NCBI RefSeq assembly: GCF_015624485.1
Contig: NZ_CP061378.1
Span: 2,232,001 to 2,296,000, forward strand
Source: Bradyrhizobium genosp. L
GTDB lineage: Bacteria > Pseudomonadota > Alphaproteobacteria > Rhizobiales > Xanthobacteraceae
Direction: 5' to 3'
Length of the DNA: 64,000 nt
Shown here one piece after another: positions 1 through 64,000 of the stretch; position 1 is the stretch's first letter, and every line of letters begins with the position of its first letter. A program made the translations under genes and the position numbers. The notes under the pieces were generated by a model. It saw only the letters and a list, made by a program, of their open reading frames with translations, had not been told where the DNA came from and did no database searches.

Positions 1-1535
1 CGCGGGCCGCAATGGAGCTGTACTTCGAGCATCGCGGCAGGAAGCCGGTCGTCGCCGTGATCTTCTCCCACACCCACACCGACCATTGGGGCGGCGCGCG
101 CGGCGTGGTCGATGACGCGATGCTGGCGGCCGGCGTGCCGGTCATCGCGCCGAACTTCTTCATGGAGCACGCGGTCTCGGAGAACATCATCGCAGGGCCC
201 GCGATGCTGCGTCGCGCGCAGTACCAGTTCGGCCCGTTCCTCGCCAAGGGCGTGCGTGGCCACGTCGATTGCGGGCTCGGCAAGACCATGGCGGCCGGCG
301 GCGTGGCGCTGTTGCGGCCGACCGATCTGATCGTCGCGACCGGCGACGTCAGGGTGATCGACGGCGTCGAATTCGAATTCCAGATGGCGCCGAACAGCGA
401 GGCGCCGGCGGAGATGCATTTCTTCATCCCGCGCTACAGGCTGTTGAACCTCGCGGAGAACTGCACGCACAACTTCCACAATCTGCTGCCGTTCCGCGGC
501 GCCGACGTCCGTGATGCGCTGGCCTGGTCGAAATATCTCGGCGAAGCCCTGCAGATGTGGGGCGGCAGGGCCGAGGCGATGTGCGGCCAGCATCACTGGC
601 CGGTGTGGGGCAGGGAGCGGATCGATACCATGATCCGCCAGCAGCGCGACCTCTACAAATACGCGCATGACCAGACCATTCGGCTGATGAACCACGGGCT
701 CAACGCCGCTGAGATCGCCGAGGCGATCCGGCTGCCGCAGAGCCTCGAGGGCGCCTGGCACGGCCGCGGCTATTACGGCCATATCCGGCACAATGTGAAG
801 GCGATCTACCAGAAATATCTCGGCTGGTACGACGCCAATCCGGTCAACCTCGATCCATTGCCGCCGGTCGAGGCCGGGAAAAAGTATGTCGAGTACATGG
901 GCGGGGCGGATGCGATCCTGAAGCGGGCTACTGCGGATTTCGCCAAGGGCGAATTCCGCTTCGTGGCGCAGGCGCTGAGCCATCTGGTGTTTGCCGAGCC
1001 TGACAACCAGGCGGTGCGCGCGTTGCTGGCCGATACGTTCGAGCAGCTCGGCTACGCCTCGGAAAGCTCGACCTGGCGCAACGCCTATCTGTTCGGCGCC
1101 CAGGAGTTGCGACAGGGCATGCCGAAGACGCCGCCGCGCTCCCCGATGCCGCGCGAGACGCTGGCTGCGCTGCGCACCGAGCAGCTCTGGGACGTGCTCG
1201 GCATCCGCCTCAATGGCCCCAAGGCCGAAGGCGAGCGCATCGTGCTGAACTGGAATTTTACCGATACCGGCGAAAGCTTCATCCTCAATCTGGAGAACTC
1301 GGCGCTGACCTATGTGAAGGGCGCGCAGGCTTCCGATGCGCAGGCCGGCTTTACGCTCGCGCGCGGCGTGCTCGATGAAGTCATCGCCAAGCTGACCACG
1401 TTTCCGGAGGCGGTCGCTGCAGGCAAGATCAAGGTGACCGGCGACCCGATGCAGCTCGCGGAGCTGATGGCGCTGATGGATGAATTCCCGCGGATGTTCG
1501 AGATCGTCGAGCCGAAGCGGGCGGTGGTGACCTGA
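1..1535 (+). CDS. Alkyl sulfatase / MBL-fold hydrolase (5' end missing)
   Basis: The reading frame is open to the left edge, so the N-terminus lies outside the window; the first in-window ATG (12) is probably internal. The visible part starts near the metal site, with HTHTDHWGG matching the HxHxDH zinc motif of the metallo-beta-lactamase fold. The middle carries the helical dimerisation part of the SdsA1/BDS1 alkyl sulfatase family, including an NCTHNFHN metal-ligand region. The last ~120 residues resemble the SCP2-like C-terminal domain of these enzymes. Family members hydrolyse primary or secondary alkyl sulfates to an alcohol and sulfate. The enzyme class is well supported; the substrate is not. 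It is convergent with the liv operon across a palindromic repeat. Confidence 0.85.
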   Translation, partial: RAAMELYFEHRGRKPVVAVIFSHTHTDHWGGARGVVDDAMLAAGVPVIAPNFFMEHAVSENIIAGPAMLRRAQYQFGPFLAKGVRGHVDCGLGKTMAAGGVALLRPTDLIVATGDVRVIDGVEFEFQMAPNSEAPAEMHFFIPRYRLLNLAENCTHNFHNLLPFRGADVRDALAWSKYLGEALQMWGGRAEAMCGQHHWPVWGRERIDTMIRQQRDLYKYAHDQTIRLMNHGLNAAEIAEAIRLPQSLEGAWHGRGYYGHIRHNVKAIYQKYLGWYDANPVNLDPLPPVEAGKKYVEYMGGADAILKRATADFAKGEFRFVAQALSHLVFAEPDNQAVRALLADTFEQLGYASESSTWRNAYLFGAQELRQGMPKTPPRSPMPRETLAALRTEQLWDVLGIRLNGPKAEGERIVLNWNFTDTGESFILNLENSALTYVKGAQASDAQAGFTLARGVLDEVIAKLTTFPEAVAAGKIKVTGDPMQLAELMALMDEFPRMFEIVEPKRAVVT

Positions 1536-1540
1536 AGGAC

Positions 1541-1625
1541 GTAGGGTGGGCAAAGGCGCGAGCGCCGTGCCCACCATCCACGACGTGCTCGTGAGGGTGG
1601 GCACGCTGCGCTTTGCCCACCCTAC
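1541..1625. repeat. Palindromic dispersed repeat, family A copy 1
   Basis: An 85-bp element whose ends are inverted repeats: GTAGGGTGGGCAAAG at the left and the matching CTTTGCCCACCCTAC at the right, with inner GTGCCCACC / GGGTGGGCAC arms. It sits between two convergent genes and would fold into a long hairpin in RNA from either strand, so it may act as a bidirectional terminator. A second copy in opposite orientation lies at 60331-60414. Confidence 0.85.
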
Positions 1626-1654
1626 GGCCTTAGGATGACGGGGGACTGGCGGCC

Positions 1655-2359
1655 TCAAATCCCCAGATACGCCGCCTGCACCTGCTTGTTGTCGGCGAGT
1701 TCGGCGCTCGAGCCCTGCATGATGACATTGCCGCTTTCGAGCACATAGGCGCGCTGCACCAGCGACAGCGCGCGGCTGACATTCTGCTCGACCAGGAGGA
1801 TCGCGGTGCCCATCTTGTGGATCTCGCCGATCTTCTCGAAGGTCACGTCGGTCATGACGGGCGCGAGCCCTAGCGAGGGCTCGTCGAGCATCAAGAGCCG
1901 CGGCTTCAGCATCAGGCCGCGGCCGACCGCGACCATCTGCTGCTCGCCGCCGCTCATGGTGCCGGCGAGTTGCTTCCTGCGGTCGGCGAGGCGGGGGAAG
2001 ATGCTGTAGACCAGCTCCATCGTGCGCGCGCGGTCCGCCTTGGCCTTCGGCGTGTAGGCGCCGATCTCGAGGTTCTCCTGCACGGACATTTCGGGAAAGA
2101 CCTGCCGCCCTTCCGGGACGTGCGCGATGCCGAGCTCCGGGATGCGGTAGGGCGGCAGCGCGGCCAGATCGACGCCGTCGAACGTGACCCTGCCGGCGAA
2201 CAGTTTGACCAGCCCGGAGACGGCGCGCAGCGTCGTGCTCTTGCCGGCGCCGTTGGCCCCCAGCAGGCCGACGGCTTCACCTTCGGCAATGGAGATGCTG
2301 ACATCGGTGATGGCCGGCACCGCGCCGTAGCTGGCGCTGACGCGGGAGAGCTCAAGCAT
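1655..2359 (-). CDS. livF: Branched-chain amino acid ABC transporter ATPase LivF
   Basis: A 234-residue cytoplasmic ATPase of the hydrophobic amino acid uptake family. It has a Walker A motif (GANGAGKST), the signature MSGGEQQMVAVGRG, Walker B LLMLDEPSLGLAP and an H-loop region (LLVEQNVS). The length is usual for LivF. Its start overlaps the end of livG by 8 bp, so the two are translationally coupled. It is the last gene of a five-gene minus-strand operon (solute-binding protein, livH, livM, livG, livF). The ligand cannot be read from the sequence; such systems also carry amides, urea and aromatic compounds. Confidence 0.93.
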   Translation of the reverse strand: MLELSRVSASYGAVPAITDVSISIAEGEAVGLLGANGAGKSTTLRAVSGLVKLFAGRVTFDGVDLAALPPYRIPELGIAHVPEGRQVFPEMSVQENLEIGAYTPKAKADRARTMELVYSIFPRLADRRKQLAGTMSGGEQQMVAVGRGLMLKPRLLMLDEPSLGLAPVMTDVTFEKIGEIHKMGTAILLVEQNVSRALSLVQRAYVLESGNVIMQGSSAELADNKQVQAAYLGI

Positions 2360-3101
2360 GTGCGTCTCCCTGGGCCGGCGGATGCACGTAGGAGCCGAGA
2401 TAGGCGCGGATCACTTCCGGGTTCTCCACGATCTCCTTCGGCGCGCCCTCGGCGATCTTCTGACCGTGATCGAGCACCACGATGTGGCGTGCCACCGCCA
2501 TGATCGCGCGCATCACGTGCTCGACGATCACGATGGTGAGGCCGCTGGCGGAGAGCTTCTTCACCAACGCCACCGCCTGGTCGATCTCGGCCGGGTTGAG
2601 CCCGGCCATCACCTCGTCGAGCAGCAGGATCCTTGGCTGCGTCGCCAGCGCGCGGGCCATCTCCAGCCGACGCTGGTCGATGGTGGTGAGGTCTTTTGCC
2701 CGCGTCTGCTCCCTGGCGCCGAGGCCGACGAATTCGATCGCCTCGCGCGCCTTCTTTTGCGCGGCGGCGATGTGGCGGTCGCGCAGGAAGGCGCCGGTCA
2801 TCACGTTGTCCAACACCGTCATCGCGCCGAACGGCTTTGCCACCTGGAAGGTGCGCGCCATGCCGAGCGCGCAGACATCGTGCGGCTTGAGGCCGACGAC
2901 TTCCTGGCCGAAGGCCAGCACCGAGCCGGAGTCGGGACGATGAAATCCGGTGATCAGATGAAAGCTTGTGGTCTTGCCGGCGCCGTTCGGCCCGATCAGC
3001 GCCACCGTCTCGTTCTCCTGCACCGTGAAGCTGACGTCCTGCACGGCGCGCAGGCCGCCGAAGCGCTTGCTGAGACCCTTGATGACCAATGCTTCAGCCA
3101 T
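2352..3101 (-). CDS. livG: Branched-chain amino acid ABC transporter ATPase LivG
   Basis: A 249-residue ATPase, partner of LivF. Walker A is GPNGAGKTT, and the C-terminus has the LivG-typical ending IRAYLG followed by a short tail. The signature is LTTIDQRRLEMARAL instead of the usual LSGGQ or LPYGQQ form, and Walker B is LLLDEVMAGLNP, with Val in place of Pro after DE. Such variants occur in LivG subfamilies, so the protein is probably active. It lies 9 bp after livM and overlaps livF by 8 bp. Confidence 0.92.
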   Translation of the reverse strand: MAEALVIKGLSKRFGGLRAVQDVSFTVQENETVALIGPNGAGKTTSFHLITGFHRPDSGSVLAFGQEVVGLKPHDVCALGMARTFQVAKPFGAMTVLDNVMTGAFLRDRHIAAAQKKAREAIEFVGLGAREQTRAKDLTTIDQRRLEMARALATQPRILLLDEVMAGLNPAEIDQAVALVKKLSASGLTIVIVEHVMRAIMAVARHIVVLDHGQKIAEGAPKEIVENPEVIRAYLGSYVHPPAQGDAHA

Positions 3102-3110
3102 CGCCGTCCC

Positions 3111-4097
3111 TCAGGCGCGTGCCGGCTGGCGCCGGGTGGTGCGGTGATAGACGTCGGTGGCAAAGCCGATCAGCCCGGTCGGCCGCCACAGGATCACGGC
3201 CATCAGGATCAGGCTGTACACGGTCAGCTGGATGCCGCCGACCGAACTGCCGAGCCAGCTCTGCAGCAGCGCCGAGGTGGTCTCCAGCAGCACAGTGCCG
3301 ATCACCGGTCCCCACAGCGTGCCGATGCCGCCGACGATCGAGACCAGCGCGGCCTCGATCGAGACGTTGAAGCTAAAGGCGGTCGCGGGATCGATGAAGT
3401 AGATGTATTGCGTATAGAAGGTGCCGGCGAGCGCGGTCAGGAAGGCGCTGATCAGATAGATGTCGCGCTTGATCTTCGGTGCGTTGACGCCGATCGCCTC
3501 CGCCGCGTCCTCGTCCTCGCCGATCGCGACGAGGTAGTAGCCCATCCAGGATTTCTCGATCAGATGGGTGATCCACAGCCCCACGACCAGCAGGCCGAGC
3601 ACCACGTAATAGTACGACGACTTCTCCTCGAACTGCATCATCAGCGGCGCGCTGCCGAGGTTCGGGATCGTGGTGCCCTCGGCGCCCCAGGCGAAGTCGC
3701 GGAATTTGAGGAAGATCAGCATCAGCACCTGCGCGGTCGCGATGGTCGCGATGGTGAAATACGGGCCGCGCAGGCGGAAGCAGAGCCAGCCGATCGGCAG
3801 GCTCGCCAGCATCGCCACCACGCCGCCGGCGATCATGCCGATCCAGGGCGAGATGCCGTAGTTCACCTGCATGATCGTGGAGGTGTAGGCACCGAGCCCG
3901 AAATAGGCGGCGTGTCCGAGCGAGAGTTGCTTGGCGTAGCCGCCCATCAGGTTCCAGGCGACGCCGATGAAGGAGAACAGCAGGATGCGGATGAAGATGT
4001 CGATCGCAAACGATGAGGTGACGAAGTGGGGCAAAGCGAGCATGACGAGGCCCGCCAGCGCAAGCCACAGCCATTTCATCTTGGCGAGCGTTTCCAT
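3111..4097 (-). CDS. livM: Branched-chain amino acid ABC transporter permease LivM
   Basis: A 328-residue inner-membrane permease with about nine to ten hydrophobic segments. It has the family landmark GHAAYFGLGAY near residues 60-72 and the cytoplasmic coupling loop around GEDEDAAEAIGVN. The start codon overlaps the stop of livH by one base, a tight translational coupling. With LivH it forms the membrane channel energised by LivF and LivG. The C-terminus ends in a short Arg-rich tail. Family assignment is secure; the transported compound is unknown. Confidence 0.92.
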   Translation of the reverse strand: METLAKMKWLWLALAGLVMLALPHFVTSSFAIDIFIRILLFSFIGVAWNLMGGYAKQLSLGHAAYFGLGAYTSTIMQVNYGISPWIGMIAGGVVAMLASLPIGWLCFRLRGPYFTIATIATAQVLMLIFLKFRDFAWGAEGTTIPNLGSAPLMMQFEEKSSYYYVVLGLLVVGLWITHLIEKSWMGYYLVAIGEDEDAAEAIGVNAPKIKRDIYLISAFLTALAGTFYTQYIYFIDPATAFSFNVSIEAALVSIVGGIGTLWGPVIGTVLLETTSALLQSWLGSSVGGIQLTVYSLILMAVILWRPTGLIGFATDVYHRTTRRQPARA

Positions 4098-4966
4098 CAG
4101 CGGCCCCTCCTGGCACCGAGGCCGCTTGGCCTGAAGGCCAGCGTCAGCAGCAGCAGCGCAAACACCACGATCAGGCCGGAATCGGCGCCGACGAACTGGA
4201 TGCCGAGCGATTCCGCGACCCCCATCATCAGGCTCGCGACCAGCGCGCCGATCACATTTCCCAGCGTGCCCATCACCACGGCGACGAACGCCATCAGCAC
4301 GAACACCTGACCGACGAACGGATAGGCCGAATAGAACGGCATCAGCAACGAGCCGGCCGCGCCTGCGAGCGCCAGCGCGGTGCCGAAGGCGACCGCGAAC
4401 ACCCGGTTGGGATTGATCCCCATCAGCATCGCAACGTCGCGGTTCTGCGACGCCGCGCGCATCGCCTTGCCGAGATCGGTGGTGTGCAGGAACACCCAGA
4501 GCAGGCCGCTCAGCGCCATCGCGACGCCGAAGGCGATCAGTTTCGCCACCGGAATATAGAGCCCGCCGAAATGCAGCGCCTCATCCGAATAGGAGGTGTG
4601 CACGGTGCGATAGTTCGCGGTGAAGAACATCAGCGAGAGGTTCAGCAGCAGCAGCGACAGCGCAAAGGTCAGGAAGATCTGCGGCATGTCGTTCGGCCCG
4701 AGCACCCGGCGGATCAGGAAATGCTGGATCAGGACGCCGGCCAGGAACAGCACCGGCATCGAGACGACCAGCGAAACCAGCGGATCGATGCCGAACTGGG
4801 TGGCGAGGAAGAACGAGATGTACATCCCGATCATCACGAATTCGCCCTGGGCGAAGTTGACGATCTTGACCACGCCGAAGATCAGCGTGACGCCGATGCT
4901 GACAAGCGCGTAGATGCCGCCGATGAGCAGGCCGTTGATGACGGCCTGGGCCAGTGTCTCCCACAT
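4097..4966 (-). CDS. livH: Branched-chain amino acid ABC transporter permease LivH
   Basis: A 289-residue inner-membrane permease. It begins with the typical LivH N-terminus (GLLIGGIYALVSIGVTLIFG) and the conserved NFAQGEFVMIG segment. The coupling loop includes MRAASQNRDVAMLMGIN, and the C-terminus is FRPSGL followed by basic residues. It starts 18 bp after the solute-binding protein gene and ends one base into livM. It pairs with LivM. Confidence 0.93.
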   Translation of the reverse strand: MWETLAQAVINGLLIGGIYALVSIGVTLIFGVVKIVNFAQGEFVMIGMYISFFLATQFGIDPLVSLVVSMPVLFLAGVLIQHFLIRRVLGPNDMPQIFLTFALSLLLLNLSLMFFTANYRTVHTSYSDEALHFGGLYIPVAKLIAFGVAMALSGLLWVFLHTTDLGKAMRAASQNRDVAMLMGINPNRVFAVAFGTALALAGAAGSLLMPFYSAYPFVGQVFVLMAFVAVVMGTLGNVIGALVASLMMGVAESLGIQFVGADSGLIVVFALLLLTLAFRPSGLGARRGR

Positions 4967-4984
4967 GCGAGGCGACCGCCGTTC

Positions 4985-6238
4985 TTAGGTCTTCATCAGC
5001 GGCGCGCGGGCGTCTTCCTTGGGGAAGACGCTGACCAGGTCGGTCTTCTGCCACTGCACCCCGACCGGCTTGCCGTAGATGTTCTTGCCGTCGGGCCCGA
5101 ACTTCACCTTGCCGCCCGGCGCCATCGCCGCATAGCCCGAGGAGACGTCGAGGGTCGAGAGCGCTTCGCGCACCTTCTTCGGATCGGCGGAGGCGGCGCG
5201 CTCCAGCGCGTCGGCCAGCATGAAGGTCTGCGCCACCAGGCCGCCGGCATATTCGAAGGCGAAGTCGCCGGTGCGCTTCTTGAACTCGACGTTGACCTTC
5301 TGTGCCTCGTCGCTGACGTCGTGGTTCCAGTGCGCCACGCCTTGCAGGCCTTCGGCCAGTTGACCGACATTCTTGTAGAAGTCCGGCATCACGAAGCCGC
5401 CCGAGCCGCCGTTGATGGCGACGTTGAGCCCGACCTGCTTCACGGTGCGCACGATCAGGATCAGGTCGTTGAGATAGGAGATCGAGAACAGCGTGTTGGC
5501 GCCGGAGGCCTTGACCTTGTTGATCAGCGGGCTCGCATCGGTGAAGCCGGCTGAATAAGGCTCGAACATCACGATCTCGACGCCTTCGCCCGGCGCCTGC
5601 TCCTTCAGGCCGTTCGAGGTCGAGGTGCCGAACGCAGTGTTTTCGAAGATCACCGCGACCTTGGCCTGGTCGCTGACCAGCTTGGCCATCTGCAGCTGCG
5701 CCTTGGCGAATTGCGAGGCGCGCGCGAACGGCGTGAACGTGTAGCTGCGTCCCTTGTTGAGCTGGTCGGAGCTGGAGCCGGTGATGATCGGCACCCTGGC
5801 GCGCTCGCAGACTTCGCTCGCGATCAGGGTCAGTGCGCTGGCGTAGCAGCCGTGGATTGCCGAAAGCTTGTTGCCCGTGATCAGGCGGTCGGTCTCGGTG
5901 CGCGTCACCGTGGTGTCGCTCTGCACGTCGGAAATGATCAGATTGAGCTTGGCGCCGCCGAGCGACTTGATGCCGCCGGCCTCGTTGACCATGTCGACCG
6001 CGAGCTTGGCGGCCGCGACGCAGCCGGTGCCGATCTGCGCCATGCTGCCGGTGGTCGGATAGAGCGCGCCGATGTTGATGGGGTCGGCGGCCCAGCCGCG
6101 CAGCGGCACCGCGCCGAACGCACCTGCGGCCAGCACGCCGCCGGTCTTGGCGAGGAATTTGCGCCGATTGAGCTTTCGTTGTCCGGCCTTGCCCGCAGCG
6201 GTATTATTAATGGCCGACGGCTTGCGGTCCCCTGTCAT
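4985..6238 (-). CDS. Branched-chain amino acid type solute-binding protein, Tat-exported
   Basis: The first gene of the liv-type operon, 417 residues from the ATG at 6238. That start is chosen over an ATG 63 bp upstream because AGGGGG lies about 6 bases before it. The N-terminus carries a twin-arginine signal (NRRKFLAK) followed by a hydrophobic run ending GWAADP, so the protein is probably exported folded by Tat. The mature part opens INIGALYPTTGSMAQIG, typical of type I periplasmic-binding (Leu/Ile/Val, amide, urea) receptors. Nothing visible fixes the ligand. The gene is followed within 18 bp by livH. Confidence 0.9.
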   Translation of the reverse strand: MTGDRKPSAINNTAAGKAGQRKLNRRKFLAKTGGVLAAGAFGAVPLRGWAADPINIGALYPTTGSMAQIGTGCVAAAKLAVDMVNEAGGIKSLGGAKLNLIISDVQSDTTVTRTETDRLITGNKLSAIHGCYASALTLIASEVCERARVPIITGSSSDQLNKGRSYTFTPFARASQFAKAQLQMAKLVSDQAKVAVIFENTAFGTSTSNGLKEQAPGEGVEIVMFEPYSAGFTDASPLINKVKASGANTLFSISYLNDLILIVRTVKQVGLNVAINGGSGGFVMPDFYKNVGQLAEGLQGVAHWNHDVSDEAQKVNVEFKKRTGDFAFEYAGGLVAQTFMLADALERAASADPKKVREALSTLDVSSGYAAMAPGGKVKFGPDGKNIYGKPVGVQWQKTDLVSVFPKEDARAPLMKT

Positions 6239-6520
6239 GGCGTTCCCCCTGCGCGACCACGGCACGGCTGCCCCGTCCGCTCGCTTTTTATTCTTGATCA
6301 AGCGGGGCGCATAAGAGCACGTAATTCAGCAATCGCAAAGGCGATATCCGCAGATGGCGGGGTCGGGGCGTGCGTCGCAACAATCGCGCAACGCGCGCGC
6401 ATGTCGAGCGGATCGCGGAATGGTGGTTGCCGTCGGCGATGGCGATATTATTGATAATCGAATGACCCGACGGACCGGTTACGCACCGGCCCGCCGGGCC
6501 ATCCGATCGGCCGCTGCAAC
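6239..6520. promoter_or_regulatory. Upstream region of the liv-type operon
   Basis: A 282-bp gap between two minus-strand genes. It must hold the promoter of the liv operon and any terminator of the glycosyltransferase gene. A weak hairpin (CCGGT / ACCGG, 6475-6489) follows the glycosyltransferase stop. I could not identify convincing -35/-10, sigma-54 or riboswitch elements. Confidence 0.35.
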
Positions 6521-7588
6521 TTACTCCGCGCTGGCCACCAGCTTGAAGCGCGGCTTGGCTTCCATCAGGCCGCGATAGGCGGCGAGATAGTCAAGCGCCA
6601 TGCGGCGCGCGGTGAAGCGGGTCTCGAACTGCTTGCGGATCGCGCCGCGATCGAGCGTCTCCAGCCGCCCGACCGACGACACGGCGCTGATCTCGTCCTC
6701 GACGATGAAGCCGGTGACGCCGTCCTCGATGATCTCAGGTACCGAACCGCGGTTATAGGCGATCACAGGCGTGCCGCAGGCCATCGCCTCGATCATCACT
6801 AGGCCGAACGGCTCCGGCCAGTCGATCGGAACCAGCAGGCCGAGCGCGCCGCTGAGGAAATCCGGCTTCTCGCGGTCACTGATCTCGCCGATGAACTCGA
6901 CCAGCGGGTTGTTCGTGATCAGCGGCTTGATCAGCTCGTCGTAATATTCCTGGTCGGCGCGGTCGACCTTGGCGGCGATCTTCAGCGGAATGCCGCAGCG
7001 GCCCGCGATCTTGATCGCGCGATCGACGCCCTTTTCCGGCGCGATGCGGCCAAGCACGGCGAGATAGGACTGCCGCGCCGGCTGCGGTGTCAGCAGGTTC
7101 TCGGGCAGGCCATGATGGATGGTGCGCACCCAATGCGCTTGCGGCACCGGTCGTCGCTGAGCGTTCGAGATCGAGATCACGGGAATCTTGGAGAAGGTGT
7201 TGAAGACGGGCTGATGCTCCGGCAGGTCGAGCCGGCCATGCAGCGTGGTCACGAACGGCGTCGGCTGCCGCGAGAACAGCGACCAGGGATAATAGTCGAG
7301 ATGGCAGTGCAGGAAGTCGAACTCGTCGTCGTCGGCTTTCTGCCGCACGCGTTCCAGCATCACCATATGCAGCGCGTTGGGATCGCGGACGGAGCCGTCG
7401 AGGCGCAGCGCCTTCGGCCAGGTCGCATCGAGTTTCGCGGAGGTCTGTGAATCACCGCTGGCGAACAGCGTTACGTCATGTCCGAGGGCAACGAGTTCTT
7501 CGGTCAGCCAGTGCACGACCCGTTCGGTGCCGCCGTAGAGTTTGGGGGGAACAGCCTCCGTCAGCGGGGCAACCTGCGCGATGCGCAT
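6521..7588 (-). CDS. Glycosyltransferase family 4 protein
   Basis: A 355-residue GT-B fold glycosyltransferase. The N-terminal domain opens MRIAQVAPLTEAVPPKLYGG, followed by GTERVVHWLTEELVALGHDV, the acceptor-side pattern of GT4 enzymes. The C-terminal half has LGRIAPEKGVDRAIKIA and the donor-nucleotide motif EPFGLVMIEAMACGTPVIA. These enzymes move a sugar from an NDP-sugar to a glycan, lipid or small-molecule acceptor. No signal peptide or membrane segment is visible, so it is cytoplasmic. It is divergent from an ABC exporter and near glycogen-type enzymes, which suggests a role in storage or surface glucan metabolism, but the acceptor is unknown. Confidence 0.85.
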   Translation of the reverse strand: MRIAQVAPLTEAVPPKLYGGTERVVHWLTEELVALGHDVTLFASGDSQTSAKLDATWPKALRLDGSVRDPNALHMVMLERVRQKADDDEFDFLHCHLDYYPWSLFSRQPTPFVTTLHGRLDLPEHQPVFNTFSKIPVISISNAQRRPVPQAHWVRTIHHGLPENLLTPQPARQSYLAVLGRIAPEKGVDRAIKIAGRCGIPLKIAAKVDRADQEYYDELIKPLITNNPLVEFIGEISDREKPDFLSGALGLLVPIDWPEPFGLVMIEAMACGTPVIAYNRGSVPEIIEDGVTGFIVEDEISAVSSVGRLETLDRGAIRKQFETRFTARRMALDYLAAYRGLMEAKPRFKLVASAE

Positions 7589-7923
7589 TTCTCCGTCTCC
7601 ATGTATGTGAATGGTGGATGAACAAGACCCTCAGCCCTCTGATGGCGCCGACGCGTTGTTGAACTACGACGTGCCGAAGACGGGAACGTTCTCGCACGTG
7701 CGAGGTTCCTTATGGGCGTGTGAACTGCCGCTTCTTTCTTCCATCACACTGTGGTCTTGCTGATGCCATCCCGCTCCAACAGCCTTTCGCCGACGCCAGC
7801 GTTGCAAGCTTGTTGTGCAGTGATGGCTGCACCCACGAACCCCTCCGCCGCCCTTCGCGTCATCGTGGACGAGAGTTTCGACTAAAAATTTCTCGTTCAC
7901 CCTCAACAGCTTTGCAGGACGTC
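7589..7923. other. Divergent intergenic region with a long palindrome
   Basis: A 335-bp gap between the divergent glycosyltransferase and ABC exporter genes. It contains a perfect 14-bp palindrome (7691-7704) with outer GGAAC/GTTCC arms. An open frame runs in from 7720 upstream of the exporter, but the exporter's ATG at 7924 has the only good ribosome binding site, so I treat the rest as non-coding. Confidence 0.5.
7683..7709. promoter_or_regulatory. Palindrome CTCGCACGTGCGAG with outer arms
   Basis: Positions 7691-7704 read CTCGCACGTGCGAG, identical on both strands, flanked by GGAAC (7683-7687) and GTTCC (7705-7709). Lying between divergent genes, it is a candidate operator shared by both promoters; it could also be a hairpin in the leader of either transcript. 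Confidence 0.45.
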
Positions 7924-9687
7924 ATGGACCATCTGTCAGGATATGCGCATCGCCCCTTTCCCTTCGTGCTGCGCTATCTGCGTAGGCGCCTTCCCTCGCA
8001 CGTCGTCATCCTGTCGGCGGTGCTGGCGGCGGTTGCCTGCTCGGTGGGCACGCAATATGGCGTGAAGAATATGGTCGATGCCTTGTCGGCCGGACCGTCG
8101 TCCGCGAATGGCGTATGGCTGGCATTCGCTCTGCTCATGTCGCTGATCGCGGCCGACAACTTCATGTGGCGGATTGCCAGTTGGACCGCGAGCTACACCT
8201 TCGTCAGCGTCACCGGCGATCTGCGCCGTGACATGTTCCGCCATCTCACCGGCCACGCCCCGAGCTACTTCACTGACCGGTTACCCGGCATGTTGACCAG
8301 CCGCATCACCGCGACGTCGAACGCCGTGTTCACGGTCGAGAACATGTTCGTATGGAACGTGTTACCGCCCTGCATCGCGACCATTGCGGCGATCACGCTG
8401 GTTGGAACCGTCAGCGTGACAATGTCAGCGGTGCTGATCCTGATTTCGGGAACCATGGTGGCCGTCATGTTCCGCATTGCCGCCGCCGGCAAGCCGCTGC
8501 ACGACGACTTCGCCAACCGCGCTGCGGCGGTCGACGGCGAGATGGTCGACGTCATCAACAATCTGCCGCTGGTGCGCGCGTTCTGCGGGCTCGGCTATGA
8601 GCACGAGCGCTTCGACGCGACGGTGAACCGGGAACTCATCGCCCGCGGCCGTTCCCTGCGCTATCTCGAGAAGCTGCGCCTCATTCACGCGGCCGTGACC
8701 GTGATCCTGACGATTGCAATGCTCGCCTGGGCGGTCAATCTCTGGCAGCAGGGCACGGCGACCACCGGCGACGTCGTGCTGGTCTGCACCCTCGGCATCT
8801 CGATCCTCAGCGCCACCCGCGATCTCGCGGTTGCGCTGGTCGACGTCACCCAGCATGTCGCGCGGCTCACCGAAGCGCTGGCGACGCTGCTGCAGCCGCA
8901 CGAACTGAACGACCATCCGGAGGCCGAACCGCTGGTGAAGAGCGGCGCCGCGATCGCGTTCAACAATGTCTCGTTCCGCTATCCCGGCGGCCTGCAGGTG
9001 TTCGAACGCTTCAGTTTGCGCATCCAGCCCGGCCAGCGGGTCGGTCTGGTCGGCCAGTCCGGTGGCGGCAAGTCGACGCTGTTTACACTGCTGCAGCGCT
9101 TCTACGACGTCGAGAACGGCAGCATCACCGTCGACGGCCAGGACATCGCTCGCGTCACCCAGCAGAGCCTGCGCGCGGCGATCTCGGTGGTGCCGCAGGA
9201 CATCTCGCTGTTCCATCGCTCGATCATGGAGAACATCCGCTACGGCCGGCCCGACGCCACCGACGACGAGGTGCTGCGCGCGGCGATCGCAGCGCGATGC
9301 GACTTCATCGAGACCCTGCCGGAAGGCATGGACACGATCGTCGGCGACCGCGGCATCAAGGTGTCCGGCGGCCAGCGCCAGCGCATCGCGATCGCGCGCG
9401 CCTTCCTGAAGGATGCGCCGATCCTGCTGCTCGACGAGGCCACCGCGGCGCTCGACGCCGAATCGGAGGAGGCGATCCGCGAGGCGTTGTCGCGGCTGAT
9501 GCGCGGGCGTACGGTGGTTGCGATCGCGCATCGCCTTGCGACGCTGCGCAGCTTCGATCGGGTCGTGATGCTGCAGGGTGGCCGGATCGTCGAGGATGGT
9601 TCGCCGGATATCCTGGTGAAGGGGAAGGGCCCTTACCGCGACCTGGTGGCCCGCGAAATGGGCCGTCTCTCTCCCAGCGCGGCCTGA
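7924..9687 (+). CDS. ABC exporter, fused membrane and ATPase domains
   Basis: A 587-residue half-transporter that should work as a homodimer in the inner membrane. The start at 7924 is preceded by AGGA at good spacing. Residues ~25-310 form the six-helix exporter membrane domain. The nucleotide-binding domain follows, with Walker A GQSGGGKSTL, signature VSGGQRQRIAIARA, Walker B ILLLDEATAALD and switch AIAHRLAT. This is the type IV exporter (MsbA/NdvA-like) architecture that moves lipids, glucans, peptides or drugs outward. Its position opposite a glycosyltransferase and before a glucan-active enzyme makes a glycan or glycolipid cargo plausible, but that is inference. Confidence 0.87.
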   Translation: MDHLSGYAHRPFPFVLRYLRRRLPSHVVILSAVLAAVACSVGTQYGVKNMVDALSAGPSSANGVWLAFALLMSLIAADNFMWRIASWTASYTFVSVTGDLRRDMFRHLTGHAPSYFTDRLPGMLTSRITATSNAVFTVENMFVWNVLPPCIATIAAITLVGTVSVTMSAVLILISGTMVAVMFRIAAAGKPLHDDFANRAAAVDGEMVDVINNLPLVRAFCGLGYEHERFDATVNRELIARGRSLRYLEKLRLIHAAVTVILTIAMLAWAVNLWQQGTATTGDVVLVCTLGISILSATRDLAVALVDVTQHVARLTEALATLLQPHELNDHPEAEPLVKSGAAIAFNNVSFRYPGGLQVFERFSLRIQPGQRVGLVGQSGGGKSTLFTLLQRFYDVENGSITVDGQDIARVTQQSLRAAISVVPQDISLFHRSIMENIRYGRPDATDDEVLRAAIAARCDFIETLPEGMDTIVGDRGIKVSGGQRQRIAIARAFLKDAPILLLDEATAALDAESEEAIREALSRLMRGRTVVAIAHRLATLRSFDRVVMLQGGRIVEDGSPDILVKGKGPYRDLVAREMGRLSPSAA

Positions 9688-9770
9688 TCCCGCGTCAGTT
9701 CCAGTCGTCGTGCGTTCCGATGCGTTGAACCAGAAGAATCGCGAACCTACAAGCATCGCCTGAGGTCGAG

Positions 9771-11972
9771 ATGGCAGCCGACGTCGTTACGCAGATCACT
9801 GCCCGCATCACCGAGCAGATCGTGGTGGAGTCGTCGTTTTATATTCCAATGACGGGCCCCGCGGCGCGGCCGCGGCGCTCGCTCAAGCACGACGACACCT
9901 TCATCGTGCTCGACAGCCATGGCGACATCGGCGCCTCGGCGGGCGGGCCGGACGGCCTGTTCAACGCAGATACCCGCTACCTCGCGCGGCTCGAGATGGT
10001 GCTGGAAGAGGTGCAGCCGCTGCTGCTCGGCTCCAATCTGCGCGACGACAATTCGTCGCTGACGGTCGACCTCACCAATTCCGACGTCTACCGCAACGAC
10101 CGGCTGGTGCTGCAAAAGGACACGCTGCACATCGTGCGGTCGATCTTCCTGTGGCGCGGCACCGCCTATCAGCGCATCGGGCTGCAGAACCACGGCGAGC
10201 ACGCCGCGAGCTTCGATCTCACGCTGCTGTTCGACAACGACTTCGCCGACCTGTTCGAGGTCCGCGGCGAGCGCCGACCGCATCGTGGCACGGGCACGAG
10301 CCGGCTCCTGGGGCCGACCGATGTCATGCTGGAATATTGCGGCCTCGACGATCAGACGCGGATCACCGCGCTGCATTTCGACCCGCGCCCGACGCGGCTG
10401 TCGGTGGGCGCTGCGACCTATCATTTCGAGCTCGCGCCGGCGCAGGCGACGTCGCTGTTCGTTGCGGTGTCCTGCAACAAGCCGATTATGCACAAGCCGG
10501 TGCCGTTCTTCCGCGGACTGCTGGCGCACCGCCGCGAGATGCGGAATTCGTCGGCCGGCGCGGCCTCGATCGAGACCTCCAACAACATCTTCAACGAGGT
10601 GTTGTGCCAGGCGATGGCCGACCTCAACATGCTGATGACCGAGACGCCGCAGGGCCGCTATCCCTATGCCGGCATCCCCTGGTATTCGACCACGTTCGGC
10701 CGCGACGGCCTGATCACCGCGCTGCAGATGCTGTGGGTCGATCCACGCATCGCGTGCGGCGTGCTGAAACGGCTCGCGGTGTTCCAGGCCAAGGCGGTCG
10801 ATCCGCGCGCGGACGCCGCGCCGGGCAAGATCCTGCACGAGATGCGCGGCGGCGAGATGGCGGCGCTGCGCGAGGTGCCGTTCGCGCAATATTACGGCAG
10901 CGTCGATTCGACGCCGCTGTTCGTGCTGCTCGCCGGGCTCTATCTGGAGCGCACCGGCGATGTCGACACGCTGCGCGAATTGTGGCCCGCGGTCGAGGCC
11001 GGATTGCAATGGATCGACGGCCCGGGCGATCCCGACCGCGACGGCTTCATCGAGTATCAGCGCGCCACCGAGCAGGGCCTGCAGAACCAGGGCTGGAAGG
11101 ATTCGTTCGACGCCATCTTCCATGCCGACGGCAGGCTCGCCGAGGGAAATATCGCGCTGGCCGAAGTGCAGGGCTACGTGTTCGCCGGCAAGCATTTCGC
11201 CGCGCGCGCGGCGCGCCAGCTCGGCTTTGCGGAGAGGGCAGCGAAGCTGGACGCCGAGGCCGAAAAGCTGCGCGAGCAGTTCGAAGCGGCGTTCTGGTGC
11301 GAGGAGCTCGGTACCTATGCGGTCGCGCTCGACGGCGCCAAGCAGCAGTGCAAGGTGCGCACGTCGAATGCCGGCCAGACGCTGTTCTCCGGCATGGTGC
11401 GGGAAGACCGCGCCCGGCGGGTCGCCGCAGACCTGATGAGCCCAAAATTCTTCTCGGGCTGGGGCATCCGCACCGTCGCGACCGGCGAAGCGCGCTACAA
11501 TCCGATGTCCTATCACGACGGCTCGATCTGGCCGCACGACAATGCGCTGATCGCGCTCGGCTTCGCCCGCTACGGGCTGAAGCACTCGGTGGCGCATCTG
11601 TTCAAGGGGCTGTTCGACGCCGCGAGCTACATGGAGCTGCGGCGGTTGCCGGAGCTATTCTGTGGCTTCCGCCGCGAACGCCGGCGCGGCCCGGTGCTCT
11701 ATCCCGTGGCCTGCGCGCCGCAGGCCTGGGCCAGCGCGACGCCGTTCACCTTGCTCGAGGCGGCGCTCGGACTCGAATTCGATGTTGCCCGCGGCGAGAT
11801 TCGCCTGCGCGATCCCCGCCTGCCGGACTTCCTCAACGAGGTGGTGTTGCGCGACCTCAGGTTAGGTGCTTCCAGCGTCGATTTGCGGGTGCGCCGTCAC
11901 AACGGCGAGGTGTCGCTCGAAGTGTTGCGCACGCGCGGGCAGATCCAGGTTTCGATCGTGCTGACGCATTAG
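9771..11972 (+). CDS. Glycogen-debranching-type amylo-alpha-1,6-glucosidase
   Basis: A 733-residue protein. An N-terminal beta-rich domain (~residues 35-230, beginning around HDDTFIVLDSHGDIGA and FNADTRYLARLEM) matches the bacterial debranching-enzyme N-terminal domain. It is followed by an (alpha/alpha)6-barrel glucosidase domain with WYSTTFGRDGLITALQM, LQNQGWKDSFDAIFHADG and YHDGSIWPHDNALIALG. The acidic residues in GRDG and WKDS are in the places expected for such hydrolases. Related proteins remove alpha-1,6 branches or act on stress-related glucans. No signal peptide is visible. It lies 84 bp after the ABC exporter and before a PRC-barrel protein, in a block that ends with glycogen synthase. 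Confidence 0.85.
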   Translation: MAADVVTQITARITEQIVVESSFYIPMTGPAARPRRSLKHDDTFIVLDSHGDIGASAGGPDGLFNADTRYLARLEMVLEEVQPLLLGSNLRDDNSSLTVDLTNSDVYRNDRLVLQKDTLHIVRSIFLWRGTAYQRIGLQNHGEHAASFDLTLLFDNDFADLFEVRGERRPHRGTGTSRLLGPTDVMLEYCGLDDQTRITALHFDPRPTRLSVGAATYHFELAPAQATSLFVAVSCNKPIMHKPVPFFRGLLAHRREMRNSSAGAASIETSNNIFNEVLCQAMADLNMLMTETPQGRYPYAGIPWYSTTFGRDGLITALQMLWVDPRIACGVLKRLAVFQAKAVDPRADAAPGKILHEMRGGEMAALREVPFAQYYGSVDSTPLFVLLAGLYLERTGDVDTLRELWPAVEAGLQWIDGPGDPDRDGFIEYQRATEQGLQNQGWKDSFDAIFHADGRLAEGNIALAEVQGYVFAGKHFAARAARQLGFAERAAKLDAEAEKLREQFEAAFWCEELGTYAVALDGAKQQCKVRTSNAGQTLFSGMVREDRARRVAADLMSPKFFSGWGIRTVATGEARYNPMSYHDGSIWPHDNALIALGFARYGLKHSVAHLFKGLFDAASYMELRRLPELFCGFRRERRRGPVLYPVACAPQAWASATPFTLLEAALGLEFDVARGEIRLRDPRLPDFLNEVVLRDLRLGASSVDLRVRRHNGEVSLEVLRTRGQIQVSIVLTH

Positions 11973-12025
11973 CGCGTCGCCGCATATCGCTTCCGCGCGG
12001 AGCGACATCATCGTGGGAGAGTTTC

Positions 12026-12535
12026 ATGCGTTCGAGGATCATAGTCACACTGGCGGCGGCGCTGCTGCTGAGCTGCGCCGGTGTCCGCGCCGCCGACGAT
12101 TCGTCACCGTCGCCCGCACCATCGGCGCCGTCGACCACCGGTTCGAAGGAGCCGGCCAAGGAACCTGCAAAGGAGCCGGCGCCGCCACCGTCGGTCACCG
12201 TGATCGGTGCGCGCGATGCGCACGGCATTCTCGGACGCGACGTCCGCAGCACCGCCAATGAGGATATGGGCCGGATCGTCGACGTCATCGTCGACCGCGA
12301 CGGCAAAGTCCGCGCTGCCGTGATCGATTTCGGCGGCTTCCTCGGCGTCGGCAGCCGCAAGATCGTGGTCGATTGGAACGCGCTACGCTTTGCAGGCGTT
12401 TCCAACAAGAGCGACAGCATCACGCTGGATTTGACCAAGCAGCAGGTCAGCGCTGCGCCCGAATACAAGGAAGATACGCCGCTGATCGTGCTGGGCGCGG
12501 CCGGCAGCCTCCACCCATGGGATTATGAACATTAG
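12026..12535 (+). CDS. Secreted PRC-barrel domain protein
   Basis: A 169-residue protein. The start at 12026 is preceded by GGGAGAG. Residues 1-22 form a Sec signal peptide ending VRA, with a Cys at residue 17. A low-complexity linker with KEPAKEPAKEPA repeats follows. Residues ~65-165 carry a PRC-barrel beta domain (GRDVRSTANEDMGRIVDVIV, then VRAAVIDFGGFLGVGSRKI). Periplasmic PRC-barrel proteins are common in rhizobia and are often stress-induced, but their biochemical role is poorly known. The 3' end overlaps the next gene by 11 bp, suggesting co-expression. Confidence 0.82.
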   Translation: MRSRIIVTLAAALLLSCAGVRAADDSSPSPAPSAPSTTGSKEPAKEPAKEPAPPPSVTVIGARDAHGILGRDVRSTANEDMGRIVDVIVDRDGKVRAAVIDFGGFLGVGSRKIVVDWNALRFAGVSNKSDSITLDLTKQQVSAAPEYKEDTPLIVLGAAGSLHPWDYEH

Positions 12536-13874
12536 GGGACTGAAGCTGGTCGCGCGTCCGAACTCTTCCTTCGAGACGGTTGGCGACGATCGTGGCGAAC
12601 GATCAGCCGGCGACACCCATGTTGTGCCGTTGGCTCAGGATCCGCCGAAGAGTTCGCCCAGGCCGGAAGAGCCGCACACACCATCGCGCGAAAGCCAGCG
12701 CGGGCTCGACTGGTTCATCTTCTTCCTGGCCGACGTGCAGACCGGGTTCGGCCCGTTCATTGCGGTCTATCTGACGACGCAGAAATGGACCCAGGTCGAG
12801 ATCGGCTTCGTGCTCTCGATCGGCGGTATCATCGGCCTGCTCGGCCAGATGCCGGGCGGCGCGATCGTCGATGCCGCACGATCCGAGCGGATCGTCGCGG
12901 GGTGCGCGGTCGCGACCATCGGCACCTGCGCGCTGGCCTATGCGGTCTGGCCGATCCTGCCCGTGGTGATGGTGGCCGCGGCATTCCACGCGCTCGCAAG
13001 CTGCGTGCTGGGACCCGCGATCGCCGCCATCAGCCTCGGCCTGGTCGGGCCGCATGCGATCGGGGAACGGCTCGGCCGCAACGCGCGCTTCGCTTCGCTC
13101 GGCAATGGCTCGGCTGCGGCACTGATGGGCGCCTGCGGCTATCTGCTGTCGAGCCGCTCGGTGTTCCTGGTCACTTTCATCCTGGCAATCCCGACCCTGT
13201 TGTCGCTGTCGCAGATCCGCGAGCGCGAGATCGACATCGCGCAGGCCCATGGCGAGGTGAAGCGGGAGGTGCCCGACAAGAAGGCGACCAGCGTGCTCAG
13301 CCTGGTGCGGCATCGGTCGCTGCTGATCTTCGCCGGTGCCATGATGCTATTCCAGCTCGCCAACGCCGCGATGTTGCCGCTGATGGCGGGCGTGGTCACG
13401 ACGCGGTCGAGCCAGTGGGCGCCGGTGCTGATCGCGGCCTGCATCATCGTGCCGCAGGCGATCGTCGCGCTGTCCTCGCCGTCGGTCGGCCGCAGGGCGC
13501 AGATTTGGGGCCGACGACCGCTGCTCCTGATCGCGTTCGGCGCGCTCGTGATTCGCGGCCTGCTGTTCGCGACGGTGCGCGATCCCTATTTGCTCGTCGC
13601 GGTGCAGGTCTTCGACGGCATCACTGCGGCGATCTTCAGCGTGATGGTGCCGCTGGTGGTGGCCGACGTCGCCTTCGGCAGTGGCCACTTCAATCTTGCG
13701 CAGGGCATCGTCGGCACCGCGGTCGGCATCGGCGCCTCGCTCAGCACGGTGCTGGCCGGCTATGTCAGCGACAAGCTCGGCAGCGGCACGGCCTTCCTCG
13801 GGCTCGCCGGCGTCGCTGGCCTCGGTCTCCTCATGATCTGGATGGTGATGCCGGAGACGCGGCGGACAGTGTGA
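12525..13874 (+). CDS. MFS transporter
   Basis: A 449-residue major facilitator superfamily protein with about 12 hydrophobic segments starting near residue 65. The long polar N-terminus is rich in Pro, Ser and Glu, and the true start could lie further in, since no strong ribosome site precedes the ATG at 12525. The loop after the second segment reads GGAIVDAARSERIV, a variant of the GxxxDRxxRR motif. A second motif-like loop is RRAQIWGRRPLLLIAFG. The substrate is unknown; the type suggests drug or metabolite efflux. It overlaps the PRC-barrel gene. Confidence 0.82.
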   Translation: MNIRGLKLVARPNSSFETVGDDRGERSAGDTHVVPLAQDPPKSSPRPEEPHTPSRESQRGLDWFIFFLADVQTGFGPFIAVYLTTQKWTQVEIGFVLSIGGIIGLLGQMPGGAIVDAARSERIVAGCAVATIGTCALAYAVWPILPVVMVAAAFHALASCVLGPAIAAISLGLVGPHAIGERLGRNARFASLGNGSAAALMGACGYLLSSRSVFLVTFILAIPTLLSLSQIREREIDIAQAHGEVKREVPDKKATSVLSLVRHRSLLIFAGAMMLFQLANAAMLPLMAGVVTTRSSQWAPVLIAACIIVPQAIVALSSPSVGRRAQIWGRRPLLLIAFGALVIRGLLFATVRDPYLLVAVQVFDGITAAIFSVMVPLVVADVAFGSGHFNLAQGIVGTAVGIGASLSTVLAGYVSDKLGSGTAFLGLAGVAGLGLLMIWMVMPETRRTV

Positions 13875-14099
13875 CGGCGAGGTGACACAGGGCATGCCGT
13901 TGGGTCGATCGCCAAGGCGCAGTGGCGCGGCACTCTTTCTCCCATGCATGCTCTCGTATATGAGTGATTTGCTGCCGCAAAGTGCCGAGGATCCGATTGG
14001 CGATTTGGAAGGTGGCGATGGCGGTTAGCTAATTTTAACATCGTGATCCGAAACTCCAGCGACGCGAGCACGTATCAGGCATTTGGGCCGGGGCAGGGC

Positions 14100-15764
14100 A
14101 TGGCAAATCAATATTCGATGGCGCAATCCAAGGTAGCGCAGCGGTACTGGCGGCACCCCGCCATTGTGATTTTGGCGGCGTTCGTCACACTGACGGCGCT
14201 GACCGGCGAGGTTGCCGCGAAACAGGCCCGTAAGCCAGCCAACGTCGAGGCGACCGCGCCGCGCGAGGCCGGCGATCCGATCATGGCGATCGTGTCGATC
14301 AAGAGCCAGCGGGTTACCTTCTACGACGCCGAAGGCTGGATTTACCGCGCGCCGGTGTCGACCGGCATCAAGGGGCGCGAGACGCCCGCCGGCGTCTTTG
14401 CGCTGCTCGAGAAGGATAAGGACCATCACTCCAGCCTTTATGACGATGCCTGGATGCCGAACATGCAGCGCATCACCTGGAACGGCGTCGCGCTGCACGG
14501 TGGGCCGCTGCCCGGCTATGCCGCCTCGCATGGCTGCGTCCGGATGCCCTACGACTTTGCCGAAAAGCTGTTCGACAAGACCGATATCGGGATGCGGGTG
14601 ATCATCGCGCCGAACGACGCCGAGCCGGTGGACTTCTCGCATCCGGCGCTGTTCGTGCCGAATGCCGATGCCATCAAGGCTGCCCCGGGGCGGGTCCAGA
14701 CGGCCAGCCGCGATGCCGAGGACGCGGCCAAGGCCGCCGACGATGCCAAGAAGGCGGCCGTGACGACGGCGCGCGAGTCGACCGCGCTCACGGCCTCGTT
14801 GCGCAGGCTGGAGCAGGCGAAGACCCGCGCCGACGCCGAGCTCAAATTTGCCGACAGGACGCTCGCCGCGGCCAAGACCGACGAGGCCAAGGCAAAGGCC
14901 GAGGAACTCCAGCAGAAGGCCACGACCAAGGTTACCGACAGCGCGTCTCAACTTGAGACCGCCAAGACCGACGCCAAGGCCAAGACCGACGCTGCCGCCG
15001 CCGCAAAGGAGGCCGTCAAGGCGGCCGAGGCGAAAAAAGTGGAAACCGCGAAGGCGGCGATCCAGGCCAAACTCGCCCTCGAGCCGGTCTCGGTCTATAT
15101 CAGCCGCGCGACGCAGAAGATCTACGTCCGGCGCAACACGCACAAGGCGTGGCCCGACGGCGGCGAGGTGTTCGATTCCTCGATCGAGGCGCCCGTCACG
15201 ATCCGCGATCCCGACAAGCCGATCGGCACGCACATTTTCACGGCGGTGGCGCGCGACGGCGCGGGCCTGCGCTGGACCGAGGTCACGATCGACGAAGGGG
15301 ACAACGCCAAGGATGCGCTCGACCGCATCACCATTCCGCAGGATGTGCTCGATCGCATCGCGCCGACCGCAGCCCCACGGTCCTCGATCATCGTCTCGGA
15401 CGAGCCGCTGAGCACCGAGACCAATTATCGCACCGAGTTCGTCGCGGTGCTGAGCAACCAGCCCCAGGGCGGCTTCATCACCCGCAAGCCGAGCGAGGTC
15501 CGTGTCGCGCGCCGCGACAATCCGGATGACGACGGCGGCTTCTTCTCCTCGTTCCAGCGTAGCTGGGGGCCGCAGCCGGCACCGCAGCAGCGCGGTTGGG
15601 ATGATTCCCAGCGCAGCTGGGATCCCCAAAACGGCTTCGGCTGGAATCAGCAGCCGAGCCCCCCGCCCCAGAACGGCAATCCTCGTCGGCGCGGCGGCCA
15701 GACCTATCGTCAGGTGCAACAGCCCGTTCAACAGCAGGGCGGCTGGTTTCAACCGTCCTGGTAG
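14100..15764 (+). CDS. L,D-transpeptidase with a second, degenerate YkuD-like half
   Basis: About 554 residues from the ATG at 14100, which follows GGGGCAGGGC; a GTG at 14043 is an alternative. A hydrophobic anchor or signal lies at residues ~19-38. The first YkuD domain (~60-170) holds the complete catalytic motif, HGGPLPGYAASHGCVRMP, with nucleophile Cys146. Residues ~205-325 are an Ala/Lys/Glu-rich predicted coiled coil. A second YkuD-like half (~333-440) starts VSVYISRATQKIYVRR but has no SHGC motif. The C-terminus is Gln/Trp/Pro-rich. Active family members make 3-3 peptidoglycan cross-links or attach proteins to the wall. It is convergent with glgA. Confidence 0.83.
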   Translation: MANQYSMAQSKVAQRYWRHPAIVILAAFVTLTALTGEVAAKQARKPANVEATAPREAGDPIMAIVSIKSQRVTFYDAEGWIYRAPVSTGIKGRETPAGVFALLEKDKDHHSSLYDDAWMPNMQRITWNGVALHGGPLPGYAASHGCVRMPYDFAEKLFDKTDIGMRVIIAPNDAEPVDFSHPALFVPNADAIKAAPGRVQTASRDAEDAAKAADDAKKAAVTTARESTALTASLRRLEQAKTRADAELKFADRTLAAAKTDEAKAKAEELQQKATTKVTDSASQLETAKTDAKAKTDAAAAAKEAVKAAEAKKVETAKAAIQAKLALEPVSVYISRATQKIYVRRNTHKAWPDGGEVFDSSIEAPVTIRDPDKPIGTHIFTAVARDGAGLRWTEVTIDEGDNAKDALDRITIPQDVLDRIAPTAAPRSSIIVSDEPLSTETNYRTEFVAVLSNQPQGGFITRKPSEVRVARRDNPDDDGGFFSSFQRSWGPQPAPQQRGWDDSQRSWDPQNGFGWNQQPSPPPQNGNPRRRGGQTYRQVQQPVQQQGGWFQPSW

Positions 15765-15782
15765 CGAATGCCGAGCTGCGGG

Positions 15783-17213
15783 CTACGCGGCCACCCGCGG
15801 CATGATCAGTCGTTTGTAGAGCGCGCCGTAGCAGGCGGCTGACAGGTCCCAGCTGTAGGACTTCGCCATCGCGCTCGCGCGCATGGCGTTGAGGCGATCC
15901 TTCCTGTGATACGCGTCGAAGGCGCGCCTGACGCCACTGAGGAAGGATTCCGCCGACGGCTGCGGGAACAGGAAGCCGGTCTCGCCGTCGGCGATGGTCT
16001 CGGCCAGCCCACCGGTCTGGTGGCCGATCGGCAGCGAGCCGAAGCGCTGGGCATACATCTGGCTGAGCCCGCAGGGCTCGAAGCGCGACGGCATCAAGGT
16101 GAAATCGCTGCCGGCGAAGATCCGGCGCGCCTGGGCGTCGTTGAAGCCGATCACGACGCCGATCGCCTCCGGCCGGCGCCGGTGCGCGGCCACCAGCGCG
16201 TCCTCGATCGCAGCTTCACCGGTGCCGACGACGACGAGCTGCCCGCCGTCTCTGATGATCTCGTCGGCGGCCGACAGCACGAGGTCGACGCCCTTCTGGT
16301 GCACGAGGCGGGCGACCAGGCCGAAGATCGGGCCACGCGAGATCGCAAGGCCGAACTGGCGGCGGACGTAATCGGCGTTGGCCTGCTTGCCTTTCCAGTC
16401 GCCGGCGCCGAACGGCTTTGCGAGCTGCGCGCAGGTGCGCGGGTCCCAGCTCTCGTCGATGCCGTTGAGGATGCCGGTGAGCTCGTTGGCATCGGAGCGG
16501 ATGCGCAGCAGGCCCTCCAGCCCGCAGCCGAGCTCCGCGGTCGTGATCTCCCGCGCATAGGTCGCGCTGACCGTGGTCAGATGCGTGGCGTAGACAAGGC
16601 CGCCCTTGAGGAAGGAGAGTTGGTCGTAGAATTCCAGCCCGTCGATGTGGAAGGAGCTTTCCGGCGCGCCGATCCGCCGCAGCGCTTGCTTCGAGAACAG
16701 GCCCTGATAGGCGAGGTTGTGGATGGTCAGGATCGAGGGAATCTGCGCGCCGCGCCAGGCGAGGTAAGCCGGTGTGAGCGCCGCCTGCCAATCGTTGACA
16801 TGCACCAGGTCCGCTGCCCAATTCTTGTCCAGCATGCCCATTGCAAGTTCGGCGGCGGCAGACGCGAAGCGGGCGAAGCGGATGTCGTTGTCGGGCCAGT
16901 CGCGGCCGGACTCGTCGCCATAGGGATTGCCCGGCCGCTCGTAGAGTTCTGGGCACAACAGCACGTAGACCGGCAGCCCGTCTTTGGTCGACGCGCGCCC
17001 GAGCGTGCAGGCCGGCATCTCGGCCAGCGCAGCGCAGTGCCCGACTATCTCAATATGGGTGAATTGCTCGACCACGTCCCGGTAGCCGGGAAGCATGATC
17101 CTGGTGTCGCTCCAGGGGCGCAGCGCCCGCGGCAGTGCCGCAGAAACGGCAGCGAGCCCGCCCACGCGGACGAAATCGTCCATCTCCGTCGTGACGAACA
17201 AGACCTTCAACAA
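15783..17213 (-). CDS. glgA: Glycogen synthase (ADP-glucose type) GlgA
   Basis: A 476-residue GT5 enzyme of usual length that extends alpha-1,4-glucan from ADP-glucose. The N-terminus is LKVLFVTTEMDDFVRVGGLA, the GT5 substrate loop. The C-terminal half has GLVARLVHQKGVDLVLSA, and SRFEPCGLSQMYAQRFG followed by GSLPIGHQTGGLAETI, the strongly conserved donor site. The usual KxGGL Lys is Arg16 here (RVGGL), a conservative change. No glgB, glgC or glgP lies in the window; the debranching-type gene at 9771 is the nearest relative in function. It is divergent from the CoA-transferase gene and convergent with the L,D-transpeptidase. Confidence 0.9.
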   Translation of the reverse strand: MLKVLFVTTEMDDFVRVGGLAAVSAALPRALRPWSDTRIMLPGYRDVVEQFTHIEIVGHCAALAEMPACTLGRASTKDGLPVYVLLCPELYERPGNPYGDESGRDWPDNDIRFARFASAAAELAMGMLDKNWAADLVHVNDWQAALTPAYLAWRGAQIPSILTIHNLAYQGLFSKQALRRIGAPESSFHIDGLEFYDQLSFLKGGLVYATHLTTVSATYAREITTAELGCGLEGLLRIRSDANELTGILNGIDESWDPRTCAQLAKPFGAGDWKGKQANADYVRRQFGLAISRGPIFGLVARLVHQKGVDLVLSAADEIIRDGGQLVVVGTGEAAIEDALVAAHRRRPEAIGVVIGFNDAQARRIFAGSDFTLMPSRFEPCGLSQMYAQRFGSLPIGHQTGGLAETIADGETGFLFPQPSAESFLSGVRRAFDAYHRKDRLNAMRASAMAKSYSWDLSAACYGALYKRLIMPRVAA

Positions 17214-17383
17214 GCGCCCTCGTTCCAGCCCGTGACAGGGCTATGCAAGATCGGGTCCAATCTGCTGTTGAGTAAAATGCAACGCGGCCCGTGGCCTGGT
17301 CTGGACGAGACGCTTTCCTGTCAGCACGGCTCACTTTAGGGTCGACGCAGCATCGAGCAAAAGAACCGCGCGTGGAGGGAGCC

Positions 17384-18595
17384 TTGGACAAGACAATAGC
17401 CGGCAACGATGAGGGGAATTTGACAGGCAGCTTCGCCGGGCTCCGCGTGCTCGATTTTTCGACCACGATTGCCGGCCCGCATTGCACGCGGATGCTCGCC
17501 GACATGGGCGCTGAGGTGATCAAGATCGAACCGGCCGAAGGCGAGACGATGCGCACCCGCCCGCCGGTGCGCAACAACTGCTCGACGGTGTTCGGCCAGC
17601 TCAACGTCGGCAAACACAGCGTGGTGCTCGACCTGAAGTCTCCGGCCGGCGTCGAGGCGGTGCGCCGGCTGATTGCGACGGCCGATGTGCTGGTGGAGAA
17701 TTATCGGCCCGGCGTGATGCGGCGGCTGAAGCTCGACTACGCCGCGATCCGCGACATCAATCCGAGGCTGGTCTATTGCTCGATCTCCGGCTATGGCCAG
17801 ACCGGTCCGTCGGCGGAACTGCCGGCCTATGCGCCGGTGATCCATGCCGCGTCCGGCTACGAAATGGCGCATCTCGCCTATCAGCCGGGCCGCAGCCGGC
17901 CCGATTATTGCGGCATCTATCATGCCGACGTGGTGACCGGCACCTACGCTTTCGGTGCGATCTCGGCCGCGCTCTATCAGCGCAGCACGAGCGGCAAGGG
18001 TCAGCACATCGATGTCTCGATGCTGGAATCGATGTTGAGCCTCACTTTGAACGAAGTGCAGGGGACACAATTCGAGATCAAGCCACCGCAGCGCCCGATG
18101 TTCGGGCCGACTGCAACCAGCGACGGCTATGTGATGATGGCGATCGCCAGCGAGAAGACGTTCCAGAACCTGATGCAGGTGATCGGCCGTCCCGAATGGA
18201 TCTCCGATTCGCGCTTCGCGAGATATGCCGACCGGCGCGCCAATTGGGGCGTCCTGATGGATGGCGTCGAAGCCTGGTCGCGCACGCAGACGACGCAAGC
18301 GTGTCTTGCGGCACTCAATGAGCATGGCGTGCCGTCGTCGGCCTACCGCACCGTGCGCGAAGCGCTGGCCGATCCGCAAGTAGCGCATCGTGATGCGCTG
18401 GCCGAGGTCGAGGACGGCGGCGGCATGTTCAAGGTGCTCAATCAGCCGTTCCGCATGTCAGGCGCGACCGTCGCGGCCGGCAAGCGCATGTCGACGCTCG
18501 GCGAGCACACGCTGTCTTACCTGAAGGAGATCGGCCTCTCCGAGCGGGAGATCGCAAGCTTCTCGAGCCTGCGACCGAAATCGGCACAAGGTTAG
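17384..18595 (+). CDS. CaiB/BaiF family CoA-transferase
   Basis: A class III CoA-transferase, about 403 residues from a TTG at 17384 that follows GGAGGGAG; the frame is open further upstream to 17291. Family landmarks are GLRVLDFSTTIAGPHCTRML, LADMGAEVIKIEPAEGE, LDLKSPAGVEAVRRLIATAD and ENYRPGVMRRLKLDY. YHADVVTGTYA supplies the catalytic Asp that forms the acyl-anhydride intermediate. These enzymes move CoA between carboxylic acids. It lies 118 bp upstream of a peptide-type ABC importer, so it may activate an acid taken up by that system; this link is inference from position only. Confidence 0.87.
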   Translation: MDKTIAGNDEGNLTGSFAGLRVLDFSTTIAGPHCTRMLADMGAEVIKIEPAEGETMRTRPPVRNNCSTVFGQLNVGKHSVVLDLKSPAGVEAVRRLIATADVLVENYRPGVMRRLKLDYAAIRDINPRLVYCSISGYGQTGPSAELPAYAPVIHAASGYEMAHLAYQPGRSRPDYCGIYHADVVTGTYAFGAISAALYQRSTSGKGQHIDVSMLESMLSLTLNEVQGTQFEIKPPQRPMFGPTATSDGYVMMAIASEKTFQNLMQVIGRPEWISDSRFARYADRRANWGVLMDGVEAWSRTQTTQACLAALNEHGVPSSAYRTVREALADPQVAHRDALAEVEDGGGMFKVLNQPFRMSGATVAAGKRMSTLGEHTLSYLKEIGLSEREIASFSSLRPKSAQG

Positions 18596-18713
18596 CCCTG
18601 CGGCCTTTCATCCGTATTGCGGCCTTGTCGTGCGCGGCTTTTCCGGACAATGTGCGCGCCATCACATGACGATCCGGAACGCCGGACGTTGCGCATCTCG
18701 GGAGGGAGCACGG

Positions 18714-20255
18714 ATGAAGCGGAACGGCCGCGCGCATGCGGTTGCGCGTTTATTTCTTGTCGCGGGATTTGTTGCGGCAGCGTCAGCAACGCCTGCCAGC
18801 GCGCAGAAGCAGGGCGGCACGCTCAATGTCGGTCTCGAGCTCGACATCCCCGGTTTTGATCCGCTGAAGGTCGGCGTGTTCGACACTGCGGCGCTGACCG
18901 CGGCATCGGCGATTTTCGACACGCTCACCTATCTCGACGACAAGGGCGAGCCGCAGCCGAAGCTTGCGCTGTCCTGGACCCACTCGGATGATTTCAAGAC
19001 CTGGACTTTCAAGCTGCGTCCGGGCGTGAAATTCCACGACGGCACGCCGTTCAATGCCGAAGCCTACAAGGCGAATTTCGATCGGCAGAAGGATCCCGCC
19101 AACAAGTGCCGCTGTGCCTTCTACATCGCTGCCGTCAAGGACGTGCAGGCGACCGACGAACTGACGCTGGTCGTCCACCTCAGCGACCCCGCGCTGAACT
19201 ATCCGGCACTGGTATCGTACCCCAACCAGAACGCCGCGGTGCAGTCGCCGACGGCCTGGAAGACCAAGGGCGACGACTACAATCGCAATCCGGTCGGCAC
19301 CGGACCCTACGTTCTCAAATCGTGGACCGCCGGCGACCGCATGGTGCTGGAGAAGAACCCGGATTACTGGGACAAGGACAAGGTCTATTTCGACCGCATC
19401 ACCTTGAAGCCGCTGCCCGACGCGCAGTCGCGCTTTGCCAGCCTGCAATCCGGCGAGGTCGACCTGATCTGGGATGACGAAGCCGATTCCGACAACATCA
19501 AGAAGGCGCAAAAGGACTCCAAGCTCACCGTGCACACCTACACCGGTTCGGGCGCGTCGGTTTATGCCTTCAACACCAAGACCCCGCCGTTCGACGATGT
19601 GCGCGTGCGGCAGGCGCTGGTGATGGCGCTCGATCGCAAGAAGTGGTCGCAGGCCACCGCCGGCGGGCTGGCGCGTCCCGCCAGCAATCCTTACGGCGAC
19701 GGTTCCTGGGTCAAGTGCAAGGACGACGGCGCGTTGCCAGAGGATCCCGAGAAGGCGAAGGCACTGATCAAGGATTACGGCAAGCCCGTCGAGTTCAAGA
19801 TGCTGGTCACGGCGACGCCGCGCGGCCGCACCAGCGGACAGGTGCTGCAGCAATTCTGGAAGCGCATCGGTGCCAACATGGAGATCGAGCAGGTCGATCA
19901 GGCCACCATTCCGCCGCGCGCCTTCATGCGCCAGTTCCAGCTGACGCCGTGGCGCATCGTCGATCTCGCCGATCCCGATCCGCAGATGTACGCCAATTTC
20001 CACACCGGCAGCCCGGTCGCACTGGCCAATTACTCAAATCCGGAGCTCGACAAGCTGCTTGAGCACGCCCGCACCACGGCGGACACCGCCCAGCGCATCG
20101 AGGACTATTGCGCGATCAGCCGCCTGATCAACAAGGAGGCGATCTGGTTCTGGACCTATCAAAACACCTACTACGCGATATCGAGCGCGAAGGTGAAAGG
20201 CCTGCCCAACATGTACAGCGGAATGATCGACGTCTCGCGCACCTGGAAGGACTAG
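18714..20255 (+). CDS. Peptide/nickel-type ABC transporter solute-binding protein
   Basis: A family 5 extracellular solute-binding protein of about 513 residues. The start at 18714 follows GGGAGGGAG. A Sec signal peptide ends around TPASAQK. The mature part starts GGTLNVGLELDIPGFDPLK and contains WTHSDDFKTWTFKLRPGVKF and HDGTPFNAEAYKANFDRQKD, the canonical DppA/OppA fold motifs. Ligands of the family include peptides, opines, glutathione and sugars. It is the first gene of an operon with two permeases and two ATPases, all tightly spaced. Confidence 0.92.
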   Translation: MKRNGRAHAVARLFLVAGFVAAASATPASAQKQGGTLNVGLELDIPGFDPLKVGVFDTAALTAASAIFDTLTYLDDKGEPQPKLALSWTHSDDFKTWTFKLRPGVKFHDGTPFNAEAYKANFDRQKDPANKCRCAFYIAAVKDVQATDELTLVVHLSDPALNYPALVSYPNQNAAVQSPTAWKTKGDDYNRNPVGTGPYVLKSWTAGDRMVLEKNPDYWDKDKVYFDRITLKPLPDAQSRFASLQSGEVDLIWDDEADSDNIKKAQKDSKLTVHTYTGSGASVYAFNTKTPPFDDVRVRQALVMALDRKKWSQATAGGLARPASNPYGDGSWVKCKDDGALPEDPEKAKALIKDYGKPVEFKMLVTATPRGRTSGQVLQQFWKRIGANMEIEQVDQATIPPRAFMRQFQLTPWRIVDLADPDPQMYANFHTGSPVALANYSNPELDKLLEHARTTADTAQRIEDYCAISRLINKEAIWFWTYQNTYYAISSAKVKGLPNMYSGMIDVSRTWKD

Positions 20256-20261
20256 CGCTGC

Positions 20262-21212
20262 ATGCTGTTCTTCGTCGCGCGCAGGCTCGTGTATCTCGTG
20301 CCGGTGCTGATCGCCGTCTCGGTCCTGACCTTTGCGATCGCGTCCCTGCTGCCGGGCGATCTTGCCTATGTGATCCTCGGCGACCAGGCGACGCCGGAGA
20401 ACGTCGCGGCGCTGCGCCACGATATGGGGCTCGATCAACCGGTGTGGCTGCGCTATTTCGGCTGGCTCTGGCACATCCTGCAGGGTGATTTCGGCCGCTC
20501 GTTCCGCACCGGGCAGACCGTGCTGCAGGCGGTCAGCGAGCGCATCCCGGTGTCGTTCGAGCTGATGATCTTCGCCGAGTTGATAGGGCTTGCGATCGGC
20601 GTGCCGCTGGCGATCGCCTGCGCGGCCAAGGCCGGCAGCGCGTTCGATCGCTTCATGACCGGCACGGCGTTCGGCATGCTGTCGGTGCCGACCTTCCTGT
20701 CCGCAATCCTCTTGATCTATCTGTTCGCGGTGCAGCTCGGCCTGTTGCCGGCGACCGGCTACGTGCCGTTCACCGAGGAGCCGCTCGCCAATCTGCGCTT
20801 CATGGTGCTGCCGGCGCTGACGTTGGGTCTCGCGGAATGGCCGGGCATCATGCGCGTGCTGCGCTCCGACATGATCGCGGCACTTCAGGAGGACTACATC
20901 GCGCTCGCCAAGGCCAAGGGCCTGAAGCCGTCGCGTATCCTGTTCGTGCATGCGCTGAAGCCGTCGTCGCTGACGCTCGTCACCATCACCGGCATCAATA
21001 TCGGCCGCTTGATCGGCGGCGCGGTCATCGTCGAATCGATCTTCGCCCTGCCGGGGATCGGCCGCCTGCTGGTCGGCGCGATCTACACCCGCGACCTCAT
21101 CATCCTGCAGGGCGTGGTGCTGCTGGTCGCGGCCGGCTTCGTGATCATGAACTTCATCGTCGACCTGCTCTATGCCGTGCTCGACCCGAGGATCCGCCAT
21201 GGCCACGCTTGA
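20262..21212 (+). CDS. Peptide-type ABC transporter permease (DppB-like)
   Basis: A 316-residue inner-membrane permease with six predicted helices. The N-terminus FFVARRLVYLVPVLIAVSVL and the segment LPGDLAYVILGDQATPE are typical of DppB/OppB. The coupling helix is ALAKAKGLKPSRILFVHALK. It starts 6 bp after the solute-binding protein gene and overlaps the next permease gene by 14 bp. Confidence 0.93.
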   Translation: MLFFVARRLVYLVPVLIAVSVLTFAIASLLPGDLAYVILGDQATPENVAALRHDMGLDQPVWLRYFGWLWHILQGDFGRSFRTGQTVLQAVSERIPVSFELMIFAELIGLAIGVPLAIACAAKAGSAFDRFMTGTAFGMLSVPTFLSAILLIYLFAVQLGLLPATGYVPFTEEPLANLRFMVLPALTLGLAEWPGIMRVLRSDMIAALQEDYIALAKAKGLKPSRILFVHALKPSSLTLVTITGINIGRLIGGAVIVESIFALPGIGRLLVGAIYTRDLIILQGVVLLVAAGFVIMNFIVDLLYAVLDPRIRHGHA

Positions 21213-22068
21213 GCTCGACGTTGCGGAGGTCACGGTGGCACCGACCCGGCGTTCGCGCCGGCTCGGGCTGCTGTTCTGGTTTGCGATCGGCTGGGTGACG
21301 CTGGTGTTCGCGGTTGCGATCCTTGCCGACGTGCTGCCGCTGCCGAGCCCGACCGACATGGACATGCTGGAGCGCCGCGGCCCCATCTCGGCCGAGCACT
21401 GGCTCGGCACCGACGGTCTTGGCCGTGACGAGCTGTCGCGGCTGGTCTATGGGGCGCGGATCTCGCTGATCGTCGGCCTCTGCGCGCCTGTCATCGGGCT
21501 GGTGTTCGGCGGCGCGCTCGGCATGCTCGCGGGCTATTTCCGCGGCCGCTTCGAATCCCTCATCGTCGGCGGCATGGACGTGCTGCTGGCGTTTCCGCCG
21601 CTGATCCTCGCGCTGGCGGTGACCGCTTATCTTGGCCAGTCGATCTTCAACCTGACCTGCATTCTCGGCGTGCTCGGCATTCCCGCCTTCATGCGGGTGG
21701 CGCGTGCCGCGACATTGACGCTGGCGCGCCGCGAATTCGTGATCGCGGCACAGGCGCTCGGGGCCAGTCATGCCCGCATCCTGCTGCGCGAATTGCTGCC
21801 GAACGTGCTGCTGCCGCTGCTGGCGTTCTTCCTGCTGGCGGTGGCCGTCATCATCGTCGCCGAAGGCTCGCTGTCGTTTCTCGGCCTCGGCGTGCCGCCG
21901 CCGATCTCGAGCTGGGGCAGCATGATCGGGGAGGGACGTGAAAGCCTCGACGTCGCCCCGATGCTCGCCTTCCTGCCCGCGATCGCGATGTTCCTGACCG
22001 TACTGGCGTTCAATCTGATCGGCGACACGGCGCGCGCCCTCACCGACCCAAGGCAGGGCGCGTTGTGA
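21199..22068 (+). CDS. Peptide-type ABC transporter permease (DppC-like)
   Basis: A 289-residue permease with the DppC/OppC landmarks HWLGTDGLGRDELSRLVYGA and AAQALGASHARILLRELLPN. The ATG at 21199 is chosen over one at 21172 because GAGG precedes it and the overlap with the upstream gene is shorter. The stop overlaps the GTG start of the next gene (GTGA), which shows translational coupling. Confidence 0.92.
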   Translation: MATLELDVAEVTVAPTRRSRRLGLLFWFAIGWVTLVFAVAILADVLPLPSPTDMDMLERRGPISAEHWLGTDGLGRDELSRLVYGARISLIVGLCAPVIGLVFGGALGMLAGYFRGRFESLIVGGMDVLLAFPPLILALAVTAYLGQSIFNLTCILGVLGIPAFMRVARAATLTLARREFVIAAQALGASHARILLRELLPNVLLPLLAFFLLAVAVIIVAEGSLSFLGLGVPPPISSWGSMIGEGRESLDVAPMLAFLPAIAMFLTVLAFNLIGDTARALTDPRQGAL

Positions 22069-23056
22069 GCGGCGCCTTGCTCTCGGTGGAAGACGCCGTG
22101 GTCGACTTGCCGACCCCGCGCGGCAATCTGCGCGCCGTCGATCACGTCGATCTCTCCGTCGACGCGGGCCGGACGCTCGGCATCGTCGGCGAATCCGGCT
22201 GCGGCAAGACCATGCTGTCGCGGGCGATCCTGCAATTGCTGCCGAAGAAGGCGAAGCCATCCGGTCGGGTGATGTTCGACGGGCAGGATCTGTTGAAACT
22301 GCCGGCGGAGAAATTACGCAAGCTGCGCGGCCGCTCGCTGGCGGTGGTGTTCCAGGACCCGATGACCTCGCTCAATCCGGTGCTGACCATCGGTACCCAG
22401 CTGATCGAGACCATTCAGGAACATCTCGCGCTCGATCTCGCGAAGGCGAGGCAGCGCAGCATCGAGCTGCTCGCTGCCGTCGGCATTCCGGCGCCGGAGC
22501 AGCGTCTCGCGCAATATCCGCATCAGCTCTCCGGCGGCATGCGCCAACGCGTGGCGATCGCGATCGCCCTGTCCTGCGAGCCGAAGCTCCTGATCGCGGA
22601 CGAGCCGACCACGGCGCTCGATGTCACGATCCAGGCCCAGATCCTCGATCTCCTGGCGCGCGAACAGCAGCGCCGCCACATGGCGATGATCATCATCACC
22701 CATGATCTCGGCGTCGTCGCCGGCCGCACCGACGAGGTCGCGGTGATGTATGCCGGCCGCGTGGTCGAGCGCGCGACGACGCCTGTGCTGTTCAAAGAGA
22801 TGCGGATGCCCTACACCGAGGCGCTGCTTGCAGCGCTTCCGCGGCTCGACGCCGCGCCACATACGCCACTGCCCGCGATCTCCGGCCGCCCGCCCGATCC
22901 GACCCGGCCGCTGAGGGGCTGCTCGTTCGCGCCGCGTTGCCGCTATGCCGCCGGCCGCTGCAGCACCGAGAAGCCATCGTTGAGCGCGGCGGCGACGCCG
23001 GGGCATCTCTATGCCTGCTTCCACCCGATCGAGAACGGCGGGAGGCTCGGCGCTTG

Positions 23057-23057
<1 letters not shown>
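22065..23057 (+). CDS. Peptide-type ABC transporter ATPase (DppD/OppD-like)
   Basis: A 330-residue ATPase with a GTG start embedded in the preceding stop. Walker A is [10 protein letters not shown], the signature is [15 protein letters not shown] and Walker B is [14 protein letters not shown]. The C-terminal oligopeptide domain includes [16 protein letters not shown], the Cys-rich motif that in relatives binds an iron-sulfur cluster. It ends in TGATG, overlapping the next start. Confidence 0.92.
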
Positions 23058-24022
<965 letters not shown>

Positions 24023-24107
24023 ATGGCGGGGCATCGACGGCGCATTTGTCCCGAACGGACAGGCATGGCAAGGTCGGCCGCAACAACACGTCTCCGGGAG
24101 AACAGCG

Positions 24108-25178
24108 ATGAAGAGCTTTCAGGTCGTCGATTTCAACGCGCCGCTGCAGGAAGTCGATCATCCGACGCCGCAACCGTCGGGCAGCCAGGTGCTGATCAAG
24201 GTCAAGGCCGCCGGCGTCTGCCATAGCGACCTGCACATCTGGGAGGGCGGCTACGATCTCGGCCACGGCCGCAAGCCGCTGTCGCTGAAGGATCGCGGCG
24301 TCTCGCTGCCGCGCACGATGGGGCATGAGACGGTCGGCGAGGTCGTGGCGTTCGGGCCCGACGTGAAGGATGCCGACAAAGGCGATCTCAAGGTCGGCGA
24401 CGTCGCGCTGGCCTATCCCTGGCTCGGCTGCGGCAAATGCCCGACCTGCCTCGGCGGCGACGAGAACATGTGCGCGGTCAAGCCGAATGCACTCGGCGTC
24501 TATTGCGACGGCGGCTACGCCGATCACATGACGGTGCCGCATCCGAAGTATCTGTTGAACCTGAAGGGGCTCGATCCCGTCACCGCTGCGCCCTATGCCT
24601 GTTCCGGCGTCACGACCTATAGCGCGCTGAAGAAGGTGGAGAAGGATTTCGACACCCCGATCGTGATCTTCGGTGCCGGCGGCCTCGGCCTGATGGCGCT
24701 GTCGCTGCTGAAAGCGATGGGCGGCAAGGGCGCCATCGTCGTCGATATCGATGCCCGGAAGCGCGAGGCGGCCGAGGCTGCCGGCGCGCTTGCGACCGTC
24801 GACGGCAAGGCGCCCGACGCGCTGGAGCAGCTGATCAAGAAGGCCGGCCAGCCGATCCGCGCCGTAATCGACCTGGTCGGCAACGCCCAGAGCTCGCAGC
24901 TCGGGTTCGATTGCCTGACCAAGGGCGGCAAGCTGGTGATCGTCGGCCTGTTCGGCGGCGGCGCGCCCTGGGCGCTGCCGCTGATCCCGATCAAGGCGGT
25001 CACGATCCAGGGCAGCTATGTCGGCAATTTGCGCGAGACGCAGGAGTTGCTCGATCTGGTGCGCGCGAAGAAGATCCCGGCGATCCCGGTGACGCCGATG
25101 CCGCTTGCCAAGGCCAACGAGGCGCTGACCAATCTGCAGAAGGGCCAGCTCGTCGGCCGCGCCGTGCTGACGCCGTAA
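24108..25178 (+). CDS. Zinc-dependent alcohol dehydrogenase
   Basis: A 356-residue medium-chain dehydrogenase. The start at 24108 follows CGGGAG. Catalytic zinc ligands are visible in AGVCHSDLHIW and MGHETVGEV. The structural zinc site is complete in GCGKCPTCLGGDENMC. The nucleotide-binding motif is GAGGLGLMAL, and VVDIDARKRE suggests NAD. It oxidises an alcohol to an aldehyde or ketone, substrate unknown. It follows the ABC importer and is followed, across a repeat, by an isopropylmalate-dehydrogenase-like gene. Confidence 0.9.
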   Translation: MKSFQVVDFNAPLQEVDHPTPQPSGSQVLIKVKAAGVCHSDLHIWEGGYDLGHGRKPLSLKDRGVSLPRTMGHETVGEVVAFGPDVKDADKGDLKVGDVALAYPWLGCGKCPTCLGGDENMCAVKPNALGVYCDGGYADHMTVPHPKYLLNLKGLDPVTAAPYACSGVTTYSALKKVEKDFDTPIVIFGAGGLGLMALSLLKAMGGKGAIVVDIDARKREAAEAAGALATVDGKAPDALEQLIKKAGQPIRAVIDLVGNAQSSQLGFDCLTKGGKLVIVGLFGGGAPWALPLIPIKAVTIQGSYVGNLRETQELLDLVRAKKIPAIPVTPMPLAKANEALTNLQKGQLVGRAVLTP

Positions 25179-25186
25179 TTCGCAGC

Positions 25187-25270
25187 CGTCATTGCGAGGA
25201 GCGTAGCGACGAAGCAATCCATCTCTCCCCGTGCCGAGACATGGATTGCTTCGCTTCGCTCGCAATGACG
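25187..25270. repeat. Palindromic dispersed repeat, family B
   Basis: An 84-bp inverted repeat. The left arm begins CGTCATTGCGAGGAGCG and GAAGCAATCCAT; the right arm is ATGGATTGCTTCG and CGCTCGCAATGACG. This type is widespread between genes of rhizobial genomes. It separates the alcohol dehydrogenase from the next gene and could form a long RNA hairpin. Confidence 0.85.
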
Positions 25271-25309
25271 ACCAAAACCCCCTGATCTTGACCTCTTGAG
25301 GAAATCCCC

Positions 25310-26392
25310 ATGTCCGCCAACAATGCATTCCACATCGCCGTGCTCGGCGGCGACGGTATCGGCCCTGAGGTGATGGCGCCTGCGCTCGAAGTGCTGCGCA
25401 AGATCGAGGCGTCGACCGACCTCCGATTCCGCTTCACCGAGGCACCGGCCGGCGCCAACAATTACAGGGAGACCGGCAAGTCGATGCCGGAATCGACCGT
25501 GCGGTTGTGCGACGAGGCGGACGCGATCCTGCTCGGCGCCTGCGGTCTGCCGTCGGTGCGCTACCCCGACAACACCGAGATCATGCCGCAAGTCGAGCTG
25601 CGCTTTCATTTCGATCTTTATGCCGGCGTGCGTCCGGCACGGCTGATCCCGGGCGTGCCGAGTCCGATCGTCGGCGCCGACCAGAAGGGCATCGACCTCG
25701 TCGTGATCAGGGAATCCACCGAAGGCCTGTTCGCCTCGATGGGCAAGGGCGTGGTCACCGACAGCGAGGCGCGCGAGACGCTGGTGATCACGCGCAAGAC
25801 CTCGGAGCGGCTGTTCGAATTCTCCTTCCGCCTCGCCGAGCGGCGCAAGGCGCGCGGCCGCGTCGGCGGCGGATTGACCTGCGTCGACAAGGCGAATGTG
25901 TTCAAGGCGTTTGCATTCTTCCGCGAGATGTTCGACGACGCGGCCAAGCATCATCCCGGCGTCAAGACCGATCGTCTCTACGTCGATGCGTGCTCGGCGC
26001 TGCTGGTCAAGCGCCCCTGGGATTTCGACGTCATGGTGATGGAGAACATGTTCGGCGACATCCTCTCCGACATGACGGCCGGCCTGATCGGCGGCATGGG
26101 CATGGCGCCGTCGGCCGATATCGGCGATCGCCACGCCGTATTCCAGCCCTGCCATGGCACTGCACCCGACATCATGGGGCAGGGCAAGGCCAACCCGACG
26201 GCGATGATTCTCTCCGCCGCGATGATGCTGGACTGGCTTGCCGACAAGCATGGTGTCGAGAGCGCCACCGAGGCCGCTGAGCGCATCGAGCGCGCCGTCG
26301 ACAAAGCCTATGCCGACGGCATCAAGCCGATGGAGTTCGGCGGCAGCAACGGCACCGCTGACGTCACGAAGGCGGTGCTGGCGGCGCTGTAG
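25310..26392 (+). CDS. Isocitrate/isopropylmalate dehydrogenase family protein
   Basis: A 360-residue decarboxylating beta-hydroxyacid dehydrogenase. It opens IAVLGGDGIGPEVMAPALEV. Substrate-side residues lie in ELRFHFDLYAGVRPARLIPG and the catalytic Lys in TCVDKANVFK. Metal-binding aspartates lie in MENMFGDILSDM, and the NAD pocket in PCHGTAPDIMGQGKANPTA. Sequence alone does not separate 3-isopropylmalate, tartrate, homoisocitrate or other malates as substrate. It is not next to leuC/leuD, which argues against housekeeping LeuB. The start follows TGAGGAAATCCCC. Confidence 0.85.
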   Translation: MSANNAFHIAVLGGDGIGPEVMAPALEVLRKIEASTDLRFRFTEAPAGANNYRETGKSMPESTVRLCDEADAILLGACGLPSVRYPDNTEIMPQVELRFHFDLYAGVRPARLIPGVPSPIVGADQKGIDLVVIRESTEGLFASMGKGVVTDSEARETLVITRKTSERLFEFSFRLAERRKARGRVGGGLTCVDKANVFKAFAFFREMFDDAAKHHPGVKTDRLYVDACSALLVKRPWDFDVMVMENMFGDILSDMTAGLIGGMGMAPSADIGDRHAVFQPCHGTAPDIMGQGKANPTAMILSAAMMLDWLADKHGVESATEAAERIERAVDKAYADGIKPMEFGGSNGTADVTKAVLAAL

Positions 26393-26400
26393 GAGAGGTC

Positions 26401-26420
26401 GAGGGGGCCACGGCCCCCTC
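26401..26420. terminator. Bidirectional hairpin between convergent genes
   Basis: GAGGGGGCC (26401-26409), loop AC, GGCCCCCTC (26412-26420): a perfect 9-bp inverted repeat lying between two convergent stop codons (26392 and 26429). No T-run follows on either strand, so termination may be Rho-assisted. Confidence 0.6.
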
Positions 26421-26428
26421 GCTCAGCA

Positions 26429-26764
26429 TCAACGGCGATGGCCGCCATGATGATGTCCGCCGTGGTGCCCACCGTGGCGATGCCCGCCATGGACGCGCGG
26501 CCCGTGATGGTGATGGCGCTGGATATGCGGACGATGATGCCATCCATGATGGCGTGGTCCGGAATAGCCGTAGGCACCGTAAGCGCTGGGCCGCCAGTGG
26601 CAGCCCCAGCGATCGCAGACGTAGCGCACCTGGTCGATATTGGACGTCGCGGCTGCGCTGTGGCTGGCGGTCGGAATGCCGTTCGGCATCGCCGCCGCCG
26701 CGCCCGATGTCAGCGCAGCGCTGCCGAGCGCGGCCAGTCCAATCACGGCAAGCTTGATGTTCAT
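26429..26764 (-). CDS. Small secreted histidine-rich protein
   Basis: A 111-residue protein. The start at 26764 is favoured by GGAG 6 bases upstream and because it puts a signal peptide (NIKLAVIGLAALGSAAL, ending GAAAA) at the N-terminus. The mature protein has a pair of Cys in YVCDRWGCHWRP, then a C-terminal tail of about 40 residues of which roughly 18 are His, mixed with Gly and Arg. I recognise no enzyme family. The tail would bind divalent metals such as Ni, Zn or Cu, so periplasmic metal buffering is a reasonable guess. The stop is convergent with the gene ending at 26392. Confidence 0.75.
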   Translation of the reverse strand: MNIKLAVIGLAALGSAALTSGAAAAMPNGIPTASHSAAATSNIDQVRYVCDRWGCHWRPSAYGAYGYSGPRHHGWHHRPHIQRHHHHGPRVHGGHRHGGHHGGHHHGGHRR

Positions 26765-26938
26765 CGAGATCTCCTTGGTTGAAGCCTGAAAACGTCCGTG
26801 CAGCGGCGTGGTTGCTGCGACAAAACGACAGGCGTTGCGCTTGTGTTCGCGCAACGTCGCTTCAACGCTGATAATGCGGAGTTCGAAAGCCACTTCGCGT
26901 CGCAGGCGGCAATTGGCCGCGCGACAGAATGGCGGCGC

Positions 26939-28273
26939 CTACTGCGCGAGATGCGCGGTCAGCGGATGTTCGGCGGCCTTGTTGAAGAAGGCTGCTTCCT
27001 CGCTGGTGGCTTCCAGCAATTGCTGGTCCTGGTCGTAGATGTCGTTGCGGAATTGAACCGTGCCGTCCTTGGTCATCCACGCCGTCAGGTAGATCCAGGC
27101 GACCGGGACTTTCTTCAGCATCCTGACATCCTGATGCTGGCCGGTCGCGACCGCGGCATCGATCGCGGAACGCGTCCACTGCGGCTGATCCTTGAGCAAC
27201 CACGCCGCGAGATCGCGGACATTGTCGACCCGCGTGCAGCCATGCGAATCGAAGCGATAGTCGTCGCTGAACAAATTGCGCTGATTGGTGTCGTGCATGT
27301 AGACCGAATAGGCGTTCGGCATGTCGATCTTCACCGCGCCGAGCGCGTTCCACGCGCCGCTCTGCTGCCGCACCGTGACGTCGGGCGCGTGGCTGCCGGA
27401 CCAGTCCACCGACTGCGGGTCGATCGGGGCGTCGTGGCCATCGAGCACGTCCATGTGCATGCGCGACAGGTAGCTCGGGTCCTTGCGCATATGCGCCGCG
27501 ATCTCGGTCTTGGTGATCGACGAGGGCACCGTCCAGGTCGGGTTGAGATTGACGCTGGTGATCTCCGAGGTCACCGTCGGGGAGGGCTTCTCGGTCTTGC
27601 CGACGATGACGCGATAGCGCCGCACCACTTTGTCGTCCTCGACGGCTTCGGCGAAGGCAGCCGGAATGTTGACGACGACGTAGCGCGGCCCGAACGCAAA
27701 ATCGAGCTGGCCGATCCGCTCCCGCGAGGCCTCGAGCTGCTTGATCCGCTTCTCGACGGGAACGTTGAGCGCCGCCAGCGTCCGCGGCGTCACCGTGCCG
27801 GTCGCGGCGAGGCCAAGGCGTGACTGGAAGCGCCTCACCGCCTCCGCCAGCGCCTCGTCATAGGCGCCGCTGGCCTTGTCCGCCGCGAGGTCGCCGGTGA
27901 TGATCAGGCGCTTGCGCAGGAGATCGTCGTTGGCACCCTGGACGCCCGGCGCGAACTTCGCGTCGGCCGGGATGGCCGGCCATCCGCCGCGGGCCGCGAG
28001 ATCGGAATAGTGCTGGATCGCATCGCGTATCCGTTGCGCGCTGCCCTGGTCGTAAGTCGGATCATGGGAGAGGGCGAGCGCGGTAGCGGAGCGTGTTTCG
28101 GCGGTGGAGGCGGGCGTGGCCTGCCTCGGCTGGCCTGCCGGCGCAGCCGCGGCCGGGGCGGCGGCATGGTGCGGCGGGGCCGCTGCGGCCGTCCCGGGGG
28201 CGCCGGAGTTCTCCGCGAATGCCGGCAGCACGGCAAGCATCGTGGCCATGGCAACGAGTGTCACTCTCTGCAT
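26939..28273 (-). CDS. YcbB/LdtD-type L,D-transpeptidase
   Basis: A 444-residue periplasmic enzyme. The start at 28273 gives a signal peptide ending PAFAEN. A Pro/Ala-rich linker follows (~25-60). A peptidoglycan-binding domain lies around VRRFQSRLGLAATGTVTPRT. The YkuD catalytic domain has YSVYMHDTNQRNLFSDDYRF and SHGCTRVDNVRDLAAWLL, with nucleophile Cys346. This arrangement matches YcbB, which forms 3-3 peptidoglycan cross-links and is a route to beta-lactam resistance. It is the second L,D-transpeptidase in the window and unlike the one at 14100. Confidence 0.88.
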   Translation of the reverse strand: MQRVTLVAMATMLAVLPAFAENSGAPGTAAAAPPHHAAAPAAAAPAGQPRQATPASTAETRSATALALSHDPTYDQGSAQRIRDAIQHYSDLAARGGWPAIPADAKFAPGVQGANDDLLRKRLIITGDLAADKASGAYDEALAEAVRRFQSRLGLAATGTVTPRTLAALNVPVEKRIKQLEASRERIGQLDFAFGPRYVVVNIPAAFAEAVEDDKVVRRYRVIVGKTEKPSPTVTSEITSVNLNPTWTVPSSITKTEIAAHMRKDPSYLSRMHMDVLDGHDAPIDPQSVDWSGSHAPDVTVRQQSGAWNALGAVKIDMPNAYSVYMHDTNQRNLFSDDYRFDSHGCTRVDNVRDLAAWLLKDQPQWTRSAIDAAVATGQHQDVRMLKKVPVAWIYLTAWMTKDGTVQFRNDIYDQDQQLLEATSEEAAFFNKAAEHPLTAHLAQ

Positions 28274-28473
28274 GTCGCATGTCCTCGGAAGCGCGTGGCG
28301 TCGGCAATGCAAGCCTGGTCCTGCGCCGGACAATCGAGCGGCTGCAGGTTCGTGCGGTCGTAAGCGTCTAACCCATGAGGGTTGCGTCTTGGTTAAGTTT
28401 CGGTAGCGGCGGCGTGGGTCTCGCCGCCATCAAGCTCGCGGCGAGACGGCGCGAGCGCGGACCGACAACGAAA

Positions 28474-28502
28474 AAGCGCTGCCATGGCGGATGGCAGCGC
28501 TT
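28474..28502 (-). terminator. Strong Rho-independent terminator after the XRE gene
   Basis: Read on the minus strand: a perfect 10-bp stem AAGCGCTGCC / GGCAGCGCTT with a 9-base loop, immediately followed by TTTTTCG. It lies about 110 bp downstream of the XRE regulator stop and should end that transcript or a small RNA starting between them. Confidence 0.85.
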
Positions 28503-28541
28503 CGATAGTTTGCCGGCTCGCCAGCGCATGGTTGTCGCACT

Positions 28542-28598
28542 GACCGGCCAACGGCCGGTCGGTTCGCATGGTCGATCGCGTTCGCGGCTCCGCGATCG
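28542..28598 (-). other. Two further perfect hairpins before the terminator
   Basis: GACCGGCC / GGCCGGTC (28542-28560, loop 3) and CGATCGCG / CGCGATCG (28573-28598, loop 10). With the terminator at 28474-28502 they make three consecutive stem-loops in the 140 bases after the XRE gene. This could be a structured 3' untranslated region or a small RNA; no known RNA family was recognised. Confidence 0.45.
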
Positions 28599-28613
28599 CG
28601 CCGATGACGCCGC

Positions 28614-29009
28614 TCAGTCTTCGTTGGCGGCGATCGATTCCATCAGCGACACCAGCTGACGTTGCACGGTCTGATCCTTGATCTTGCTGTAGGCGCGCAG
28701 CAACCGCAGGCTGAATGCGCTGTCGAGGAACAGCAGGCTCTCGACCTCGCGGGCCTTGTTGTCGCCGTCGTAGAAGAAGGTGACCGGCACGTCGAGCGCG
28801 GTTGCGATCTGCTGCAGGCGAGCGGCGCCGACGCGGTTGACACCCTTCTCGTATTTCTGGACCTGCTGGAAGCTGACGCCGAGCTTGTCGCCGAGTTCGG
28901 CCTGCGAGATCTTCTGCTCGACGCGCCGGAGGCGAATACGCTTGCCCAACTCAATGTCCGGCTTGCCGGCACTGCGCTGTTTCATCTTCTTTGCTGCTGA
29001 TCTGTTCAT
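28614..29009 (-). CDS. XRE-family transcriptional regulator
   Basis: A 131-residue cytoplasmic DNA-binding protein. A Cro/C1-type helix-turn-helix lies at ~residues 20-75, with GKRIRLRRVEQKISQAELGD and FQQVQKYEKGVNRVGAARLQ. The rest is helical and probably for dimerisation (SLRLLRAYSKIKDQTVQRQL). Single-domain regulators of this size and layout are common in rhizobia. Its targets are unknown. A 16-bp palindrome ~210 bp upstream could be an autoregulatory site. A strong terminator follows the gene. Confidence 0.87.
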   Translation of the reverse strand: MNRSAAKKMKQRSAGKPDIELGKRIRLRRVEQKISQAELGDKLGVSFQQVQKYEKGVNRVGAARLQQIATALDVPVTFFYDGDNKAREVESLLFLDSAFSLRLLRAYSKIKDQTVQRQLVSLMESIAANED

Positions 29010-29578
29010 TCTTGTGACCCGTCCTTCAATCGGGAATCCCTGGCCCGGGAGAGGTCAGGGACTCGGCCATGATGTACCGCGTTATGCTCGAGTGGATCGT
29101 CAGTTCGAATGCGTGAACGACGAAAATCCAAGATGATCGCGGGATGGTATCCAAACGCTTGCGCGCATTGGAAGCACCCATATACCGACACGGCCGACTA
29201 CCTGAAGTCGATCGCGCCAAGGTGTCGATCGACACCCCGCCCTCCACATTTGGCAAAATATTGACCAAACCACAACTAGCGCGAGTTTGATCGTCACAGA
29301 TTTTGCGCGCATGCTTACCGGCGGCACAGGCACCACCCGCATCGCTACGGGCACCGGTATTTTACGGGCATCCAAATATAGATGCAACCCCTGCTGGTGC
29401 ATCCAGAGGTCGCGAGGCCCGGGGACGGCACGGCCAGGGGGCCCGGAACCCAGCGAAAGTTTGACGTAAGTCCAAGTCAGGCTTTCGGAATGTTGCTGGA
29501 CAATTGCCCAAAAGTTCTCGATCATCAGGGACAAGCATGTGCCTACCACAAGCCGGCAAACCCTGGCGGGAGAGGCCA
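29010..29578. other. 569-bp intergenic region, somewhat AT-richer
   Basis: A gap between the divergent XRE gene and the small gene at 29579. Short open frames exist on both strands but none has a good start site or recognisable protein. It contains a perfect 16-bp palindrome (29221-29236) and AT-rich stretches near 29250-29275 and 29355-29385 that could hold promoters. Confidence 0.45.
29221..29236. promoter_or_regulatory. Perfect 16-bp palindrome
   Basis: GGTGTCGATCGACACC reads the same on both strands. It lies between two divergent genes, one of them an XRE regulator, so it is a candidate operator. It is not followed by a T-run and is therefore not a likely terminator. Confidence 0.45.
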
Positions 29579-29902
29579 ATGAAGCGAAAGAGGGGCAAGA
29601 GGGACGCGCCTCGACCAGCCCTCGCGGCTTCGGGAGTGGAGAATATGCCGGTCGCAAGTACGGAAGAACGGTTGTTGTCGCTGCTTGCGACCCTGGAGGA
29701 GTGCCAGGCCTTTCTGCAGGACAGGGCAAGTGCCGAGACCGCGCGCCTGCTGTCGCTGGCGATCCTCGAGCTCCGCATGGAGCTGCACAAGGTGACCGAT
29801 TCCGAGCTGAAGGCGCTGTGTGACATGGTGGCGTCGGGCGAGCCGGTGGAAGACCCGGCCACGGCGAGCCGCTTCCCGTCCTATCTGAAGCTCGTCAAGT
29901 AG
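29579..29902 (+). CDS. Small conserved-looking protein of unknown function
   Basis: A 107-residue protein. The ATG at 29579 follows GGGAGAGG. The N-terminus is very basic (MKRKRGKRD). The remainder is predicted helical and Leu/Glu-rich (LLSLLATLEECQAFLQDR and TARLLSLAILELRMELHKV). No signal peptide or known domain is recognised. The good ribosome site and coding-like codon use support a real gene. It is convergent with dctA. Confidence 0.6.
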   Translation: MKRKRGKRDAPRPALAASGVENMPVASTEERLLSLLATLEECQAFLQDRASAETARLLSLAILELRMELHKVTDSELKALCDMVASGEPVEDPATASRFPSYLKLVK

Positions 29903-29980
29903 ACCTTTCTCATCCAGCGCACGGATCGCCGTGGCCCGCCGCGCATGCGGCGCGCCCGCTGTTGCCCGGGCAACCATCCC

Positions 29981-31300
29981 TCAGCCCGCCGTCACATCCA
30001 CCGTTTCGGCGCCCTCGAGCACACGGCGGGCCTGGTCGCGGTCGAGATCCCCCTCCCAGGCGGCGACCACCACGGTGGCCACGCAATTGCCGATCAGATT
30101 GCCGACCGCGCGCGCCATACCGATGAACCAGTCGACCGACAGCACCAGCACGAGGCCGATCGCGGGAATGCTCGGCACCGCATTCAGCGTCGCCGCCAGG
30201 ATCACGATCGCCGAGCCCGGCACGCCATGGGCACCCTTCGAGGTGATCAGGGAAACGCCGAGCACCAGCAGCAGGTCGCCGAACGACAGCGGCGTGTTGG
30301 TCGCCTGGGCGATGAACACCACGGCCAGCGTCAGGTAGATCGAGAAGGCGTCGAGGTTGAAGGAGTAGCCGGTCGGGATCACGAGGCCGACCACCGATTT
30401 CTTGACGCCCAGCGCCTCCAGCTTGCGCATGATCTGCGGCAGCACCGCGTCGGAAGATGCGGTCGCCAGCACGATCGTCAGCTCCTCGCGCAGGTAGCCG
30501 AGAAACTTGAAGATGTTCACGCCGGCGAGCGCCATCACGGAGCCGAGCACGCCGAGCACGAAGATCGCGACCGAGACGTAGAACAGCGCGACCAGCGACA
30601 CCAGTTGCTTCAGCGAACCGACGCCGTATTTGCCGACCGTATAGGCGACCGCGCCGAGCACGCCGATCGGCGCAACCCGAACGATCAGGCCCATGGCGCG
30701 GAACAGCACGGTCGACACCGCGTCGATGAAAGAGGTGATCTTCTCGCCCTTCTCGCCGCCGACCAGCGCCAGGCTGGTGCCGAAGATGATCGCGAAGAAC
30801 AGCACCTGCAGCACGTCGTTGCGCGACAGCGCGTCGAACGAGGTGGTCGGGATGATGTTGAGCAGGAAGCTGCCGATGCCTTCGCCCTTCAGCTTCTGTG
30901 CGTTGCCGGCATAGTTGCCGAGCGCCTTGGCGTCCAGCGTCGAGGTGTCGATGTTCATGCCGTGGCCGGGCCCGAACAGATAGGCGAGCAGGAGGCCGAC
31001 CACGAGCGCGACCGTCGTCATCGCCTCGAAATAGGCCAGCGCCTTGACGCCGACGCGGCCGACCTTCTTGAGGTCGCCGGCGCCTGCGATGCCGTGCACT
31101 ACGACGCAGAACACGATCGGGGCCACGATCATCGAGATCAGCTTCAGGAAGGCGTCGCTGAGGATCTTCAGCCCGGTGGCGAAATCGGGGGCGGCCACGC
31201 CGACGACGATGCCGAGCAGGAGCGCGATCAGCACCTGCACGAACAGCGACGTGTAAAGCGGCTTGCGTGTCGCGGTGGCTTCCGCTGCGATGGTCGTCAT
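29981..31300 (-). CDS. dctA: C4-dicarboxylate transporter DctA
   Basis: A 439-residue dicarboxylate/cation symporter of the inner membrane that imports succinate, fumarate and malate; in rhizobia it feeds nitrogen-fixing bacteroids. Landmarks are ALLLGIVVGVAAPDFATGLK, LISMIVAPIVFCVVVHGIAG, SSDAVLPQIMRKLEALG (the Ser-rich re-entrant loop), and PTGYSFNLDAFSIYLTLAVV. The start follows GGGGGA. A near-perfect sigma-54 promoter lies ~40 bp upstream. The gene upstream on the same strand is an HWE kinase; no dctB/dctD pair is present in the window. Confidence 0.95.
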   Translation of the reverse strand: MTTIAAEATATRKPLYTSLFVQVLIALLLGIVVGVAAPDFATGLKILSDAFLKLISMIVAPIVFCVVVHGIAGAGDLKKVGRVGVKALAYFEAMTTVALVVGLLLAYLFGPGHGMNIDTSTLDAKALGNYAGNAQKLKGEGIGSFLLNIIPTTSFDALSRNDVLQVLFFAIIFGTSLALVGGEKGEKITSFIDAVSTVLFRAMGLIVRVAPIGVLGAVAYTVGKYGVGSLKQLVSLVALFYVSVAIFVLGVLGSVMALAGVNIFKFLGYLREELTIVLATASSDAVLPQIMRKLEALGVKKSVVGLVIPTGYSFNLDAFSIYLTLAVVFIAQATNTPLSFGDLLLVLGVSLITSKGAHGVPGSAIVILAATLNAVPSIPAIGLVLVLSVDWFIGMARAVGNLIGNCVATVVVAAWEGDLDRDQARRVLEGAETVDVTAG

Positions 31301-31340
31301 GAGTCCCCCTGATGTCGGCTGGCCCGAACCTGCTCCAGCT

Positions 31341-31357
31341 TAGCAATCTGCGTGCCA
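31341..31357 (-). promoter_or_regulatory. Sigma-54 promoter of dctA
   Basis: On the minus strand the sequence is TGGCACG-CAGA-TTGCTA, matching the RpoN consensus TGGCACG-N4-TTGCW at every conserved base with GG-N10-GC spacing. Transcription would start near 31331, about 30 bases before the dctA ATG. RpoN control of dctA is well established in rhizobia. Confidence 0.88.
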
Positions 31358-31388
31358 AAATGCCGCAGGATTGGGCAGCACAGCAAGC

Positions 31389-32897
31389 TCAGCCGTCGTC
31401 CTCCAGCGCGCCGGTCACGGTGTAGACGACCCCGCCGGGCAGGAAATCGACCGTGGCCTCGCCGCCGAGCTGGTCGCGGGCGCTGCGCTCGATCAGCCGG
31501 GAGCCGAAGCCGCGCTGCACCGGCGCGGTGACCAGCGGGCCGCCGGCCTCCGTCCAGATCATCCGGAGCGTCCGGCCCGGGCGGTCGTCGCGGAGCTCCC
31601 AGTCGAGCGCCACCGTGCCGGCCTCGTTGGACAGCGCGCCGTATTTGGCGGCATTGGTCGCCATCTCGTGGACGATCATCGACAGCACCAGGGAGAGCCG
31701 CGGTGACAGCGGTACCCGTGGTCCGAACATCCTGACCCGCTCGGGGGCGTTGAGCAGATAGGGCTGCAGCACGCGCCCGAGCACGTCCTGCAGGTCGGAG
31801 CCCTGCCATTTCGCCGTGCTGAGCAGATTGTGGGCCTCGGCGAGCGCGCCGAGCCGTCCCTCGAATTTCTCGCGCTCGGCGCGGCTGGCGCTGCGGAAGG
31901 TTTGCGTGGCGATCGACTGCAGGATCGCCAGCGTGTTCTTGACGCGGTGGTTGAGCTCCTCGATCAGCAGATCATGCAGCGCCTCGCCGCGCGCAATCGT
32001 GGTCGCCATTCGCACGGCAAAGCCGAGCCCGACCATGAGCAGCACGCCGCCAATCACGCTGGTGATCGCAAGTGAGCGCCACAATGGACCCACCAGCGAG
32101 CTTTCGGCGATCCCCGAGGCGACGGTCCAGCCGGTGATGCGCGATCGGGTCAGCCCGGTGATCAGCGAGACGCCTTCGAGCGATATCGTCGCCAGCGTCG
32201 CCTCGTTCTGGCGGAACATCTCTGCATATAGCGAGGGCGAGGCGCGCTGACCGATGGTCGCCTGCGGGTTCGGCACCCGCGCCAGGTTGACGCCGTCGCT
32301 GTCGAAGATCGAGATGGTCCAGTCCTGGTTGAGGCGCTGCTTCTCGATGATGGCCTGAAACACGTCGAGTGGCGGGCTGAAGGAGATGTCGTAGACCACC
32401 TCGCCATCGCGCAGCACCGGCACCTCGACGGTGATGATCAGGCGCCGCTTCACCGCGCCGAAGAACAAATTCGAGTAAACCGGCTGCCTGGTCGAAAACA
32501 CCTTCTCGACGATATCGAGATTGTTGCGCGGCGGCAGGCTCGCAGTATCCGGCGTGATCGACGAGAACAGCTGCCGGCCGGTGCGGTCGGCCACCAGCAC
32601 CACGCCGTCCTTGCCGTATTGGTCGAGGAAGCCGAGCGCGACGCGGCGGAAACTGTTGAAATCGCCATTGCGCAGCGAGTTGGTCAGCGCCAGCACCTGT
32701 AGCCCGCCGGTCATGCGCTGCATCTCGGAGTCGAGCACGAGGCGGATGTTGCGGGCGGTCTCGAGCACGCGCTGGGTGGCGTCGGCGCGATCCTGTCGGT
32801 AGTTGTGGAAGACGATTCCGATCGCGAACACGATCAGCGGCAACATCGTCCCCGCGACCAGCAGCGCGAGACGGACTGGCAATGTCAGTTTCGGCAC
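31389..32897 (-). CDS. HWE-type sensor histidine kinase
   Basis: A 502-residue membrane kinase. Transmembrane segments lie at ~8-28 and ~278-300. The ~250-residue periplasmic region between them looks like a double-Cache sensor (VLETARNIRLVLDSEMQRMT, then SGIAESSLVGPLWRSL before the second helix). The phosphoacceptor His is in EELNHRVKNTLAILQSIATQ. The ATP-binding part has HEMATNAAKYGALS and MIWTEAGGP, typical of the HWE group rather than classical HisKA kinases. No response regulator is adjacent. It lies 88 bp upstream of dctA on the same strand, but dctA has its own promoter, so a functional link is only possible. Confidence 0.85.
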   Translation of the reverse strand: MPKLTLPVRLALLVAGTMLPLIVFAIGIVFHNYRQDRADATQRVLETARNIRLVLDSEMQRMTGGLQVLALTNSLRNGDFNSFRRVALGFLDQYGKDGVVLVADRTGRQLFSSITPDTASLPPRNNLDIVEKVFSTRQPVYSNLFFGAVKRRLIITVEVPVLRDGEVVYDISFSPPLDVFQAIIEKQRLNQDWTISIFDSDGVNLARVPNPQATIGQRASPSLYAEMFRQNEATLATISLEGVSLITGLTRSRITGWTVASGIAESSLVGPLWRSLAITSVIGGVLLMVGLGFAVRMATTIARGEALHDLLIEELNHRVKNTLAILQSIATQTFRSASRAEREKFEGRLGALAEAHNLLSTAKWQGSDLQDVLGRVLQPYLLNAPERVRMFGPRVPLSPRLSLVLSMIVHEMATNAAKYGALSNEAGTVALDWELRDDRPGRTLRMIWTEAGGPLVTAPVQRGFGSRLIERSARDQLGGEATVDFLPGGVVYTVTGALEDDG

Positions 32898-33031
32898 GAA
32901 GTCCCCGGATCGGTGCCCATTTGCCGCGAGCTTAGGAGAAGGCGGGAAATTTCGCCAAAAAATTCGTCAAGGAACGGCCGATCCGGGCCAGGTTCCGCGG
33001 CGCCCTGGTTGCGCCGCGGAATGGCATCGCG

Positions 33032-34306
33032 TCAGAGGTTGCTCTCAGTGATCGCCGCGTAGACCATGGTCCGCAACTCGCGCCGCAGCGGATAGGCGCT
33101 CGACGGCAGCACCTGGGTCATGAAGATCGTGATCAGCTCCTCGGCGGGATCGATGAAGAACGAGGTGGTCGCAGCACCCCCCCAGTTGAACTCGCCCGGG
33201 CTGCCGGCGATCAGCGTCTGCGATGGGTACATGGTGACGGCGAAGCCGAGGCCGAAGCCGATGCCGTTGTAGGCGGCTTCGCTGAACAACGAGCGTGACA
33301 TCGCAGGCAGGTCGACGCCGCCGGGCAGGTGGTTCGAGGTCATCAGCTTCAGCGTCTTCGGGCCGAGCAGCCTCACTCCGCCGAGCTCGCCGCCATTGAT
33401 CAGCGCACGGCAGAAGGTGAGGTAGTCACCCGCGGTCGAACACAGCCCGCCGCCGCCCGAGACCAGCGAGGGCGGTGACAGGAACGAACTGGTCGTCGGA
33501 TCGTCCTGCAAGGTCAGCGTGCCCTTACGGTCGGTGGCCAGCGGGTTGAAGCCGCCTTGCGGATCGGCCGAATAGCAGGCGGCAAACCGATGCGCCTTGT
33601 CCGCCGGCACGAAGAAATCGGTGTCGTTCATGCCGAGCGGCTTGAAGATGCGCTCCTTCAAGAACTGCTCGAACGGCATGCCCGAAATCTTGCCGACGAG
33701 ATAGCCGAGCACGTCGGTGGCGACCGAGTAGTTCCAGGCCTCGCCCGGCGAGAACTCCAGCGGAATCTTCGCCAGGTCCTCGATCATGCCGTCGAGCGTG
33801 CCGGCCTTGATGACTTCGCCGATCTTCTTCTCGCGATAGGCCGCGTCCACGTTGGAGCGCTGCTGGAAGCCGTAAGTGAGGCCCGAGGTGTGGCGCAGCA
33901 GGTCTACGATCAGCATCGGCCGGGTCGGTGGGCGGGTCAGGAAGGCCGGCGCGGTGCCGGCGGCGAACACGCCGAGATTTTTCCATTCCGGGATGTATTT
34001 TGCGACCGGCTCGTCGATCGCGACGCGGCCTTCCTCGACCAGCATCATGAAGGCGACCGAGGTGATCGGCTTGGTCATCGAATAGATGCGGAAGATGGTG
34101 TCGTCCTTGACCGGCACCTTGCGCTCGAGATCGGCAAAGCCCTGCACTGCGGAATGGACGATCTTGCCGCGGCGATAGATCAGCAGCTGCGTCCCGGGAA
34201 AGCGGCCGGCATCGATATAGCGGCTCTTCAGATGCGCTTCGAGGCGGTTGAGCGCTGCGGTCGACATGCCCGCGGATTCGGGCGAGGCGGGGGTGGGGGC
34301 TAACAT
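33032..34306 (-). CDS. Serine hydrolase, beta-lactamase/esterase family
   Basis: A 424-residue protein of the class C beta-lactamase/EstB family. The start at 34306 follows GGAGG; the frame is open far upstream, but that part is a shadow of the dioxygenase gene. The nucleophile motif SMTK has Ser76 and Lys79, and YSVATD supplies the family Tyr. The segment HTSGLTYGF is typical, and FNWGGAATTSFFIDP probably supplies the C-terminal active-site loop. No signal peptide is evident. Such proteins hydrolyse esters or small amides. It is divergent from an intradiol dioxygenase, 144 bp apart. Confidence 0.85.
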   Translation of the reverse strand: MLAPTPASPESAGMSTAALNRLEAHLKSRYIDAGRFPGTQLLIYRRGKIVHSAVQGFADLERKVPVKDDTIFRIYSMTKPITSVAFMMLVEEGRVAIDEPVAKYIPEWKNLGVFAAGTAPAFLTRPPTRPMLIVDLLRHTSGLTYGFQQRSNVDAAYREKKIGEVIKAGTLDGMIEDLAKIPLEFSPGEAWNYSVATDVLGYLVGKISGMPFEQFLKERIFKPLGMNDTDFFVPADKAHRFAACYSADPQGGFNPLATDRKGTLTLQDDPTTSSFLSPPSLVSGGGGLCSTAGDYLTFCRALINGGELGGVRLLGPKTLKLMTSNHLPGGVDLPAMSRSLFSEAAYNGIGFGLGFAVTMYPSQTLIAGSPGEFNWGGAATTSFFIDPAEELITIFMTQVLPSSAYPLRRELRTMVYAAITESNL

Positions 34307-34450
34307 CTGATATCCTCCGGCTTGGCGAGGGGGTCTTGATAGCCGAAAAGTGTGCTCCGCACCAATCCGCCGCCGCTTACCGGCACTGCGCTTGTGGTGT
34401 ACGCTCGTGCCTGCAATCGCGCTCCACGGGAGCTCAAGGGAAACGCCGAG

Positions 34451-35365
34451 ATGACCCAGTTCAACGACACCGAGCTCACCGCCGCCGTCATCAAGAGCTT
34501 CGAGGAGACGCCGAATCCGCGGGCCAAATTCCTGCTGCAGGAGCTGGTGAAGTCGCTGCACGATTATGTGCGCAAGACCGACCTCACCTTCGAGGAATGG
34601 GACTACGCGATCGATTTCCTCACCCGCACCGGGCAGAAGTGCACCGACATCCGCCAGGAGTTCATCCTGCTCTCCGACGTGCTCGGCGTGTCGATGCTGG
34701 TCGATGCCGTCAACCACAGGGATCGCGACGGCGCCACCGAGACCACCGTGCTCGGCCCGTTCTACGTCGGCGAGCACAAGGTGACGCCGCACGGCACCGA
34801 CGTCTCGGCAAACCTGGCGGGCGAGCGCATGTTCGTGCAGAGCCGCGTCACCGACCTCAAGGGCAGGCCGCTCGCCGGCGTGCCGGTCGATATCTGGCAC
34901 GCGGATGACGCAGGCTTCTACGACTCCCAGAAGGCGAATTTCGCCACCGAGGGCGCCTCGTCGCGTGCACGCTTCATCACCGATGCCGACGGCCGCTTCT
35001 ATTTCCGCACCATCCTGCCATGCAGCTATCCGATCCCGACCGACGGCCCGGTCGGTCAGATGATCACGCAAACCAACCGTCATCCGATGCGCCCGGCGCA
35101 TGTGCACTTCCTGGTTAACGCCAAGGGCCATGAGCCGCTGATCACCCACGTCTTCATCGAGGGCGACAAGTATATCGACTCCGATGTCGTGTTCGGCGTG
35201 AAGGACGAATTGATCGCCAAGGTGGAGAGGCGCTCCGATCCGGTGATGCCGGACGGCAAGCCGGCCGACGGTCCCTGGCACCTGATGACCTACGAATTCC
35301 ACGTCAAGCCCGGCGGCGGGTTGGCGCCGGCACCGCTCGGGACCAAGGTCCCCGAGCACGCCTGA
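34451..35365 (+). CDS. Intradiol ring-cleavage dioxygenase
   Basis: A 304-residue non-haem Fe(III) dioxygenase with an N-terminal helical dimerisation domain. Iron ligands can be placed: Tyr157 (AGFYDSQ), Tyr193 (CSYPIPTDGPVG), His217 and His219 (RPAHVHF). Their spacing of 36, 24 and 2 residues is that of catechol 1,2-dioxygenase. The size and TVLGPFYVGEH region also fit hydroxyquinol 1,2-dioxygenase. It opens the ring of a catechol-type compound to a muconate or maleylacetate. No other ring-cleavage pathway gene is adjacent, so the substrate is open. Confidence 0.9.
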   Translation: MTQFNDTELTAAVIKSFEETPNPRAKFLLQELVKSLHDYVRKTDLTFEEWDYAIDFLTRTGQKCTDIRQEFILLSDVLGVSMLVDAVNHRDRDGATETTVLGPFYVGEHKVTPHGTDVSANLAGERMFVQSRVTDLKGRPLAGVPVDIWHADDAGFYDSQKANFATEGASSRARFITDADGRFYFRTILPCSYPIPTDGPVGQMITQTNRHPMRPAHVHFLVNAKGHEPLITHVFIEGDKYIDSDVVFGVKDELIAKVERRSDPVMPDGKPADGPWHLMTYEFHVKPGGGLAPAPLGTKVPEHA

Positions 35366-35389
35366 TCGCGCCAACGGCGTCGACTGCTG

Positions 35390-35425
35390 ATGGCGCGTGG
35401 CGCGCGTTGCTGCGCCTCGCGCCAT
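35390..35425 (+). terminator. Long GC-rich hairpin after the dioxygenase gene
   Basis: Arms 35390-35403 and 35412-35425 pair over 14 bases with one mismatch (ATGGCGCG.GGCGC with GCGCC.CGCGCCAT), with an 8-base loop. It sits 25 bp after the dioxygenase stop. No long T-run follows. Confidence 0.6.
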
Positions 35426-35460
35426 TGCCTTGCTCAATTCATGAGCGGCATGATTACAGT

Positions 35461-35475
35461 TTGTGCGTCGCACAA
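35461..35475. promoter_or_regulatory. Candidate upstream activator site of the nitrate operon
   Basis: TTGTGCGTCGCACAA is a perfect dyad with 6-bp arms and a 3-bp centre. It lies about 110 bp upstream of the narK sigma-54-like promoter, the usual place for an enhancer-binding protein. The half-sites are GTGC...GCAC, the reverse arrangement to the classic NtrC site, so the binding protein is uncertain. Confidence 0.4.
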
Positions 35476-35581
35476 CGAATGAGCGAATCGCCATTTTTCG
35501 ATGCGGTGCGCGAGGCGCCCAAGGAATCGCGCTATCGGTCTATATAGCTGTATTTGCTTGTACTTTTCGTGATGTGCGATT

Positions 35582-35597
35582 TGGCACGAAGCTTGAA
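35582..35597 (+). promoter_or_regulatory. Sigma-54-like promoter of narK-bjgb-flp-nasC
   Basis: TGGCACG-AAGC-TTGAA matches the RpoN consensus except that the -12 element is GA instead of GC. Transcription would start near 35608. An 8-bp inverted repeat AGCTTGAA-TTG-TTCAAGCT (35590-35608) overlaps the -12 region and start site. NtrC-dependent expression of the equivalent operon is known in Bradyrhizobium diazoefficiens, which fits. Confidence 0.6.
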
Positions 35598-35727
35598 TTG
35601 TTCAAGCTGACGCCATCGACGCCGTCCTTCGCAAACCAATCATCCGAACTTTGACGCTGCCAAGCCGGGGCCTCCCTGGAGTGCGCCTCCGTGGCTCCTC
35701 GCGATCGCAGCCCGAAAGGAATTTGTA

Positions 35728-37110
35728 ATGAGCAAGGAGAACCCGACCTGGATTTCCGAGTGGAATCCCGAGGACGAGGTGTTCTGGAATTCCAAGGGCA
35801 AGCTGATCGCCCGGCGCAATCTGATCTGGTCGATCGTGGCTGAGCATATCGGGTTCTCCGTCTGGCTGATCTGGAGCATCGTCGCGACGAAATTGCCGGC
35901 GGCCGGTTTCCACTACACCACGGACGAGTTGTTCCAGCTGGTCGCCATTCCCGGGCTGATCGGCGCGCTGATGCGCTTTCCCTACACCTTCGCGGTGACG
36001 ATGTTCGGCGGCCGCAACTGGACGATCTTCAGCGCGTCGGTGCTGTTCATCCCGACCTTCGGCCTGGCCTATTTCGTCAGCCAGCCCGACACGCCGTTCT
36101 GGCTGATGCTGCTGGCCGCGTCCACCGCCGGCCTCGGCGGCGGCAATTTCGCCTCGAGCATGACCAACATCTCGTTCTTCTACCCGGACCGCATGAAGGG
36201 CTGGGCGCTCGGCCTCAACGCGGCCGGCGGCAATATCGGCGTCAGCAGCGTGCAGCTGCTCACGCCGATCCTGATGGGCATCGGTCTGATCAATCTCTAT
36301 CAGGCGACGCCGGTGTCGGGCGTCTATCTGCAAAACGCCGGCCTGATGTGGGTGCTGCCGATCTGCATCGCGGTGTTCGGCGCCGTCTACTTCATGAACA
36401 ACCTGACCTCGGCGAAATCCTCGTTCAAGAACCAGCTCGCGATCGTCGGTCGTAAGCACACCTGGATCATGGCTTTCATCTATATCGGGACGTTCGGCTC
36501 CTTCATCGGCTACTCGGCGGCGTTTCCGCTGCTGATCAAGACGCAGTTTCCGGCGGTCACGATTGCCATCGCGTTCCTCGGACCGCTGGTGGGCTCGCTG
36601 TCGCGCCCGCTCGGCGGTCTGCTGGCCGACAAGATCGGCGGCGCGATCATCACGTTCTGGAACTTCATCGCCATGGGCGCGGCGACGATCGGCGTTCTCT
36701 ACTTCGTCGGAACCAAGGATTTCACCGGCTTCCTGGCGATGTTCCTGATCCTGTTCGTCACCACGGGCATCGGCAACGGCTCCACCTATCGGATGATCCC
36801 GTCGATCTTCCGCGAGGAGAATCTGCAGAAAGCAAAAGGCAAGGGCGATGCCGGCAGGGCAATGGCGCTGAAGACGGCGAGCATCGAGAGCGGTGCTGCG
36901 CTCGGCTTCATCGGCGCGATCGGCGCCTGCGGCGGTTACCTGATCCCGAGCGGATTCGGCAAGTCGATCGCCGTGACCGGCGGCCCGCAGCTCGCGCTGG
37001 AAATCTACCTGGCGTTCTACGCGGTCTGCCTGGCCCTGACGTGGTGGCACTACCTGCGCCGCAGCTCTGCCTCGTCGAGCGTCTCGACCCTCGCCGAAGC
37101 GCGGATCTGA
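35728..37110 (+). CDS. narK: Nitrate/nitrite MFS transporter NarK
   Basis: A 460-residue, 12-helix inner-membrane transporter of the nitrate/nitrite porter family. After a soluble N-terminus (WISEWNPEDEVFWNSKGK), nitrate-binding Arg residues are expected in the helix around GLIGALMRFPYTFAVTMFGG. The family signature glycine-rich helices are LGGGNFASSMTNISFFYPD and GIGNGSTYRMIPSIF. The start follows GAAAGGAAT. It is the first gene of a four-gene operon with a globin, an FAD reductase and nitrate reductase. It may import nitrate, export nitrite, or exchange them. Confidence 0.92.
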   Translation: MSKENPTWISEWNPEDEVFWNSKGKLIARRNLIWSIVAEHIGFSVWLIWSIVATKLPAAGFHYTTDELFQLVAIPGLIGALMRFPYTFAVTMFGGRNWTIFSASVLFIPTFGLAYFVSQPDTPFWLMLLAASTAGLGGGNFASSMTNISFFYPDRMKGWALGLNAAGGNIGVSSVQLLTPILMGIGLINLYQATPVSGVYLQNAGLMWVLPICIAVFGAVYFMNNLTSAKSSFKNQLAIVGRKHTWIMAFIYIGTFGSFIGYSAAFPLLIKTQFPAVTIAIAFLGPLVGSLSRPLGGLLADKIGGAIITFWNFIAMGAATIGVLYFVGTKDFTGFLAMFLILFVTTGIGNGSTYRMIPSIFREENLQKAKGKGDAGRAMALKTASIESGAALGFIGAIGACGGYLIPSGFGKSIAVTGGPQLALEIYLAFYAVCLALTWWHYLRRSSASSSVSTLAEARI

Positions 37111-37142
37111 CGCCGGCGCGACGCCACGCCACCAATACCGTT

Positions 37143-37170
37143 CTCCTCTCCCCGCTGGTCGGGAGAGGAG
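37143..37170 (+). repeat. Intercistronic hairpin, short family-D-like element
   Basis: CTCCTCTCCC / GGGAGAGGAG form a perfect 10-bp stem with an 8-base loop in the 82-bp gap between narK and the globin gene. The arms resemble those of the larger repeats at 51406 and 63258. It could attenuate or stabilise the mRNA between the transporter and enzyme genes. Confidence 0.6.
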
Positions 37171-37192
37171 CGGCAAACCGCAGGAGGACGTG

Positions 37193-37618
37193 ATGACACC
37201 CGACCAAGTGACGCTCGTGCAGGAGTCTTTTGCCAAGGTCGCGCCGATCTCGGAGCAGGCGGCGGTGCTGTTCTATGACCGCCTGTTCGAGGTCGCGCCC
37301 GGCGTGAAGGCGATGTTTCCCGCCGACATGGCCGAGCAACGCAAGAAGCTGATGGCGACGCTCGCGGTCGTCGTCAACGGACTGGGCAATCTGTCGTCGG
37401 TGCTTCCGGCGGCACGCGCGCTGGCGAAGCGCCATGTCGGATATGGCGCCAAGCCCGAGCATTATCCGGTCGTCGGCAGCACGCTGCTGTGGACGCTGGA
37501 GAAGGGGCTCGGCGAAGCCTGGACTCCCGAGGTCGCCGCCGCCTGGACCGCCGCCTATGGCACGCTGTCCGGCTACATGATTTCCGAAGCCTATGGCAGC
37601 GCGCAGGCGGCCGAATAG
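37193..37618 (+). CDS. bjgb: Single-domain bacterial haemoglobin (Bjgb)
   Basis: A 141-residue globin equal to the haem domain of flavohaemoglobins but without the reductase part. AGGAGG precedes the ATG at 37193. Key residues are visible: B10 Tyr28 (LFYDRLF), E7-region Gln49 (AEQRKK), proximal F8 His81 (AKRHVGYG) and Tyr91 (PEHYPVVG). Flavohaemoglobins and the B. diazoefficiens homologue detoxify nitric oxide. Its place between narK and the reductase Flp fits NO made during nitrate or nitrite reduction, with Flp giving electrons in trans. Confidence 0.92.
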   Translation: MTPDQVTLVQESFAKVAPISEQAAVLFYDRLFEVAPGVKAMFPADMAEQRKKLMATLAVVVNGLGNLSSVLPAARALAKRHVGYGAKPEHYPVVGSTLLWTLEKGLGEAWTPEVAAAWTAAYGTLSGYMISEAYGSAQAAE

Positions 37619-37629
37619 GAGCGTTTTGA

Positions 37630-38838
37630 GTGAGCGAACCACTGGTCATCATTGGCAATGGCATGGCGGCCGCGCGCCTGGTCGACGAATTGTCGAAGGT
37701 CGCGCTCGGCCGCTATGCCATCGCCGTGATCGGCGACGAGCCGCGGCTCGCTTACAACCGCGTGCTGCTGTCCTCGGTGCTCGCCGGCGAGACCGGGTCG
37801 CATGAAATCGAGCTGAAACCGGCCACCTGGTGGCGCGAGCGCGGCGTCACGCTGAAATACAATTGCATGGCGACCGAGATCGACGTCGGCCGCCACGAGG
37901 TCAAGATCGCCAACGAGGAGAGCGTCGGCTTCTCGAAACTGGTGCTGGCGGTTGGATCGTCGGCGCTGCGGCTCAACGTGCCGGGCGCCGATCTCGCCGG
38001 CGTCCATACCTTTCGCGACACCCGCGACGTCGACCTCCTGCTGACGCTTGCCGCGCAGAAGAAGCGCGTCGTCGTGGTCGGCGGCGGCCTGCTCGGGCTC
38101 GAGGCCGCCTATGGCCTCGCCAAGGCCGGCGCGACCGTAATGCTGTTGCATCTGATGGACCGCCTGATGGAGCGTCAGCTCGACGCGCCGGCGGCGGCGC
38201 TGCTGAAATCGCTGGTCGAGCGCAAGGGCATCGAGATCTTGCTCGAGGCGTCGACCGCGCGCATCCACGGCGAGCGTCGGGTGAGTGGCGTCGAGCTCAC
38301 GGACGGCCGGCAGATCGCGGCCGATGCCGTGATCTTTGCCGCCGGCATCCGGCCGAACACGGCGCTGGCGCGCGAAGCCGGCATCCCGATCAACCGCGGC
38401 ATCGTGGTCGACGACCATTTGCAGGCCGGCGGCGCAGACGTGTTCGCGATCGGCGAATGCGCCGAGCACCGCGGCACCTGTTACGGCCTGGTCGAGCCGG
38501 CCTACGAGCAGGCGCGTGTGCTGGCGAGGCATCTCGCCGGCGCCGATGCGGTCTACACCGGCAGCGTCGTCGCCACCAATCTGAAGGTGTCCGGTGTCGG
38601 CGTGTTCTCGGCCGGCGATTTCCTCGGCGCCGACGGCAGCGAAAGCCTGGTCCTGCGCGACGTCGGCCACGGCACCTACAAGAAGCTCGTCATTGCCGAG
38701 GGGCGGCTGACTGGGGCGGTGCTGATCGGCAATACCTCCGACGCACTCTGGTATCTCGATCTGATCCGCACGCGGCGCCCGATTGCATCGATCCGTGCCG
38801 ACATGATCTTCGGCCGCGCGCTCGCGGAGGCGGCGTGA
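37630..38838 (+). CDS. flp: FAD-dependent NAD(P)H oxidoreductase Flp
   Basis: A 402-residue pyridine-nucleotide-disulfide-type flavoprotein with a GTG start after AGGAG. The FAD motif is IIGNGMAAARLV, the second Rossmann motif is VVVVGGGLLGLEAAYGLAKA, and the FAD ribityl-binding end is DVFAIGECAEH. It resembles the flavin half of assimilatory NADH-nitrite reductase but has no sirohaem part. In Bradyrhizobium diazoefficiens this protein passes electrons from NAD(P)H to NasC and the haemoglobin. The gene ends one base before nasC, so the two are coupled. Confidence 0.9.
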   Translation: MSEPLVIIGNGMAAARLVDELSKVALGRYAIAVIGDEPRLAYNRVLLSSVLAGETGSHEIELKPATWWRERGVTLKYNCMATEIDVGRHEVKIANEESVGFSKLVLAVGSSALRLNVPGADLAGVHTFRDTRDVDLLLTLAAQKKRVVVVGGGLLGLEAAYGLAKAGATVMLLHLMDRLMERQLDAPAAALLKSLVERKGIEILLEASTARIHGERRVSGVELTDGRQIAADAVIFAAGIRPNTALAREAGIPINRGIVVDDHLQAGGADVFAIGECAEHRGTCYGLVEPAYEQARVLARHLAGADAVYTGSVVATNLKVSGVGVFSAGDFLGADGSESLVLRDVGHGTYKKLVIAEGRLTGAVLIGNTSDALWYLDLIRTRRPIASIRADMIFGRALAEAA

Positions 38839-38839
38839 C

Positions 38840-41539
38840 ATGACCGCCGTCGATCCCGCCCTCCGCGCCGTCAGAACCACCTGCGCTTATTGCGGCGTCG
38901 GCTGCGGCGTGCTGGCGACGCCGGATGGGCAGGGTGGTGCCGCGATCTCCGGCGATCCCGAGCATCCCGCCAATTTCGGCCGGCTGTGCTCCAAGGGCTC
39001 GGCGCTCGGCGAGACGTTGGGAGTGAGCGACCGGCTGCTGCATCCGATGATCCGCTGCGGCGAGGCGATGCAGCGGGTCGACTGGAGCGATGCGCTCGAT
39101 CATGTCGCGCACCGCTTCCAGCACATCATCGCGCGCGACGGTCCCGGCGCGGTGGCGTTCTATCTCTCCGGCCAGCTTCTGACCGAGGATTATTACGTCG
39201 CCAACAAGCTGATGAAGGGATTTGTCGGCAGCGCCAATGTCGATACCAATTCGCGGCTGTGCATGGCCTCCTCGGTCGCCGGCCATCGCCGCGCCTTCGG
39301 CGCCGACACCGTGCCCGGCTGCTACGAGGATCTCGACGAGGCGGACTTGCTGGTGTTCGTCGGCTCCAATGCGGCGTGGTGCCATCCGGTGCTGTTCCAG
39401 CGCATGCTGGCCAACAAGCAAAAGCGCGGCGCCCGCTTCGTCGTGATCGATCCGCGCCGCACCGACACGGCAGAGGACGCTGATCTCTTCCTCGGCGTGA
39501 GGCCCGGCACCGACAGCGCGCTGTTCAACGGCCTCTTGGTCCACCTCGCCGACAACGGCGCGCTCGATCGGGATTACATCGAACGGTACACTTCCGGCTT
39601 CGACGACGTGCTGGCGCGGGCGCGCGGCATGGCCAGCAGCGTCGCTGCGACCGCGCTCGCGACCGGCCTCACCGAGCAGGATGTCGCGGCGTTCTTCAAG
39701 ATGTTCGCGGCAACACCGCGCGTGGTTACCCTGTATTCGCAGGGCGTCAATCAATCGGCACAGGGCACCGACAAGGTCAACGCCATCGTCAACTGCCATC
39801 TGGCCACGGGGCGGATCGGCAAGGTCGGTGCCTCGCCTTTCTCGCTGACCGGCCAGCCCAACGCGATGGGCGGCCGCGAGGTCGGCGGCCTCGCCAACCA
39901 GCTTGCTGCCCATATGGGCTTCACGCCGCCCGACATCGACCGCGTCAGGCGGTTCTGGAAGGCGCCGCGGATCGCGACCCATGAAGGGTTGAAGGCGGTG
40001 CAGATGTTCGAGGCGATCGGCCGTGGCGAGATCAAGGCGCTGTGGGTGATGGGCACCAATCCGGTGGTGTCGTTGCCGGACGCAGACGCCGTGCGCGAGG
40101 CACTGAAGAAGCTCGATCTGTTCGTCGTCTCCGAGAATGTGCTCGCCAACGACACCGTCGCGGCGGGGCCGCATGTGCTGCTGCCGGCGCACGCCTGGGG
40201 CGAGAAATCGGGCACCGTGACCAATTCCGAGCGGCGGATCTCGCGGCAGCGCGCCTTCCTGCCCGGGGCCGGGGAAGCCAAGCCCGACTGGTGGATATTG
40301 AGCGAGGTCGCCAAGCGGCTCGGCTTCGGCGCGGCGTTCGCTTATCAGTCGGCCGCGGATATCTTCCGCGAGCATGCCGCGCTCTCGGCGTTCGAGAATA
40401 ATGGCGCGCGCGATTTCGACATCGGCGGATTGAAAGCGGTCTCCGACGACGGCTTCGATGCAATGGCCCCGGTGCAATGGCCGTTGCGGCTGAACGCGCA
40501 GCCGCAAGAGCGCTTCTTCGCCGAGGGCGGCTTCTACGCCGCCGACCGCAAGGCGCGCTTCGTCGCACCCGAGATTCCGGCGCTGCGCAGCGAGACCAAT
40601 CCGGCGCGGCCGCTGCGGCTCAATACCGGCCGCATCCGCGACCAGTGGCACACCATGACGCGCACCGGCATGAGCCCGCGGCTGGGCGCGCATCTGCCCG
40701 AGCCGTTCGTCGAGGTGCATCCCGACGACGCGTTGAAATACGGCGTCGCCGACGGCGGCTTCGCGCGCATCACCACGGACTATGGCCAGTGCACGCTGCG
40801 CGTCGTCATCAGCGAGCGCCAGCAGCGCGGCATGCTGTTCGCGCCGATCCACTGGAGCGCGGCGACCGCGACCGGCGCGCGTGTCGGCGCGCTGGTCGCG
40901 CCGTTCACCGATCCGTTCTCGGGCCAACCCGAAACCAAGGCGACGCCGGCTGCGATCGCGCCCTATGAATACGTGTTCCGCGGCTTCGTGCTGTCGCGCA
41001 CACCGCTCGAATTGCCGGAGCATGCCTGGGTCGCACGCGTCGCGGTCACCGGCGGCTACGGCTATCTGTTCGCCGACAATGCCGACTTGAAGAGCTGGCA
41101 GGCATGGATGCACCGAGCCGTCGGCGATGAGGTTGCCGAGTACAATGATTTCGGCGGCGGCGTCTATCGCGCCGCGGCCTTCGCGGAGGACCGTATCGCG
41201 GCGTGCCTTTTCATCGGTCCCGCGGGCGATGCCGGCGACTGGAACGTGGTGAAGAATCTGTTCGCATCGGATGCACTCGATGACAGCCAGCGCCGTATGC
41301 TGCTGTCGGGCAAGGCGGCGGACGGCGTGGCGAGCACGGGTCCCATCGTCTGCGCCTGCTTCGGTGTCGGCCGCGACACGATCTGCAACGCAATCGCGGC
41401 AGGTGCGCGGTCGCCGGCCGAGATCGGCGCGAAGCTCAAGGCCGGTACCAATTGCGGCTCCTGCATTCCCGAGATGAAGCGGCTGATCGCGCAGGTGCCG
41501 GCCGATGCTGCCGAGCCGGCGCTGGCTGCGGCGAACTGA
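38840..41539 (+). CDS. nasC: Assimilatory nitrate reductase catalytic subunit NasC
   Basis: An 899-residue cytoplasmic molybdenum enzyme that reduces nitrate to nitrite. An N-terminal [4Fe-4S] site has Cys15, Cys18, Cys22 and Cys50 (TTCAYCGVGCGV and RLCSKG). The bis-MGD oxidoreductase domains follow (NTNSRLCMASSVAGHRRAFG, then FVGSNAAWCHPV). The dinucleotide-binding domain is near 600-720 (RLNTGRIRDQWHTMTRTG). A C-terminal BFD-like [2Fe-2S] domain has CACFGVGRDTIC and TNCGSCIPEMKRL, which can accept electrons from a flavoprotein partner such as Flp. Length and layout match known NasC/NasA proteins. Confidence 0.94.
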   Translation: MTAVDPALRAVRTTCAYCGVGCGVLATPDGQGGAAISGDPEHPANFGRLCSKGSALGETLGVSDRLLHPMIRCGEAMQRVDWSDALDHVAHRFQHIIARDGPGAVAFYLSGQLLTEDYYVANKLMKGFVGSANVDTNSRLCMASSVAGHRRAFGADTVPGCYEDLDEADLLVFVGSNAAWCHPVLFQRMLANKQKRGARFVVIDPRRTDTAEDADLFLGVRPGTDSALFNGLLVHLADNGALDRDYIERYTSGFDDVLARARGMASSVAATALATGLTEQDVAAFFKMFAATPRVVTLYSQGVNQSAQGTDKVNAIVNCHLATGRIGKVGASPFSLTGQPNAMGGREVGGLANQLAAHMGFTPPDIDRVRRFWKAPRIATHEGLKAVQMFEAIGRGEIKALWVMGTNPVVSLPDADAVREALKKLDLFVVSENVLANDTVAAGPHVLLPAHAWGEKSGTVTNSERRISRQRAFLPGAGEAKPDWWILSEVAKRLGFGAAFAYQSAADIFREHAALSAFENNGARDFDIGGLKAVSDDGFDAMAPVQWPLRLNAQPQERFFAEGGFYAADRKARFVAPEIPALRSETNPARPLRLNTGRIRDQWHTMTRTGMSPRLGAHLPEPFVEVHPDDALKYGVADGGFARITTDYGQCTLRVVISERQQRGMLFAPIHWSAATATGARVGALVAPFTDPFSGQPETKATPAAIAPYEYVFRGFVLSRTPLELPEHAWVARVAVTGGYGYLFADNADLKSWQAWMHRAVGDEVAEYNDFGGGVYRAAAFAEDRIAACLFIGPAGDAGDWNVVKNLFASDALDDSQRRMLLSGKAADGVASTGPIVCACFGVGRDTICNAIAAGARSPAEIGAKLKAGTNCGSCIPEMKRLIAQVPADAAEPALAAAN

Positions 41540-41631
41540 GCGCGTTCCACGCCATTGCGACCCGACGGCTCGCAATGATGGAGGGAAGCTATTATGGTCC
41601 ACCCCGCTCCGCCAACGGGTGAACCAACAAA

Positions 41632-42534
41632 ATGATGTATCTGGAAGCACCGCCCCAACTGATCCCGACCGAACTCTTCTCCGCCATGCCAGCCGAATTC
41701 CGCCGCAAGGTGGCGAGCGAATGGGCCGATGCCAACCGACCCGGCGCAGTGACGGATTGCTTCATCGAAGGCCCGTCGTTCGATTCAGCGGGCAATCTCT
41801 ATATCGTCGACATTCCGTTCGGCCGCATCTTCAGGATCGCGCTCGACAAGTCCTGGTCGCTGGCCGCAGAATATGACGGCTGGCCGAACGGGCTGAAGAT
41901 CGACGCCAGGGGCCGCATCCTGATCGCCGACTACCGGCACGGGCTCATGGAGCTCGATGCGGGGTCCGGCAAGGTCACGCCGGTGCTGCGCTCGCGCAAT
42001 TCGGAATCGTTCCGCGGCTGCAACGATCTGCATATTGCATCCAATGGCGACATCTATTTCACCGACCAGGGCCAGACCGGCCTGCACGATCCGACCGGCC
42101 GGGTCTACCGGTTGCGCGCGAGCGGCCAGCTCGACTGCCTGATCGACACCGGCATCAGCCCGAACGGCCTGGTGCTCGATCCGCACGAGAAGGTGCTGTT
42201 CGTCGCGATGACCCGTGACAACGCGGTCTGGCGTATGCCCTTGATGAAGGACGGCAGCGTCTCCAAGGTCGGACGTTTCTGCTCGCTGTTTGGACCGAGC
42301 GGGCCCGACGGCATGACGATGGACAGTGCGGGGCGGCTGTTCGTGGCGCACGCCTCGCTCGGCCATGTCTTCGTGTTCGCGCCGAACGGCGAATGCATCG
42401 CGCGGATCGAGTCCTGCGCCGGGCAGAGCTGCACCAATGTCGCGATCGGCGGCGACAAGCGCGACCGGCTTTACATCACGGAGTCGGTAACGGGCTCGGT
42501 GCTGGTGGCTGATATCGGCGGGCTGGATCGATAG
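41632..42534 (+). CDS. SMP-30/gluconolactonase-family protein
   Basis: A 300-residue six-bladed beta-propeller protein. Blade motifs are GPSFDSAGNLYIVDIPFGRI, WPNGLKIDARGRILIADY, CNDLHIASNGDIYFTDQGQ and ISPNGLVLDPHEKVLFV. The metal-binding Glu and Asn/Asp positions are plausibly in EGPSF, NDLHI and GPDGMTMD. Family members hydrolyse sugar lactones or related esters. No signal peptide is seen. It follows nasC by 92 bp, but there is no obvious link to nitrate metabolism. Confidence 0.85.
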   Translation: MMYLEAPPQLIPTELFSAMPAEFRRKVASEWADANRPGAVTDCFIEGPSFDSAGNLYIVDIPFGRIFRIALDKSWSLAAEYDGWPNGLKIDARGRILIADYRHGLMELDAGSGKVTPVLRSRNSESFRGCNDLHIASNGDIYFTDQGQTGLHDPTGRVYRLRASGQLDCLIDTGISPNGLVLDPHEKVLFVAMTRDNAVWRMPLMKDGSVSKVGRFCSLFGPSGPDGMTMDSAGRLFVAHASLGHVFVFAPNGECIARIESCAGQSCTNVAIGGDKRDRLYITESVTGSVLVADIGGLDR

Positions 42535-42552
42535 CGGCCGTTGATCCTCGCG

Positions 42553-42652
42553 TGTCATCCCCGCGAAAGCGGGGATCCAGTACGCCGCGGCTTCTCGTAT
42601 CAAATGCAGGTCTCTGGAATACTGGGTCGCCCGGTCAAGCCGGGCGATGACA
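42553..42652. repeat. Palindromic dispersed repeat, family C
   Basis: A 100-bp element with terminal inverted TGTCATC / GATGACA. It contains two local hairpins, CCCCGC GAAA GCGGGG and CGCCCGG TCAAG CCGGGCG, around an ATCCAGTAC / TACTGGGT pair. It lies between two convergent genes and can form a bidirectional terminator. Confidence 0.8.
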
Positions 42653-42674
42653 GTGGAGGGGAGGCAATTAGGCT

Positions 42675-43601
42675 TCATCCCTTCCGGTTCTTCGCATTCA
42701 CCGCGATCGCCGCGGCGGCGGTGCGGTTCTCGACGCCGAGCTTGGAATAGATCTGCTCCAGATGCTTGTCGACGGTGCGTGGGCTCAAGCCCAGGATCTG
42801 CGCGATGTCGCGGTTGGTCTTGCCCTTGGAAAGCCAGGACAGCACCTCGCCCTCGCGGGTGGTGAGGCCGAGCTCGCTGGAGAATTCGGCGGGCATGTCG
42901 CCGGAGGTGTCCTTGGCGAGCCGTAGCAGGAATTCGTTGGGGCCGAGCTTGCCCATATACTGCAGGCGCAACTGCTCGTTGCCGGGAAACGACGCCATGG
43001 TCGCGGTCTTCGCCGCCGCCTTGCCCTTCTGCGCCTGGTCGAGCCATTGCGGCATCGGATCGGGCAGCACGAAATCGTCGTCGGCGTCCGCCAGCGTCTC
43101 CGAGAGCAGGCGCTGCGCCTGCGGCGTCGCCCATAGCAGCTTGCCGGTGCTGTTGACGGCCAGCAGATAGCGGCCGGAGACGTCGAGCGCGGCGCGCGCG
43201 CTCTGCGTCATCCGGGCGTTGGCAAGGTGGACGCGGATGCGCGCCAGCATCTCCTCAACCACGATCGGCTTGGTAACATAGTCGACGCCGCCGGCCTCCA
43301 GTCCGCGCACGATGTGCTCGGTCTCGGCGAGCCCGGTCATGAAGATGATCGGCACGCCGTCGAGCCCGGCGTCGCGCTTCAGCCGCCGGCAGGTCTCGAA
43401 GCCGTCGATGCCGGGCATCACGGCGTCGAGCAGCACGATGTCGGGCGTGATCTGCTCGACGATCCGCATCGCCGACGCGCCGTCGAGCGCGACCATGACG
43501 GTCATGCCGGCGCCGTCGAGAGCGTCGGTCAGAAGCCGCAGCGTCTCGGGAGAGTCGTCGACGACAAGCGCGACGTCGCGTTTCTTGGGGTCAATGGTCA
43601 T
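42675..43601 (-). CDS. Response regulator, receiver plus LuxR-type HTH
   Basis: A 308-residue regulator. The receiver domain (~8-125) has DD at 15-16, phospho-acceptor Asp59 (IVLLDAVMPGIDGFE) and KP in VTKPIVVEEML. A middle PAS-like stretch (~140-230) starts SGRYLLAVNSTGKLLWATP. The LuxR/GerE helix-turn-helix is at ~240-303 (LTTREGEVLSWLSKGKTNRD and ILGLSPRTVDKHLEQIYSKL). It overlaps the 3' end of the NCS1-kinase gene by 11 bp, so it is the cognate output of that sensor. The divergent urt-fmd operon is the natural target. Confidence 0.9.
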   Translation of the reverse strand: MTIDPKKRDVALVVDDSPETLRLLTDALDGAGMTVMVALDGASAMRIVEQITPDIVLLDAVMPGIDGFETCRRLKRDAGLDGVPIIFMTGLAETEHIVRGLEAGGVDYVTKPIVVEEMLARIRVHLANARMTQSARAALDVSGRYLLAVNSTGKLLWATPQAQRLLSETLADADDDFVLPDPMPQWLDQAQKGKAAAKTATMASFPGNEQLRLQYMGKLGPNEFLLRLAKDTSGDMPAEFSSELGLTTREGEVLSWLSKGKTNRDIAQILGLSPRTVDKHLEQIYSKLGVENRTAAAAIAVNAKNRKG

Positions 43602-46600
43602 AGCTGTGCAATGTCTTCAGCGTCGCCATGTACTGGTCGAGATCGAAGCGGTCGATCAGGGCCCGCATCTCGGCGACGAATTCGGCCTGCTCCGGCAGCT
43701 CGTTTCCGATCTCGTCGAGCTTGAGCTGGATCGCCCTGACATAGCCGAGCTGGCCGAGCGCGATCAGCTCCTCGACATGTTTCACCGGCGGGCGCGAGGC
43801 GGCATCCGGTTTCCATGGCGGCAATGGCGTCTGATCCGCTTCGTATTGCCATTCGATCTTCAGCAGCTGCCGGATGGTTTCCAGGAGCCGCGGGATATCG
43901 ATCGGCTTCATGAGATAGCCGTCATGGAACGGCTGCGCCAGCGGCGCGCCATGGGCTTCCAGCGCGCTCGCCGAGATCATCAGGATGCGCGCCTGGTGAT
44001 GCCCGGCCGAGCGCAGGGTCTCGGCGACGGTCCAGCCGTCCATGCCGGCCATGGAGATGTCGAGCAGGAACAGATCGGGCCGGCAGTGCTGCGCCAGCGC
44101 CAGGCAGCCGGGGCCGTCGGGTGCGCTGAGCAGGATGAAGCCGAGCGGCGCCAGCACCTCGCGCAAGAGATCACGATGGGTCGGGTCGTCGTCGGTGATC
44201 AGAATGGTCTTGCGCGGGCCGTGATAGCCGTAGACCGGAGCGTCGACCGGCGCATCGCGGCGCGGGTTGGTCACTTCCGACAGCAGCAGCTTGACGCGGA
44301 ATGTCGAGCCGGTCCCGACGGTCGAGGTCACCTTGATGTCGCCGCCCATCACGCCCGCGAGCAGGCGGCTGATGGTGAGGCCGAGGCCGGTGCCGGTCTG
44401 TGGCTGCGTGACGCCGAGCGCGCCGCGCTCGAAGGGCGCGAAGATGCGTTCGAGATCGTCGGGCTGGATGCCCGGTCCGGTGTCGATCACCTCGAACTCG
44501 GCGACCGGGCTGCGGTAATGCACCACGAATTGCACGCATCCGGCCTGCGTGAACTTGATCGCGTTGGAGAGCAGATTGATCAGGATCTGCCGCAGCCGCT
44601 TCTCGTCGGCATAGACCACGACCGGCAGCACCGGCGGCCGCTTGAACACGAAGTCGATGCCTTTGGCTGCCGCCTGCAGGCGGAACATGCCGACCAGCTG
44701 ATCGAGGAAATCGTTCAGCCGCACCTCGTCGCGTGACAAATACAGGCGTCCGGCCTCGATCTTGGAGATATCTAGGATGCCGTCGATCAGCCCGGACAGA
44801 TGATCGGCGCTGCGGCGGACCACGCGGACCTGATCGCGCGGCCGTGTCGGCAGGCTGTTGTCCTGCTCCAGCAATTGCGCATAGCCGGAGATCGCGTTCA
44901 GCGGCGAGCGCAGCTCGTGGCTGAGGCCGACGACATAGCGGCTCTTGGCGAGGTTGGCGGATTCCGCGACTTCTTTTGCGCGCTGGAGCGCGGCGTCGGT
45001 GCGCTTGTGGGCGTCGATCTCCTGGATCAGCAGCGTGGTCTGCCGCCGTGTTTCCTGCTCCGCCGCGCGCCGGCTCTGCTGCGCCAGCACGAACAGCCAC
45101 GCGACCACCCCGATGATCAGGGTCAGCGCAAAGAACACCTTCAGCAGCACGGCACTCAGCCATGGACCGGCGTGCGTGGTGGTCGACGTCTGCAGATAGA
45201 TCAAGCCGAGCACCAGCCCGACGAGGCCGGCCGAGACCACGAACACGCCGAGATAATGCCCAAGCTGGGAGTTGATGCGGGCGTAGATCGGCTGCGGCAA
45301 TACTTTGCCCAGCGCGTCCGACACCTGTGCGCCGACCCGCGCATGCGGCTTGCAGAGATCGTGGCAGCGTGCGTCCAGCGAGCAGCACAGCGAGCAGATC
45401 GGGCCGGCATAGGCCGGGCAGGAGGCCATGTCCTCCGGTTCGAACGAATGCTCGCAGATACAGCACTGGATCTGCTCGAGGTTCTGCCAGCTCCGCTTCG
45501 GCTTGCGCGCGATGTAGTATTTGCCGTCGGTCGCCCACGCGATCAGCGGTGCCGTGATGAAGGCGACCGCGAGCGCGACGAACGCCGACAGCGCCTTCGC
45601 GGTCGGGCCGAACAGGCCATAGAACGCGCTGATCGATACGATGGTGGCGATCGTCATCGCGCCAACGCCGACCGGGTTGATGTCGTAGAGATGCGCGCGC
45701 TTGAACTCGATATGTTGCGGCCGCAAGCCCAGCGGCTTGTTGATGACGAGGTCGGCGACCAGCGCACCGACCCAGGCGATCGCGACGTTGGAATAGAGCG
45801 CGAGCGTCTGCTCCAGCGCCTTGTAGACCCCGATCTCCATCAACAGCAGCGCGACGACGACGTTGAACACCAGCCACACCACGCGGCCCGGATGCGAGTG
45901 GGTGAGACGCGAGAAGAAGTTCGACCAGGCGATCGAGCCGGCATAGGCGTTGGTGACGTTGATCTTGACCTGCGACAGGATGACGAAAGTGCCGGTCAGC
46001 GACAGCGCGAGTTCAGGCTGAGACAGCACGTAGCGAAACGCCTCGAGATACATGCTGGCGGGCTCGGCGGCATGCTCCGGCGAGACGCCGTGGCTGAGCG
46101 CGAAGAAGGCGAGGAACGAGCCCGCGAGCAGTTTCAGCGCGCCGAGCACGATCCAGCCGGGCCCGGCGCCGAGCAGGGCGATCCACCACGCCTTGCGCGA
46201 GGTGCGGCGGTCGCGCGGCAGGAAGCGCAGGAAGTCGACCTGCTCGCCGATCTGCGCCACCAGCGCAAACACCACGGAGGCCGCAGTGCCGAACAGCAGG
46301 AGGTCGAGATGGCCGGTGGTGTCGCCGTGATCGCCGGCGAATTTGCGCCACTCAGAAAAGGAGTGTGGATTGGCCCAGGCGATCGCCGCGAACGGCATGA
46401 TGTGGAGGATGATCCACAGCGGCTGGGTCCAGAGCTGGAAGCGGCTGATCAGCGTGATGCCGTAGATCACCAGCGGGATGATCACGACCGCGCTGATCAG
46501 ATAGCCGATCGGGCGCGGAATCCCGAAGCACATGTCGAGCGCGCTCGCCAGGATCACGGCCTCGATCGCGAAGAAGATGAAGGTGAAGGAGGCGTAGATC

Positions 46601-47016
46601 AGCGAGGTGATGGTCGAGCCGATATAGCCGAAGCCGGCGCCGCGGGTCAGGAGATCGATGTCGATGCCGCATTTCGCGGCGTGGTAGGCGATCGGCAGTC
46701 CGCACAGGAAGATGATGACGCTGACGACCAGGATCGCGGCGGAAGCGTTCACGGCGCCGTAGTTCAGCGTGATGGTGCCGCCGATCGCCTCCAGCGCCAG
46801 GAACGAGATCGCGCCGAGCGCGGTATTGGCGACGCGGGCGGCGGACCAGCGCCGCGCGCTCTTGGCGGTGAAGCGCAGCGCGTAGTCTTCCAGCGTCTGG
46901 TTGGCGACCCACTGATTGTACTGGCGCCTGACGCGGTCTATCCGCTGCCGCCCTGCCACTCGTTTGAACTCCTGGTCCGCGATGCCTGATGCTGTCGCGG
47001 GCAAATCCTGTACCAA
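43591..47016 (-). CDS. NCS1-transporter / hybrid histidine kinase fusion
   Basis: A 1141-residue membrane protein. Residues ~45-515 are a full NCS1 (cytosine/purine/hydantoin permease-type) domain with 12 hydrophobic segments. Residues 518-558 hold nine Cys and two His (CCICEHSF, ICSLCC, CHDLCKPH), a likely metal site. Two more helices follow (~575-640), then a HisKA domain with phosphoacceptor His700 (GLSHELRSPLNAISGY), an ATPase domain (LRQILINLLSNAIKFTQ, DTGPGI, GTGLGLTIS) and a receiver with Asp986 (FLLDISMAGMDGW). The design resembles transporter-linked kinases such as CbrA. It probably senses an amide, urea or another N-compound by transport or binding, and it is divergent from the amide uptake operon. 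Confidence 0.9.
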   Translation of the reverse strand: MVQDLPATASGIADQEFKRVAGRQRIDRVRRQYNQWVANQTLEDYALRFTAKSARRWSAARVANTALGAISFLALEAIGGTITLNYGAVNASAAILVVSVIIFLCGLPIAYHAAKCGIDIDLLTRGAGFGYIGSTITSLIYASFTFIFFAIEAVILASALDMCFGIPRPIGYLISAVVIIPLVIYGITLISRFQLWTQPLWIILHIMPFAAIAWANPHSFSEWRKFAGDHGDTTGHLDLLLFGTAASVVFALVAQIGEQVDFLRFLPRDRRTSRKAWWIALLGAGPGWIVLGALKLLAGSFLAFFALSHGVSPEHAAEPASMYLEAFRYVLSQPELALSLTGTFVILSQVKINVTNAYAGSIAWSNFFSRLTHSHPGRVVWLVFNVVVALLLMEIGVYKALEQTLALYSNVAIAWVGALVADLVINKPLGLRPQHIEFKRAHLYDINPVGVGAMTIATIVSISAFYGLFGPTAKALSAFVALAVAFITAPLIAWATDGKYYIARKPKRSWQNLEQIQCCICEHSFEPEDMASCPAYAGPICSLCCSLDARCHDLCKPHARVGAQVSDALGKVLPQPIYARINSQLGHYLGVFVVSAGLVGLVLGLIYLQTSTTTHAGPWLSAVLLKVFFALTLIIGVVAWLFVLAQQSRRAAEQETRRQTTLLIQEIDAHKRTDAALQRAKEVAESANLAKSRYVVGLSHELRSPLNAISGYAQLLEQDNSLPTRPRDQVRVVRRSADHLSGLIDGILDISKIEAGRLYLSRDEVRLNDFLDQLVGMFRLQAAAKGIDFVFKRPPVLPVVVYADEKRLRQILINLLSNAIKFTQAGCVQFVVHYRSPVAEFEVIDTGPGIQPDDLERIFAPFERGALGVTQPQTGTGLGLTISRLLAGVMGGDIKVTSTVGTGSTFRVKLLLSEVTNPRRDAPVDAPVYGYHGPRKTILITDDDPTHRDLLREVLAPLGFILLSAPDGPGCLALAQHCRPDLFLLDISMAGMDGWTVAETLRSAGHHQARILMISASALEAHGAPLAQPFHDGYLMKPIDIPRLLETIRQLLKIEWQYEADQTPLPPWKPDAASRPPVKHVEELIALGQLGYVRAIQLKLDEIGNELPEQAEFVAEMRALIDRFDLDQYMATLKTLHSYDH

Positions 47017-47131
47017 AATCTACGTCGCTATTTTGCGGTGCAGTATACGCGATCTCACGTATCAGTGCGCTGCACAAAACTGAGCAATCCTCGCCTCATC
47101 CGTAAGCGTTCTCGAACCAGATGGGGTGCTC
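47017..47131. promoter_or_regulatory. Divergent promoter region of the sensor pair and urt-fmd operon
   Basis: A 115-bp gap between the divergent starts of the NCS1-kinase and urtA. It contains the inverted repeat ATACG-N8-CGTAT (47045-47062) and an outer GTGCA (47038-47042) / TGCAC (47071-47075) pair. These are the best candidates for binding of the LuxR-type regulator. No sigma-54 consensus was found here. Confidence 0.5.
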
Positions 47132-48394
47132 ATGTCAGACGAACCGAAACCAGGCCTCAAGTCTCCGCTCCGCCGCAAGCTCCTGATGGGAATGGCCGCG
47201 TTGCCGGCTATTTCAATGTTGCCGCGCCCCTCCTTTGCGGACGTTCCCGCAACCTCCGCGGTCAACACGACGGGCCTTGCAGTCACTGATAGCGAAGTCA
47301 CCGTCGGCATCCTCCACTCCGTCACCGGCACCATGGCGATCTCCGAGACCGGATCGGTGGAGGCCGAGAAGCTCGCGATCGAGCAGATCAACGCCGCCGG
47401 CGGCGTGCTCGGCCGCAAGATCAAGTTCATCCAGGAAGACGGCGCCAGCGACTGGCCGACCTTCGCGGAAAAGGCCAAGAAGCTCTTGGTCAACGACAAG
47501 TGCGCCGCCGTGATGGGCTGCTGGACCTCGGCCTCGCGCAAGGCGGTGCTGCCGGTGTTCGAGCAGTACAACGGCATGCTGTACTACCCGACCTTCTACG
47601 AAGGCCTCGAGCAGTCCAAGAACGTGATCTACACCGGCCAGGAGGCGACCCAGCAGATCATCGCCGGCCTCGATTGGGTCAACAAGACCAAAGGCGCCAA
47701 GAGCTTCTATCTGCTCGGCTCCGACTACATCTGGCCGCGCACCTCGAACAAGATCGCGCGCAAGCACATCGAAGGCCATCTGCAAGGCTGCAAGGTGGTC
47801 GGCGAAGAGTACTTCCCGCTCGGCTCGACCCAGTTCAATTCGGTCATCAACAAGATCAAGCTGACCAAGCCCGACGTGATCTACGCGATCATCGTCGGCG
47901 GCTCCAACGTCGCCTTTTACAAGCAGCTCAAGGCGGCCGGCATCGATTTGTCGAAGCAGACGCTGCTGACGATCTCGGTCACCGAGGACGAGATCGACGG
48001 CATCGGCGGCGAGAACATCGCGGGCGCCTATGCCTGCATGAAGTACTTCCAGTCGCTCGACAACCCGAACAACAAGGCCTTCGTGCCCGCCTTCAAGAAG
48101 ATGTGGGGCGAGAAGACCGTGATCGGCGACGTCACCCAGGCTGCCTATCTCGGCCCGTGGCTGTGGAAGTTGACCGCGGAGAAGGCGGGCTCCTTCGACA
48201 TCGACAAGATCGCGGCGGCCTCGCCCGGCGTCGAGTTCAAGGGCGCGCCGGAAGGCTATGTGCGGATCCACGAGAACCATCATCTGTGGTCGAAGACCCG
48301 CGTCGGCCGCGCCAAGGCCGACGGCCAGTACGAGCTGATCTACGAGACCGCCGACCTGGTCGAGCCGGATCCGTTCCCCAAGGGTTACCAGTGA
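47132..48394 (+). CDS. urtA: Urea/amide ABC transporter solute-binding protein (UrtA/FmdD-like)
   Basis: About 420 residues; start ATG at 47132 (a GTG two codons earlier is possible). The N-terminus has an RR-type signal (LRRKLLMGMAALPA), suggesting Tat or Sec export. The mature protein has VGILHSVTGTMAISETGSVE and MLYYPTFYEGLEQSKNVIYT, strongly typical of the UrtA/short-chain-amide receptor group. Family members bind urea or formamide and acetamide. Because formamidase is encoded at the end of the operon, amides are a likely ligand along with urea. Confidence 0.92.
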   Translation: MSDEPKPGLKSPLRRKLLMGMAALPAISMLPRPSFADVPATSAVNTTGLAVTDSEVTVGILHSVTGTMAISETGSVEAEKLAIEQINAAGGVLGRKIKFIQEDGASDWPTFAEKAKKLLVNDKCAAVMGCWTSASRKAVLPVFEQYNGMLYYPTFYEGLEQSKNVIYTGQEATQQIIAGLDWVNKTKGAKSFYLLGSDYIWPRTSNKIARKHIEGHLQGCKVVGEEYFPLGSTQFNSVINKIKLTKPDVIYAIIVGGSNVAFYKQLKAAGIDLSKQTLLTISVTEDEIDGIGGENIAGAYACMKYFQSLDNPNNKAFVPAFKKMWGEKTVIGDVTQAAYLGPWLWKLTAEKAGSFDIDKIAAASPGVEFKGAPEGYVRIHENHHLWSKTRVGRAKADGQYELIYETADLVEPDPFPKGYQ

Positions 48395-48516
48395 GACTGC
48401 GCGGCTAAGCCGCGCTCCTCTCAACGCATCGCGGCGTGGACGTCCCTGTCCACGCCCACGATCCGGCGTCGCGGCATCGCCGCGGCGCATGCTCCCTGGA
48501 ATGACGGAGGACCACA

Positions 48517-49443
48517 ATGTTCGGCGACTATTCGCTCAGCGATCTCGGCGCCATCCTTGCGATGCAGGGATTTGCCGGGCTCATCCTGTTCTCCGTCTAC
48601 GTGCTGATGGCGCTCGGACTTGCCATCATCTTCGGCCAGATGGGCGTCATCAACATGGCCCATGGCGAGTTCATGATCCTCGGCGCCTACGTCACCTGGA
48701 TGACCTCGACCACGGTGCAGCATTACGCACCCTCGCTGTTTCCCGGCTATTTCTTCATCGCGATGATCCTGGCGTTCATCGCCTCCGGCGCGCTCGGCAT
48801 GCTGGTCGAGTGGGCGCTGATCCGCCATCTCTACAAGCGCCCGCTCGATACGCTGCTGGCGACCTGGGGCCTCAGCCTGATCCTGCAGCAGGCCTATCGC
48901 TCGATCTTCGGCGCACGCGAGGTCGGCGTCGAGCTGCCCGACTGGATGATGGGTTCCTGGCAGGCGACGGATTCAATCCAGATTCCGATCAACGGCATGT
49001 TCGTGATGGCGCTGACCATCCTGATCACGATCGCGGTCGCCTATGTGCTGTTCTGGTCGAAATGGGGCAAGCAGGTCCGCGCCGTGGTGCAGAACCGCGT
49101 GATGGCGGGCGCCGTCGGCATCAACACCGAGAAGGTCGACTGCTACACGTTCGGCCTCGGCTGCGGCATCGCCGGCATCGCCGGAAGTGCCTTCACCATG
49201 ATCGGCTCGACCGGGCCGACCGCGGGCCAGCTCTACATCGTCGACACCTTCCTGGTCGTCGTGTTCGGCGGCGCCGCCTCGCTGCTCGGCACCATCGCCT
49301 CCGCCTTCTCGATCTCGCAGACCCAGTCGACCCTGGAGTTCTTCCTGTCGGGCTCGATGGCCAAGGTGATCACGCTGCTCACGATCGTCGGGATCCTGAT
49401 GGTGCGGCCGCAGGGGCTGTTCGCGCTCAAGGTCCGCAAATAA
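48517..49443 (+). CDS. urtB: Urea/amide ABC transporter permease UrtB
   Basis: A 308-residue LivH-type permease with ALGLAIIFGQMGVINMAHGE near the N-terminus and the coupling loop VVQNRVMAGAVGINTEKVD. The signature GREV-type loop is GAREVGVELPDWM. It lacks the long N-terminal extension seen in some UrtB proteins. The start follows GGAGG. It is separated from urtA by 122 bp, which may hold a hairpin that lowers expression relative to the receptor. Confidence 0.92.
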   Translation: MFGDYSLSDLGAILAMQGFAGLILFSVYVLMALGLAIIFGQMGVINMAHGEFMILGAYVTWMTSTTVQHYAPSLFPGYFFIAMILAFIASGALGMLVEWALIRHLYKRPLDTLLATWGLSLILQQAYRSIFGAREVGVELPDWMMGSWQATDSIQIPINGMFVMALTILITIAVAYVLFWSKWGKQVRAVVQNRVMAGAVGINTEKVDCYTFGLGCGIAGIAGSAFTMIGSTGPTAGQLYIVDTFLVVVFGGAASLLGTIASAFSISQTQSTLEFFLSGSMAKVITLLTIVGILMVRPQGLFALKVRK

Positions 49444-49465
49444 GAACAGGCAGGCGACAAAAATC

Positions 49466-50602
49466 ATGGTCATCAACTCGCGCTTCTTCAATCGCTCCGA
49501 ACTGATCGGCTTCCTCGCGCTCGCAGCCCTGCTGTTCGTCATCCTGCCGCTGTCGCTGGATATCTTCCGCCTCAATCTGGTCGCCAAATATCTGACCTAC
49601 GCCTTCGTCGGCATCGGGCTCGTGCTGTGCTGGGGCTATGGCGGCATCCTGAGCCTCGGGCAGGGCGTGTTCTTCGGCCTCGGCGGCTACTGCATGGCGA
49701 TGTATCTCAAGCTCGAGGCATCCAGCGTCGCCAACACCAAGATCCAGTCGACGCCGGGGATCCCCGACTTCATGGACTGGAACCAGATCACGCAAGTGCC
49801 ACTGTTCTGGAAGCCGTTTCACAGCTTTCCACTGACGATCCTCGCGATCCTGCTGGTGCCGGCGCTGTTCTCCTTCATCATCGGCGCCGCGATGTTCAAG
49901 CGCCGGGTCGGCGGCGTCTACTTCGCGATCATCACCCAGGCGATTGCGGCGATCCTCACCATCCTGATCGTGGGGCAGCAGGGTTACACCGGCGGCATCA
50001 ATGGGATCACCGATCTCCGCACCTTGCACGGCTGGGATATCCGCACCGATCACGCCAAGTTCATCCTGTACTTCGTCGAAGTGGTCCTACTGTTCGGCTG
50101 CATCGTCGCCGCGCAGTTCATCCGCCTGACGAAACTCGGGCGCATCCTGGTGGCGATGAGGGAGCAGGAGGACCGCGTGCGCTTCTCCGGTTACAGCGTC
50201 GCCAACTTCAAGATTTTCGCGTTCTGCGCCGCGGCGGTGTTCGCCGCGATCGGCGGCGCCATGTTCACGCTCGAGGTCGGCTTCATGTCGCCGTCCTTTG
50301 TCGGCATCGTGCCGTCGATCGAGATGGTGATCTACACGGCGCTCGGCGGCCGGATGTCGATCTTCGGCGCGGTATGGGGCTCGCTGCTCGTGAACTTCGC
50401 CAAGACATCGCTCTCGGAATCCTTCCCGCAACTCTGGCTGTTCGGCCTCGGCGCGCTGTTCATCGCGGTGGTGCTGGCGTTCCCGAACGGCCTGTCCGGG
50501 ATCTGGGCCGACCACGTCCAGCCGCGCATCGATCGACTATTGGCGTCGCGCAAGCCGAAATCGGGCAACGGCTATGTCGCCGACGGCGCACCGGCCGAGT
50601 GA
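49466..50602 (+). CDS. urtC: Urea/amide ABC transporter permease UrtC
   Basis: A 378-residue LivM-type permease. Landmarks are CWGYGGILSLGQGVFFGLGG, VGGVYFAIITQAIAAILTIL and NGITDLRTLHGWDI, the last typical of UrtC. The coupling loop is MREQEDRVRFSGYSVANFK. It starts 22 bp after urtB. Together UrtB and UrtC form the channel. Confidence 0.92.
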   Translation: MVINSRFFNRSELIGFLALAALLFVILPLSLDIFRLNLVAKYLTYAFVGIGLVLCWGYGGILSLGQGVFFGLGGYCMAMYLKLEASSVANTKIQSTPGIPDFMDWNQITQVPLFWKPFHSFPLTILAILLVPALFSFIIGAAMFKRRVGGVYFAIITQAIAAILTILIVGQQGYTGGINGITDLRTLHGWDIRTDHAKFILYFVEVVLLFGCIVAAQFIRLTKLGRILVAMREQEDRVRFSGYSVANFKIFAFCAAAVFAAIGGAMFTLEVGFMSPSFVGIVPSIEMVIYTALGGRMSIFGAVWGSLLVNFAKTSLSESFPQLWLFGLGALFIAVVLAFPNGLSGIWADHVQPRIDRLLASRKPKSGNGYVADGAPAE

Positions 50603-50614
50603 GGAGGGATCATC

Positions 50615-51370
50615 ATGCTCGTCGGTCATCAGCCCAAGGACTTCCTGCTCGCCGTCTCTGGCCTCACCGTCTCGTTTGACGGCTTCAAGGCGGTCAACGA
50701 TCTCTCCTTCTATGTCGAGGAGAACGAGATCCGCGTCATCATCGGCCCGAACGGCGCCGGAAAGACCACGGTGCTCGATCTGATCTGCGGCAAGACCCGC
50801 GCCACCTCGGGCTCGATCCAGTTCCGCGGCCAGGAGCTGACCAGGCTCCGCGAGAACGAGATCGTGCAGGCCGGCGTCGGCCGCAAGTTCCAGACGCCGT
50901 CGGTGTTCGAGGATCTCACCGTGTTCGAGAACCTCGAAATCTCCTATCCGCGCGGCCGCACCGTATTCGGCTCGCTGACCTTCCAGCGCGACGATGCGGT
51001 GAAGCAGCGGGTCGAAGAGGTCGCCGAGATGATCTTCCTGAAGGATCGCCTCAATACCTATGCCGACCAGCTCAGCCATGGCCAGAAGCAATGGCTCGAG
51101 ATCGGCATGCTGTTGATCCAGGATCCGGACCTGCTGATGCTCGACGAGCCCGTTGCCGGCATGAGCGTGTCCGAGCGTGCCAAGACCGCCGAACTGCTCA
51201 ATCGCATCATCAAGGACCGCTCGGTCTTGGTGATCGAGCACGACATGAAGTTCGTCGAGGACATCGCCCACAAGGTCACCGTGCTGCATCAGGGCCAGAT
51301 CCTGTCGGAGGGGACGATGGAGCACGTCAAGAACGATCCGAAAGTGATCGAAGTCTATCTGGGCCATTGA
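50615..51370 (+). CDS. urtD: Urea/amide ABC transporter ATPase UrtD
   Basis: A 251-residue ATPase with Walker A GPNGAGKTTVLDLI, signature LSHGQKQWLEIGML (the UrtD form) and Walker B LLMLDEPVAGMSVSE. It starts 12 bp after urtC with GGAGGGA upstream. A 246-bp palindromic repeat region separates it from urtE. Confidence 0.93.
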   Translation: MLVGHQPKDFLLAVSGLTVSFDGFKAVNDLSFYVEENEIRVIIGPNGAGKTTVLDLICGKTRATSGSIQFRGQELTRLRENEIVQAGVGRKFQTPSVFEDLTVFENLEISYPRGRTVFGSLTFQRDDAVKQRVEEVAEMIFLKDRLNTYADQLSHGQKQWLEIGMLLIQDPDLLMLDEPVAGMSVSERAKTAELLNRIIKDRSVLVIEHDMKFVEDIAHKVTVLHQGQILSEGTMEHVKNDPKVIEVYLGH

Positions 51371-51405
51371 TGATGAGGTGCGTCAACCGAGCCACAAACT
51401 CGCTG

Positions 51406-51565
51406 CACCTCTCCCCTTGTGGGAGAGGTCGGATCGCATCGTCAGATGCGATCCGGGTGAGGGGTCTCTCTCCGCGCGTCAAATCGCCTGCCGCGCCTGT
51501 GGACAGGTACCCCTCATCCGTCGCGGACTTCGTCCGCGCCACCTTCTCCCACAAGGGGAGAAGGG
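51406..51565. repeat. Palindromic dispersed repeat, family D copy 1, inside the urt operon
   Basis: A ~160-bp element in the 246-bp gap between urtD and urtE. It contains CCTCTCCCC TTGT GGGAGAGG and GGATCGCATC / GATGCGATCC hairpins, and its right end (CCTTCTCCCACAAGGGGAGAAGG) pairs with the left. The same module in opposite order occurs at 63258-63408. Location inside an operon means it is transcribed and folded in the urt mRNA. Confidence 0.85.
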
Positions 51566-51616
51566 AATTCAAGAAAGCGCGACCCCATCAAGGTCACACG
51601 GACTCAGGAAGCGATC

Positions 51617-52306
51617 ATGCTGGCAATCTCTGATCTTCACGTCGCTTACGGCCAGAGCGAGGTGCTGCACGGCCTCAACGTCAATGTCGCGGCCAACGAG
51701 ATCGTCGCGATCATGGGCCGCAACGGCATGGGCAAGACCACGCTGATGAAGTCGCTGATGGGCATCCTGCCCGCGAAAAGTGGCTCGGTGACCATGGACG
51801 GCGCCGAGCTCGGCGCGATGAAGAGCTACGAGCGGGTGGCGAAAGGTCTCGCTTATGTACCGCAGGGCCGCATGATCTTCTCTACCATGACGGTGAAGGA
51901 GAACATCGAGACCGGGCTTGTGGTGTCCGGCGGCTCGGAAGTGCCCGGCGATATCTACGAGCTTTTCCCGGTGCTGCTGGAGATGAAGGGCCGCCGCGGC
52001 GGCAATCTCTCCGGCGGGCAGCAGCAGCAGCTCGCGATCGCGCGTGCGCTCGCGACCAAGCCGAAGGTGCTGCTGCTGGATGAGCCGACCGAAGGCATCC
52101 AGCCCTCGATCATCAAGGACATGGCGCGCACGCTGAAGCGGATTCGCGACGAGCGCGGCCTGTCGATCGTGGTCTCCGAGCAGGTGCTGAGCTTTGCGCT
52201 CGACATCGCCGACCGCGTGCTCGTGATCGAGAACGGCGAGATCGTCCGCGACGATCCGCGCGACAGCGTCGATGCCGCGCAGATCTCGAAATATCTGTCT
52301 GTCTAA
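51617..52306 (+). CDS. urtE: Urea/amide ABC transporter ATPase UrtE
   Basis: A 229-residue ATPase with Walker A GRNGMGKTTLMKSLMGI (Arg and Met variants typical of UrtE), signature LSGGQQQQLAIARAL and Walker B LLLDEPTEGIQPS. The Q-loop region YVPQGRMIF is also typical. GGAAGC precedes the ATG weakly. It is 31 bp upstream of formamidase. Confidence 0.93.
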   Translation: MLAISDLHVAYGQSEVLHGLNVNVAANEIVAIMGRNGMGKTTLMKSLMGILPAKSGSVTMDGAELGAMKSYERVAKGLAYVPQGRMIFSTMTVKENIETGLVVSGGSEVPGDIYELFPVLLEMKGRRGGNLSGGQQQQLAIARALATKPKVLLLDEPTEGIQPSIIKDMARTLKRIRDERGLSIVVSEQVLSFALDIADRVLVIENGEIVRDDPRDSVDAAQISKYLSV

Positions 52307-52336
52307 CCAACCACGCGTAGAAAGGGGAGCATCTCG

Positions 52337-53566
52337 ATGCCTGATACACTGATCAAGGTCGATCTCAGCAAGTCGGCCTATGAAAACGACAAGATCCACA
52401 ACCGATGGCATCCCGAGGTTCCGATCGTCGAATGGGTCAGCCCGGGCGACGACTTCATCATCGAGACCGTCGACTGGACCGGCGGCTTCATCAAGAACAA
52501 CGACTCGGCCGACGACGTGCGCGACATCGACCTCTCGATCGTGCATTTCCTGTCCGGTCCGATCGGCGTCAAGGGCGCCGAGCCCGGCGATCTCCTGGTT
52601 GTCGATCTGCTTGACGTCGGCCCGCTGAAGGAGAGCCTGTGGGGCTTCAACGGCTTCTTCTCCAAGCAGAACGGCGGCGGTTTCCTCACCGACCACTTCC
52701 CGCTGGCGCAGAAGTCGATCTGGGACATCAAGGGCCTCTACACCTCGTCGCGCCATATCCCCGGCGTCAACTTCGCGGGCCTGATCCATCCCGGCCTGAT
52801 CGGCTGCCTCCCCGATGCCAAGATGCTCGCGGCCTGGAACGCGCGCGAAGCCGAGCTGATCGCGACCAATCCGACCCGGGTGCCGGGTCTCGCCAATCCG
52901 CCGTTCGCGCCGACCGCGCATGCCGGCCAGGCCAAGGGCGACGTCAAGGCCAAGATCGGTCTCGAAGGTGCCCGCACCGTGCCGCCGCGCGAGCATGGCG
53001 GCAATTGCGACATCAAGGATCTGTCGCGCGGCTCGAAGATCTACTTCCCGGTCTATGTGCCGGGTGGAGGGCTCTCGATGGGCGACCTGCATTTCAGCCA
53101 GGGCGACGGCGAGATCACCTTCTGCGGCGCCATCGAAATGGCCGGCTGGCTGCACATCAAGGTCGACATCATCAAGGACGGCGTGTCGAAATACGGCATC
53201 AAGAATCCCGTGTTCAAGCCGTCGCCGATTACGCCGAACTACAAGGACTACCTGATCTTCGAAGGCATCTCGGTCGACGAGGCCGGCAAGCAGCACTACC
53301 TCGACGTCCACATCGCCTATCGCCAGGCCTGCCTGAACGCGATCGAATATCTGAAGAAGTTCGGCTACTCCGGCGCGCAGGCTTATTCGATCCTCGGCAC
53401 CGCGCCGTGCCAGGGCCACATCTCCGGCGTGGTCGACGTGCCCAACGCCTGCGCCACGCTGTGGCTGCCGACCGAGATCTTCGACTTCGACGTGATGCCG
53501 TCGTCGGCGGGGCCGATCAAGCACATCAAGGGCGACATCCAGATGCCGATCTCGCCCGACAAGTGA
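52337..53566 (+). CDS. fmdA: Formamidase FmdA
   Basis: A 409-residue acetamidase/formamidase-family enzyme that hydrolyses formamide to formate and ammonia. It starts PDTLIKVDLSKSAYENDKIH, a typical FmdA N-terminus, with NRWHPEVPIVEWVSPGD next. Further landmarks are PPREHGGNCDIKDLSRGSKI (metal/active-site region), GGLSMGDLHFSQGDGEITFC and ILGTAPCQGHISGVVDVPNA. Length matches the Methylophilus enzyme. GGGGAGC precedes the start. Directly after a urea/amide importer, it lets the cell use imported formamide as nitrogen source. Confidence 0.95.
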   Translation: MPDTLIKVDLSKSAYENDKIHNRWHPEVPIVEWVSPGDDFIIETVDWTGGFIKNNDSADDVRDIDLSIVHFLSGPIGVKGAEPGDLLVVDLLDVGPLKESLWGFNGFFSKQNGGGFLTDHFPLAQKSIWDIKGLYTSSRHIPGVNFAGLIHPGLIGCLPDAKMLAAWNAREAELIATNPTRVPGLANPPFAPTAHAGQAKGDVKAKIGLEGARTVPPREHGGNCDIKDLSRGSKIYFPVYVPGGGLSMGDLHFSQGDGEITFCGAIEMAGWLHIKVDIIKDGVSKYGIKNPVFKPSPITPNYKDYLIFEGISVDEAGKQHYLDVHIAYRQACLNAIEYLKKFGYSGAQAYSILGTAPCQGHISGVVDVPNACATLWLPTEIFDFDVMPSSAGPIKHIKGDIQMPISPDK

Positions 53567-53657
53567 TCCCGGCGCGAAGGATGCGGGACGGCTGCGTATT
53601 GGCCGCCCCGCATCCATCGCCGGAAATTTCACGCAAGCATCGCGCAAGGATACCAAG

Positions 53658-54011
53658 ATGCCGATCTATGAATATCTCTGCAACGACTGCGGCCCGTTCA
53701 CCGACATGCGTCCGATGGCCGAGTGCGACCTGCCGCAGGACTGTCCACACTGCGAAGAAAGCGCGCCACGCGTCATCCTGACCGCGCCGGCGTTCTTCTG
53801 CATGCCCGCGGACAAGCGCAAGGCCCACGCCACCAACGAGCAGAGCCGCCACGCGCCGAAGACGCTCGACCAGTACAAGGCCGCGCACGGCCCCGGCTGC
53901 GGCTGCTGCGCGACGACGGGGAAGAAAAAGAAGCCGGGGCGGCTGGTGACAAAGACCGCGAGCGGCGCGGTCGGCTTTCCGACGGCAAGGCCCTGGATGA
54001 TCAGCCATTAG
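53658..54011 (+). CDS. fmdB: FmdB-type zinc-ribbon protein
   Basis: A 117-residue protein with an N-terminal FmdB zinc ribbon: Cys8, Cys11, Cys29 and Cys32 in CxxC pairs (YEYLCNDCG and DCPHCEES). The C-terminal half is basic, with a second Cys group (GPGCGCCATTGKKKK). FmdB proteins were first described as putative regulators next to fmdA. Their biochemical role is not settled. It is 91 bp after fmdA and probably the last gene of the operon; a repeat follows. Confidence 0.9.
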   Translation: MPIYEYLCNDCGPFTDMRPMAECDLPQDCPHCEESAPRVILTAPAFFCMPADKRKAHATNEQSRHAPKTLDQYKAAHGPGCGCCATTGKKKKPGRLVTKTASGAVGFPTARPWMISH

Positions 54012-54043
54012 TTGCGGTCAGGGGCCGCGCCAAAAGCTCCGCC

Positions 54044-54167
54044 GTCGTCCCGGGCTTGACCCGGGACCCATAACCACAACTGCGTGTTGTTTGCCGTGCT
54101 GAGGCCGCATCGCGCCTCCACAACGCGACCCTGTGGTAATGGGTCCCGGCCTTCGCCGGGACGACGA
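54044..54167. repeat. Palindromic dispersed repeat, family E copy 1
   Basis: A 124-bp element. The left arm begins GTCGTCCCGGGCTTGACCCGGGACCCATAACCAC (shown here only to locate 54044-54077). The right arm is TGTGGTAATGGGTCCCGG...GGGACGAC. It lies between the convergent fmdB and regulator genes. A second copy with the same orientation and the same arms is at 56907-57028. Confidence 0.85.
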
Positions 54168-54183
54168 TGTGGATCGCCACAGA

Positions 54184-55269
54184 TCAGCGGTCCGAATGCA
54201 TCTTCTCCAAAAATTCCTTCACCCCGCTGACGGCGCCGGTGCTGGAGGCCACGTAGCCGGGCAGGGCGCCCACCGCCTTGTGAAACGCGCCGCTCTTGAT
54301 GATGTCGAGCACGCGCTGCATCGGCTCGGTCTCCAGGAAGGCGCGCTTGCACACGAAGAAGTAATCTTCCGTGAGCAGGCGGATGAAATCGAGCCCGAAC
54401 TGCCGCGCCGCCGCCTCGACGCCGAAACTCGCATCCGCCATGCCGCTCGCGACATAGGCGGCGACCGCGGCGTGGGTGAATTCCATGTGCTGGGCGCCGT
54501 TGATCTTGCCTTGCGGAATCCGGTGCAGCGCCAGCAATTGGTCGAACAGCAGCCGCGTGCCGGAATCGTGATCGCGGTGGACGAAGCGGGCCTTGCTGTC
54601 CACCAGGTCCTTCAGGGTGGTGATTTTCAGCGGGTTGCCGCGCTTCACCATCAGGCCCATCTCGCGGGTGACGAAATTGATCACGCGGTCCTCGCGCGGG
54701 TCGAGCCATTCGCGGCAGGCCTTGATGCCCTGCGCCCGCAATTCGCCGTGCGGCAGATGCACGCCGGAGAGATCGCAGGCGCCCTGCGCCAGCGAGACCA
54801 GCGAATTCTGGTTCGAGACATAACGCAGGTCGACGCCCATGCCGCTCTCGCGATCCAGGAACTCGCGCAATTTCGACACGGCGAAGCCATGGCTGGCATG
54901 CACGCGGATCACCTGCGGCCGCTGTTCCAGGAACGGCTTGATCTCGGTCACCAGTTCCTGCGCGAGGTTTTCCAGCTGCAACCCGAGCCGCGCCTGCATG
55001 CGCTCGCCGGCCCACACCAGCTTCTCGCCGAACGGCGTCAGCTTCGAGCCCTTGCCGCGCTGCGTCTCGACCAGCGGCACGCCGAAGAAATCGGACCATT
55101 GCTCGATCAGGTTCCAGACATGGCGATAGGACAGATGCGCGTCGCTGGCGGCGCTGGTGATCTTCCCGGTTTTCCGGATCTCGTTGAGGATGCCGAGCAT
55201 CACGACCACGGTGTGTGGCGAGTTCTCCTTGCGAAAGCGCCAGACGGTTTCGATCTCGATCTGCAGCAT
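54184..55269 (-). CDS. ModE-type HTH regulator with periplasmic-binding-like domain
   Basis: A 361-residue soluble protein. The N-terminus (~20-105) is a winged helix of the ModE/LysR kind: GILNEIRKTGKITSAASDAH then LSYRHVWNLIEQWSDFFGVP and QRGKGSKLTPFGEKLV. The rest (~120-340) is a type II periplasmic-binding-protein fold (VIRVHASHGFAVSKLREFLD, HDSGTRLLFDQLLALHRI). In relatives this domain senses molybdate or small organic ligands in the cytoplasm. It is divergent from an aldehyde dehydrogenase gene, its probable target, with palindromes between them. Confidence 0.82.
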   Translation of the reverse strand: MLQIEIETVWRFRKENSPHTVVVMLGILNEIRKTGKITSAASDAHLSYRHVWNLIEQWSDFFGVPLVETQRGKGSKLTPFGEKLVWAGERMQARLGLQLENLAQELVTEIKPFLEQRPQVIRVHASHGFAVSKLREFLDRESGMGVDLRYVSNQNSLVSLAQGACDLSGVHLPHGELRAQGIKACREWLDPREDRVINFVTREMGLMVKRGNPLKITTLKDLVDSKARFVHRDHDSGTRLLFDQLLALHRIPQGKINGAQHMEFTHAAVAAYVASGMADASFGVEAAARQFGLDFIRLLTEDYFFVCKRAFLETEPMQRVLDIIKSGAFHKAVGALPGYVASSTGAVSGVKEFLEKMHSDR

Positions 55270-55284
55270 CGTGGCATCCCAGTT

Positions 55285-55314
55285 ATGAAGTTGAATTCAT
55301 ATCCTGGTATACCA
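55285..55314. promoter_or_regulatory. Operator candidates between regulator and aldehyde dehydrogenase
   Basis: In the 117-bp divergent gap lie ATGAA-N6-TTCAT (55285-55300) and the perfect 10-bp palindrome TGGTATACCA (55305-55314). Both are AT-rich dyads suited to a dimeric winged-helix regulator and lie close to the regulator start. Confidence 0.45.
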
Positions 55315-55386
55315 ATAGGCACAAGATATCATATTTACTGCTGGTCAAAGCCTCCTACGTTGAAGGTAACACTGGGAGGAAATATG

Positions 55387-56865
55387 ATGTCAGTTGCATA
55401 TGACTATGAACACGATGCCCGCCATGCCGTGCGGAACGAATTGCTGCTGATCGACGGCGCCCGCGTCCGCTCGCTGTCCGGAAAAACCTTCAAATCCTTC
55501 AACCCGGCCACCGAGCAGGTGATCGCGACGATCGCCGAAGGCAATGAGGCCGATGTCGACCGCGCCGTCGCCGCTGCCCGCCGCGCCTTCGAAGGGCCAT
55601 GGCGCACCATGCGCGCCGCCGAGCGTGGCCACATCCTGTTGAAATGGGCCGAGCTGCTGAAGCAGCACACAGACGAGATCGCAGCGCTCGAGAGCCACGA
55701 TGCCGGCAAGCCGATCGCGGCGGTGCTGCGCCAGGATTTTCCGGCAGCCATCGATACCCTGATCTATTACGCCGGCTGGGCCGACAAGATCAGCGGCGAG
55801 GTGGTCTCGGCGCGCGACGACGCGTTGACCTATACGGTGCGCGAGCCGGTCGGCGTCGTCGCCGCGATCGTGCCGTGGAATTTCCCGCTGATGATCGGCA
55901 TGTGGAAGCTCGCGCCGGCGCTGGCCTGCGGCTGCACCGTGGTGATGAAGCCGGCCGAGCTGACCTCGCTGTCGGCGCTGCGGATCGCCGAGCTCGCGCT
56001 GGAGGCGGGATTGCCCGAGGGCGTGCTCAACATCGTCACCGGCCCCGGCCGCGTCGTCGGCGATGCGCTGGTCAACCATCCCGATGTCGACAAGGTCACC
56101 TTCACCGGTTCGCCCGGCGTCGGCCGCGGCATCATGAAGGGCGCCGCCGGTAACTTCAAACGCGTCTCGCTCGAACTCGGCGGCAAGTCCGCCAACGTGA
56201 TCTTCGACGACGCCAATCTCGAAGCCGCGTCCAAGGCCGCGGCCGCCGGCATCTTCTTCAACGCCGGCCAGGTCTGCTCCGCGGGCTCGCGGGTGCTGGT
56301 GCAGGAGAAGGCCTATGACGAGGTGGTCGAGCGGCTGGTCGCCCGCGCCGAGGCCTTGCGGATCGGCGATCCCGCGGATCGCGCCACCGCGCTCGGTCCC
56401 GTCATCTCCGAGAAGCAGATGCGCTCGATCCTCGATTACGTCGAGATCGGCAGAGGCGAGGGTGCGCAGCTTGCGACCGGCGGCGAACGCGTCGGCGACC
56501 GCGGCTATTTCATCAGGCCTACGGTGTTCGCCAATGTCGCGCACGAGATGCGGATCTCGCAGGAGGAGATTTTCGGTCCCGTCGTCAGCGTGATCAAGTT
56601 CAAGGACGAGGCCGATGCGCTGCGCATCGCCAACGGCACCGCCTACAGCCTCGCCGCCGGCGTCTGGAGCGCCGACATCGGCCGTGTGCAGCGGTTCGCG
56701 AAGAAGGCCCGCGCCGGCACGGTGTGGATCAACACCTATGGCTACACCGACGTGCGGCTGCCCTGGGGCGGCGAACGCGACTCCGGCCTCGGCCGCGAAC
56801 ACGGCACCGCCGCGATCGACAACTTCACCGAGCCCAAGGCGGTGTGGATGAACCTCAACGTTTGA
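55387..56865 (+). CDS. Aldehyde dehydrogenase
   Basis: A 492-residue NAD(P)-dependent aldehyde dehydrogenase. The start at 55387 (or ATG 55384) follows GGGAGG; the long open frame upstream is a shadow of the divergent regulator gene. NAD-binding and catalytic parts are visible: VVAAIVPWNFPLMIGMWKLA, FTGSPGVGRGIMKGAA, general base Glu in LELGGKSANVIFDDA and nucleophile Cys in FFNAGQVCSAGSRV. The C-terminal segment WINTYGYTDVRLPWGGERDS is family-typical. It converts an aldehyde to an acid. The neighbour regulator suggests substrate induction; the substrate is unknown. Confidence 0.92.
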   Translation: MSVAYDYEHDARHAVRNELLLIDGARVRSLSGKTFKSFNPATEQVIATIAEGNEADVDRAVAAARRAFEGPWRTMRAAERGHILLKWAELLKQHTDEIAALESHDAGKPIAAVLRQDFPAAIDTLIYYAGWADKISGEVVSARDDALTYTVREPVGVVAAIVPWNFPLMIGMWKLAPALACGCTVVMKPAELTSLSALRIAELALEAGLPEGVLNIVTGPGRVVGDALVNHPDVDKVTFTGSPGVGRGIMKGAAGNFKRVSLELGGKSANVIFDDANLEAASKAAAAGIFFNAGQVCSAGSRVLVQEKAYDEVVERLVARAEALRIGDPADRATALGPVISEKQMRSILDYVEIGRGEGAQLATGGERVGDRGYFIRPTVFANVAHEMRISQEEIFGPVVSVIKFKDEADALRIANGTAYSLAAGVWSADIGRVQRFAKKARAGTVWINTYGYTDVRLPWGGERDSGLGREHGTAAIDNFTEPKAVWMNLNV

Positions 56866-56906
56866 GGTAGCGGCACCGTCTTTCACGGTCGCGCAACACA
56901 CTCAGC

Positions 56907-57028
56907 GTCGTCCCGGGCTTGACCCGGGACCCATAACCACGAATGTCAGTTATGCGCGATGCTGTGGCCCCAGCTCGCTTCAACAACACAACCTTGTGGT
57001 TATGGGTCCCTGCTTTCGCAGGGACGAC
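56907..57028. repeat. Palindromic dispersed repeat, family E copy 2
   Basis: A 122-bp element with the same left arm (GTCGTCCCGGGCTTGACCCG at the start) and right arm (GTGGTTATGGGTCCC...GGGACGAC) as the copy at 54044-54167. The centres differ. It lies between the aldehyde dehydrogenase and aldo/keto reductase genes, which are on the same strand. Confidence 0.85.
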
Positions 57029-57105
57029 GATGTGGAGACATGGGTACGCGTTTGCCTTATCATTCCGTGTGGGACCACAAACCGACCACGCACAACGAGA
57101 CGACC

Positions 57106-57945
57106 ATGCAAACAAAACCATTCGGCAAAAGCGGTCCGCAGGCCTCCGTGATCGGGCAGGGCACCTGGTATCTCGACCGCGGTGACCGTAGGTCGGCGAT
57201 ATCGGCCTTGCAGCGCGGCATCGATGCCGGCATGACCCATATCGACACCGCGGAGATGTATGGCGACGCCGAGCTTGTGATCGCGGATGCCATTGCGGGC
57301 CGGCGCGATGAACTGTTCCTGGTCTCGAAGGTGCTGCCCAGCAATGCCTCGCGGCGCGGCACCATCACTGCTTGCGAGCGTTCGCTGAAGAGGTTGAAGA
57401 CCGATCGGCTCGATTGCTATCTGCTGCACTGGCGCGGCTCGTATCCGCTTGCCGACACCGTCGCGGCGTTCGACGAATTGATCGCGGCCGGCAAGATCCG
57501 CTCCTGGGGCGTCAGCAATTTCGACGCTGAGGATCTCGACGAGCTGCTCGACGTCGCTGGGGCGGGCAAGATCGCCTGCAACCAGGTGCTCTATCATTTG
57601 CAGGAGCGCGCGATCGAGCATGCCGTGATCCCGTGGTGCGAACGGCACGGCGTCGCCGTCGTCGCCTACTCGCCGTTCGGTCACAATGATTTCCCGTCGC
57701 CATCGAGCAAGGCTGGCGCGGTGCTGCAAGGAATCGCGCAGGCGCGCAAGGCAACGCCGCGCCAGGTCGCGCTGAGCTTTCTCACGCGCCTGCGGTCGGT
57801 GCTTGCGATTCCGAAAGCGTCGAGCCCGGAGCACGCGGCGGAAAATGCGGCAGCAGGAGATCTCACGCTCAGCGACGGCGAGCTCGCCGCGCTCGACAAG
57901 GCATTTCCGCGCGGACCGAAGCCGCGTTCGCTGCCGATGTTGTGA
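57106..57945 (+). CDS. Aldo/keto reductase
   Basis: A 279-residue (beta/alpha)8 NADPH-type oxidoreductase. The catalytic tetrad can be placed: Asp47 and Tyr52 (HIDTAEMYG), Lys75 (FLVSKVLP) and His108 (YLLHWRG). Cofactor-loop residues are in RSVLAIPKASSPEHAAEN. The ATG at 57106 is chosen because the upstream frame falls in the repeat. It probably reduces an aldehyde or ketone. No substrate clue comes from the neighbours beyond a cluster of other dehydrogenases. Confidence 0.9.
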   Translation: MQTKPFGKSGPQASVIGQGTWYLDRGDRRSAISALQRGIDAGMTHIDTAEMYGDAELVIADAIAGRRDELFLVSKVLPSNASRRGTITACERSLKRLKTDRLDCYLLHWRGSYPLADTVAAFDELIAAGKIRSWGVSNFDAEDLDELLDVAGAGKIACNQVLYHLQERAIEHAVIPWCERHGVAVVAYSPFGHNDFPSPSSKAGAVLQGIAQARKATPRQVALSFLTRLRSVLAIPKASSPEHAAENAAAGDLTLSDGELAALDKAFPRGPKPRSLPML

Positions 57946-57946
57946 G

Positions 57947-57958
57947 TGTGACGTCACA
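57947..57958. promoter_or_regulatory. 12-bp perfect palindrome TGTGACGTCACA
   Basis: Immediately after the aldo/keto reductase stop and ~145 bp before the transporter gene. A possible binding site for a dimeric regulator in the promoter region of the downstream gene; function unknown. Confidence 0.3.
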
Positions 57959-58100
57959 GAATTCGCGGCGCATTCTTTGATGCGTCCACACAATTCCTAA
58001 CAATCTGTTTCAATCGCGGCGCTTTGCGGTCTGCGGCAGGCCGCCGCGCGCACTGACGCATATCGGAGTCCCGTTTTCGGGCATTGTTCTCGCGGCGGAA

Positions 58101-59159
58101 TTGGCGTTTTGTCAATCAACAGATTCGCTTATTTTTGCCACCGAGATTGCCGTGACTCCGCCCCCCGCCGCAGCCGCCCGGCTGGACAGCGCCCTGCTTC
58201 CGTTGCCCGAGAAGACCATCGCCGCACGCAAGCCCGTTGCGCGCGCTGCCGCGCCGGCACGGACCGATCGCCCGTTCAAAGGCATCGCGCTGATCCTGCT
58301 GTCGACCGTGTTCCTCGGCACCTCGGACGTGACGGCGAAATATCTGTCGAAGACGCTGCCCTCGATCGAGATCACCTGGATCCGCTTCGTGGTGTTCGCG
58401 CTGATCATGCTGCCGACGATGCTGCCGGGCACGCCGCTGTTCGCATTGCGGAGCAAGCGGCCGGCCTTGCACGTGCTGCGCGGCTCCGCGCTGCTCGGCT
58501 CCTCGCTGCTGTTCATCACCGGCCTCGGCTTCCTGCCGATCGCCGAAGCGTCCGCCACGAGCTTCGTCTCGCCGCTGTTCGTCACGGCGCTGTCGATCCT
58601 GTTCCTCGGTGAGAAGGTGGGCCTGCGGCGCTGGATCGCGACCGCGGTCGGCCTCGTCGGCGTCTTCGTCATCCTGCGGCCGGGCACCGCCGCATTTCAT
58701 CCGGCGGCATTCTTCCCGATCGTCTCCGCCTTCGCCTGGGCCGGCACGCTGATTATGACGCGGATGATGAGCGGCAGCGAACGCCCGCTCACGGTGATGG
58801 CCTATTCGGCGATGACAGGCGTCGTCATCGTCTCCGCGCTGGTGCCATTCGTCTGGGTGGCGCCAAGCTGGCATGACATCATGTTCGGCATCCTCGTCGG
58901 CGTCGCCTCGACCGCGGGACAGTGGATCGTGGTGCTGGCGTTCCGCTATGGCGACGCCTCGGTGCTGGCGCCGTTCTCCTACACCCAGCTGGTGTGGGTC
59001 AGCATCCTCGGATTCCTGGTGTTCGGCGAGTTGCCTGATGGCTGGACCGTTCTCGGTGCGGGCTTCATCGTCGCAAGTGGCCTCTACACCGCCCACCGCG
59101 AGCGCGTTCGCCGCTCGCAACTGCTGGCCGTCGCGAACGAGCCGTCGCCGAACGCCTGA
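58101..59159 (+). CDS. DMT-superfamily (EamA) transporter
   Basis: About 352 residues from a TTG at 58101; a GTG at 58152 is equally possible, since neither has a strong ribosome site. A polar N-terminus of ~55 residues is followed by about ten hydrophobic segments in two EamA repeats (KGIALILLSTVFLGTSDVTA and PIVSAFAWAGTLIMTRMMSG). Loop LFLGEKVGLRRWIATAVGLV is typical of the first repeat's end. Such proteins export amino acids, metabolites or drugs. The substrate is unknown. Confidence 0.83.
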   Translation: MAFCQSTDSLIFATEIAVTPPPAAAARLDSALLPLPEKTIAARKPVARAAAPARTDRPFKGIALILLSTVFLGTSDVTAKYLSKTLPSIEITWIRFVVFALIMLPTMLPGTPLFALRSKRPALHVLRGSALLGSSLLFITGLGFLPIAEASATSFVSPLFVTALSILFLGEKVGLRRWIATAVGLVGVFVILRPGTAAFHPAAFFPIVSAFAWAGTLIMTRMMSGSERPLTVMAYSAMTGVVIVSALVPFVWVAPSWHDIMFGILVGVASTAGQWIVVLAFRYGDASVLAPFSYTQLVWVSILGFLVFGELPDGWTVLGAGFIVASGLYTAHRERVRRSQLLAVANEPSPNA

Positions 59160-59241
59160 CCGCGCGTTTGACCACGTGCACCCTGCCGGGGTGGACGCCG
59201 CGATCCTCCGTGCTATGACTGAACAAACAGTCGGAGGAACC

Positions 59242-60324
59242 ATGCGCGCAGCGATCTTCAGGAACGGCGAGATTGTCGTCGACACCATGCCCGAGCCGCA
59301 GCCGGGCGCCGGCCAGGTGCTGGTCAAATCGCTCGCCTGCGGCATCTGCGGCTCCGATCTGCACGCGCGCAAGCACGCCCACCGCATGGTCGAGCTGAGC
59401 AAGTTCCTTCCCGGCCGCAAACCGATGGACCTTTCGCGCGACGTCGTGTTCGGTCACGAGTTCTGCTGTGAGATCCTCGACTATGGTCCGGACACCGCGC
59501 GCAAGTTCAAGCCTGGCACAAGGGTATGCTCGTTGCCGGCGCTGCTGACGCCGCAGGGGCCGCAGGGCATCGGCTATTCCAACGACAATCCCGGCGCCTA
59601 TGCCGAACAGATGCTGCTGTCCGAGCCGCTGCTGCTCGAAGTGCCGAACGGGCTCGCCTCCGAGCACGCCGCGCTGACCGAGCCGCTCGCGGTCGGTGTG
59701 CATGCGGTGGCGATGGCCAATATCAGGGGCGGCGAGGTGCCGCTGGTGATCGGCTGCGGGCCGGTCGGCCTCGCCGTGATTGCGGCGCTGAAGATCAAGG
59801 GCATCGGCCCGATCGTCGCCGCCGACTATTCGCCGGCGCGGCGCCGGCTTGCCGAGATGATGGGCGCCGACGTCGTGGTCGATCCGGCGAAGACCCAGCC
59901 CTATGCGAGCTGGGCCGAGCACGCCCAGATGACGGACGCGGAAAAGGCGGCGCGACCGCCGTTGCAGGCGCTGCTGCCGCCGCTGAAGCCCGCGCTGATC
60001 TTCGAATGCGTCGGCGTGCCCGGCGTGCTGCAGCAGGTGTTCGAGGGCGCGCCGCGCAGCGCCCGCATCGTCGTGGTCGGCGTCTGCATGGAGACCGACA
60101 AGTCGGAGCCGATGCTCGGCATCGTCAAGGAGCTCAACGTCCAGTACGTGCTCGGCTACACCCCGGAGGAGTTTGCCTACTCGCTGCGGCTGATCGCGGA
60201 AGGCCAGGTCGATGCCGCCTCGCTGGTGACCGGCCGCGTCGGCATCGACGGCGTCGCGCAGGCCTTTGCCGACCTCGCCAATCCCGAGGCGCATACCAAG
60301 ATCCTGGTCGAGCCGTGGCGGTGA
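59242..60324 (+). CDS. Medium-chain alcohol dehydrogenase without structural zinc site
   Basis: A 360-residue medium-chain dehydrogenase. GGAGG lies 4 bases before the ATG at 59242; the upstream frame is a shadow of the transporter gene. Catalytic zinc ligands are in CGICGSDLHARKH and FGHEFCCEI. The four-Cys structural zinc loop is absent; that region reads VCSLPALLTPQGPQGIGYSN. The cofactor motif is GCGPVGLAVIAALK with VAADYSPARR, suggesting NAD. The substrate is unknown. Confidence 0.87.
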   Translation: MRAAIFRNGEIVVDTMPEPQPGAGQVLVKSLACGICGSDLHARKHAHRMVELSKFLPGRKPMDLSRDVVFGHEFCCEILDYGPDTARKFKPGTRVCSLPALLTPQGPQGIGYSNDNPGAYAEQMLLSEPLLLEVPNGLASEHAALTEPLAVGVHAVAMANIRGGEVPLVIGCGPVGLAVIAALKIKGIGPIVAADYSPARRRLAEMMGADVVVDPAKTQPYASWAEHAQMTDAEKAARPPLQALLPPLKPALIFECVGVPGVLQQVFEGAPRSARIVVVGVCMETDKSEPMLGIVKELNVQYVLGYTPEEFAYSLRLIAEGQVDAASLVTGRVGIDGVAQAFADLANPEAHTKILVEPWR

Positions 60325-60330
60325 ATCTGT

Positions 60331-60414
60331 CGGGTGGGCAAAGCGCAGCGTGCCCACCCTTCTCGGCGTGCTCGTGATAGTGGGCACGACGCTGCGCGCC
60401 TTTGCCCGCCCTAC
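60331..60414. repeat. Palindromic dispersed repeat, family A copy 2
   Basis: An 84-bp element matching the reverse complement of 1541-1625 at both ends: GGGTGGGCAAAGCGCAGCGT at the left and CCTTTGCCCGCCCTAC at the right, with a diverged middle. It lies just after a stop codon. Confidence 0.85.
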
Positions 60415-60493
60415 GAATTGGCGGCGGACGCTAGTTTGCATTTCATGACACCGAACCTATAGTTCGCTGTCCTCGAAAGACTCAACGCGGTTC

Positions 60494-61252
60494 ATGCGAG
60501 TTTCAATCATCACGGGAGGCGGCTCCGGCATTGGCGCCGCAGTTGCGCGTCGCGTCGCCGGCCCGGAGCAATGCCTGATGCTGCACGGGCAGGGCGCCGA
60601 GGCCGCCGGCCGCGAGCGGCTGAGTTCGGTCGCGGAGGAATGCCGCGGCAAGGGCGCAAAGGTCGGGATCCAGACCGGCGATCTCGCCCAGGCCGGCGCG
60701 GGCACCGAACTCGTCAAGGCAACGCGCGCCGCGTTCGGCCCGATCGACAGCATCGTGCACGCCGCGGGCTTCGCCGACCGCCGCGATTTTGCCAGCGTGC
60801 CGCGCGAGGCGCTGGAACGCGCTTTCGCGGTGATGGCTGCCGCTTTCCACGAGATCGCGGCCGCGGCGCTGCCCGATCTCACGCGCGGCGCGCAGGCGCG
60901 CGTCGTCGCCGTCTCGAGCTTTGGGCCGCATCGTTTCGTGCCCGGCGCCACCTATCCGGGATCGGCCGCGGCGAAGGCCGCGCTCGAAGTGCTGGTGAAG
61001 TCGCTGGCCGTCGAGCTCGCTACGTCGGGCGGCACCGCCAATGCCGTGATGCCCGGCTATACGCGCAAGGATCCCGGCCTGTTCGGCGCGCTGGACGCGT
61101 CGACCTGGGAGCGCGTGGCCAAGGCCAATCCGATGCAGCGGCTTGCCGAGTCCGACGAGGTCGCCGCCGCGGTCGCGTTCTTGCTCTCGCCGGAAGCCGG
61201 CCACATCACCGGCGGCACGCTGCCGGTCGATGGCGGCCTGACCTTGATGTAA
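60494..61252 (+). CDS. SDR-family oxidoreductase with altered active site
   Basis: A 252-residue short-chain dehydrogenase. The cofactor motif is SIITGGGSGIGAAVARRV, and HAAGFADRR replaces the usual NNAG motif. Ser in VAVSSFGP is present. The YxxxK element reads TYPGSAAAKAAL: the Lys is in place but the position four residues before it is Ser, with a Tyr three residues further upstream. The C-terminus (LSPEAGHITGGTLPVDGGLT) is normal. The protein may use the shifted Tyr or have lost classical activity. It is 4 bp upstream of the next gene. Confidence 0.85.
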   Translation: MRVSIITGGGSGIGAAVARRVAGPEQCLMLHGQGAEAAGRERLSSVAEECRGKGAKVGIQTGDLAQAGAGTELVKATRAAFGPIDSIVHAAGFADRRDFASVPREALERAFAVMAAAFHEIAAAALPDLTRGAQARVVAVSSFGPHRFVPGATYPGSAAAKAALEVLVKSLAVELATSGGTANAVMPGYTRKDPGLFGALDASTWERVAKANPMQRLAESDEVAAAVAFLLSPEAGHITGGTLPVDGGLTLM

Positions 61253-61256
61253 CCGC

Positions 61257-62516
61257 ATGGGCGAGGACGCAGCAGCACGAGAGGCCGATGTCGTCGTGCT
61301 CGGCGCCGGCATGGTTGGCGTCTCGGCCGCGCTCTCGGCGCGGCAGCGCGGCCGGTCCGTCATCCTGGTCGACCGCCGCGAGCCCGGCAGCGAAACCTCC
61401 TACGGCAATGCCGGCATCATCTCCTCCGGCTCGATCCTGCCGCTCAACACGCCCTCGCTCTGGAAGAACCTGCCGAACTATCTGACCAACACCCACCCGG
61501 CGCTGCGCTGGAATATTCCGTGGGCGATCGCCAATGCCGGCTGGGTGATCCGCTTCCTCGCCAGCGCCTCGCCCTCGCAAACCAAACCGCGCGCCGCCGC
61601 GCTGCATGGCCTGATCGGAACGTCGCTCGGGCTGCATCGCGACTGGATCGTGCAGGCGGGCGCCGGCCATCGTATCCGTGAGACCGGCTGGTTGAAGGCA
61701 TGGCGCGGCGACGGCCTGCCGGCCGCGAAAGCGGAGCAGGCGGCGCTCGCCGAATTCGGCATCAAGAGCGAGGTGCTCGACCGCCAGGCGATCTCGGCGC
61801 TGGAGCCGAACATCATTCCGGCCTACAGCACAGGCCTGTTGCACACCCAGACCGCGTCAGTCGATTCACCGGGCGCGGTGGTCAAGGCCTACGCAAGACA
61901 CTTCGCCGATGGCGGCGGTGCGATCCGGTCCTCCGAGGTCGGGCGGATCGAGCCGCTCGCCGATGGCTGGCGCGTGCTGCTCGCCGACGGCACCATCAAC
62001 GCGCGCCATGTCGTGGTCGCGCTCGGCCCGTGGTCGGCCGAGCTGTTGCAGCCGCTCGGCTATCGCGTGCCGCTGGCGTTCGAGCGCGGCTATCACCAGC
62101 ATTTCGTGCCGAACCCGGCGCGCAAATTGCTGCGTCCGATCCATGATGCGGAAGGCAGCTTCCTGATGACGCCGATGGAGCAGGGCATTCGCGTCACCAG
62201 CGGCGTCGAGCTCACCGCGCGCGATGCGCCGTCGAATTTCGCGCAGCTCGAGGCGGTGGTGCCGATGGCGCGCAGCGTGGTCGAGTTCGGCGATGCCACA
62301 GGCGAGCGCTGGCGCGGCGCGCGGCCGACCCTGCCCGACAGCCTGCCGATGATCGGCGCGGCGCCGCGGCATCGCGGCCTCTGGCTCGCCTTCGGCAACC
62401 AGCACATCGGCTTCACCACCGGCCCCGGCACGGGCGCCGCAATCGCGGCGATGATCGACGGCGCCGCGCCGCCGTTCGATGCGCGCGCATTCGCGCCCTC
62501 CCGCTATATCGCGTGA
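61257..62516 (+). CDS. DadA-like FAD-dependent oxidoreductase
   Basis: A 419-residue FAD-dependent amine/amino acid oxidoreductase. The FAD motif is DVVVLGAGMVGVSAALSARQ, with VILVDRREPGSETSYGNAG next, as in D-amino acid dehydrogenases. The C-terminal FAD contact is FGNQHIGFTTGPGTG. It starts 4 bp after the SDR gene and is followed by an amino acid ABC permease. The set suggests uptake and oxidative deamination of an amino acid or amine. Confidence 0.88.
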   Translation: MGEDAAAREADVVVLGAGMVGVSAALSARQRGRSVILVDRREPGSETSYGNAGIISSGSILPLNTPSLWKNLPNYLTNTHPALRWNIPWAIANAGWVIRFLASASPSQTKPRAAALHGLIGTSLGLHRDWIVQAGAGHRIRETGWLKAWRGDGLPAAKAEQAALAEFGIKSEVLDRQAISALEPNIIPAYSTGLLHTQTASVDSPGAVVKAYARHFADGGGAIRSSEVGRIEPLADGWRVLLADGTINARHVVVALGPWSAELLQPLGYRVPLAFERGYHQHFVPNPARKLLRPIHDAEGSFLMTPMEQGIRVTSGVELTARDAPSNFAQLEAVVPMARSVVEFGDATGERWRGARPTLPDSLPMIGAAPRHRGLWLAFGNQHIGFTTGPGTGAAIAAMIDGAAPPFDARAFAPSRYIA

Positions 62517-62583
62517 CTCGCGTTCGTCCGCCTGCGATGCTGGCGCATCACATGGGCCGGGATTCCGAGAGCAGAGGGGCAGG

Positions 62584-63252
62584 ATGAACTACGTCTGGGA
62601 TTTTGGAATCCTCACGAAGTACAGCCATCTGTTCTGGCTCGGGCTCGGCTGGACCATCGCCTACACGATCGGCACCATCATCCTCGGCACATTGATCGGC
62701 CTGGTCGTCGGCATGCTGCGGCTGCGCCGCATTCCCGTCATCGACTGGCTGCTGATCGGCTATATCGAGACGTTCCGCTGCACGCCGCTCTTGGTGCAGA
62801 TCATCTGGTTCTACTACGCGTTTCCGGTCGTGATCGGCGTCAACATCCCCGCGCACGTCGCGGCGGTCAGCGTGCTCTCGCTCTATGGCGGCGCGTTCTA
62901 TGCCGAGATCGTGCGCGGCTCGATCGAGAGCGTGCCGATCGGGCAGTGGGATGCCGCGAAGGCACTCGGCTTCCGCGGCTGGCGCCTGATGCGGCTCGTG
63001 ATCCTGCCGCAAGCGCTGAAGCCGATGATGGCGCCCTATGTCAACCAGTCGGTGACCCAGCTGAAGAACACCTCGCTGGTCTCGATCATCGCGGTGCCTG
63101 ACCTCGTCTACAACGCGACCCTGATCAATGCGGATACCTACCGGCCGCTCGAGGTCTACACCATCGTCGCGCTGATCTATTTCGCGATCCTGTTCCCGTC
63201 GACCTTGGTGGCAAGGCGGCTGGAGCGCGGGCTGACGTATGACAAGGTGTGA
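62584..63252 (+). CDS. Polar amino acid ABC transporter permease
   Basis: A 222-residue HisM/GlnP-type permease with the start at 62584 after AGAGGGGCAGG. It has WTIAYTIGTIILGTLIGLVV, ETFRCTPLLVQIIWFYYAFP and the coupling motif AAKALGFRGWRLMRLVILPQ, all typical. The ATPase and second permease are not in the window on this strand. It is 67 bp after the DadA-like gene and convergent with a family 3 solute-binding protein. Confidence 0.9.
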   Translation: MNYVWDFGILTKYSHLFWLGLGWTIAYTIGTIILGTLIGLVVGMLRLRRIPVIDWLLIGYIETFRCTPLLVQIIWFYYAFPVVIGVNIPAHVAAVSVLSLYGGAFYAEIVRGSIESVPIGQWDAAKALGFRGWRLMRLVILPQALKPMMAPYVNQSVTQLKNTSLVSIIAVPDLVYNATLINADTYRPLEVYTIVALIYFAILFPSTLVARRLERGLTYDKV

Positions 63253-63257
63253 TCTCT

Positions 63258-63408
63258 CCTCTCCCTCTCCCCGTTCTTACGGGGAGAGGGTTGGGGTGAG
63301 GGGCCTCGATCCGGTGAGCAGTTCGCGGTTGTTGAGCCGTGTGCCTCGCCCCTCGCCCGGATCGCGATGCGATCCGACCTCTCCCCGCAGAAGGACGGGG
63401 AGAGGTGA
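63258..63408. repeat. Palindromic dispersed repeat, family D copy 2
   Basis: A ~150-bp element between convergent genes. CTCTCCCCGTTC...GGGGAGAGG hairpins flank a middle with GATCGCGATGCGATC. It shares the CCTCTCCCC, GGTGAGGGG and GATCCGACCTCTCCCC modules with 51406-51565, in the opposite order. Confidence 0.8.
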
Positions 63409-63417
63409 AGAGCGCGG

Positions 63418-64000
63418 CTAGATACTCAACTCCACCGGCACATCCTCCGGCTTGACGCCCGCAAGCCCCAATCCCTTGACGAACCATTCGCGCATCTGGC
63501 CGATGCCGCGGTTGTAGTCGATCCACACCGAGAGGAAATCGCGCCAGCGCTTGTCCTGCTCGCGCCGCACCGCGGTGCCGCTCGCGATCGTCACCGAGGG
63601 CGAGGCGAGGATCTTGTAGGTGCCGAGGTTCGGATTCTTGGCGATCGCGGTCAGCCCGAGCACCAGCGCGTTGACGACGCAATCGACCCGCCCCGACGAC
63701 ATCTCCAGCATCACCTCGTCGCGCGACTTCAGCGACTTGATGGTCGCGTTCGGCGCAAAGCGCCGCGCCACCGCCTCGTTGGCCGAGCCGACGTCGACCG
63801 CGATCTTGACCTCGGGCTTGTTGATGTCGGCCCAGGTCTTGGCCTCCAGGCCCTTCTTCAGCATCGCGCCGAACGGATGCGGGAACACGAGGCTGGTGAA
63901 GTCGACCACCAGCGCGCGTTGCGGTGTCGGGTTGAGCGCGAAGCCGAGATCGATCTTGTTGGCCTGCAAGTCGAGGATGGAATTGCCGTAGGTCGATTCG
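63418..64000 (-). CDS. Family 3 solute-binding protein (N-terminus beyond right edge)
   Basis: The frame is open to the right edge, so only the C-terminal ~193 residues are present; the signal peptide is missing. Landmarks of the polar amino acid receptor family are NKIDLGFALNPTPQRALVVD (domain 1 ligand site), IAVDVGSANEAVARRF (hinge and domain 2) and GRVDCVVNALVLGL. It probably delivers an amino acid to the permease at 62584, although the two genes point towards each other. Confidence 0.88.
   Translation of the reverse strand, partial: ESTYGNSILDLQANKIDLGFALNPTPQRALVVDFTSLVFPHPFGAMLKKGLEAKTWADINKPEVKIAVDVGSANEAVARRFAPNATIKSLKSRDEVMLEMSSGRVDCVVNALVLGLTAIAKNPNLGTYKILASPSVTIASGTAVRREQDKRWRDFLSVWIDYNRGIGQMREWFVKGLGLAGVKPEDVPVELSI

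Follow-up and report, generated by a model that had tools for sequence, protein, structure and literature searches.

A hybrid histidine kinase of Bradyrhizobium, encoded in a 64,000-nucleotide stretch of genomic DNA (hereafter, the window), is likely to sense urea or short amides and, through an overlapping LuxR-type response regulator and a palindromic DNA site, to induce a divergent urt–fmd operon. The kinase adjoins genes for urea and formamide uptake and has a DNA site in common with them, which makes it the probable sensor for switching them on. An amide or urea sensor for this operon had been suggested in a sequence-only reading of the window, and our comparative data argue for the core of that suggestion: relatives of the kinase lie beside urea or amide genes in 108 of 115 loci, 30 of 31 genomes of an order-level sample that have the formamidase FmdA also carry the sensor, and the palindrome stands at sensor-linked urtA genes versus 0 of 59 unlinked ones. 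The wording 'NCS1' for its permease domain and 'urt–fmd' for its partner was too narrow, as described below.

Organization of the kinase and its locus

The kinase reading frame (43591–47016, minus strand) runs for 1,141 uninterrupted codons from a TTG, bearing out the absence of a frameshift. The protein itself is probably shorter than the 1,141 residues first read: many public Bradyrhizobium records have 1,121–1,123 residues, a length in keeping with translation from the codon-20 GTG (46959), so the initial 19 residues of the frame are probably non-coding and the probable coding sequence is 43591–46959, with 1,122 residues. The closest named matches, the window's own protein aside, are Bradyrhizobium proteins with approximately 96–97% identity across the permease-like domain.

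From its N terminus, the protein comprises a permease-like domain (residues ~39–515; 45472–46902, minus strand), a segment with eight cysteines (residues 518–555; 45352–45465, minus strand), two further helices with hydropathy peaks at residues 597 and 636 (45079–45255, minus strand) and the catalytic part, in which Pfam places HisKA with His700 (residues 691–756; 44749–44946, minus strand), HATPase_c (residues 804–912; 44281–44607, minus strand) and a receiver with Asp986 (residues 938–1049; 43870–44205, minus strand). Both this domain order and the integrity of the kinase motifs agree with the sequence-only reading: His700, the N-box residues Asn814 and Asn818, the G1 and G2 glycines and Asp986 are conserved in 110 of 110 aligned hybrid kinases, the window's included, as expected of a hybrid histidine kinase. 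The C-terminal tail has no conserved histidine in these 110 hybrids, and an HPt-like C terminus was rejected on this ground.

Alignment-averaged hydropathy of the sensors shows 12 peaks ahead of the cysteine segment and two behind it. The eight cysteines follow the pattern C-x2-C-x11-C-x7-C-x2-C-C-x5-C-x3-C, and none of them (C518, C521, C533, C541, C544, C545, C551 and C555) is missing from any of the 115 aligned sequences; zinc or an Fe–S centre may be bound there. A Pfam search at E 0.01 assigned no family to the 145 residues past the permease-like domain, which hold the cysteine segment and the two helices. This module is found in 61 of the 249 genomes of our order-level sample, namely 59 sensor genomes and two with weak matches (E 1.6e-4 and 6.6e-4) that cover residues 55–135 and 65–135 of the 145-residue query in frames of 519–522 amino acids. 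As judged from these alignments, the permease-like domain, the cysteine segment and the two helices belong together as a single sensory module, which is conserved and is joined to an intact hybrid kinase.

Downstream, the start of a response regulator with a receiver and a LuxR/GerE helix–turn–helix domain (42675–43601, minus strand) overlaps the kinase stop by 11 nt. In 104 of 115 gene models, the next gene after the kinase encodes a homologue of this regulator, and 95 of these 104 pairs overlap or are separated by no more than 20 nt.

On the other side of the kinase, the plus strand encodes urtA (47126–48394; TIGR03407, over the cut-off), a short, 308-residue form of urtB (48517–49443; assigned by similarity to a TIGR03409-positive UrtB), urtC (49466–50602; TIGR03408), urtD (50615–51370; TIGR03411), urtE (51617–52306; TIGR03410), the formamidase gene fmdA (52337–53566; NF045496, over the cut-off) and a gene annotated as an fmdB-like zinc-ribbon protein (53658–54011). 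With UrtA, UrtC, UrtD, UrtE and FmdA over their model cut-offs, this is a Urt-type urea/amide ABC transporter operon with a formamidase, and the divergent urt–fmd operon named earlier is confirmed as urtABCDE–fmdA–fmdB. Nitrate-assimilation-like genes adjoin the locus.

A divergent NCS1 relative as the permease-like domain

The permease-like domain had been called a complete 12-helix NCS1 permease. Its 12 hydropathy peaks and a profile-level homology to NCS1 support that name, and Pfam does not: it reports no PF02133 match in the kinase at E < 0.1, and the NCBIfam cytosine-permease match of the permease is weak and under the cut-off. The kinship emerges in a profile–profile comparison (hhalign) of 55 sensors with 24 standalone proteins, a set whose members match PF02133, which aligned 447 columns with a probability of 100 and an E value of 1e-41. 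We therefore name the domain a divergent NCS1 relative; on these profiles, it is non-canonical as an NCS1 permease.

The comparison with Mhp1 that had been envisaged for this domain could be made by alignment; it shows that the Na+ site is not kept and gives a mixed picture at the substrate site. A search of PDB sequences with the permease, two sensor profiles and the standalone profile gave no match up to E 1, and Mhp1 was linked to the sensor alignment only through a classical NCS1 protein from the same genome. Ser312 and Thr313 of Mhp1, which we take to be its Na+ ligands, align with Lys351 and Ile352 in 55 of 55 sensor rows, leaving no Mhp1-like Na+ site, and the standalone relatives have arginine at the Lys351 position (23 of 23 in that alignment). 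Among the residues that presumably form the Mhp1 substrate site, Asn318 is kept as Asn356 and Gln121 is replaced by Glu152, both in 55 of 55 sensors, Trp117 is replaced by Phe148 (leucine in 13 of 55 rows) and Trp220 aligns to a gap. Because the Na+ ligands are replaced by Lys351 and Ile352, the domain is predicted to be Na+-independent; its central cavity is predicted to present a carboxylate and an amide side chain (Glu152 and Asn356), suited to a small ligand with an NH2–C=O group. The columns that best separate amide-linked from urea-linked sensors, Thr355 and Phe148, lie beside and at these predicted ligand positions. Met355 requires one change and Leu148 three on the sensor tree, and the pair test is unable to reach significance, so a role of these two residues in specificity is a lead only.

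The permease-like domain may instead still function in import, of urea, amides or a nucleobase-like compound, with the kinase reading its transport turnover rather than binding in a CbrA-like manner, an alternative that we regard as doubtful, although it is the strongest of those considered here. It would account for a domain that is complete and highly conserved, with its 12 hydropathy peaks and many invariant columns across the 55 sensors, and it has a parallel in CbrA, which is presented in the available passages as joining histidine transport with kinase function (PMC7096432, PMC13022988). It is at odds with the substitution of both Na+ ligands in all 55 sensors, with the presence of an ABC importer in the urt–fmd operon itself and with the precedent of the Amt–kinase fusion Ks-Amt5, in which, according to the text available, transport was lost (PMC5764959). 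Import by this domain could still be proton-coupled.

Association with urea and amide genes

Of the two nitrogen sources concerned, urea is common and formamide is found more rarely. With residues 20–520 of the kinase as the query, we found matches in 21 of 289 genomes of a class-level sample, 55 of 398 of a phylum-level sample and 60 of 249 of an order-level sample. Four of these matches are not complete fusions and were excluded before loci were counted (weak matches in frames of 481–600 amino acids in G138, G444 and G462, and a 52-residue match in G503), as were a partial match in G655 and weak second matches in G786 and G828. We fetched 116 loci of up to 20 kb, and exclusion of a standalone permease (L139) left 115, the window locus not being among them. 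Near-full-length fusions are present across the class and phylum samples, and the sensor occurs in Bradyrhizobium, Rhizobium, Pseudomonas, Alcanivorax and Methylobacterium, among others.

Homologues of the kinase are not mostly found away from amide genes. A urea or amide gene lies within 10 kb of the sensor in 108 of the 115 loci, and in 101 of 107 when the window's genus is left out. The neighbours comprise 54 amide-type urtA genes (at least 60% identical to the window's urtA), 42 urea-type urtA genes, 56 fmdA, 19 amiE, 9 ureC and 3 allophanate hydrolase genes, and in 91 of the 115 loci kinase and urtA are divergently oriented. Urea and amide genes thus adjoin the sensor as had been proposed, but urt–fmd is too narrow a description of the partner, as a urea transporter or urease is nearly as frequent. 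Seven loci have no urea or amide gene within that distance: three (L138, L147 and L175) are at contig ends, and four (L086–L089) are true exceptions, three of which retain the palindrome described below beside the kinase. In a set of named loci (the best 80 of 595), which partly overlaps the 115 and is not independent of them, 76 of 80 have a urea or amide gene and the four misses start less than 400 bp from a contig end.

The association also holds at the level of whole genomes. FmdA is found in 31 of the 249 order-sample genomes, in 30 of them above the curated cut-off. All but one of the 31 carry the sensor as well (30 of 31; Fisher p 3e-21, with relatedness ignored); the one that does not, G858, is 82% complete and in 260 contigs. 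Conversely, 29 of the 59 sensor genomes in this sample have no FmdA match, and 28 of these have a locus of the urea-transporter type, with the other (L175) cut by a contig end.

A sensor tree of 113 rows (L138, L157 and L172 left out), labelled by partner as amide, urea, urease, short-kinase or none, requires 13 label changes, compared with a shuffled mean of 48.4, and its supported branches alone force 5 changes of the amide label and 7 of the urea label. The sensory module has therefore changed partners repeatedly, with exchanges nearly always inside urea/amide chemistry; relatives use the same module for urea transporters and ureases. Five loci (L135, L137, L189, L190 and L191), which form one clade, place the module on a short, non-hybrid kinase of 878–905 amino acids with fmdA downstream. 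In L189, the locus of this clade with detailed annotation, a receiver–HisKA–HATPase protein, an OmpR-type regulator and an AmiS/UreI channel are located between or beside the kinase and fmdA. In this clade, the output stage is altered and the amide partner is retained.

These partners bear on a further alternative, in which the ligand of the sensor is nucleobase-related or hydantoin-like and the urea and amide genes are induced within a catabolic route that ends in urea. Nucleobase-related or hydantoin-like compounds are the classical NCS1 substrates, so the remote NCS1 kinship lends this idea some weight, yet the genes that recur beside the sensor serve urea transport or encode urease, formamidase or aliphatic amidase, the standalone relative L139 adjoins a carbon–nitrogen hydrolase, an AmiC-like binding protein and an AmiR regulator, and no purine or hydantoin gene occurs among the annotated neighbours, which are a minority of the neighbour clusters. 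We consider it improbable.

A palindrome between kinase and urtA

The divergent kinase–urtA intergenic regions share an 18-bp palindrome, ATACGTCAATTGACGTAT. In the window, the matrix places it between kinase and urtA at 47043–47064 (core 47045–47062, ATACGCGATCTCACGTAT) with 16.9 bits, the single strong copy in the 64 kb, where the next place scores 9.4 bits. Among 151 intergenic regions of 50–900 bp from both locus sets, 126 are non-redundant, and 122 of these divergent promoters contain the palindrome at 10 bits or more, versus 0.4% of shuffles. The site is common to both partner types: a matrix trained on amide-type regions finds it at 12 bits or more in 37 of 38 urea-type regions, and one trained on urea-type regions does so in 67 of 110 amide-type regions (88 of 110 at 10 bits or more), with no shuffle reaching 12 bits in either case. 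A sigma54 promoter was rejected for the kinase–urtA regions, as sigma54-like motifs were seen in just 2 of the 112 amide-type regions and in none of the 39 urea-type ones.

The palindrome accompanies the sensor. Sensor-linked urtA regions, which include the regions used for matrix training, have it at 16 bits or more in 82 of 98 cases and at 12 bits or more in 86 of 98; in control regions, which do not include training regions, it does not reach 12 bits either upstream of urtA in sensor-less genomes (0 of 40, best 10.5; picked from the top of a longer list, one of them just 541 bp long) or at urtA copies unlinked to the sensor in sensor-bearing genomes (0 of 19). Where kinase and urtA are apart (L082, L110, L121, L161 and L168), the palindrome remains with urtA. 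Twelve of the 98 sensor-linked regions score below 12 bits; in four of these (L085, L091, L092 and L116) the site is instead found before the cluster 36 gene, a neighbour of urtA. Among the urease-type and short-kinase loci, the best site in the entire locus is below 10 bits in five of the urease type (L119, L127, L130, L133 and L136) and in the short-kinase loci L135, L137, L190 and L191; L131, L132 and L189 reach 11–12 bits, and L126 and L128 have a strong site.

A different, co-inherited regulator could be the one that uses the palindrome. A further alternative puts palindrome and operon under a general nitrogen regulator, with the sensor a passenger or active elsewhere; we judge this slightly less probable still than a nucleobase or hydantoin ligand. 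The nitrate-assimilation-like genes beside the window locus would suit it, as would the repression of the fmd cluster of Methylophilus methylotrophus by ammonia, reported in the passage available (PMC10781810). A general regulator does not readily explain why the palindrome is absent at 12 bits from both groups of control urtA regions, and the scarcity of sigma54-like motifs noted above also speaks against it. Furthermore, just three strict cores are present in the whole 7.4-Mb genome, a number too small for perfect sites to make up a general regulon; the two copies other than the one described here are located by or in open reading frames. As a reversed control pattern occurs 15 times, the core count alone shows no enrichment.

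Proposed mechanism

A chance fusion or local oddity of no conserved function is refuted for practical purposes by the near-full-length fusions across the class and phylum samples and by the full conservation of catalytic and cysteine residues in the aligned set. In the sensor model that we favour, the protein is a transporter-derived histidine kinase of the 'transceptor' type: urea or a short amide would bind the central site of the permease-like domain, at Glu152 and Asn356, and a conformational change would pass through the cysteine segment and the last two helices to the DHp domain. His700 would then phosphorylate the LuxR-type regulator, with Asp986 serving as a sink or a relay. Since a tail without a conserved histidine offers no evident HPt domain, our preferred guess is direct transfer from His700 to the regulator, with the receiver as a modulator. 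The regulator would bind the palindrome between kinase and urtA and activate urtABCDE–fmdAB, and the outcome would be a substrate-induced circuit of uptake and hydrolysis.

A broader picture can be sketched tentatively, with more doubt than confidence in it as a whole. In this proteobacterial kinase family, an NCS1-type transporter may have been turned into a receptor that recognizes urea and short amides without the need of an ion. Lys351 would stand in for the Na+ that drives transport, the amide NH2 group would be read by Glu152, and the invariant eight-cysteine segment, as a metal or Fe–S centre between receptor and kinase, would supply a second (redox or metal) input. Nitrogen acquisition from urea and amides would then be run through one common palindrome, independently of transport.

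The comparative evidence for the targets of this widespread family is unusually complete, and it supplies a candidate sensor, a regulator, a putative DNA site and targets together.

Comparison with known systems

Transporter–histidine kinase fusions are already known as a kind, with CbrA, CrbS, RpuS and Ks-Amt5 as examples in the literature passages available. CbrA, CrbS and RpuS are described there as an SLC5 transporter domain joined by a STAC linker to a histidine kinase. They resemble the present family in having a transporter-shaped N terminus fused to a histidine kinase, a role in nutrient sensing and a paired response regulator; they differ in their SLC5 and STAC parts, in place of which we find a remote NCS1 relative, an eight-cysteine segment and two helices. 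Pfam detects no SSF (SLC5) domain in the kinase, and no STAC linker among the 145 post-permease residues, which are without a family at the threshold given above. Ks-Amt5, an Amt domain fused to a histidine kinase with loss of transport, likewise reuses the transporter domain of a nitrogen compound as the sensor of the fused kinase; in the available text it has DHp and CA domains only and its regulator was not identified (PMC5764959), whereas here a regulator, a target operon and a probable site are apparent. With Mhp1 and the NCS1 permeases, the family shares profile similarity, through standalone PF02133-positive proteins, and the asparagine at Asn318 (Asn356); it departs from Mhp1 in lacking a direct PDB sequence match, in Glu152 for Gln121, Lys351 for Ser312 and Phe148 for Trp117, and in its fusion to a kinase.

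On the target side, the fmdCABDEF cluster of M. methylotrophus, like the operon studied here, encodes a formamidase together with a binding-protein-dependent system that takes up short amides and urea, and it is induced by formamide and urea; the passage available names a putative positive regulator in the cluster and mentions no sensor kinase (PMC10781810). This induction is thus on record there without a named sensor kinase, and our model would explain it. In Ectopseudomonas guguanensis G3, a hybrid kinase and a LuxR-family regulator adjoin a second urtABCDE (operon III), and fmdA is the next gene by locus tags, as in the window; the passages available make no mention of a permease domain, a palindrome or a regulatory role (PMC13296017). 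Within open-licence literature, covered as titles, starts of abstracts and passages, we recognized no NCS1–histidine kinase fusion or urt–fmd kinase. Compared with the fusions known so far, the family adds another transporter type, whose ion site carries an unusual lysine and whose linker is rich in cysteine, features that make the conversion of a transporter into a receptor directly testable.

Sensor residues and control of the Urt systems

Across the aligned sensor loci, the exchanges of Phe148 for Leu and of Thr355 for Met (numbered as in the window kinase) best discriminate sensors linked to amide-type operons from those linked to urea-type operons, a signal that is confounded by relatedness. 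Both residues lie at or adjoin positions predicted to contact ligand. Elsewhere in the window's genome, a urea-type urtA (G000:C1:6749636-6750733) lacks the palindrome, the conserved 18-bp site found between kinase and urtA, so the two Urt systems of this genome are probably controlled differently.

Variation among sensor loci

In five loci (L135, L137, L189, L190 and L191), the kinase that carries the same sensory module is short and non-hybrid, and fmdA lies downstream of it. At L189, a receiver–HisKA–HATPase protein is encoded separately, and the locus also contains genes for a regulator of the OmpR type and for an AmiS/UreI-type channel. Three loci from one genus (L086, L088 and L089) have the sensor with no urea or amide gene in its neighbourhood. 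Each nevertheless has a strong palindrome (at about 7821, 7802 and 12171, respectively), located 5′ of the kinase and also of an 84-amino acid open reading frame, and each of the three genomes has five UrtA-like matches away from the sensor locus.

In the window, the sensor locus is adjoined by nitrate-assimilation-like genes (35728-41539) that encode an MFS transporter, a pyridine nucleotide-disulphide oxidoreductase and a molybdopterin oxidoreductase that includes a BFD [2Fe-2S] domain; homologues of the last adjoin the sensor locus in some Bradyrhizobium. An 820-amino acid open reading frame (33032-35494) has a PF00144 (beta-lactamase/serine hydrolase) domain confined to its C-terminal half.

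A standalone relative

At L139 (7950-12982), a carbon-nitrogen hydrolase is encoded next to a standalone NCS1-type relative, as are AmiR and an AmiC-like binding protein; the standalone relative possibly represents an amide transporter family.
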